Part shown: one piece after another, positions 1-32,125 of the stretch
How the letters are laid out: each line of letters begins with the position of its first letter
How positions within the stretch are numbered: position 1 is the first letter of the stretch
Source of the DNA: an uncultured Prevotellaceae bacterium
Lineage (GTDB): Bacteria; Bacteroidota; Bacteroidia; Bacteroidales; Bacteroidaceae
Direction of reading: 5' to 3'
DNA length: 32,125 nt
Assembly (NCBI GenBank): GCA_902783625.1
Contig: CACZRN010000062.1
Location: 1-32,125 of the forward strand
Translations under genes and position numbers: made by a program
The notes under the pieces: model-generated
What the model was told of the DNA's origin: nothing
What the model saw: only the letters and a program-made list of their open reading frames with translations
The model's database searches: none

Positions 1-1670
1 CAGAATGTCGCCAGTTCCGTTCAGAACGCAGCGAATAATGCCATGAACACTGCCCAGGGCATGACACAAAATGTTGTGAACACAGTTCAGTCAGCTGCTC
101 AAAACGCTACTAGTTCCATGCAGAATGCTGCTCAAAATGCAGTTAGTCAAATAGAGTCAACAGCCCAGAATGCTGCGAGTGCTATACAGGACACCGCTCA
201 AGGTGTTGCCGGACAAATGGAGCAGGCTATGAGTTCCGCTCAAAATATGGTGCAGGAAACAGCCCAACAGATACAATCACAGGCTTCGAGTGTTGCTTCA
301 GAGATACAGAGTTCTGCTCAGGACATGGGCAACAAATTACAAGAGGGTGCTAATAGCTTGCAACAACAGGCATCGAATGCTGTTTCGTCTATTCAAGAGC
401 AAGCCCAGAACGGTGTCAATCAGTTGCAGTCTAAAGCACAAGAGATGGGCAGCCAGATACAAGATAGTATAACAAATATTCAGCAACAAGCATCACAAGC
501 AGCCAGTCAGGCAAGTGCTCAGGCTGCAAGTGCTGTGGCACAAGTACAGCAACAGGCACAGAATGCTGTTACGCAGTTGCAAGATACAGCCCAGCAACTG
601 ACGACTCAGATAGAGGATGGAATACAAGAAGTACAGAATCAAGCATCACAGGCAGTAACACAGTTGCAGGAGCAAGCCGACCAGATGGCATCGCAGCTTC
701 AACAGCAAGCCGAGCAGGTCGGCAATCGAATTGAGAGTGGTATCAATGATGTACAAAATAAGGCCCAAGAGGTGGCTGGCCGCATCGAGAGCGGAATTCA
801 AGATGGCATTGATACCGTACAATCTAAGGCTTCAGAAATAGGCAGTCAGATTGAAAGCGGTATCAACGATGCTCAAGCAAAAGCCACAGAAATGGCACAA
901 AATCTTGAGTCGCAAGTCCAGAATACTGTCAACCAAATTCAGGAAGAAGCCAAAGCTGTAACAGAAAAACTAGAGGATGGTATCAATTATATTCAGGAAC
1001 AGGCCACTGAGGCAGCGAAGAAGATAGAGGATGGAGCCAAAGAGATTGCTGCTCAGGTGGAAGAGAAAATACAGGATACCGTTGAGCAAATTGAAAACAC
1101 AGCGAAAGAGGCCGTCGATAAAATAGAAAACAAAGCCAAGGAGATTCAAGAAAAAGCTGAGGAGTTAGGTGAGAAAGCTAAAGAAGAGTTTGAAAAACTT
1201 GAAAACGAAGCTAAAGAAATTGCCAATCAAATAGAGGAAAAGGCTCAGAATATTGTCAACGAAGTAGAGAATAAGGTAAAGGAAACGGTTGAAAATATTG
1301 AGAACGAGGCGAAGGAAATAGCCAATAAGATAGAAGACAAGGCCAATGAGATAGCTAATGAGGCCAAAGAGATGGCAGACAAAGCCATGGAAAAGGTCGA
1401 TGAGGTGAAGAATAAGATTGCCGATGCTGCCGATTCCGCTGTCGACAAGGTTGGTTCTATGATAGACGAAGCCTCCAATAAGCTAAGTGATGCCGCAAAT
1501 GCTGTCTCGGACAAAATAGATTCTGTTGTCAGCGACCTTACTGGTAAGGCGGATGCCGCCATTGACAAAGCCATGAATGCGGCTAACCAGATAAAGGATG
1601 CAGCGGAAAGGGCTGTCGGTGATACAGTGAACAAACTACAGGGAGGACTTGATAGTTTCCTTGGTGATTT
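1..1670 (+). repeat. 11-residue (hendecad) helical repeat array in the Hcp fusion
   Basis: The translation divides into consecutive 11-residue units, for example VNTVQSAAQNA, TSSMQNAAQNA, VSQIESTAQNA, and later IENEAKEIANK, IEDKANEIANE. Small or hydrophobic residues recur at about unit positions 1, 4, 8 and 11. Roughly 48 units are visible, with no obvious break. The period resembles apolipoprotein, perilipin and LEA-type amphipathic helices or hendecad coiled coils. At DNA level units are diverged, though near-copies remain, such as the segments at 727-749 and 848-870 that both encode an IESGIND stretch. Confidence 0.75.
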
Positions 1671-2184
1671 GAGTGATATAACAAGCAGTGTGCCTACTAT
1701 CGATGGTGCAATGAGTGCTGCAAGGTCTGTCAATAGCGACATGTTAGGTGGTAGTGTTGAGGCTGGTAGTGAGAACGATTCCTTCCATGGCAAAATAGAG
1801 GTTGCAGGTAAGAAATATGGTATTGTGGAATGTAAATATCGGTTTTATCAGGCTACTGACAGCACTGGAAAACCATCTACTCGCCCGCGTGGCGGTGCTA
1901 TAACCTTTGTGATGCCATCATGGAGTGACGACAATGTCTTCTTCTATAAGTGGATGTTCAGTAAGACACAAGTGTATTCAGGAGTGTTTAAGTTTGTGGT
2001 CTATTCACAAAAGAATAAGCGTAGCTACAAGACTATCAATTTCAAGAATGCCTATTGTACAGAATTAGAAGATTACTTTAATGACCACGACTCCCGTTTG
2101 ATGCATACTCGTGTGACTATTGTTGCCGAAGTTATTATTGTGGGTAGCAATGACACTGCCGAATATAACAACGATTGGACGTAA
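1..2184 (+). CDS. tssD: Hcp/TssD tube protein with giant helical-repeat N-terminus (5' partial)
   Basis: The last ~128 residues (about 1795-2184) match the Bacteroidota TssD/Hcp fold in pattern: a GKIEVAGKKYGI strand, a YRFYQATDSTGKPSTRPRGG segment, a short KWM block and a closing VTIVAEVIIVG strand. Hcp rings stack into the inner tube of the type VI secretion system. Everything before it is low-complexity amphipathic helix in 11-residue repeats, rich in Q/N/S/A at first and in E/K later. A typical TssD of this class is only about 130 residues, so the arm is more than four times the size of the tube domain. The first ATG in the window is at 43, but the frame is open back to base 1 and encodes the same repeat type, so the true start lies upstream. 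It sits 37 bases before VgrG. The Hcp call is firm. The role of the arm (cargo, adaptor or effector) is unknown. Confidence 0.82.
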   Translation, partial: QNVASSVQNAANNAMNTAQGMTQNVVNTVQSAAQNATSSMQNAAQNAVSQIESTAQNAASAIQDTAQGVAGQMEQAMSSAQNMVQETAQQIQSQASSVASEIQSSAQDMGNKLQEGANSLQQQASNAVSSIQEQAQNGVNQLQSKAQEMGSQIQDSITNIQQQASQAASQASAQAASAVAQVQQQAQNAVTQLQDTAQQLTTQIEDGIQEVQNQASQAVTQLQEQADQMASQLQQQAEQVGNRIESGINDVQNKAQEVAGRIESGIQDGIDTVQSKASEIGSQIESGINDAQAKATEMAQNLESQVQNTVNQIQEEAKAVTEKLEDGINYIQEQATEAAKKIEDGAKEIAAQVEEKIQDTVEQIENTAKEAVDKIENKAKEIQEKAEELGEKAKEEFEKLENEAKEIANQIEEKAQNIVNEVENKVKETVENIENEAKEIANKIEDKANEIANEAKEMADKAMEKVDEVKNKIADAADSAVDKVGSMIDEASNKLSDAANAVSDKIDSVVSDLTGKADAAIDKAMNAANQIKDAAERAVGDTVNKLQGGLDSFLGDLSDITSSVPTIDGAMSAARSVNSDMLGGSVEAGSENDSFHGKIEVAGKKYGIVECKYRFYQATDSTGKPSTRPRGGAITFVMPSWSDDNVFFYKWMFSKTQVYSGVFKFVVYSQKNKRSYKTINFKNAYCTELEDYFNDHDSRLMHTRVTIVAEVIIVGSNDTAEYNNDWT

Positions 2185-2221
2185 ACTGGTTTGTTGATTA
2201 AAAGGTTTAGAGGATAGAGCT

Positions 2222-4252
2222 ATGTCAATATCTGTGAAAAGCATATCGGTGAGCATCAATGATGCGGTGTCGAAACAGTTCAACATAGAGTTGGATGGGG
2301 TAAAATATAGTCTTGATGAGTTTAAGCTGACACAGAAATTGCTTGAACCATGCAAGTTAGAATTCAAGTTATGTAAGACACCCGAGGAGAGCATCAACGA
2401 GATACAATTTACCACTTGCGGCTCGATTATCGGCAAGGATGTCAAGCTTAGCTTGCAGACCAACTCTATGGAGCAGGAAATTTCAGGCTTCGCAACTGGT
2501 TCTCAGAATTCCGACATTGAGTTCGAGGGCTTTATAACATCGGCCAGAGCTTCGAGAAAAGGTTCAGAATATGCTATCAGGGTAGTTGCTCAAACGAAGG
2601 ATGTAGTATTAAAAGATGCTCCTGATTTTGAGATTTATAATGAAATGACACTATCTGATATTGTGAATGATGTGTTAAAACGCACGAGTGTAAAAGCAGA
2701 AGTGCAGCCTAAAAAAGAAGACGCGTTATTCTTTACCGTTCAATATAACGAAAACAATTATCAGTTTTTACAACGTCAGGCACAACGTCATGGAGAATGG
2801 ATGTTCAACAACGGAAAGGAACTTCATTTTGGAAAATTCAGTCATCAAGATAGTATTACGTTGACATATCCAAGCCAAGACCTTCCAGAATATAGTGCCA
2901 GTTTGCAAACATTTCATGTAAAACACCATTTTTTCCAATTCTTATATAATGATATTGGTATTGGCCATGGAATTGCTGCGGAAAAACAAAATGATACAGG
3001 TAATAAATTGAACGATTTGGTTTTTAAGGCAAGCAATGATAATTGGCAATATAATACAGGTCATGAAATTGAGTCGTTACATATGGAGCGAGACGAAGAT
3101 GCGAAAAAAGGTAGCGACGATGATTCCCTTTTTAGGGAAGCTTCCAATGCTTTTAAACAAGGTCGGCGTGCCAATATGCTGATTTACAAAGGGAAAAGTT
3201 ATTGTTCCCAAATGAAAATAGGAACAAAACTCACCATTAAGGACAATTATATCAGCAACGAGTCTTCCGAAGATAAGAGTGTAGTGCAGCAGGATGAGAT
3301 TCTTATAACGGAGGTTGTCCACCGTTTTACTTCTGATGAGCTATATTCTAATTTCTTTAAAGGTATTACTGCTGCCATAGACTATCCTCCTTATCTCGAT
3401 CCGACCATACATCCGGTCTGCAACCATCCTCTAAGGGCGTTTGTGGTTGATACAGAAGATCCAAAGCATTGGGGACGTGTCAAGGTTAGATTTAATATGC
3501 CTGCTATAAGACATCAGACGAAGACTGATCCTAAGTACTGGACTCCATGGATTCACGTAGTACAGCCTTATACAGGTAATTCTGGTAAAAGCTCAAAATT
3601 TGGAACTCATTTGATTCCAGAATTGTTCAGTGAGGTTTATGTCGGTTTTGATGGTGGGAATTTTGAGCGACCTTTTGTCTATGGTTCACATTATGGGCCT
3701 GCAGTGGGGGAGGTTGAGGATAGCTGGTATCCAGGTAATAATAATGTTAAAGCTATCCGTACCTCAAGTGGGCATACTATTGAAATTCACGACAACATGG
3801 GAGATGAAGATTACAATGATGGGGGCTTTATAAAAATATACGATAATGATACACATAATTATGAGGTTCTTCTCTCCACTGACAGCAAACTGATAAAACT
3901 CAAGTCAAAAGGAAATATAGAGTTGTCTGCTGATAATGATATCATCATGACAGCCGGACATAATATAAAAGTCACTGCAAAGAATGACATGACCGTTGAT
4001 GTGACACATCAGAAGACGGAAAAATCTGAGAATTTCAAGCAGACAGTGACGGAAACCACTGATGTTAAATCGAAGACAATCAAACAAAATGCATCTGAAG
4101 TGACATGTGATGCGACACAATCATTAAAAGTAACAACACCAAATGCATCAGTAAAGGCAGGAGCGCAACTTACATTGAAATCAGGTGGTTCGGCTTCTAT
4201 TTCAAGCGGTGGTACACTGATTGTTGAGGGAGCACTCATATCTATGAATTAA
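2222..4252 (+). CDS. tssI: VgrG/TssI spike protein
   Basis: The 676-residue protein has the layout of a Bacteroidota Vgr protein. Residues ~1-390 correspond to the gp27-like base, with the typical YNENNYQFLQRQAQRHGEWM segment near 174-193. Residues ~400-490 form a gp5-type OB domain, starting HPLRAFVVDTEDPKHWGRVKV and including FGTHLIPELFSEVYVGFDGG. Residues ~560-676 are short valine/isoleucine-alternating strands (GNIELSAD, HNIKVTAKND) that predict the C-terminal beta-helix needle. No extra effector domain follows the needle, so cargo is more likely carried by the PAAR-like or Hcp partner. It lies 37 bases after the Hcp gene and 34 bases before the PAAR gene, consistent with tube-spike-tip order. 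Confidence 0.93.
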   Translation: MSISVKSISVSINDAVSKQFNIELDGVKYSLDEFKLTQKLLEPCKLEFKLCKTPEESINEIQFTTCGSIIGKDVKLSLQTNSMEQEISGFATGSQNSDIEFEGFITSARASRKGSEYAIRVVAQTKDVVLKDAPDFEIYNEMTLSDIVNDVLKRTSVKAEVQPKKEDALFFTVQYNENNYQFLQRQAQRHGEWMFNNGKELHFGKFSHQDSITLTYPSQDLPEYSASLQTFHVKHHFFQFLYNDIGIGHGIAAEKQNDTGNKLNDLVFKASNDNWQYNTGHEIESLHMERDEDAKKGSDDDSLFREASNAFKQGRRANMLIYKGKSYCSQMKIGTKLTIKDNYISNESSEDKSVVQQDEILITEVVHRFTSDELYSNFFKGITAAIDYPPYLDPTIHPVCNHPLRAFVVDTEDPKHWGRVKVRFNMPAIRHQTKTDPKYWTPWIHVVQPYTGNSGKSSKFGTHLIPELFSEVYVGFDGGNFERPFVYGSHYGPAVGEVEDSWYPGNNNVKAIRTSSGHTIEIHDNMGDEDYNDGGFIKIYDNDTHNYEVLLSTDSKLIKLKSKGNIELSADNDIIMTAGHNIKVTAKNDMTVDVTHQKTEKSENFKQTVTETTDVKSKTIKQNASEVTCDATQSLKVTTPNASVKAGAQLTLKSGGSASISSGGTLIVEGALISMN

Positions 4253-4286
4253 TGGATTTTCCATTTTGCTATAAGCAAATAAGGAT

Positions 4287-6563
4287 ATGGCAGAAGAGAA
4301 CGAGGAAAAAAAAGTTGTAACTGACTATGTCGTCAATGCTGTTGTTGGGATAAATAACAACATGATGGACTCATGGGACTACACATTCAAGAAACTTGGT
4401 GTCTTTGATGATTATGCGCCCCAAGTTAATGCTGAAGACTATTCTGCCGAGGAAGATCTAAAGACTATTGAGGCTGCTGAAAAGCAAATGGATCTTCAGC
4501 CTATCCCGAAAAATGGATTCCATTCAAGCACATCAGATGATATTGTTACAGCAAATGCTGTATTAAGATGTACATGGGGGGCAACCTTCGGACAATTGAT
4601 GGTTATTCCTGTTAACCGTTGCAGCATTGGAAAAACATTGGGCAACGTCGCAACAATAAAAGACTGTCTGCCGGTAGTTAATATTCCTAGTTTTGGCGTG
4701 TGCTTCAATCTTTTGAATCCAGCTGTCGCCTTAGCCACTGCGGCAGCCACTGCGGCTCATGGCGGCAAATTCACACTTGTTCCAATGCCATGTGGAGCGA
4801 CTATGGCTCCTACTCCTTGGATTCCTTTGACAAAGAACCTTTTAGGAAAGACTCCTGTGTTGACAAAGAATAGCACATGTTTTTGTTGGGGAATAGGAAC
4901 TATTGATATAAAGCATTGTGGTCAAGGACTGGCACCTAACACCTACAATGGATTTATGGGACCAGACTGGATTTCCACACTACAAGGCAATGCACAATTA
5001 GTTGCGAATGTGTTAGGTGCTATAGGTCCATTAGCAGGGTTGGGGAAAAAGGGTATAGTTCGTCTCGCAGGTCTTGCACAGAAGGCGGCTCTTACCTCCA
5101 GATTTGCAAAACTCGGTCAGATAGGACTCAAGATAGAACAGATTACAACCAACTTGAGCAAAGCGGGGACAGTGGAAAAGGTTGGGAAAGTTGGAAATGT
5201 CGTGACAGGGACAGGAGAAGCACTTGCCAACACCGTTGACGCTACTATTTCTATTTCACAAGGGCAGTATGGAGAAGGTATTTCTTCTGGAGCCGATGCC
5301 GTTATAGGCGCTTTAGGAACAGCTGCTGGAACAGGAAAGTTCAAAGGACTTAATAAGAGTCTTATGAAAACTGCTTCAAATATTGATGTTAGTAATGCTA
5401 GAAAGAATTTGGACAATATCCCAAGTGATGTAGATGTTGCCAACGCTCATTTAAATGCAAGAGCGGCACAAGTGGATGTCGATGCTGCAAAGATTAATAA
5501 GGTAGAAGCAGATATGAATCTCGATGCTGCAACCGATGGGCAAAAAGCCGCTCAAGCTAATTTGGATAAAGCCAAAGGTGCGAAGAAAGAGGCGCAAACA
5601 GACTTAGACAACGCTAATAAGGCAAAGGCCGACGCAGATGCAAAAGCAAGCAGCGCGGAAAAAGGGAAAGCCAAAGCTGATGCCGAATACGAGAGTGCGA
5701 GTCAGAAAAAGGCTGAAGCCGATGCAGAATATGGAAATGCTAAAGAGGCTCAGTTCGATGCAAATGCAAGAGCATCTGAAGCTTCTGCAGAAAAGATTTC
5801 CTCTGACACTAATTATAATAATGCAAAGAAAGCTCAGGCAGATGCAGATGCAAATCTTAATAATACAAAGAAAGGAAATGCAGATGGTGACTTCGATTAT
5901 GAATCTGCCAAGATAGAAAAGACAAATGCAGATATGGACGCCTCAATGGCTTCTGCCGACAAGGCCAGTGCTGATGCTGAATTTGCTAATGCCGGTAAGG
6001 CAAAAGCTGATGCTGACGCCAGAGTAAGCAATGCTGAGAAAGGAAAAGCAAAAGCTGATGCCGAATATGATGCTGCATCCTCCAAGAAACAAGAGGCAGA
6101 TTTAGAATATAATTCAGCTAAGGTTGATCAGGCTAAAGCAGATATGGATGTTTCGTCAGCTACTGCCGACAAGGCTATCGCTGATAGTAACTATGTGGAT
6201 GCTAGGAATGCAAAAAAAGAGGCTGATCTGCAAGTAAGTAATGCTAAGGCTGAAAAAGAAAGGGCTGAACAAGAACTAGCCAAAGCTCAAGAAGCTAAAG
6301 CTGAAGCAGATAAGGCGGCAGCAAAAGCGGATAAGGCGAAAGCGAATGAAGAAAAAGCAAGAAAAAATGTTGAAAAAACAGAAAAGGTTGCTGAAGAAAT
6401 GAGTGATAGAACATTTGCTGATGAAATGTGGTATAAAGACCATGTCTTAGAAACAGGTGAGAACGCAATAAATGATTATGTAAAAGATCAAAAAAAGAAG
6501 AAAGAGGAAGAAAAGAAAGTAGAAGACGCTCTCAGTAAATATACTAACTATGGCATATGTTGA
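4287..6563 (+). CDS. PAAR-like (DUF4280-type) spike tip with long 14-residue-repeat tail
   Basis: Residues ~88-212 look like the DUF4280/PAAR-like tip domain used by Bacteroidota T6SS and by extracellular contractile systems. The block contains paired cysteines and prolines (AVLRCTWG, VNRCSIGK, VPMPCGATMAPTPW, STCFCWGIGTIDIKHCGQG). Residues ~235-375 are Gly/Ala-rich helices of unknown role. Residues 405-698 are an unbroken array of 14-residue repeats, and a charged Lys/Glu tail ends in NYGIC. PAAR proteins cap the VgrG needle and often carry toxins at the C-terminus, but I recognise no enzymatic toxin motif here. The tail may be a structural stalk, an adaptor or an unknown effector. An AAGGA sequence lies just before the ATG. 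The next gene, 34 bases downstream, is the ubiquitin-like protein. Confidence 0.82.
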   Translation: MAEENEEKKVVTDYVVNAVVGINNNMMDSWDYTFKKLGVFDDYAPQVNAEDYSAEEDLKTIEAAEKQMDLQPIPKNGFHSSTSDDIVTANAVLRCTWGATFGQLMVIPVNRCSIGKTLGNVATIKDCLPVVNIPSFGVCFNLLNPAVALATAAATAAHGGKFTLVPMPCGATMAPTPWIPLTKNLLGKTPVLTKNSTCFCWGIGTIDIKHCGQGLAPNTYNGFMGPDWISTLQGNAQLVANVLGAIGPLAGLGKKGIVRLAGLAQKAALTSRFAKLGQIGLKIEQITTNLSKAGTVEKVGKVGNVVTGTGEALANTVDATISISQGQYGEGISSGADAVIGALGTAAGTGKFKGLNKSLMKTASNIDVSNARKNLDNIPSDVDVANAHLNARAAQVDVDAAKINKVEADMNLDAATDGQKAAQANLDKAKGAKKEAQTDLDNANKAKADADAKASSAEKGKAKADAEYESASQKKAEADAEYGNAKEAQFDANARASEASAEKISSDTNYNNAKKAQADADANLNNTKKGNADGDFDYESAKIEKTNADMDASMASADKASADAEFANAGKAKADADARVSNAEKGKAKADAEYDAASSKKQEADLEYNSAKVDQAKADMDVSSATADKAIADSNYVDARNAKKEADLQVSNAKAEKERAEQELAKAQEAKAEADKAAAKADKAKANEEKARKNVEKTEKVAEEMSDRTFADEMWYKDHVLETGENAINDYVKDQKKKKEEEKKVEDALSKYTNYGIC
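5499..6380 (+). repeat. 21 gapless 14-residue repeats (42-bp period) in the PAAR tail
   Basis: Residues 405-698 divide exactly into 21 units of 14 residues without insertion or deletion, for example KADADAKASSAEKG, KAKADAEYESASQK, KAEADAEYGNAKEA. The loose consensus is K-x-x-A-D-A-x-x-x-x-A-x-x-x. Two more degenerate units may precede it (377-404). A higher-order near-copy is seen between residues 447-474 and 573-600, exactly nine units apart. Many codons differ between the copies at synonymous positions, so the period is kept at protein level and is not a fresh slippage product. Fourteen residues equal two heptads, which suggests a very regular long coiled coil. Confidence 0.9.
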
Positions 6564-6597
6564 ACTAAAAGCATAAATAATATAAAATTGAATAACT

Positions 6598-6924
6598 ATG
6601 ACTGACCAGGAATTTTATCAAGATGAGTTTATCGTATTGCTTACTATCGATGGTACGGCATACGATGAGATTGAAGTGAAAGTGACTGACCCGAACAAAA
6701 CTGTTCGTGAGCAAATTGACAGTATCATTCAAGTTTTTGAACTGCCGAAGATGGATAATGGAGGCAACCCCATTCAATATCTGTTGGGTAAGTTGATGGA
6801 TGATGATGAAGAACCCGCGGTGCTGGAGTTTGAAGACGAGGACGGCCGCGAGATGGCGCTGATAGATTATGATATTCAACCATTAGACCATTTGCATCTT
6901 ATTTCTGTGCCTATCGCAGGATAG
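6598..6924 (+). CDS. Ubiquitin-like (YukD-like beta-grasp) modifier ending in Gly
   Basis: A 108-residue acidic protein with the ubiquitin beta-grasp order: strand FIVLLTID (11-18), second strand EIEVKVTD, helix TVREQIDSIIQVFEL (35-49), an acidic middle, and a closing HLHLISVPIAG. The final residue is a free glycine (G108), as needed for adenylation by an E1 without prior trimming. It most resembles YukD-type Ubls, for which conjugation by E1/E2/RING sets has been proposed from comparative genomics. The E2-like gene starts 42 bases downstream, and the E1, RING and JAB genes are in the same operon. The fold call is by pattern only. The context makes a conjugated modifier much more likely than a stand-alone T7SS YukD. 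Confidence 0.82.
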   Translation: MTDQEFYQDEFIVLLTIDGTAYDEIEVKVTDPNKTVREQIDSIIQVFELPKMDNGGNPIQYLLGKLMDDDEEPAVLEFEDEDGREMALIDYDIQPLDHLHLISVPIAG

Positions 6925-6966
6925 AGAATGGTCTTATAAACTTTTTAACCTGAATTTCCAAATATT

Positions 6967-7620
6967 ATGAATCCAGCAATAAGTAGAATAGATGAGAAGA
7001 AATTGGAAGGACGAGACGCACGTCTGTTTCAGGAGTGGAAAGACTTGGATGCTCTATGCGAAAAACGTCGTAGAGAGAGCGCAAATCCGTTCAAACCTTC
7101 GTTATCGTATATAATTCGCAGAAAGACCCTCACGGGCCTACCTACTGAATATGAAATATTGTATCGATGTAAGAGTATTATAGGTGTAGAAGGCGAAGAG
7201 AAACCGCGTAAACCTATTTTCGGCGATTTGCATAAAATGAGTGTTGTTCTTCCCAACAACTATCCATCGGCAGATGGCAATCCTATCTTTACCTTCATTT
7301 CAGATGTGTGGCACCCGAACATCCGTTATTCAGGTAGTTTCAAGGGACATGTATGCCTGACGATTAAAGAAATGGGCGTATTGGCATCTATTAAAGACTT
7401 GGTGTTGCGCGTAGAGCGTTATCTGAAATATCAGATGTATCATGCCCAGAATACCTATCCTTATCCAGAGGATCAAGGCGTGGCTGAATGGGTGCGTGAG
7501 GAAGGTGAGCCTAATGGATGGGTGAAGTTCGCCCAGGACAAACCGGAACCATCTGCTCCGAAACCTACTGAACCAAGCGTTGAGCCACAGGCTCCTAAAA
7601 AACGCTCATTGAGTATTTGA
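6967..7620 (+). CDS. E2-like ubiquitin-conjugating enzyme (UBC fold)
   Basis: The 217-residue protein carries the E2 hallmarks in correct order. A basic N-terminal helix is followed by strands, then LPNNYP (95-100, like the YP turn of E2s), a strand NPIFTFISDVW, HPNI (116-119), and GHVCL with the putative catalytic cysteine C130. A helix with SIKDLVLRVERYL (141-153) follows, then a PEDQGVAEW element (168-175). The HPN asparagine (N118) is the residue that stabilises the oxyanion in eukaryotic E2s. After residue ~192 comes a proline-rich tail ending in KKRSLSI, unlikely to be part of the fold. It should accept the Ubl from the E1 encoded at 14476 and pass it to a target with the RING protein. 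The enzyme class is clear, while the target is unknown. Confidence 0.9.
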   Translation: MNPAISRIDEKKLEGRDARLFQEWKDLDALCEKRRRESANPFKPSLSYIIRRKTLTGLPTEYEILYRCKSIIGVEGEEKPRKPIFGDLHKMSVVLPNNYPSADGNPIFTFISDVWHPNIRYSGSFKGHVCLTIKEMGVLASIKDLVLRVERYLKYQMYHAQNTYPYPEDQGVAEWVREEGEPNGWVKFAQDKPEPSAPKPTEPSVEPQAPKKRSLSI

Positions 7621-7652
7621 TGAAGTAATCTATCTAAAAAATGAGATTAATC

Positions 7653-8699
7653 ATGAAAAAAATATTGGTTAGTTTGTTGCTTTGCCTAATGGCGACAGCA
7701 GTCTTTGCAGATGAACAGAAAAAGGTTACTTTAAGCAGTAACCACGACAAAGAGATGATAAATTTGTCGTATTGTAATATATTTGTCAATCTGAAAGAGG
7801 TTGACGATGGTGTAGGTGAGGTAAGCATCGAACTGGAGAATTTAAGCGAGTCAAAAGTGCTTATTCTATTCGATCGCTCGTATATGGAAAAGCAGGTTAA
7901 AAAACTGTCACCGAAGATGCAGTTCGATAAAACCTTTGGTGGGACCAAGGGTAAACGTGTCATCGATCCATGTAGTGAACAACTTAGCAGTGTGATGCAG
8001 TTGCGTCCTTCAGATAAGCAGATGTTGCCATCTGTCCGTGTGGAGAATGGGGCTACAAAAGTGGTGATGTTACCAGTATATATTGCCAAATATAAAGGTA
8101 GCAAAACATTGATTCTTTTAGAGAAGCAGGTTATTGAGCTCGATATTGAGGCAGAACTGAAGCCCAGTGCCGAATATGTTGATATGAGCAATGAGTGCGA
8201 AGAGCTTATCGGCGAAATCTCACGTACCGGCATTTGTCCTAACAAAAACCACCGTGTTTCGGTTGACAAGCAGAAGGAGAATTATCAGGAGCGTATTGAT
8301 GCCTTAAAAAGTAAAATAGATGGAATCATTAGTTCACATGGATGGAATAGTAGTGATTCTGGTTATCGCCGTTTTGCTGAATTGAAGACTAAGTTGGATG
8401 GTGTCGAGTTTGTTGAGCGTGATTGTGGCAATCATAGGGCAGCAGTCTCTGGTGGACATAAATGTAGCTATTGTGGGTTGTCGCTTCAGCAAATTTATCA
8501 TAAACTTGATGACCTATATAAGAAGATATATAGCAGTGGTGACCGTAAGGCTACAAAAGCTAGTGTAATGTCGCAGGTAAACGCACTTTATAATTGCTGC
8601 ACAGACACCAGATGTAGCAAGCATGCTTCGCAATGGAGAAGAGGAGGCGACTATAAGAATAAGATCGTAGAACGCTACAATCGTATTAATAGTCTATGA
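7653..8699 (+). CDS. Exported cysteine-rich protein, paralogue of next gene's periplasmic domain
   Basis: I choose the ATG at 7653, not the in-frame one at 7641, because MKKILVSLLLCLMATAVFA is then a clean signal peptide. Residues ~30-170 form a beta-rich domain that shares features with the next gene: an ILFDRS strand and a LPVYIAKYKGSKTLILLEKQ region ending in alternating strands. The C-terminal part has cysteine and histidine groups that could bind zinc or form disulfides: C195, C258, a CSYC knuckle at 271-274, and C315/C316/C321/H324. No transmembrane segment follows the signal peptide, so it should be periplasmic. It overlaps the next start by four bases (ATGA), indicating translational coupling. 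I do not recognise a named family. A part in the envelope complex is inferred from context only. Confidence 0.6.
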   Translation: MKKILVSLLLCLMATAVFADEQKKVTLSSNHDKEMINLSYCNIFVNLKEVDDGVGEVSIELENLSESKVLILFDRSYMEKQVKKLSPKMQFDKTFGGTKGKRVIDPCSEQLSSVMQLRPSDKQMLPSVRVENGATKVVMLPVYIAKYKGSKTLILLEKQVIELDIEAELKPSAEYVDMSNECEELIGEISRTGICPNKNHRVSVDKQKENYQERIDALKSKIDGIISSHGWNSSDSGYRRFAELKTKLDGVEFVERDCGNHRAAVSGGHKCSYCGLSLQQIYHKLDDLYKKIYSSGDRKATKASVMSQVNALYNCCTDTRCSKHASQWRRGGDYKNKIVERYNRINSL

Positions 8700-10252
8700 T
8701 AAATAGCTGGATAAAATATTGCGGCATGTCTCTCATTTTACTTCTGGCATGGGACGTAAGTCTTCCTGCTAAAGAGGTAAAGGACACATTGTTTTCTGCG
8801 TATGGCGACCGTGTGATAGTTAGTTATAGCCAAACACTGAATGGTGGCCAACTGGGACTGCGGTTTAACAATGTGCAAAAGAAATTGAGTGAGGACAACC
8901 TGAAGAAGTATAAGAAATTGGATGAGGTAGCTGTGGTTATCTTCGACCGTACGGGTAATTATCGCGACGTTAAGTTTGACGGGATTGCCACTTCTGCATT
9001 TATGGTGCCGTCTGATATTCATTATAGTTCTTCCTCCGACGGATATTTCCTTTTAAGGGATAATCCTTCTCTGGAATTTAGCGTCACGTCCGATAAGCCA
9101 GAACTGTCAATACCTCTTTATCTGGCTCACTATGAGGGAAAGCGCCATTATAAAGTCTTTGCCCAGTGTGGTGTGCTTAAGATTAAAGCTCAGACTCCCA
9201 GTAAGGCAAGTGGTGGAGGGGCTGGCTCCAACGCTGGTGTAGGTGTTGCCGGCGAGGGACAGCAAGGCGAAGTGGTTATTTCAACCGAAGAACTTGTTGA
9301 TGAAGGTGTCTCGCCTGTCGACGAGGCGGTTATTCGTGTCAATTCCTTGAGGCAGATGTTGGATAAAGCTACTAAGGTGCCGTTCTCAGAGGAACTGACC
9401 CATGAAGCTTCCATGTTACGTGAGTTGCGGTTTAAGGTAACTGATGAGGCTGTTACGAAGCAGATAAATGATGTTCTTTCAGCCTATGATGACAAGAAAC
9501 AGCAATTGGAGCAACAGAGCGAGGCTGGGCAACAGGCTGCAGCTGCTCAAGCTGCTCAAGTCGCACAACAGGCTCAGGCGCGTCAGGACTCTATTCAGGC
9601 TGCTCAAGCCAATGCTGCCAGTAAGGATAGAAAGAACATGATGTGGCTTATTGGTGGTCTTGGCGGTTTGTTTGCTTTGGTTATGGGCGGTAAGCAAGTG
9701 ATACAAGGCATAAAGAACAACAAGATGCAGAAGATGCAGCAACAGATGCAGCAGCAGATGATGAGGAACATCCAGGATATGGCCAATAAGGCGAATCCGA
9801 TGGCTCAGATGGACAATCCGCTTCAAGGAATGCCCGGCCCACTAGAACAGATGGGTAGGCAAATGCAGCAGAAAGCTCAATATGAGATACAAAATCAGAT
9901 AAACAAACAGGTTCAACAGGCCAATCAGCAACTTAACAATGCAGCCAATCAGGCGCGTCAGTCAGTTGTCGGTAAACAATCGTCTCAAGCTTCACAACCT
10001 ATACAGGAAGAGCAACTTTCAGGAAGAGTAATGTCAGAAGAAAGTAAAGCGGCAAAAGAGCGCCTACGTAGTATTTTGGCAGGAAGGAAAGGACAGGTGG
10101 CAGGTACGGAAATTGCTTCGGATGGCACCAGTTCTATGCCGCAAATATCGATTACTCCAGGGCGGAAGCCGTCATTAAATGACCAGATTCCTACCAAGTA
10201 TAAACGTATGCAAAAGGTTAAGAGGTCTGGCGATACACCTTCAAAGAAATAG
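8696..10252 (+). CDS. Inner-membrane protein: periplasmic paralogue domain, one TM, Q/M-rich cytosolic tail
   Basis: The N-terminus has a hydrophobic export segment (residues ~8-22). Residues ~30-166 resemble the preceding protein (VIFDRT strand, IPLYLAHYEGKRHYKVFAQ, LKIKAQ). A Gly/Ala linker (171-190), a helical region (205-265) and an A/Q-rich coiled coil (266-310) follow. One transmembrane helix spans ~314-332, then a cytosolic tail very rich in Q and M (residues ~345-425) and a basic end. The topology is periplasm to cytosol, as expected for a T6SS envelope or anchor protein. I could not match it to TssJ, L or M, nor recognise TssN, O, P, Q or R. Translation is coupled to the upstream gene by an ATGA overlap, and the JAB gene follows after 23 bases. 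Confidence 0.6.
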   Translation: MINSWIKYCGMSLILLLAWDVSLPAKEVKDTLFSAYGDRVIVSYSQTLNGGQLGLRFNNVQKKLSEDNLKKYKKLDEVAVVIFDRTGNYRDVKFDGIATSAFMVPSDIHYSSSSDGYFLLRDNPSLEFSVTSDKPELSIPLYLAHYEGKRHYKVFAQCGVLKIKAQTPSKASGGGAGSNAGVGVAGEGQQGEVVISTEELVDEGVSPVDEAVIRVNSLRQMLDKATKVPFSEELTHEASMLRELRFKVTDEAVTKQINDVLSAYDDKKQQLEQQSEAGQQAAAAQAAQVAQQAQARQDSIQAAQANAASKDRKNMMWLIGGLGGLFALVMGGKQVIQGIKNNKMQKMQQQMQQQMMRNIQDMANKANPMAQMDNPLQGMPGPLEQMGRQMQQKAQYEIQNQINKQVQQANQQLNNAANQARQSVVGKQSSQASQPIQEEQLSGRVMSEESKAAKERLRSILAGRKGQVAGTEIASDGTSSMPQISITPGRKPSLNDQIPTKYKRMQKVKRSGDTPSKK

Positions 10253-10275
10253 TAACTTAAGGATAATCTGACCAT

Positions 10276-12078
10276 ATGATTAAAAGAATTAAAGTTTTAG
10301 TGCCCCTGATGGCCATATTGCTGGTGACGAGTCTACAATTATCAGGGCAAAGAAAAAACTGGCATAATTACAACTATGTGCCTACGGCCGTTACCATGGA
10401 TGAAGTGGTAAGTAACTTCCGACAATATGTGGAGGAGATACCGTACTTCAATGAGGCAACTATACAGTCGCTCAATGATGAGGTAACGGCACATATAGAC
10501 AAACTTCATAACTGGAAAGATCGAAAGGCCTACATTAAGGACAATAATCTGATGGAATTTGTTTCTGATCAGAAGATTGAGCTGACAAATCAGAAAGAGG
10601 GAGTAGAGGCACTTATCGATCAGTTTATGAAGCAATATGACGGCAGGATTATTGCTGATTCTACGGAATGCCGTGATAGCCTGGAGAATATTGTGTACGA
10701 CAAGTTGACAAAGCTTGAGACTAGCCTCAATATTCTTGAGCGCGAGATGAACTCGAAAGATGAAGGCCTGTTGGGAGGTTTGTCCTTGGGTGCTATACTC
10801 GGTATCATAGGATGTATTGCAGCATTACTTCTGGCTTGGGCATTTGTGAATGCTTCAAGAAAGAGAAAGGTCACTCCGGCTCCAGTTGTCAGCCCATCTA
10901 ATTTAAACAGTAATAGCACTGGTAACGGGACAGGGGAGGCTGGTATCGTAGTTCGTCGTAAAACGGCAACAATTTTGAAAAAGCAAAGTCTGGAGGATGT
11001 GATTGACAATCCTCATTACATGAAAATAGATTTGGATGAATGCTGCTACGAGTCTGCTGTGCGACGTATGTATATCAAAGATACATGCTTGGTAGACATC
11101 TATAACATGTACCTCCCTGATCTGGAAGATCCTGAAAATGCCAAAGAATATGGATGTATGGTTCTTGGCCGTTGGGTCTATGATGCAGATAATAGTGAGT
11201 ATTATGTTTCTTTGGAGCAGATAGTTTTGCCTGGCGAAGATGCGGTATTTGATGAATATGAGTTGAATTTCGGTGGAAAGATCAAACTTAAGGTCCTTGA
11301 ATTGTTACGCAAACTCCGTAGGGAAACGAATCTGCAATATGATATGACTTGTTGGGTGCACTCACATCCGGGACTTACAGTGTTCTTTAGCAATGCTGAC
11401 AGCAATGTGCAGGATCAATTAAAGCACCCGCAACACCCCAAGTTCTTAACGGCTTTGGTTGTTGATACATTGACTCCTACCATGGAAACAGGTGTGTTTA
11501 CATATCATCGTGACATGACGCTTAATTCAAGGAATGACCTGAAGAAATTATACTCTTTGAGTGAGTGGTATGAATGGGCACAGAGAAGTGTTGACGGTGT
11601 GGACGAAGTGATTCCTGAGACACCCGTGGAAACGGAATCAAATTATTTTAACACTCTGGCTGAGTCGAGTGAACACACAACAGCATGTTTTGGTATTAAT
11701 CTGAGTCGCGACATAATTGTTGACATATGTATGTCGTTAAGTAATCAAACAAATGGTATAGCAGGCTTTATTCACGGAAAGACCAATTTGAAGGACCAAT
11801 TGAGAGAATTTGTTGCAGAACGTCTCTCTGACAAGGAGAAAGAAGATAACCTGGAGAATTTGGGGTGTTTCGTTGTTGCTCCTCATCTCAGTATCCCTTC
11901 TGTACGCAAGGTAATTGGCGATAAGATAAGCCAGTTTAAGTTTGTTTTAGTCTACACACCTAGTGATGGCATTCTAACCTCTATTCCGGTGATGGCCGGT
12001 GACTTGTGTGGTTACGAGAGCTATTATGGGTCGCAGAAACTTGAAGACTTGAAAATATGGACCAAAAATAATAGATAA
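10276..12078 (+). CDS. Membrane-anchored JAB/JAMM isopeptidase (deubiquitinase-like)
   Basis: Residues 1-24 are a signal or anchor segment, 25-165 a helical periplasmic part, 169-191 a transmembrane helix (GAILGIIGCIAALLLAWAF), and the rest is predicted cytosolic. The JAB domain has the full JAMM zinc-protease signature: glutamate E291 in KEYGCMVLG, H362 and H364 in HSHPG, S372 and D375, exactly H-x-H-x7-S-x2-D. Residues ~460-595 may be a second, degenerate MPN-like domain (FGINLSRDIIV, LGCFVVAP, FKFVLVYTPSDG) without the metal ligands; this is weaker. JAMM enzymes cut isopeptide bonds to ubiquitin or trim Ubl precursors. The Ubl here already ends in Gly, so removal from targets seems the likelier job. 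The stop is only three bases from the RING gene. Confidence 0.88.
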   Translation: MIKRIKVLVPLMAILLVTSLQLSGQRKNWHNYNYVPTAVTMDEVVSNFRQYVEEIPYFNEATIQSLNDEVTAHIDKLHNWKDRKAYIKDNNLMEFVSDQKIELTNQKEGVEALIDQFMKQYDGRIIADSTECRDSLENIVYDKLTKLETSLNILEREMNSKDEGLLGGLSLGAILGIIGCIAALLLAWAFVNASRKRKVTPAPVVSPSNLNSNSTGNGTGEAGIVVRRKTATILKKQSLEDVIDNPHYMKIDLDECCYESAVRRMYIKDTCLVDIYNMYLPDLEDPENAKEYGCMVLGRWVYDADNSEYYVSLEQIVLPGEDAVFDEYELNFGGKIKLKVLELLRKLRRETNLQYDMTCWVHSHPGLTVFFSNADSNVQDQLKHPQHPKFLTALVVDTLTPTMETGVFTYHRDMTLNSRNDLKKLYSLSEWYEWAQRSVDGVDEVIPETPVETESNYFNTLAESSEHTTACFGINLSRDIIVDICMSLSNQTNGIAGFIHGKTNLKDQLREFVAERLSDKEKEDNLENLGCFVVAPHLSIPSVRKVIGDKISQFKFVLVYTPSDGILTSIPVMAGDLCGYESYYGSQKLEDLKIWTKNNR

Positions 12079-12081
12079 GAT

Positions 12082-14469
12082 ATGAAACATAAAATATTTG
12101 CACTAGTTGTTTTAGCGGCATTTACATTTAGTGCCAGCGCACAGGATGTATCGAAAGTACAATTTTGTGATAAGAAGTATGAGTATGGAGTTGGCAAAGA
12201 CAGTGTGACGCTTTTTCTGAAGATTATTGACAGTAATGGCAAACCTTGCAATGACGTCACCGTCAGCCAATTAAATAAGCATCTGGTTATCAATGAAGAT
12301 GGAGTCGCTATTCCGTTGGATCGTCGCCAGATTGTGTCGTTGAGTTCCGGACAGCGTATTCCTAGCGATTTCACGATTTCGGTGCTTGTTGACTTAAGTA
12401 TTCCAGAAACTGGAAAGGGGCAGATTTATGATGCTTTTTGCAATCTTGTAGAAAGTGCTCCTGATAGTTGCGTTTTCCTTTCTTTTTTTGGTGAAGATGT
12501 GAGTTCCAGTCAGCTAGTGACAAAGAAGAACATGGCAAGTTTCAAGGAAAAGTTCATGAGCCATTCTGATACGAAGTTCTTTTATGGTGCTCTTTATTCA
12601 AAATTGGCTGAGTTCAGTAGCGAGAAAGCAGAGTTAGAAGATGCGGTGCGTACTAAGGGCGGTTATGTTAAGAACGTGAATATCAATAGGCGGGCTATGC
12701 AGGCCAAAGATAAAAATCTACTGTTTATCTTCACGGAAGGTAATATGCGGCCAGAGGACGAACAAATTTCTTTTGTCGAGGTAACCGATTATCAATCTGA
12801 TGCATCACATCTGGTTCCAAAGGTATTTGCATTCTATTATACTGGAGAAGGTGTAGACGAAAATGTAGAACTTACTCTACAGGGAGTTTCTGCTCCGCGA
12901 GATACAGAAGGACAGGTTCTCGTTGATCGTCAGGGAGCTTATCGTCCTTCAGCAGATATCAACAACGTGCTAAGTAATTTCCAAGAGGTTGTAAAGGATG
13001 CAATGTATGACTTCGCGTTTATCTACAAGGCAACTGACGATAAGGCATACACAGGACGTGTAGATTATGTAGCAGAGTGGAAGGGCAATGAAGCTGGTAA
13101 AGGTGAATATTCAATCGGTTCAGCAGAGACACCATGGCCGGTTCATGAGGAGAGTGCTGGTGATTCTATTACCAAGTTCATCGTTGCTCTTTTGGTAGCA
13201 TTTCTTACATTTGCCTTCTTCTTCTTCTTTATAATGAAAGTGCTTATTCCGTTTATAAGCTCTAAAAGATTCGCATCTAAATACTATAAGCCATATCAGC
13301 CCGAAGCAGGAGTGACGCGTCGTATCTGCCACTATTGCCGTCAAGACATACAACCAGGACAAATTGTTGTGATGAGATGTAAGCATGTGATGCATGTAGG
13401 GTGCTGGCAACAGAATGGTTATAAGTGCGTAGAATATGGTCAGAATTGTAAAGAAGGAATACAGAATCATGTAAACATGAAAGAGATGTTCAGCCCGGCA
13501 TCGTTACGCGACACTTATCAGACTTTAGCAGGCGTAATTGCAGGTTTGGTGAGTTGGATAATCTTCGAGCTGACGGGCAGAGGCATGTTTGGCGGATTGG
13601 GAAACGCTATAGCAAGTACATTCTTCCTCAATGAGAATCAGAAAGCGAATATGCTAAATGATTGTGGAGCTAAGGTTTCTGCACTGTTGACAGTCGGTTT
13701 GTTGTTGGGATTCTTCCTTTCGTTAGTATTCCGTTATAATGACGAGTACAGGAAAAAAGATACAAAAGTATACTTAAAGATTTTCGGTCTCTCACTTTTG
13801 TCTGGACTGATAGGATTCTTAGCCATGTTGGTAGGTGGAATCATTTTCTGTCTGTTGTTGTCTGCCGTCGGAACGACATACATTCCTTGGTATTGTTCGC
13901 TTCCTGCCTACATACTGCTCTCAATTTGTATTGCGCTTAGTCTGACAATTAAGTCTTCTATCCCAACAAAGAGCGCACTTGTCGGTGGAGGAATTGCCGC
14001 TATTATTGGATTTATAGTCCTTTATTTCGGAGGTGTTATCAGTTCAAAGATGGGTTGGATGAATATGCTGCTCGACTTTATTATTTATGGAGGAGGTCTT
14101 GGAGCCTCGCTCGTAACAGTTCGTATGCTTGCAGAGCGTTATTTCCTAGTCATCAAAAACGGCATGAAAGCTGGTCAGCGCATTCCTATCCATAAATGGA
14201 TGAACGCTACTGGCGGTGGTAACAAGGTGACGATTGGCAAGACAAATGAGTGCGAGATTCAAATGAACTGGGAGAAGGCCAACAAAGTGGCTGACAAGCA
14301 TGCTCAATTATATATTGATAAAGTTCGTTCGCTGCCTATGTTGAGCCCGTTGGCAGAGGGCATTGTGTTTAATGTTCGTATGAATTTGCCTGCGAATAAG
14401 CCGGTGGTTCTTAATAATGGTGACACATTTGCTATTGGTGATACAACATTTGAGTATGTAGAGTCCTGA
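12082..14469 (+). CDS. Polytopic membrane protein: vWA-like, RING-H2 finger, multi-TM, FHA domain
   Basis: Domains in order: signal peptide (1-20); periplasmic vWA-like region (~95-255) with a partial MIDAS (D104, S106); transmembrane helix 363-389; RING finger at 416-456; several more membrane helices between ~478 and 690; and an FHA-like domain at ~715-795. The RING ligands are C416, C419, C433, H435, H438, C441, C449 and C456, a RING-H2 (C3H2C3) order with a widened last pair (six residues between, not two). The FHA part shows VTIGKTNECEI, VADKHAQLYID and LNNGDTFAIGDTTFEY, matching the family's GR/SxxH/NG pattern loosely. RING domains act as E3 ligases, and FHA domains bind phosphothreonine. 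With E1, E2, Ubl, kinase and phosphatase alongside, this is the likely E3 and phospho-sensor of the system. Confidence 0.82.
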   Translation: MKHKIFALVVLAAFTFSASAQDVSKVQFCDKKYEYGVGKDSVTLFLKIIDSNGKPCNDVTVSQLNKHLVINEDGVAIPLDRRQIVSLSSGQRIPSDFTISVLVDLSIPETGKGQIYDAFCNLVESAPDSCVFLSFFGEDVSSSQLVTKKNMASFKEKFMSHSDTKFFYGALYSKLAEFSSEKAELEDAVRTKGGYVKNVNINRRAMQAKDKNLLFIFTEGNMRPEDEQISFVEVTDYQSDASHLVPKVFAFYYTGEGVDENVELTLQGVSAPRDTEGQVLVDRQGAYRPSADINNVLSNFQEVVKDAMYDFAFIYKATDDKAYTGRVDYVAEWKGNEAGKGEYSIGSAETPWPVHEESAGDSITKFIVALLVAFLTFAFFFFFIMKVLIPFISSKRFASKYYKPYQPEAGVTRRICHYCRQDIQPGQIVVMRCKHVMHVGCWQQNGYKCVEYGQNCKEGIQNHVNMKEMFSPASLRDTYQTLAGVIAGLVSWIIFELTGRGMFGGLGNAIASTFFLNENQKANMLNDCGAKVSALLTVGLLLGFFLSLVFRYNDEYRKKDTKVYLKIFGLSLLSGLIGFLAMLVGGIIFCLLLSAVGTTYIPWYCSLPAYILLSICIALSLTIKSSIPTKSALVGGGIAAIIGFIVLYFGGVISSKMGWMNMLLDFIIYGGGLGASLVTVRMLAERYFLVIKNGMKAGQRIPIHKWMNATGGGNKVTIGKTNECEIQMNWEKANKVADKHAQLYIDKVRSLPMLSPLAEGIVFNVRMNLPANKPVVLNNGDTFAIGDTTFEYVES

Positions 14470-14475
14470 TAAAGC

Positions 14476-15681
14476 ATGGAAAAAGAAAAATATGAATGGG
14501 GGGAGGGCGTGTTCACGCTGCTCTCTTGGTTCAAAAAAGACCGCGTGAAGGATGCTCGCGTACTTGTTGCTGGCTGTGGAGCACTTGGCAACGAGGTGGT
14601 GAAGAATTTGGCTCTATTTGGAGTCGGACATATATATGTTGTCGACTATGATAAGATAGAACTCTCAAATCTCACTCGTTCGGTTCTTTTCCGCGAAGAG
14701 GACGCTTACAATCATGCCTATAAAGCTGATATTGTCGCCAAGCGTGCCAGTGAGATTAATCCACAGATAGAAGTGGTGCCCATTGTCGGTAACCTTTTCT
14801 CAGATGTTGGTTTCGGCCTTTATCGTTCGGTTGATGTCGTGATAGGTTGTCTTGACAGCCGTATAGCCCGTTATCAGTTAAATCGTCTGTGTATGCGTGC
14901 AGGCAAGAATTGGATTGATGGTAGTATTGAGAACCTGACAGGCGCTGTGAAGATATATGTCCCTGGAGTGAATTGTTATGAATGTGGTTTGTCACGCGAT
15001 GAGTTCAATCATATCATGCTCCGGACAGGTTGCGCAGATGTGGTTCGTTCACAGACGGCTCGCGGTCGTGTGGCAACAACACCAATAAGTGCCTCTATAG
15101 TGGGAGCTTTGCAAGTCCAAGAAGCCATGAAGATAATTCATCTAAAAGATCCTGTAGAGGAGAACGAGGATAATCCGGCACCTTTTAAGACGCTTCAGGG
15201 CAAAATGCTTAGGTTTGAGGGTATGACTAATATGGTTAATATCTATAAGATTTCATCATGGAGGAATACTTGCCCTGCTCATAAACAGTGGGCCGATGTC
15301 ATTGTAGCCAAAAATCTTTCTGCATTGCAGACGGTAGGAAATGTATTGGAAGAATTGAAAAAGTTGTTGAACGTAAAGAATGTGGAAATCAATATGTGTA
15401 ATAATAAGTTCATAGATATTATAGCAACTGATTATCCGCAAAAAGAGTTCGAGGTGATGATTCCTGAGTCGAAGCTTGATAATTATATTAAGAAAGACAA
15501 AGAGTTGCGTCAACTTAGTTATCGTACTCTGATTCACAAGCATTTCTTTGAGAATATCGACAATAGTTTCCCATATCAGAGTATGACTCTTCAACAGATA
15601 GGCATACCTGTATTTGATGTCATTCAGGTGTCAACAGAAAAGGGAGTATTCTTCGTGGAATTGTCTGCTGATCGTTATTAA
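14476..15681 (+). CDS. E1-like Ubl-activating enzyme (ThiF/MoeB/UBA family)
   Basis: A 401-residue ThiF-fold adenylyltransferase. The nucleotide loop is GCGALG (33-38), followed by VVDYDKIELSNLTRS, where D57 and R68 match the ATP and Mg residues of E1s. CYEC (167-170) with C266 and H269 probably binds zinc. C186, before the helix SIVGALQVQEAMKII, sits where E1-like proteins carry the catalytic cysteine. Residues ~285-401 are an added domain with strands (NVEINMCNNKFIDIIA, FFVEL) that may be a UFD-like, E2-docking beta-grasp module. It would activate the Ubl encoded at 6598 and hand it to the E2. There is no rhodanese domain, which argues against a plain sulfur carrier role. It begins six bases after the RING gene and leads directly into the baseplate genes. 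Confidence 0.9.
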   Translation: MEKEKYEWGEGVFTLLSWFKKDRVKDARVLVAGCGALGNEVVKNLALFGVGHIYVVDYDKIELSNLTRSVLFREEDAYNHAYKADIVAKRASEINPQIEVVPIVGNLFSDVGFGLYRSVDVVIGCLDSRIARYQLNRLCMRAGKNWIDGSIENLTGAVKIYVPGVNCYECGLSRDEFNHIMLRTGCADVVRSQTARGRVATTPISASIVGALQVQEAMKIIHLKDPVEENEDNPAPFKTLQGKMLRFEGMTNMVNIYKISSWRNTCPAHKQWADVIVAKNLSALQTVGNVLEELKKLLNVKNVEINMCNNKFIDIIATDYPQKEFEVMIPESKLDNYIKKDKELRQLSYRTLIHKHFFENIDNSFPYQSMTLQQIGIPVFDVIQVSTEKGVFFVELSADRY

Positions 15682-15699
15682 TGTTTTATAGCAATAAAT

Positions 15700-16581
15700 A
15701 TGCCTTGCTCTCTGCCATCAGATATTAATGCAGAAGTGTTACTGAATTATTTTCCAGAGGGAAAATTCAGAGTGTCTTTTCAGGGATTGCATAAACGCAA
15801 TTCCTACCACGATATCATTGATGTGGAAGACATGGTCGACAAAGATGCCATACATGCTACTCTTGGACGTATGAGTATTTACAACTCGCTGCCAGAATAC
15901 ATGTTTCATCCTATCGATCGATTCGATAACCTGCCAGTAAATAACGAGAGCGAGGCTTTCCACGAAGAAGTAGATAAACAAGATCAGGAGAAAGCAGATG
16001 CTTTTAATTTCTTTTCTCCTATTGATGTGTTGTTATTTCGTCTGCGGGCTAAAGTAAGGGGGCAAATAGAAGAGTATACGCACGGTGATGTTGTTATGCA
16101 GCAGATACTTGGTGACCGTCTGACCGAGAAACAACGTTCCAACCGGTTTATTCGACAATTTGTACCTTTACTGCCACAATGCAAGATTATTCGTGGAAAC
16201 CGTTCGCTGCTTACCTTCCTACTTCGCAAAGTATTACTTGATGAAGGTCTTCGGGTGGATGTTAAACAGGAATTGAGAGATCTCAAAGATGAGCATCCAC
16301 GTTACGGTGATAAAGTTGATAGTGTATTGGGAAGCAGCTATTTGGATGATTCATATAAAGAGTATGTCACAGTATACAGCATCAGCTATTGGTCAGATGA
16401 CGAATGCAATGACAAGTTTATATCGTTTGTCAACGAGATGGAAGAACTACGATTGTTCCTTCGTGACTATTTCCTTTTTGCTGAAGATGAACTGGTGTTC
16501 TGTGTCACTCAGGATTATCCGCCGTTGCGTTTGAATGATGAGAAAATATATAACTATTTGAATTATAATACAAATATATAA
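15700..16581 (+). CDS. tssG: TssG-like T6SS baseplate protein
   Basis: The 293-residue protein has features expected of a Bacteroidota TssG: an FFSPIDVLLFRLRAKV segment (104-119), an RFIRQFVPLLPQCKIIRGN stretch (149-167), and a C-terminal part with FVNEMEELRLFLRDYFL. TssG proteins bind TssF in the wedge that surrounds the VgrG hub. The call relies partly on position, immediately before TssK, TssE and TssF and without any other TssG candidate in the window. Start chosen at 15700. An ATG at 15681 is in another frame and stops quickly. No signal peptide or membrane helix is present, as expected for a cytosolic baseplate part. Confidence 0.7.
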   Translation: MPCSLPSDINAEVLLNYFPEGKFRVSFQGLHKRNSYHDIIDVEDMVDKDAIHATLGRMSIYNSLPEYMFHPIDRFDNLPVNNESEAFHEEVDKQDQEKADAFNFFSPIDVLLFRLRAKVRGQIEEYTHGDVVMQQILGDRLTEKQRSNRFIRQFVPLLPQCKIIRGNRSLLTFLLRKVLLDEGLRVDVKQELRDLKDEHPRYGDKVDSVLGSSYLDDSYKEYVTVYSISYWSDDECNDKFISFVNEMEELRLFLRDYFLFAEDELVFCVTQDYPPLRLNDEKIYNYLNYNTNI

Positions 16582-16592
16582 ATACATAGTAT

Positions 16593-17573
16593 ATGTCAAA
16601 GAGAATCAGTTGGAAAAAGGGCATGCGCCTCACTGATGAGGTGTTTCTTGCCGCCGACCAATATGTGGCGGAATCTATTGGTCAGGCTGTTGCGGTTGCT
16701 TCTGGCGGACGTTTCGGTCTTTTTACTCCCATCCGTCCGTTTCAATTGTCATTAAGTATTTCACGAGGATTCGTAGAGGTAGAGACATTGTCGTGTATGG
16801 CTGTTACAGCCGCAGGCGATATTATTGATGTCAAATTCGATACACAATATTCCAGTTCGTTCGATACACGTGTCCAGATTCCAAACGATGATGACGCCAA
16901 AGAGTTCTTCCTTATTATCAGCGCAAATCCTGATAATTGGAGAGAGAGCGGTGATGAGTATCTGGAATCAAACTATACTTTCGCTTTGGTTGGGCCGAAC
17001 AAGGCTAATGACTTCCATTCCGTGCCTATTGGGCATATTGTATATGAAGACGGTTGGCGTGAAGATAATGTGAACTTCGTTCCGCCGTGTCTGTGTTTGT
17101 CGGCTCATAGTAAGTTCATGGAATTACATGGACAGTTTATTTCGCTTTTGCGTAGCATAGATGAGAAGACGCGTAAACACATTGATACTGGAGCACATGA
17201 TGCTATCAGTATATACTGGCCGGTAGTACAACAAATGTTGATAACTGCCAGTACTGAACAAGATATCATGGCTCCGCAACAACTGTTATCTTGTGTCCAA
17301 CGTGTCGTTGCGGCATTCACGTGTGCTTGCGATCTAGACAATGTTCTTTCATTGGAGGATTCGGAAACATTCAGGAACTACACGAGACTTCCTTTTAACT
17401 ATCGTATCGCATATCTCCGCATAAAGCAAGGACTGGGAATTTGTTATGCCATTAATGAGAAAATAGATAAGTTCAGCCTGTTAAAGCAGGAGGAGCCTCC
17501 AGCACCTCCACAGCCTAAACCTGAACCTCCTAAGCCAGATCCACGTCGTTTTTGGGAAGGTAAGCAAATATGA
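16593..17573 (+). CDS. tssK: TssK baseplate protein (short Bacteroidota form)
   Basis: The N-terminus (MSKRISWKKGMRLTDEVFLAADQYV) is typical of TssK, whose shell domain starts with a W-x-x-G-x-x-L-x-x-x-x-F-like motif. TssK links the baseplate to the membrane complex. At 326 residues it is shorter than the proteobacterial protein of about 440, as is usual in this class. The final ~35 residues are proline-rich (EEPPAPPQPKPEPPKPDP) and look like a flexible extension. A similar tail is present on the E2 and on the WG-repeat protein. The stop overlaps the TssE start by four bases (ATGA), so the two are probably translationally coupled. Confidence 0.82.
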   Translation: MSKRISWKKGMRLTDEVFLAADQYVAESIGQAVAVASGGRFGLFTPIRPFQLSLSISRGFVEVETLSCMAVTAAGDIIDVKFDTQYSSSFDTRVQIPNDDDAKEFFLIISANPDNWRESGDEYLESNYTFALVGPNKANDFHSVPIGHIVYEDGWREDNVNFVPPCLCLSAHSKFMELHGQFISLLRSIDEKTRKHIDTGAHDAISIYWPVVQQMLITASTEQDIMAPQQLLSCVQRVVAAFTCACDLDNVLSLEDSETFRNYTRLPFNYRIAYLRIKQGLGICYAINEKIDKFSLLKQEEPPAPPQPKPEPPKPDPRRFWEGKQI

Positions 17574-18064
17574 GATTCGTAAGCACGCCGTTACAATTCG
17601 TTGATTCGGGCACAAAGCTCAGGCGCGATATAGAGAATCGTATGCAGATGCTCGACAACTTAGTTGAACTTATAGTCTTCACTCCACGTGGTGATTTTGA
17701 GGCCGACCCTGATTTCGGTTTTGAATATTGGAATCATGAGTTCTCAAATGTGCATTATCGTGAGTTCAATGCCAGTCAAGGTGCTGGTAATCCCGGTAGT
17801 CTTTATAACGAAGTCACCAAGAAGGAATGTGAGGATAGTATTAAGCAAAGTCTGGCGACCTATGAGCCGATGTTGAAAAATGTTGTTGTTAGTATTGAGC
17901 TTGATGCGGCATCACAACGTCAGCGTCGTCGTCGCAGAGTGGCATCAAAGTATGCGGTGAATGTAATTGTGGAAGGTGGAATTGACGATGGTTTAGGTGT
18001 ACTTCGACCTTATCGTAAGGTTGTTGTATTTTTGGTAGAACCCACGGTAAAACGACAAATATAA
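17570..18064 (+). CDS. tssE: TssE, gp25-like baseplate protein
   Basis: The 164-residue protein has clear GPW/gp25 features: RRDIENRMQMLDNLVELIVFTPRG (18-41), GDFEADPDFGFEYW (41-54), and a helix-strand unit EDSIKQSLATYEPMLKNVVVSIEL (about 94-117). gp25-like proteins connect the baseplate to the first sheath ring. An arginine-rich stretch QRQRRRRRV (near 122-130) precedes the last strands and may be a loop unique to this branch. It overlaps the tssK stop by four bases and is followed by tssF after six bases. Confidence 0.9.
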   Translation: MRFVSTPLQFVDSGTKLRRDIENRMQMLDNLVELIVFTPRGDFEADPDFGFEYWNHEFSNVHYREFNASQGAGNPGSLYNEVTKKECEDSIKQSLATYEPMLKNVVVSIELDAASQRQRRRRRVASKYAVNVIVEGGIDDGLGVLRPYRKVVVFLVEPTVKRQI

Positions 18065-18070
18065 TCAGAC

Positions 18071-19858
18071 ATGGATGTAGATTTGGAGAAAAGAATCAAT
18101 GAGGCCATAGAAACCATGCAACAGGTTTTGCCTGAAGCTGTAGACATATATCAGCTTGATCCGATGGCAAAAATAATGCTGGTGACTTTGGTGAGTGAAA
18201 CTTCCAAGATACAGGATTATGTGGATGGAACGCTTCAGCGCATTGTAGAGCGTTTCTGTACGGATTTCATTCCGCGAAAGAAAGTAAATGCTATGCCGGC
18301 CATTTGTTTGGTCAGGCCTAGTCTAAAGTCAGATAACGACACTCTGTATTTCGTGGAGTCTGGCGCATCGTTTATTTACAAATCGCAACTTAAGGATGTG
18401 CAGTTGAATTTTATTCCTATATTCAATACTACATTGTTGCCTCATAGCGGTTTGTATCTGCTGAATCATCGGCTGTTGCGCTATGCAGGAAGAACGGTAA
18501 GTGTTAATATGGATAATCCTAATCGGCTGTGGGTAGGAATCGTATCACCTTTGGAGGTTAATTGCTTGAAGGGACTGTCTATAATGCTGCAGGGTACCAA
18601 TGGCGTAGTACCGGAGCATGTTTATGTGGGAGCCGATGGCGCTGAAATCGATTTTGCTCCGATGTCGGAATTGGAGAAGATAGAAATGGCTGATCCTTTC
18701 GACTCGCAACAGGTGTCTGGTGATTTCTTCTCGTTTGTAGAAAATTGGAAAGAGTGTTTGCTCAATATGTCGAATACCTCGTTGCTTTATATCACTGATG
18801 ATAAAAAAGATCGCGACATGTATAAGCCTCGTGCCTATCCTCGTGTTTTCCAGCAGTGGTTAGAGAATGAGACTCTTGACCTTTTCAAACAAAACACCAT
18901 GTGGCTTCGTATGGATTTTCCTGAGGGATATGTCGTTCCTGATGATTGTTCTGTTACGCTGGGAGTCATACCTGTGACAAATATCGAGATCAACTCTGTT
19001 ATGTTGACCCAAGCGCAGCCTGTAGCCAAACTACAAGGAGAGGGCAATTCGTATTTCTTGGATATTCTGGAAACCAGTACTGCATCCAACCGGCAAGGCT
19101 TTTCAATGAATAGGGATGACATCCTTGTCCGTGATTTCGATGCCAATTGTTACAATAATGGTGATCTATATCGGGATGTTCGTAATCTCTATAACCATTT
19201 TATCGATGATTATTATGCTTTTATAGAATATAATGGCATAAAGGACGGTGAGGTATTGAAGAAGTTGCGTGAGACTATCAACAAGCTAGGTAAGGGCGTA
19301 GGCCTGCAGAATCAGCAATTCAAGTTCGACAGCGGCACATATGTCATGAAGAACATGAACAGTTCATCTGCAACAACAAATACCAGTATACGCTTTATTA
19401 CCACAAAAGGCTTCTCGGGTAATACCCCAAGGGTAGGAGAAATGGTTGAGTGCAAGAATCTTCCAGGTGTAGATCAAAAGGCATCTGTTGTTATTTCGGG
19501 CATGGGTGGAGCTGACAAGGCTTCTGCCGATGAACGCTATGAACTGCTGCGCTATTATTCGTTGACAAACGACCGCCTTTATACTCGCATGGATATAGAT
19601 GCCTTCCTGAGGAAAGAGATAATGGCAGAGTACGGGCGTGATGAGTTTAATAGAATATTTATAAATATCAGTGTCGAAGGTGCAGGTGGAGAAAAAGGTC
19701 TACAGCGGGGGCTTTACGTCGATATTTCTTTCAAGGATCGCAATAATTATGAGCATGCCGTACAGATATCGTTCGATACTTTGATGCAACAGCGAATACG
19801 CAATAAGTCGTGTATCTCTATGCCTATTATCGTCACACTGAAGAATCTTGAAGACTGA
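18071..19858 (+). CDS. tssF: TssF-like baseplate protein
   Basis: The 595-residue protein begins with an acidic helical region (KRINEAIETMQQVLPEAVD, LDPMAKIMLVTLVSETSKIQDYVD) like the N-terminus of Bacteroidota TssF. Long beta-rich stretches follow, and a C-terminal domain has RYELLRYYSLTNDRLYTRMDIDAFLRKEI, seen in TssF and gp6-like wedge proteins. TssF forms the baseplate wedge with TssG. Size and place (after TssE) fit. No signal peptide or membrane helix is present. The ATG is at 18071, and the stop codon is one base before the next ATG. Confidence 0.8.
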   Translation: MDVDLEKRINEAIETMQQVLPEAVDIYQLDPMAKIMLVTLVSETSKIQDYVDGTLQRIVERFCTDFIPRKKVNAMPAICLVRPSLKSDNDTLYFVESGASFIYKSQLKDVQLNFIPIFNTTLLPHSGLYLLNHRLLRYAGRTVSVNMDNPNRLWVGIVSPLEVNCLKGLSIMLQGTNGVVPEHVYVGADGAEIDFAPMSELEKIEMADPFDSQQVSGDFFSFVENWKECLLNMSNTSLLYITDDKKDRDMYKPRAYPRVFQQWLENETLDLFKQNTMWLRMDFPEGYVVPDDCSVTLGVIPVTNIEINSVMLTQAQPVAKLQGEGNSYFLDILETSTASNRQGFSMNRDDILVRDFDANCYNNGDLYRDVRNLYNHFIDDYYAFIEYNGIKDGEVLKKLRETINKLGKGVGLQNQQFKFDSGTYVMKNMNSSSATTNTSIRFITTKGFSGNTPRVGEMVECKNLPGVDQKASVVISGMGGADKASADERYELLRYYSLTNDRLYTRMDIDAFLRKEIMAEYGRDEFNRIFINISVEGAGGEKGLQRGLYVDISFKDRNNYEHAVQISFDTLMQQRIRNKSCISMPIIVTLKNLED

Positions 19859-19859
19859 T

Positions 19860-21182
19860 ATGAATTATAGCAGTGAAAATCCTATATACCCTAAGATGGA
19901 AACCTACGACACCCGTAGGGTTCAGGATATTCAGCACAAATTAAATGCTATTGTCACATATCTGCATTATACATGGAGCATTGTATCCGAAAACGGCATG
20001 ATGGATGATGATACGCGTGACGCTATTATGTCTTTTCAGCAATGGATGGGCTTTCGCAAAACAGGAGAATTAGATAGTTTAACAGAAATGAAAATAGATG
20101 ATGTATATCGTTGGAGTCAGCGAGCCTCCCAAAACGGTGTTGGTGAGTCGTATGACTATCAGTTGTTAAATCGCCCCACATTGGCTCCCGAAAGTCTAAG
20201 TAAAAGATTGCTGCTCTTGGTTATTATGGTCTTTTGTACGACAACAATGCTATTTGCTCAATCGTCCTCGGATATTATTAACTATATCAATAAATATAAA
20301 GACATAGCTCTTGATCAGGAAAAGAAATATGGTGTACCTGCCACTATAACACTTGCACAGGGTATTCTTGAGTCGGGAGCAGGTAAGAGTGGCTTGACTC
20401 GCAACGCAAACAACCATTTTGGCATCAAGGCATTCGGTGGATGGACGGGTCCTATTTATCAAGCTTGGGACGATGAGCCCAACAAAAGCCGTTTCAGGGT
20501 TTACAGTACGGCTGCGGAATCTTTCCGCGATCATTCTTTGTTCTTGAAGAACAATGGTCGTTATCGCAGTCTGTTCTCAAAAAGTGTATATGATTATCGC
20601 GGTTGGGCGATAGGTTTACAAAAAGCTGGCTATGCGACAGCACCGACTTATGCCTCTGCACTCATTGGGTTTATCGACTCCTATCGTCTTTACGACATCA
20701 ATGGTGGTGTGAAACTTAAGGCTGGCAAGACGGTGGTGATTACTCGTCAGGCCACTGCTACACAGAAGGCTACTTTCGATGCTTCGTGTCAGGCTGCCGA
20801 AGAAGAACAGTCAGAAGAAGAAGAGGCTGTTGCCAATGTGGTGAAACGCTATGTTGTTGATATTAATGACGTGCGATGCACAATTCTATATCCAGGAATG
20901 ACACTTTCGAGCATATCAATGAAGTATGATATTCCAAAAGAGAAATTGTTGGAATTTAACGAGGTTGCTAGTGAGAATGATATTCACGAAGGCGACATTG
21001 TGTTTATAGCAAAGAAAAAGAGCAAATATACTGGAGCCCAGGATTTCTATCACGTACGCAAGGGTGACACTCTGTATGGAATATCCCAGAATTTCGGTAT
21101 CAAGTTTGCTAACTTGGCAAAGATGAATAACAAAGATATCTTCTCCCAGCTGAAAGAAGGGGAGAAAATCAAACTAAAATAG
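19860..21182 (+). CDS. PG-binding domain, internal TM, glucosaminidase and two LysM domains
   Basis: I choose the ATG at 19860, one base after the tssF stop, over an in-frame TTG at 19848. The 440-residue product has a peptidoglycan-binding-1-like domain at 17-83 (VQDIQHKLN, DTRDAIMSFQQWMGF), then a strongly hydrophobic segment 116-133 ending LFAQ. Next is a FlgJ-type glucosaminidase (GH73) at ~136-280 with catalytic glutamate E171 in LESGAGKSGL. LysM domains lie at ~328-385 and 396-440 (FYHVRKGDTLYGISQNFGI). The enzyme would open peptidoglycan for the injection machine. The oddity is that a PG-binding domain lies ahead of a signal-like segment and should stay in the cytoplasm. It may act as a baseplate part, as LysM-like proteins do in other contractile systems. 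Confidence 0.85.
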   Translation: MNYSSENPIYPKMETYDTRRVQDIQHKLNAIVTYLHYTWSIVSENGMMDDDTRDAIMSFQQWMGFRKTGELDSLTEMKIDDVYRWSQRASQNGVGESYDYQLLNRPTLAPESLSKRLLLLVIMVFCTTTMLFAQSSSDIINYINKYKDIALDQEKKYGVPATITLAQGILESGAGKSGLTRNANNHFGIKAFGGWTGPIYQAWDDEPNKSRFRVYSTAAESFRDHSLFLKNNGRYRSLFSKSVYDYRGWAIGLQKAGYATAPTYASALIGFIDSYRLYDINGGVKLKAGKTVVITRQATATQKATFDASCQAAEEEQSEEEEAVANVVKRYVVDINDVRCTILYPGMTLSSISMKYDIPKEKLLEFNEVASENDIHEGDIVFIAKKKSKYTGAQDFYHVRKGDTLYGISQNFGIKFANLAKMNNKDIFSQLKEGEKIKLK

Positions 21183-21189
21183 TGTGAAC

Positions 21190-22680
21190 ATGATTGATTT
21201 AGCACAGCTTGCTCAGAAGAGCGAACTTTTCGATGGCCGTTATAAACTGTTGCGACCATTGAGTACAGCAGGAGGAACAGCCGACGTGTGGTTGGCATTG
21301 GATGCCAACACGGTGAATGATCGTGAAAGACTTTTTCAACCCGAGCCATTGACCGATGAGGATGTGGAGGAATTGCAAGGGCTTCGTGTGGCCATAAAGA
21401 TCTATCGCCCGAAAAATGCTCTGGATATAGAGGGCGAACAGCAGTTCCGCGACGAGTTTAAAATTGTTTTCAACTGTCATCACGCCAATCTTATCCATCC
21501 TACTTATTTCTCCATTTTCCAGGAAACACCTTATTTGGTATTGCCCTATTGTAAATTAGGGTCTGCCGAGATGCTCATCGGAAATATGAACGATAGTAAT
21601 GAATTGTGGAAGTTCATTGGCGATGTGTCGTCAGGATTGGCCTATCTGCATGCCAGTACGCCATCCATTATTCATCAGGACATTAAACCTGGAAATGTGC
21701 TCATCGACGATAATAGAAACTATGCCATCACCGATTTTGGTATCAGTGCCAAGTTTGGAAAGAATCAGCATCTATATTATTACGATGAAGAGCATAGTGG
21801 TACTTTGGCTTATATGGCTCCCGAGCGTTTCCTTGAAGATATCGAGCCTATGCCTCAAAGCGACATATGGGCATTTGGCGCTACGTTGTGTGAGATTCTC
21901 ACAGGACAGGTACCTTTCGGGGAGAATGGTGGTCAGGTACAGGCAGAAGACACGCCAATGCCTAAGATTCCTGGCATATCGGCTGATGTGCAGCGGCTCA
22001 TTAATGCATGTCTACATTGGGATCCCAACAAGCGTCCTACGGCAAAGCAGATCATGGAGGCTGCCAAAGCCCGTCAGTATCCGGTCAAGTCAAAGGGCGT
22101 GTTATATGGAATATTGGCATTCCTGGCCCTTGCCATCATCGGGGGGCTGGTGTATATGTCAATCTTACAGAAACGGAGTAATATGGAGTTGCAGCAAGCT
22201 CCTCAGATTCCGCCAGAGGAAATCTATGAGATGGCTTTGGGACGGATGGATAGCGATAATCCAGACTCATTAAAGCTCGGATTGGCACAGATGGATAGCT
22301 TGAGCGGAACCAATTATATTCCTGCTATCTACCAGATGGCATTCACTTATGGCTGGTACTCTGACCCTGTTTCAGTGAAGCGCAAGGAACTTTTAGGTAT
22401 AGAGATGAACGATGATTGTTTGCCGAAAGCCGATTTGTATAGCAATAAGGCTGTAGGATATTTCACTCGCATCATGGAACTCAACGATTCTGCTTTTGCC
22501 AGCATCAATGCCAATGCGACTTACAGATTGGCTTGCTATTACGTAATGCCTAACAGTATCTATCAGCCTAACTACGACAAGGGGAAACGTATTTTACTTA
22601 AAGCACGCGATTGGGCTATGCTCGCCAAGGATGATGACTTGTTGCAGAAAATCAATCGCGGTCTTGACACATTCGAATAA
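21190..22680 (+). CDS. Membrane Ser/Thr protein kinase (PpkA/PknB-like)
   Basis: A Hanks-type kinase with all main motifs: glycine loop STAGGTADVW (25-34), VAIK lysine K70, catalytic loop HQDIKPGN (162-169; D164, N169), DFG (182-184), APE (210-212), and a DIWAFG helix. The catalytic loop has HQD, not HRD, so it is a non-RD kinase. A transmembrane helix at ~303-323 follows the kinase domain. The C-terminal ~165 residues (periplasmic) have helical, Sel1/TPR-like character and could sense the envelope. The ATG at 21190 is preferred to the GTG at 21184. By analogy with the T6SS threonine-phosphorylation pathway (PpkA, PppA, Fha), it may phosphorylate a ligand of the FHA domain encoded at 12082. 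Confidence 0.9.
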   Translation: MIDLAQLAQKSELFDGRYKLLRPLSTAGGTADVWLALDANTVNDRERLFQPEPLTDEDVEELQGLRVAIKIYRPKNALDIEGEQQFRDEFKIVFNCHHANLIHPTYFSIFQETPYLVLPYCKLGSAEMLIGNMNDSNELWKFIGDVSSGLAYLHASTPSIIHQDIKPGNVLIDDNRNYAITDFGISAKFGKNQHLYYYDEEHSGTLAYMAPERFLEDIEPMPQSDIWAFGATLCEILTGQVPFGENGGQVQAEDTPMPKIPGISADVQRLINACLHWDPNKRPTAKQIMEAAKARQYPVKSKGVLYGILAFLALAIIGGLVYMSILQKRSNMELQQAPQIPPEEIYEMALGRMDSDNPDSLKLGLAQMDSLSGTNYIPAIYQMAFTYGWYSDPVSVKRKELLGIEMNDDCLPKADLYSNKAVGYFTRIMELNDSAFASINANATYRLACYYVMPNSIYQPNYDKGKRILLKARDWAMLAKDDDLLQKINRGLDTFE

Positions 22681-22703
22681 TTAATCTCAACTTATTTTCA
22701 AAA

Positions 22704-24476
22704 ATGAAAAGAAACATTCTTTTACTGGTTGTCATAGCCATGTCGGCTGTGGCAAAATCCCAGGTCGCGTCGTGGCTCATATCTCCTGCCTACGACAACA
22801 TCAACAAAGTGGTTGGTGCCGACCTTGTGGTCACCGATTCAGTAGGTGAAACGTCATTGTGGTCGTTTGAAGGGAAACGCATCTTCAAGACCGCTGAGAC
22901 ACTGTTCCCTTTTCAGGAGGATGTAGCTCTTGTCACTAAGAGAAGCACTACTGAGATTATAGGATTTGTTACCACCCGTGGTGAGTATATCACGCTCGAC
23001 AATTGTCTGGTCGTTCATGAATATCCCTATTTTTCGGATAGGCTTTTAGCAGTAAAAAACATGAATGATGATTTTTACAGCTATATTGACAAACGGGGTA
23101 GGAGGGCTATCAAAAACTGCACATCTGCTTATCCTTTCTGCAATGGCTTTGCCAAGAGTGAGGCTTATCAAGGTGATACGAAAACGAACTTGCTCCTTGA
23201 TCGTAATGGACGCCCAGTCAAGTTTACCTATAACGGACAGCGTTTCGACAACGAGAATGTCGGATTTATTTCGTCTGTTAATGATGAAGGTCTTGCCGTA
23301 CTTGTTTACGACCAGAAAGTCTATCTCTTTGATGGTAATACACAGGAGATAAAGCCTGTGTATGCTTTGGAGGGTGACAGCAATCCTGACAATCAGGCAA
23401 AAGTGGGGAGTAATTCTTGGAAGATGATAGGTGGCGGTGAGAGCGAGCTGTCTGCCGAAAGTAATGGGAAGAAAGTGGTGTTCACCTTCAACAACCTTTG
23501 CCAGCCAACAGAAATGGTTGTGGATGGCAGGGTTAAGACCTATAAGGAAAACGAACGTCAAGTGTGGAAACCTCAGACAGTGCTTGAGGTCAGCGATGAT
23601 GGCGAAGTATATGGCATCGATATAAATGGGAAACAGGTGTTACCACCGCAATTCCCCTATGTGCCAAGTTGTTTCGACAACAAGGCTTTTGTCAATATCA
23701 ATGGCAAAAAAGGTATGCTTCAGGTAAATGAAGGCGAGAAGTTCGAATTCAGTATGAACAAGGGTAACGATATCGGCTTCCGTCATCAACGTGTTGAGAC
23801 CACTTTGAGAGTTGATATGCCACCTACGATTTCTGCTAAGACAGCAACTATAGAGATGGCTTCAGGCTCGGGGTGTGAGCTTGACGTCACTTCGCGCGAT
23901 GCCAAAACCACTAATTTCGGTAGTTCCGTACAGTATGGCTGTATGCTTACCATTCCTAAGAATTTGACCGACGAGACGACCGATGTGGAGTATATGGCCC
24001 GTGTGTGCTATGATGGACTTCAGTCGGCCTTGATAACTTTCGTTGCTAAAGAGTGGTATTACAAGTATTTCAACATCGACATCGACGATGTGGAGACTAT
24101 TATTAAGAATGGAAACCTATTGTTCACGTTCAATATTTCTGCCGACAAGGCACCCGGAGAGGAAGACTATCCCAGCACTGTAAGTATAAAGGCTAACGAT
24201 CTTCCCGTGAAATTGGAGAAACTGTCTGAGACTCGATACAGATGTTCTGTTACAGGTTTGCGTGCGGGAGTCAACCAAGTCATCATCCAGATACAGGAGC
24301 CTGGATGTCCTATTTCTGAATATCCCTTCGAGGTGTCTTATACAAAACCAGCTCCGCAAACAACGAGCGAACCTGCTGTGAAGGAGAATGTTGTCATCAA
24401 GAACAACTCCAAGCCGAAGCGACCTGCACCACCACAGCCTGCAAAACAACCAAAACGACCAAGACTAGAAATTTAA
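22704..24476 (+). CDS. Exported WG-repeat-like protein with Pro/Lys tail
   Basis: A 590-residue protein with a signal peptide (MKRNILLLVVIAMSAVAKSQ). Residues ~25-350 contain loosely repeated strand units of WG-repeat character (LWSFEGKRIF, SYIDKRGRRAI, VYLFDGNTQEI, YGIDINGKQVLPP). Residues ~350-545 are beta-rich and might be two Ig-like modules. The last ~40 residues are proline/lysine-rich (SKPKRPAPPQPAKQPKRPRLEI). It lies between the kinase and phosphatase genes, 23 bases after the first and seven before the second. It may be a periplasmic partner or sensor for the kinase's outer domain. I do not recognise a specific family, and no enzymatic motif is seen. Confidence 0.6.
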   Translation: MKRNILLLVVIAMSAVAKSQVASWLISPAYDNINKVVGADLVVTDSVGETSLWSFEGKRIFKTAETLFPFQEDVALVTKRSTTEIIGFVTTRGEYITLDNCLVVHEYPYFSDRLLAVKNMNDDFYSYIDKRGRRAIKNCTSAYPFCNGFAKSEAYQGDTKTNLLLDRNGRPVKFTYNGQRFDNENVGFISSVNDEGLAVLVYDQKVYLFDGNTQEIKPVYALEGDSNPDNQAKVGSNSWKMIGGGESELSAESNGKKVVFTFNNLCQPTEMVVDGRVKTYKENERQVWKPQTVLEVSDDGEVYGIDINGKQVLPPQFPYVPSCFDNKAFVNINGKKGMLQVNEGEKFEFSMNKGNDIGFRHQRVETTLRVDMPPTISAKTATIEMASGSGCELDVTSRDAKTTNFGSSVQYGCMLTIPKNLTDETTDVEYMARVCYDGLQSALITFVAKEWYYKYFNIDIDDVETIIKNGNLLFTFNISADKAPGEEDYPSTVSIKANDLPVKLEKLSETRYRCSVTGLRAGVNQVIIQIQEPGCPISEYPFEVSYTKPAPQTTSEPAVKENVVIKNNSKPKRPAPPQPAKQPKRPRLEI

Positions 24477-24483
24477 TACGAAT

Positions 24484-25380
24484 ATGAAAATCAAGATATC
24501 TGCATTAACTGATGTTGGGAAAGAGCGCACCAACAACGAGGATGCTTTTATATATTGTTCCAACCTGTTGCAGCAGGATTGGAGCGTAGCCAGTGCTACC
24601 GACTATGTGGAATTAGGCGACTTGGGTGCACTACTGGTTGTTGCCGATGGTATGGGAGGCGCTAATGCCGGAGAGGTAGCCTCGGCCTTAGCAATCGAAA
24701 CTGTAAAGAAGTATTTCTCTATCGACCGTGTCAAGGATACATTAGTGTCTGGCAATGATGGCATCGATGTTATGCTGAAGGAGACAGTCACCGCTGCTGA
24801 CGACGCAATCAATAAACGCATGGCGACCGACCTTGAGACACAGGGAATGGGAACCACCATCGTCATTTGTTGGATATTGAAGGATGGAACGACACACATT
24901 GCATGGTGTGGTGATAGCCGTTGTTACACGTACAACGCCGCTACGGGATTGCGTCGCATGACAAAAGACCATTCGCTTGTTCAAGAACTGATCGACAGCG
25001 GTGAGATTACTGAGGAAGAAGCTTTCAATCACCCTGATAATAACATCATCACGTGTGGGCTGGGCGATTTTCAGGCATTCCCCACGCCAGGCATTGTGTG
25101 CTGCGAGCTGAAGGCAAACGACAACGTAATGCTCTGTAGCGATGGTCTTTGTGGCTATTGTACCGATGATGAAATAAAACGGCTGTTTTCTGCGGAGTAT
25201 GTTGATACAGAAGCCTGCTGTCAGAAAATGCTTGATAAAGCTTTGGATGCCGGTGGAGCAGACAACATCGCAATTGTAATGGCTTCGCTTATTGACGACA
25301 ATCAGGAAAAACCAGAATTACTGAAACGTTCATTTTTTAAAACGTTTTTTCAAAAGATCTTTGGTGGACACAAAAACTAG
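24484..25380 (+). CDS. PP2C-type Ser/Thr phosphatase (PppA-like)
   Basis: The 298-residue protein has the PP2C metal-site motifs in order: RTNNED (15-20), DGMGG (55-59), GMGTT (121-125), GDSR (143-146), DHS (162-164), CSDG (218-221) and GGADN (257-261). Aspartates D55, D220 and D260 would bind Mg or Mn. It has no signal peptide or membrane helix and so is cytosolic, on the same side as the kinase domain and the FHA domain. It should reverse the kinase. It is the last gene of the operon, with a strong hairpin 40 bases after its stop. Confidence 0.95.
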   Translation: MKIKISALTDVGKERTNNEDAFIYCSNLLQQDWSVASATDYVELGDLGALLVVADGMGGANAGEVASALAIETVKKYFSIDRVKDTLVSGNDGIDVMLKETVTAADDAINKRMATDLETQGMGTTIVICWILKDGTTHIAWCGDSRCYTYNAATGLRRMTKDHSLVQELIDSGEITEEEAFNHPDNNIITCGLGDFQAFPTPGIVCCELKANDNVMLCSDGLCGYCTDDEIKRLFSAEYVDTEACCQKMLDKALDAGGADNIAIVMASLIDDNQEKPELLKRSFFKTFFQKIFGGHKN

Positions 25381-25420
25381 TGTGAATTAGTGTCTATACA
25401 CTTGTAAGTGTAACATACAT

Positions 25421-25462
25421 AAAGAGAATCCTCCTTGCTGAAATCGTAAGGGGGATTCTCTT
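25421..25462. terminator. Bidirectional intrinsic terminator hairpin
   Basis: An inverted repeat with left arm 25422-25436 and right arm 25448-25462 forms a stem of about 15 bp with one G-U pair and an 11-base loop. It separates the converging phosphatase (plus) and pyrG (minus) genes and can serve both. The plus-strand T-run is short (TTGTT). Confidence 0.8.
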
Positions 25463-25476
25463 GTTAACCGCCTTGT

Positions 25477-27177
<1,701 letters not shown>

Positions 27178-27220
27178 TTACACTAAATTACGGATTGTCA
27201 AATAATTCAATATATAACTT

Positions 27221-27228
27221 TATCTTTG
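27221..27228 (+). promoter_or_regulatory. Putative dapF -7 promoter element (distal)
   Basis: TATCTTTG matches TAnnTTTG. A TTG at 27195-27197 could be the -33 element, but its spacing (about 23 bases) is longer than usual. The leader to dapF would be roughly 145 bases. The AT-rich divergent region 27091-27380 contains no gene that I can see. Confidence 0.45.
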
Positions 27229-27325
27229 TAAGCGTTATTACGCAAATTAATTACGATATAAAACTTTTTAACTTTTTAATTTATATTTTTTTTACTAATT
27301 ATAAACCTGTGTTTATGTTTTATAT

Positions 27326-27333
27326 TATATTTG
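27326..27333 (+). promoter_or_regulatory. Putative dapF -7 promoter element (proximal)
   Basis: TATATTTG matches TAnnTTTG and lies 47 bases upstream of the dapF ATG at 27381, a more normal leader length than the distal site. No convincing -33 element is seen. Confidence 0.45.
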
Positions 27334-27380
27334 CAAAATAATTGCCGTTGTATTACGATGGCGTTCTCTATGATGTGAAT

Positions 27381-28205
27381 ATGGGTGTCCGTAAGATCAG
27401 TTTCTCAAAGATGCATGGATGTGGCAACGACTATGTTTATGTAGACACTTTTTCCCAGCAGCTTAACAATCCAGAGGAGCTTGCTGTACAGTGGAGTGCC
27501 CGCCACACCGGTATTGGTGGCGACGGATTAGTGGTGATAGGGAGAGCATTGGTTGCAGGTGCTGACTTCAGCATGCGTATATTCAATGCCGATGGTTCTG
27601 AAGCGATGATGTGTGGCAATGCAAGCAGGTGTGTGGCTAAATACTTATACGATAATCATTTTACAACACATAGACTAATTAGACTTCAGACTTTGTCGGG
27701 CATCAAACTGCTTGAATTGCATGTTGATACCTTGACAAATTCTGTTAATGAAGTGACTGTGGACATGGGTGAGCCTTTACTGTCTGATGCCAATCTCTTC
27801 GTGCCTGATGCGATGGATGGTAAGACATGTGGCATTTTCGTTTCAATGGGCAATCCGCATTTTGTTGTGTTTGTAGAGAATGTCGATGGCGTTGATGTTG
27901 CTCTCGAAGGCAGCCGTCTGGAGAATCATCAGGCATTCCCTGAGCGTTGCAACATCGAGTTTGCTGAGATGCGCGAGGATGGTATAAGAATGCGGGTGTG
28001 GGAGCGTGGCAGCGGCATTACTATGGCATGTGGTACGGGGGCTTGTGCCACCGCAGTGGCTGCTGCGGTTGGACGAAATGCTCCGCGAAGAAATAAGATA
28101 ATAATGGATGGCGGTTCGCTCCGCATTGAGTGGCGCAAATCCGACAATCATGTATATATGACTGGCCCTGCTACATTCGTGTTTAAAGGGGAAATTTCAA
28201 TGTAA
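27381..28205 (+). CDS. dapF: Diaminopimelate epimerase
   Basis: Converts LL- to meso-diaminopimelate for lysine and peptidoglycan synthesis. From the ATG at 27381 it is 274 residues, the family length. It starts with the expected FSKMHGCGNDYVYVD block and has both catalytic cysteines: C78 in MCGNASRC and C217 in ACGTGACA. GIGGDGL and FNADGSE are also present. An upstream TTG at 27342 would add a non-family extension and is rejected. dapL follows after 23 bases, forming a two-gene operon. Confidence 0.96.
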   Translation: MGVRKISFSKMHGCGNDYVYVDTFSQQLNNPEELAVQWSARHTGIGGDGLVVIGRALVAGADFSMRIFNADGSEAMMCGNASRCVAKYLYDNHFTTHRLIRLQTLSGIKLLELHVDTLTNSVNEVTVDMGEPLLSDANLFVPDAMDGKTCGIFVSMGNPHFVVFVENVDGVDVALEGSRLENHQAFPERCNIEFAEMREDGIRMRVWERGSGITMACGTGACATAVAAAVGRNAPRRNKIIMDGGSLRIEWRKSDNHVYMTGPATFVFKGEISM

Positions 28206-28228
28206 ACAATAATTCTCAATATCTTAAC

Positions 28229-29458
28229 ATGGCGCTTGTCAACGATCATTTTCTTAAACTGCCCGAGAATTACTTGTTCTCAGATATAGCGAAGAGGGTA
28301 AATGTCTTCAAGGCTCAAAATCCTAAGGCGGATGTCATCAGTCTTGGGATTGGCGATGTGACACGTCCGCTTCCTGGCTGCGTGGTCGATGCCATTCATC
28401 GTGCTGCCGACGATATGGCCAAGGTAAACACGTTTAGGGGATATGGCCCTGAGCAAGGGTACGATTTCCTTCGCAAGGCAATATTGCGCAACGATTTTCT
28501 TGCTCGCGGCATACATCTTTCTGCCGACGAGATATTTGTAAGTGATGGAGCGAAGAGCGATACTGGTAACTTTCAGGAGCTATTCAGATGGGACAACAGC
28601 ATCGCCGTCATCGACCCCATCTATCCAGTGTATATTGATTCGAATGCAATGATTGGCCGTGCAGGGACAGTTGGCGCAGACGGTAGATGGACCAATGTTA
28701 TCTATCTCCCGTGTAATGCTGAAAATAATTTTGTGCCTGATCTGCCCAAGCAGCGCGTAGATGTCATTTACCTGTGCTATCCCAATAATCCCACCGGAAC
28801 GACTATATCACGTGATGAGTTACGTCGGTGGGTCGATTATGCCTTGAAGAACGACACCCTTATATTGTTCGATGCTGCCTATGAGGCATACATCCGACAC
28901 GATGACATTCCACATTCCATTTACGAGATTAAAGGAGCCAGAAAATGTGCAGTGGAGTTTCATAGCTATTCCAAGACAGCTGGTTTTACTGGTATTCGGT
29001 GTGGATACACCGTTGTGCCTCATGATGTCAGTGTAAGCACATTGACTGGCGAGCGCATTCCGCTTAACAAGTTGTGGAAACGTAGACAATGCACTAAATT
29101 CAACGGTGCTAGCTATTTGAGTCAGCGCGCTGCAGAGGCAGTCTATACTCCTGAAGGACGTGAGCAGGTGAGGCAGACGATAGATTACTATATGCAGAAT
29201 GCCAATAGAATAAAGGCGCGACTGAGCGATATCGGTTTGAAGGTGTATGGCGGCAATGATGCTCCATATCTGTGGGTACATACGCCTGATGGGATGACCT
29301 CATGGCGTTTCTTCGAGCAAATGCTATATGGCGCTCATGTGGTTTGTACTCCCGGTGTCGGCTTCGGTCCTTCGGGTGAAGGGTTTGTCAGGTTGACTGC
29401 TTTTGCGTCGCATGAGCAGACCGACGAGGCACTCGACAGAATAGCACGATTTTATTAA
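28229..29458 (+). CDS. dapL: LL-diaminopimelate aminotransferase
   Basis: A PLP-dependent class I aminotransferase that makes LL-diaminopimelate directly from tetrahydrodipicolinate, the short DAP route. At 409 residues it has the family length and the signatures LGIGDVTRPLP, FRGYGPEQGYDFLR, YPNNPTGT and SYSKTAGFTG, with the PLP lysine at K249. It is paired with dapF, whose substrate is its product. It ends just before a strong hairpin. Confidence 0.96.
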   Translation: MALVNDHFLKLPENYLFSDIAKRVNVFKAQNPKADVISLGIGDVTRPLPGCVVDAIHRAADDMAKVNTFRGYGPEQGYDFLRKAILRNDFLARGIHLSADEIFVSDGAKSDTGNFQELFRWDNSIAVIDPIYPVYIDSNAMIGRAGTVGADGRWTNVIYLPCNAENNFVPDLPKQRVDVIYLCYPNNPTGTTISRDELRRWVDYALKNDTLILFDAAYEAYIRHDDIPHSIYEIKGARKCAVEFHSYSKTAGFTGIRCGYTVVPHDVSVSTLTGERIPLNKLWKRRQCTKFNGASYLSQRAAEAVYTPEGREQVRQTIDYYMQNANRIKARLSDIGLKVYGGNDAPYLWVHTPDGMTSWRFFEQMLYGAHVVCTPGVGFGPSGEGFVRLTAFASHEQTDEALDRIARFY

Positions 29459-29485
29459 AAACAAGTATCCACATCGGGTGTAGAA

Positions 29486-29543
29486 ATAAATAATGTCAAC
29501 GAGATAGGTGTTTGTAACCACTTATCCCGTTGACATTATTTAT
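29486..29543. terminator. Long bidirectional terminator hairpin
   Basis: Arms 29486-29510 and 29519-29543 pair over 25 positions with one mismatch and one G-U pair, around an 8-base loop. The AT-rich outer ends give a U-rich tract on either strand. It lies between converging dapL (plus) and the ABM lipoprotein gene (minus). Confidence 0.82.
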
Positions 29544-29569
29544 ATCACGTCGAAGTATGAACGATAATG

Positions 29570-30253
29570 CTATTCCTCGGGCAGGAGGAACTTCTCAAGC
29601 TTGCTTTCAGACAAGCCTTTCGTGTTCTCGATGTGCTGCTTTGAATGCTCTGCTGCTGCATGTGCGTCGAGCGAAGCCTGGTCTTTCCATGTCTCGAAGA
29701 ACATCATCTTCGTTGGGTCGGTAGTGCTCAGGTAGAGGTCGAAATCAATCACGCCCTCATCCTTCAACGACTCTGCCACGTGCCACTTGTATGCCTCTAT
29801 GGCTGCATCACGGTCATCGCCGACAAAGTTGAGCATGCAGTTAAGCCTCATGGTCTTGTCGGGCTGGGGCTCTTCGGTCATCACTTGTATTGTCATCTCT
29901 GACTTTTCCTGTATCTGTGGCACCAAGCGTGTGAAGTGAGGTGCGGCAGAGTGAACGTCGAGCGAAGCCTGGTCTTCCCATGTCTCGAAGATGATGAGCT
30001 TCGACGGGTCGTTAGCGCTTTCATAGAGGTCGTAGTCGATATTCCCGGCATCAGTGCGCGACGAGTCGACAAGTTCCTTGCTCAATGCAATCACAGCGTC
30101 ACGGTTTTCAGGCGTGACCTTCACGAGGCAGTTGATACGTATTGGAGCCTTTTCAGCATTCTCGGCACCTTCTGCTTTCTCCTGTGCAGCTTTTGGACCG
30201 CATCCAATCATTGCGATGGCGGCAATAGCCATCATTAACATACTTTTTTTCAT
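29570..30253 (-). CDS. Lipoprotein with two tandem ABM (YgiN-like) domains
   Basis: The N-terminus MKKSMLMMAIAAIAMIGCG is a lipoprotein signal with lipobox cysteine C18. Two antibiotic-biosynthesis-monooxygenase-like domains follow, at about 38-125 and 133-220. Each has the NC-L/M-V strand, a D-[YF]-DLY strand and an FFETWKDQASLDAHAAA-type element. ABM proteins are usually small cytosolic dimers, so a tandem copy on a lipid anchor is a self-contained pseudo-dimer outside the cytoplasm. The activity (quinol oxidation or other) cannot be read from sequence. It is the last gene of a minus-strand set, 18 bases after the SGNH hydrolase. Confidence 0.85.
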   Translation of the reverse strand: MKKSMLMMAIAAIAMIGCGPKAAQEKAEGAENAEKAPIRINCLVKVTPENRDAVIALSKELVDSSRTDAGNIDYDLYESANDPSKLIIFETWEDQASLDVHSAAPHFTRLVPQIQEKSEMTIQVMTEEPQPDKTMRLNCMLNFVGDDRDAAIEAYKWHVAESLKDEGVIDFDLYLSTTDPTKMMFFETWKDQASLDAHAAAEHSKQHIENTKGLSESKLEKFLLPEE

Positions 30254-30271
30254 TTTCTTTGGTTTTGGTTA

Positions 30272-31507
30272 TTATTTATTTACTACGAAATTACGTATCT
30301 GACATTCATTTCCTTTCGATACCTCATTTTTCTCCTTCGACATCCTCAGTGTGAGTCTGTGGGGTGTGTCGCCCAACTCCGTTTCGAACATGTACACCCA
30401 TGGGATATAAAGATATCCGCTCCAATGTGTATAGGTGTCGAGCTTTTTAAAAGGTCTTCCATCGACGCTGTATTCCAATATTCCGGCATAAGGTCCTGCC
30501 ACACAGCATATTCCGATGGCCTTGCCCTTGAAATCGAGAGTGAGTTTCGAGCCGGCAGTTTTCGTTTCGAGCATTGGAACATCGACAAAGCCTGGACGCT
30601 TCTGATAATTGTTGTCGGGATGCCATGGTGTCACAATCTGCCATCCCTTTCCAAGTTTGGCTTCGCTGATATTTATGAAGTCGCCGTTGAAATAGCTATA
30701 TTCGTCGAGTGGCTTCTCTGGAATCTCGTGAGGGGTTATCTTCGCATCCTTATCAACCTCGCTCCACATCAGTTTCATCACTCGCTCTATGGCAGCCGTG
30801 TAGAATGTATGGCCGAAGGGAGCCGGGTGCTGCCCGCCGAAATCCTTCCATGTGAACTGTCCGTCGTCCATACGCTCGTTGATTTCCTGATTATGGTCGA
30901 TCGACGGCACGCGATAGTGGTTGGCCACTCGCTCATGGTTGTAAATCACATCGGGACGACGCCCTGTCTTGTGTATGTTGATGAATCCGTCCCAGATGAA
31001 GTGCAGCATGATGATATCTGTCTCGGGATCTGCCAGCCATGCCTGCCGCACCATACCTTCCATTCCGCGCACTTGCTCGAGTGGCGTGAACTCGTTTGTA
31101 TCGTCGTTGGGACCTGCCTCGACGAAGAGAAGGTCAATCTTTCCCTTCGCCAATACGTCGGTCTTCATTCTAAATGAGTGGGGTGTGGAGCCCATCGAGG
31201 GAATGCCTGCCTCAACAAACTCGAACTCCGTTTGTGGGAAGGTGTTCTTGAAAAACTCTTCGAGTTGGTTTTTCCATCCACGCATCTCGGTTATCGATCC
31301 GCCGAGGAAAGCCACACGGGCTTTGCCACCGCGACAGAATTTAATATATGAGTTGGCGAGGCTGCCACGTAGTGTGTAGTGGAAATAACGCTCAGGGAAA
31401 GCATCGGCATTGCATGCTGCCTTTTTCTCGACAGATTGTCCTTGCGCAAAGGCCGCAGTGGCGAAGGCGACAAGCATCACTGCTTGGATGAAAAGTGATT
31501 TCTTCAT
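30272..31507 (-). CDS. Secreted SGNH/GDSL-family hydrolase
   Basis: A signal peptide (1-21, ending AAFAQ) precedes an SGNH hydrolase domain. The nucleophile block is FLGGSITE (S71), block II is AGIPSMGST and block III is AGPND (N134). A late GGQHPAPFGH supplies the histidine of block V, though the usual aspartate three residues before it appears changed. The C-terminal ~130 residues are beta-rich and may be a carbohydrate-binding or jelly-roll module. The likely role is removal of acyl groups from glycans outside the cell. Substrate unknown. It sits 21 bases after the partial upstream gene. Confidence 0.8.
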   Translation of the reverse strand: MKKSLFIQAVMLVAFATAAFAQGQSVEKKAACNADAFPERYFHYTLRGSLANSYIKFCRGGKARVAFLGGSITEMRGWKNQLEEFFKNTFPQTEFEFVEAGIPSMGSTPHSFRMKTDVLAKGKIDLLFVEAGPNDDTNEFTPLEQVRGMEGMVRQAWLADPETDIIMLHFIWDGFINIHKTGRRPDVIYNHERVANHYRVPSIDHNQEINERMDDGQFTWKDFGGQHPAPFGHTFYTAAIERVMKLMWSEVDKDAKITPHEIPEKPLDEYSYFNGDFINISEAKLGKGWQIVTPWHPDNNYQKRPGFVDVPMLETKTAGSKLTLDFKGKAIGICCVAGPYAGILEYSVDGRPFKKLDTYTHWSGYLYIPWVYMFETELGDTPHRLTLRMSKEKNEVSKGNECQIRNFVVNK

Positions 31508-31528
31508 TTCGGTTATGATTGTTTCGTT

Positions 31529-32125
31529 CTATTTTATTGTCAGTATTTTCTGTTCGAATGGGATTGGATAGGCTGTTATCCACGCCTCGGGCGAAAGTTC
31601 TTTCTGCTTCGGCGCATCGTTTCCGCCTTCGAGCCCGAGGAGCCATATCTCCATGTCGCGACCGATCATGTCGTCGGTGACAGGGATGTAGAACGTGTTG
31701 TTCATCGGTCGTTTCTTCACGGTGTATTCCCATGGATTCGATGCGAACGACGGTGCCCGGTCGGGACATCCGATAAACTCCCCGTCGATTTTCGCCGCTG
31801 CCCACACCGCCTCGTTGCCGTGCTGTCCGTTGGCAGCGATACAGATGTACGCGCCGCGTGCTTTCTCCGTCAGTCTGACGGTAGTCTTCCACGCCTGCGT
31901 GGCCTTAGCGCCGTTAATGTTGTAGTCGCGGAACAGGTTGTTTGCCCGCCACTGGCTGCGGTCGAGTTTTATGCCGTTGCGGAAACCATAAACCTCAGTC
32001 AGCCGGAGTGGACTCTTCGGCAGTTTCAGGTAGCGGATAGCCCCGCACGTGCTGAGGTCGATTTCCATCTTTGTAGATGCAAGGATGTTTATTCGCTTCC
32101 ATGTCTTCAGGTCGGCCGACACCTC
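31529..32125 (-). CDS. C-terminal part of a probable glycan-related protein (5' partial)
   Basis: The frame is open to the right edge of the window, so the 5' end is missing. The visible ~199 residues are beta-rich, with VSADLKTWKRI, a phrase common in sialidase- and GH43-like beta-propeller repeats, and ARGAYICIAANGQHG followed by a possible jelly-roll end. No catalytic residues can be assigned. The GC content looks higher than in the T6SS genes. Co-directional with the SGNH hydrolase, which suggests a shared glycan-processing role. Confidence 0.5.
   Translation of the reverse strand, partial: EVSADLKTWKRINILASTKMEIDLSTCGAIRYLKLPKSPLRLTEVYGFRNGIKLDRSQWRANNLFRDYNINGAKATQAWKTTVRLTEKARGAYICIAANGQHGNEAVWAAAKIDGEFIGCPDRAPSFASNPWEYTVKKRPMNNTFYIPVTDDMIGRDMEIWLLGLEGGNDAPKQKELSPEAWITAYPIPFEQKILTIK

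What the first reader, a model, noticed from the sequence alone, without database searches (positions are those of the whole stretch)
6598..15681. Complete ubiquitin-like conjugation cascade inside a T6SS operon
Seen: a Ubl ending in Gly, an E2 with HPNI and GHVCL (C130), a JAMM protease with intact E/H/H/S/D ligands, a RING-H2 finger and a ThiF-type E1, all on one strand with tight gaps, flanked by Hcp-VgrG-PAAR and by tssG-K-E-F. Known: bacterial Ubl/E2/E1/JAB/RING operons, some with YukD-like Ubls, have been proposed from comparative genomics, and others act in phage defence. I infer that here the cascade controls a contractile secretion machine, for example by modifying baseplate, spike or envelope parts. 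I cannot tell from here whether this pairing has been described before.
Basis: partly seen in the sequence, partly recalled or inferred. Interest (0 to 1): 0.95.

Follow-up and report, generated by a model that had tools for sequence, protein, structure and literature searches.

The report
Ubiquitin-like cascade inside bacterial injection machine
Some Prevotella and related bacteria carry, inside the gene cluster for a type VI secretion 'harpoon', a complete set of ubiquitin-style genes (tag, E1, E2, ligase and tag-remover) with intact active sites, which is predicted to attach the tag to parts of the machine and likely stands in for the membrane anchor used by other Bacteroidota.

Summary
Confirmed and strengthened. 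Window 6598-15681 encodes a ubiquitin-like protein (Ubl), an E2, two predicted envelope proteins (X1, X2), a membrane-anchored JAMM protease, a membrane RING protein (vWA, RING, six more membrane helices, FHA) and an E1, in a one-strand T6SS operon between PAAR and tssG-K-E-F. Catalytic residues are invariant in 63-73 distinct T6SS-linked sequences per enzyme family. Profiles match eukaryotic E2s, Rpn11, UBA7 and ubiquitin. Among 59 loci with all nine genes, 58 keep one order. Cascade E1 is present in 56 of 58 same-genus genomes with this T6SS and in 0 of 17 with T6SSiii-like TssC (8 same-genus, 9 from a phylum sample); TssN, core of the T6SSiii membrane complex, shows the reverse (0 of 58 against 14 of 17). 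So the cascade marks a TssN-free Bacteroidota T6SS type. Best mechanism: Ubl conjugation at the inner membrane that builds or gates the baseplate-membrane link; the target is inferred. A subtype without JAB and relatives beside eCIS genes were also found. None of ten paper searches in the held library found the pairing described.

The parts
1..2184 (+). Hcp (TssD) domain behind a very long coiled coil; gene starts on contig C118 (inferred)
   Evidence: PF17642 2.6e-29 at residues 580-712
2222..4252 (+). VgrG spike
   Evidence: Phage_GPD 4.1e-16, Phage_base_V 4e-11
4287..6563 (+). PAAR-like tip protein (DUF4280) with Ala-rich coiled-coil tail
   Evidence: PF14107 2.5e-14
6598..6924 (+). Ubl, 108 aa, beta-grasp, C-terminal Gly108
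6967..7620 (+). E2 conjugating enzyme, HPN 116-118, C130
7641..8699 (+). X1, signal peptide, predicted periplasmic, unknown family
   Evidence: hydrophobic N-terminus 3-21; no Pfam family
8696..10252 (+). X2, apparent signal peptide, periplasmic part, hydrophobic stretch near 313-333, Gln-rich tail; unknown family
   Evidence: read from the sequence by eye; no stretch passed the hydropathy threshold; no Pfam family, TssR_C only 0.095
10276..12078 (+). JAB/JAMM isopeptidase with hydrophobic stretches 2-20 and 173-191; JAB part predicted cytosolic
12082..14469 (+). RING E3-like protein: signal peptide, vWA about 95-310, TM 359-401, RING 416-456, six TM 479-684, FHA 685-795
14476..15681 (+). E1 (single ThiF-type adenylation domain), candidate Zn ligands C167, C170, C266, H269, candidate catalytic C186
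15700..16581 (+). TssG
   Evidence: profile match to TssG of a TssN-bearing T6SS, 2.5e-17
16593..17573 (+). TssK
   Evidence: TIGR03353 2.2e-9, below its curated cut-off
17570..18064 (+). TssE
   Evidence: GPW_gp25 3e-5, below its curated cut-off
18071..19858 (+). TssF
   Evidence: profile match to TssF of a TssN-bearing T6SS, 3.5e-31
19848..21182 (+). Glucosaminidase with LysM and peptidoglycan-binding domains
   Evidence: PF01832 1.5e-34
21184..22680 (+). Ser/Thr kinase with a hydrophobic stretch 301-319
   Evidence: PF00069 7.4e-42
22704..24476 (+). WG-repeat protein with hydrophobic N-terminus
   Evidence: PF14903 8e-6
24484..25380 (+). PP2C phosphatase
   Evidence: PF00481 3.2e-13

Best explanation
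This is a TssN-free T6SS of Bacteroidales whose conserved gene block encodes a complete ubiquitin-like conjugation cascade, and the cascade likely works at the cytosolic face of the inner membrane to build or gate the link between baseplate and envelope. Shown: the genes, their intact active sites, their place in the operon, and the mutual exclusion with TssN. Inferred chain: E1 adenylates the Ubl C-terminal glycine and passes it to the E2 cysteine; the membrane RING protein, with vWA outside and RING and FHA inside, calls the charged E2 to the docking site; Ubl is joined to lysines of a baseplate part (TssK, G, F or E) or of the membrane proteins X2, JAB or RING. In T6SSiii, TssN is proposed to dock the baseplate with its own built-in ubiquitin-like domain (PMC10781749, passages read). 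Here the ubiquitin-like piece is free and would be attached covalently instead, so RING, X1, X2 and the JAB anchor would form the membrane complex. JAB would strip Ubl to reset or proofread the site. The operon's kinase and PP2C would set the switch through the RING protein's FHA domain, as PpkA and Fha do at TssL in Agrobacterium (PMC3953482, abstract read).
For: Active sites over distinct T6SS-linked sequences: Ubl Gly108 63/63, E2 HPN and C130 66/66, E1 C186 73/73, JAMM ligands 63/64 (one fragment), seven RING ligand positions 69-72 of 72 each (C419 not counted). Best profile matches are eukaryotic E2s, Rpn11, UBA7 and polyubiquitin. Nine-gene block in 59 of 90 distinct E1 loci, same order in 58. 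E1 in 56/58 against 0/17 and TssN over cut-off in 0/58 against 14/17. A TssN-bearing locus of the same genus has TssR-vWA, a PKD protein, TssO and TssN; Pfam finds none of these in the window's 18 scanned proteins beyond TssR_C at 0.095 for X2. RING model: vWA, TM, RING, six TM, FHA. Kinase and PP2C in the same operon.
Against: No activity, target or membrane complex was tested. No sequence homology between Ubl and TssN, RING and TssN, or RING and part of a TssR, so the replacement is by analogy. Subtype B lacks JAB in the five loci inspected, so removal of the tag is not universal. Four of the 56 E1 hits have stop codons in frame (G482, G495, G550, G689), so some copies may be broken or misassembled. 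Nine of the 58 genomes show weak TssN-like matches below cut-off. Saprospiraceae and Chloroflexota relatives mostly have the cascade without TssGKEF nearby. One locus (L136) keeps only E1 beside TssG-K-E-F.
Confidence: 0.5

Rival explanations
1. The cascade tags cargo: Ubl is joined to effectors or to the long coiled-coil Hcp or PAAR proteins as a loading or quality signal, and the membrane JAB strips it at launch.
For: The cascade starts right behind the VgrG-PAAR segment; second Ubl-like genes lie beside PAAR or Ubl in some relatives (L108, L109; a protein of about 271 aa with a Ubl match in L064).
Against: In the maps the cascade is fixed to tssG-K-E-F while the VgrG-PAAR side appears to vary; in subtype B E1 leads tssG and Ubl-E2 follow tssF.
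Confidence: 0.25
2. Independent anti-phage module (Bil- or CBASS-like) that merely sits in the T6SS operon.
For: Other bacterial Ubl cascades act in defence (recalled; the CBASS conjugation paper PMC10097602 was seen in a search listing); PADLOC E1-E2 models hit the E1.
Against: No PADLOC hit for Ubl, E2 or JAB, and only a marginal one (0.018) for the RING protein; co-occurrence and order with the T6SS; distance correlation 0.88-0.97.
Confidence: 0.08
3. Ubl is only a non-covalent structural part, and E1/E2 carry out a thiolation or maturation side reaction.
For: EccD and TssN use built-in ubiquitin-like domains as scaffolds (PMC10781749 passages; Ubl model matches EccD5).
Against: E2 cysteine and JAB and RING ligands kept while the proteins diverge to 40% identity or less; no rhodanese domain in E1.
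Confidence: 0.12
4. The cascade or Ubl is delivered into eukaryotic prey as an anti-host effector.
For: Many hosts of the loci are rumen organisms (record titles), where protozoa live (recalled); the enzymes are eukaryote-like.
Against: No signal or fusion to Hcp, VgrG or PAAR domains in Ubl, E2 or E1; JAB and RING are membrane proteins by prediction; the genes are conserved with the core.
Confidence: 0.05

Closest known systems
T6SSiii of Bacteroidota (TssNQOPR membrane complex, PMC10781749, passages read)
   Same: TssC, Hcp, VgrG, PAAR and TssK, E; TssG and TssF homologous by profile
   Different: TssN over cut-off in 0 of 58 genomes; no TssO or TssR by Pfam in the window locus; a Ubl cascade is present instead
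Prokaryotic Ubl/E1/E2/JAB operons 6a-6e (Iyer 2006, PMC1779556, section 14 and passages read) and RING-bearing operons (Burroughs 2011, recalled, not held)
   Same: Ubl with C-terminal Gly, E1, E2 and JAB in one operon
   Different: Linked to T6SS; canonical HPN in E2; membrane-anchored JAB and RING with vWA and FHA. No secretion-system link in the text seen
BilABCD (from PMC11354881 passages)
   Same: Ubl, E1, E2, JAB
   Different: Single Ubl domain, single E1 adenylation domain, RING present, T6SS context
Caldiarchaeum subterraneum Ub/E1/E2/RING/Rpn11 operon (PMC5654768 search listing; PMC11354881 passage)
   Same: Five-component cascade; Ubl model matches its ubiquitin (6fnn); JAB profile matches Rpn11 and its homologue 6fjv
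   Different: Not linked to a secretion machine in the text seen
Threonine phosphorylation pathway PpkA-Fha of T6SS (PMC3953482 abstract; the phosphatase PppA recalled)
   Same: Kinase, PP2C and an FHA domain in the T6SS locus
   Different: The FHA domain is part of a RING ligase-like membrane protein

Membership tests
T6SS | Sheath, tube, spike, ATPase and baseplate genes in one locus | tested here: met
   TssC, Hcp, VgrG, PAAR, TssE, F, G, K; ClpV and TssB by position; relatives have TssC and TssF on one contig
T6SS | Secretes Hcp or effectors in a contraction-dependent way | not testable with these tools
   needs cells
T6SSiii | TssN (core of the TssNQOPR membrane complex) in the genome | tested here: not met
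   PF17555 over cut-off in 0 of 58 genomes with this T6SS (55, 3); same model over cut-off in 14 of 17 T6SSiii-like genomes
T6SSiii | TssO, P, Q, R | tested here: inconclusive
   none by Pfam in the window locus (TssR_C 0.095 for X2); rest of the genome not searched for them
Bacterial ubiquitin-like conjugation cascade | Beta-grasp Ubl with C-terminal Gly | tested here: met
Bacterial ubiquitin-like conjugation cascade | E1 adenylation domain with candidate catalytic Cys | tested here: met
   that C186 is the catalytic one is inferred
Bacterial ubiquitin-like conjugation cascade | E2 fold with HPN and active-site Cys | tested here: met
Bacterial ubiquitin-like conjugation cascade | JAMM isopeptidase with E, HxH, S, D | tested here: met
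   not found in five subtype B loci
Bacterial ubiquitin-like conjugation cascade | RING with eight Zn ligands | tested here: met
   all eight in the window protein; seven counted over relatives; degenerate in the Saprospiraceae-type relatives
Bacterial ubiquitin-like conjugation cascade | Covalent conjugation to a target | not testable with these tools
   needs biochemistry
BilABCD | Ubl with two ubiquitin-like domains | tested here: not met
   108 aa, one domain
CBASS E1-E2 defence module | E1-E2 fusion with nucleotidyl transferase neighbour | tested here: not met
   separate E1 and E2 genes; no such neighbour among the 18 proteins scanned
Eukaryotic-type E1 | C-terminal UFD domain | tested here: inconclusive
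   E1 has a conserved C-terminal part of about 126 aa, but its profile found no significant PDB match

The most novel reading that the evidence does not exclude
Bacteroidota hold a second, TssN-free T6SS type in which ubiquitin-like conjugation itself is the membrane-docking device: a free ubiquitin is covalently fixed onto the baseplate by a transmembrane RING ligase where T6SSiii uses a built-in ubiquitin-like domain on TssN, so a eukaryote-like E1-E2-E3-DUB cycle assembles and resets a contractile weapon; related cascades beside eCIS genes suggest that ubiquitin cascades have an old partnership with contractile injection machines.
Probability: 0.33. Interest if true: 0.97.

Novelty: new variant of a known kind. 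Interest (0 to 1): 0.93.

Why it matters
[quoted passage not shown] It gives the open question of what bacterial ubiquitin cascades do outside phage defence a defined machine, a membrane address and a short list of targets, and it offers a possible answer to how a TssN-less T6SS is anchored. Many of the hosts seen are rumen and gut Bacteroidales (titles), where contact killing is thought to shape communities.

Tried and rejected
Rejected: chance or misannotation (profiles, folds, invariant sites). Corrected on the way: after it looked as if the 27 same-genus genomes with only a distant TssF lacked the cascade (JAB: 30 of 398 genomes, of which 28 are the genomes with a close TssF and two, G445 and G642, hold contig-end fragments). 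Inspecting five distant-TssF loci (four of these genomes plus G618, which has both types) showed a diverged cascade E1-TssG-K-E-F-Ubl-E2-X-X-RING without JAB, and one search found its E1 in all 27. TssN was first searched without a control (0 of 58 over cut-off, 8 sub-cut-off matches of 3e-5 to 9e-4); the control came. The empty E1 search carries a warning that it has no positive of its own; the same profile rang in 57 of 66 genomes. Profile tests for homology of Ubl or RING with TssN or part of TssR were negative. UFD test inconclusive. PDB profile searches with TssG and TssF found nothing useful. eCIS link: a sheath family matched in 13 of 24 genomes with Saprospiraceae-type or Chloroflexota cascades (three of the 24, L085-L087, have T6SS genes beside the cascade), 6 of 24 over cut-off; in G064 genes with eCIS_core, CIS_tube, gp19 tube, sheath-C, gp25 and spike domains lie on the cascade's contig, tube, sheath and spike about 20-27 kb upstream of E1; in G158 a sheath-like gene lies about 44 kb away on the same contig; other distances were not worked out, so this stays a lead. 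Phylum samples: JAB in 3 of 395 genomes (own, G064, G158), TssC in 10 of 198. Papers: searches showed none that describes this pairing; Burroughs 2011, Chambers 2024 and Hor 2024 are not held, so prior description cannot be excluded.

Full report
What is there. The window is the whole of contig C62 of a draft genome (84.6% complete). Its closest named relatives are Prevotella (P0004, 82% JAB identity; contigs of equal length under the titles Prevotella and Prevotellaceae). From base 1 to 25380 the operon's genes lie on the + strand with tight gaps: Hcp-coiled coil, VgrG, PAAR, Ubl, E2, X1, X2, JAB, RING, E1, TssG, TssK, TssE, TssF, glucosaminidase-LysM, Ser/Thr kinase, WG-repeat protein, PP2C. 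TssC, Hcp, a ClpB/ClpV-type ATPase and a TssB candidate lie at the end of contig C118 together with the start of a coiled-coil gene like the one that opens the window; the join is inferred.

Does it belong to the T6SS? Four views say yes. Hosts by title include Prevotella, Muribaculaceae, Barnesiella, Tidjanibacter and Cryptobacteroides. Of the eight T6SS loci that lack one of the nine, L087 has its T6SS genes on the other strand, L136 keeps only E1-TssG-K-E-F, and six are cut short by contig ends. (2) Occurrence: in 398 same-genus genomes TssC was found in 62, 54 with scores of 600 bits or more and eight at 394 or less. With four genomes seen only by TssF, 58 genomes hold this T6SS type (subtypes A and B together); 56 have the cascade E1 (E 4e-125 or better), the two misses being G566 (TssC 1.9 kb from the end of its contig) and G705 (67% complete, TssC in pieces). 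Four of the 56 E1 frames contain stops. None of the eight low-scoring genomes has a comparable E1 (G436 shows 1.8e-32), nor do nine further TssC-positive genomes from a phylum sample of 198. (3) Distance: 54 of 56 TssF loci have the E1 within 6 kb; in the other two it is on another contig. (4) Protein distances of E1, E2, Ubl, JAB and RING correlate with TssF, K, G, E at r 0.88-0.97 over 30 loci.

What is missing. TssN, the core of the T6SSiii membrane complex, passes Pfam's cut-off in 0 of the 58 genomes (55, 3; nine show weak matches below it) and in 14 of the 17 TssC-positive genomes without the cascade; the three others have TssC fragments or a very weak TssC. A T6SSiii locus of the same genus shows TssR-vWA, a PKD protein (TssP-like), TssO and TssN. 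So TssN and the cascade exclude each other in this sample. The predicted envelope proteins in the cascade block are X1, X2 (by eye), JAB (two hydrophobic stretches) and the RING protein. Profile comparison finds no homology of Ubl or RING with TssN, or of RING with part of a TssR, although vWA and, by the published model of TssN, ubiquitin-like folds occur in both kits.

A second subtype. The loci with distant TssF (23-31% identity) carry E1-TssG-TssK-TssE-TssF-Ubl-E2-X1'-X2'-RING in the five inspected, confirmed by profiles for E2, Ubl and RING but with no JAB; the four Ubls of this kind read end exactly in PFPG, and their E1s form one clade (100/100). X2' has a coiled coil and a hydrophobic stretch like the N-terminal part of the JAB protein; that likeness is by eye only.

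Outside T6SS. Saprospiraceae and Chitinophagales carry E1-Ubl-E2-JAB-RING with degenerate RING ligands in those aligned, some beside PAAR and eCIS_core-type genes; G064 has eCIS tube, sheath, spike and eCIS_core genes on the same contig upstream. Chloroflexota have a shorter version.

How it most likely works. See Best explanation. What is shown is the presence of every part with intact catalytic residues in a conserved T6SS block. Conjugation itself is a strong inference. The site of action at the membrane follows from the predicted topology of RING and JAB. The target, baseplate against membrane protein against cargo, is open; I favour baseplate docking because the cascade keeps to tssG-K-E-F in both subtypes, because TssN is gone, and because TssN is proposed to dock the baseplate through its ubiquitin-like domain (PMC10781749, passages). 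The kinase, PP2C and FHA set suggests a phosphorylation gate as in Agrobacterium (PMC3953482, abstract).

Known or new. The ten paper searches listed under Tried and rejected showed no description of the pairing in the held library. Iyer 2006 (section 14 and passages) lists Ubl operons without T6SS in the text seen; the Coyne 2016 T6SS survey does not contain the words ubiquitin or ThiF in its main text. Burroughs 2011, which I recall as reporting RING-bearing operons with YukD-like Ubls, is not held. I therefore call it a new variant of T6SS with a ubiquitin-like cascade in its core block, and not a member of T6SSiii, since TssN was tested and not met.

Noticed in passing
1-2184: Hcp domain at the end of a coiled coil of at least 570 residues, Gln/Ala-rich; the contig break to C118 appears to fall in this repetitive gene.
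   Followed up: partly
4287-6563: PAAR-like DUF4280 protein with a long Ala-rich repeat tail; this side of the locus appears to vary in relatives.
   Followed up: no
19848-21182: Glucosaminidase-LysM protein behind tssF, with peptidoglycan-binding domain and internal hydrophobic stretch; possibly opens the cell wall for assembly.
   Followed up: no
21184-25380: Kinase, WG-repeat protein and PP2C close the operon, while the FHA domain sits on the RING protein.
   Followed up: partly
L151-L155: Second T6SS subtype in the same genus with E1, Ubl, E2 and RING but no JAB; its RING proteins begin with what looks by eye like a lipobox.
   Followed up: partly
G482, G495, G550, G689: Stop codons inside the cascade E1 frame of four subtype B genomes: decay, assembly error or recoding not told apart.
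   Followed up: no
L154:5113-5826: Protein with a match to ribosome recycling factor over Pfam's cut-off (3.4e-10) near the subtype B T6SS locus.
   Followed up: no
L067, L008 (G064): Cascade E1-Ubl-E2-JAB-RING on the same contig as an eCIS with tube, sheath, spike and an eCIS_core protein that also matches a calpain-family protease.
   Followed up: partly
L064:15086-15901; L108 and L109 near 20.4 kb; L118, L128: Extra Ubl-like genes, some beside PAAR, one inside a protein of about 271 aa: possible tagged or Ubl-fused cargo.
   Followed up: no
L136:7162-12181: E1-TssG-K-E-F block that starts with E1; the other cascade genes are not found within the 18 kb locus.
   Followed up: partly
L135, L144, L150: Chloroflexota cascades whose E2 has a Ubl-like N-terminal extension ending in AGG or AGA.
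   Followed up: no
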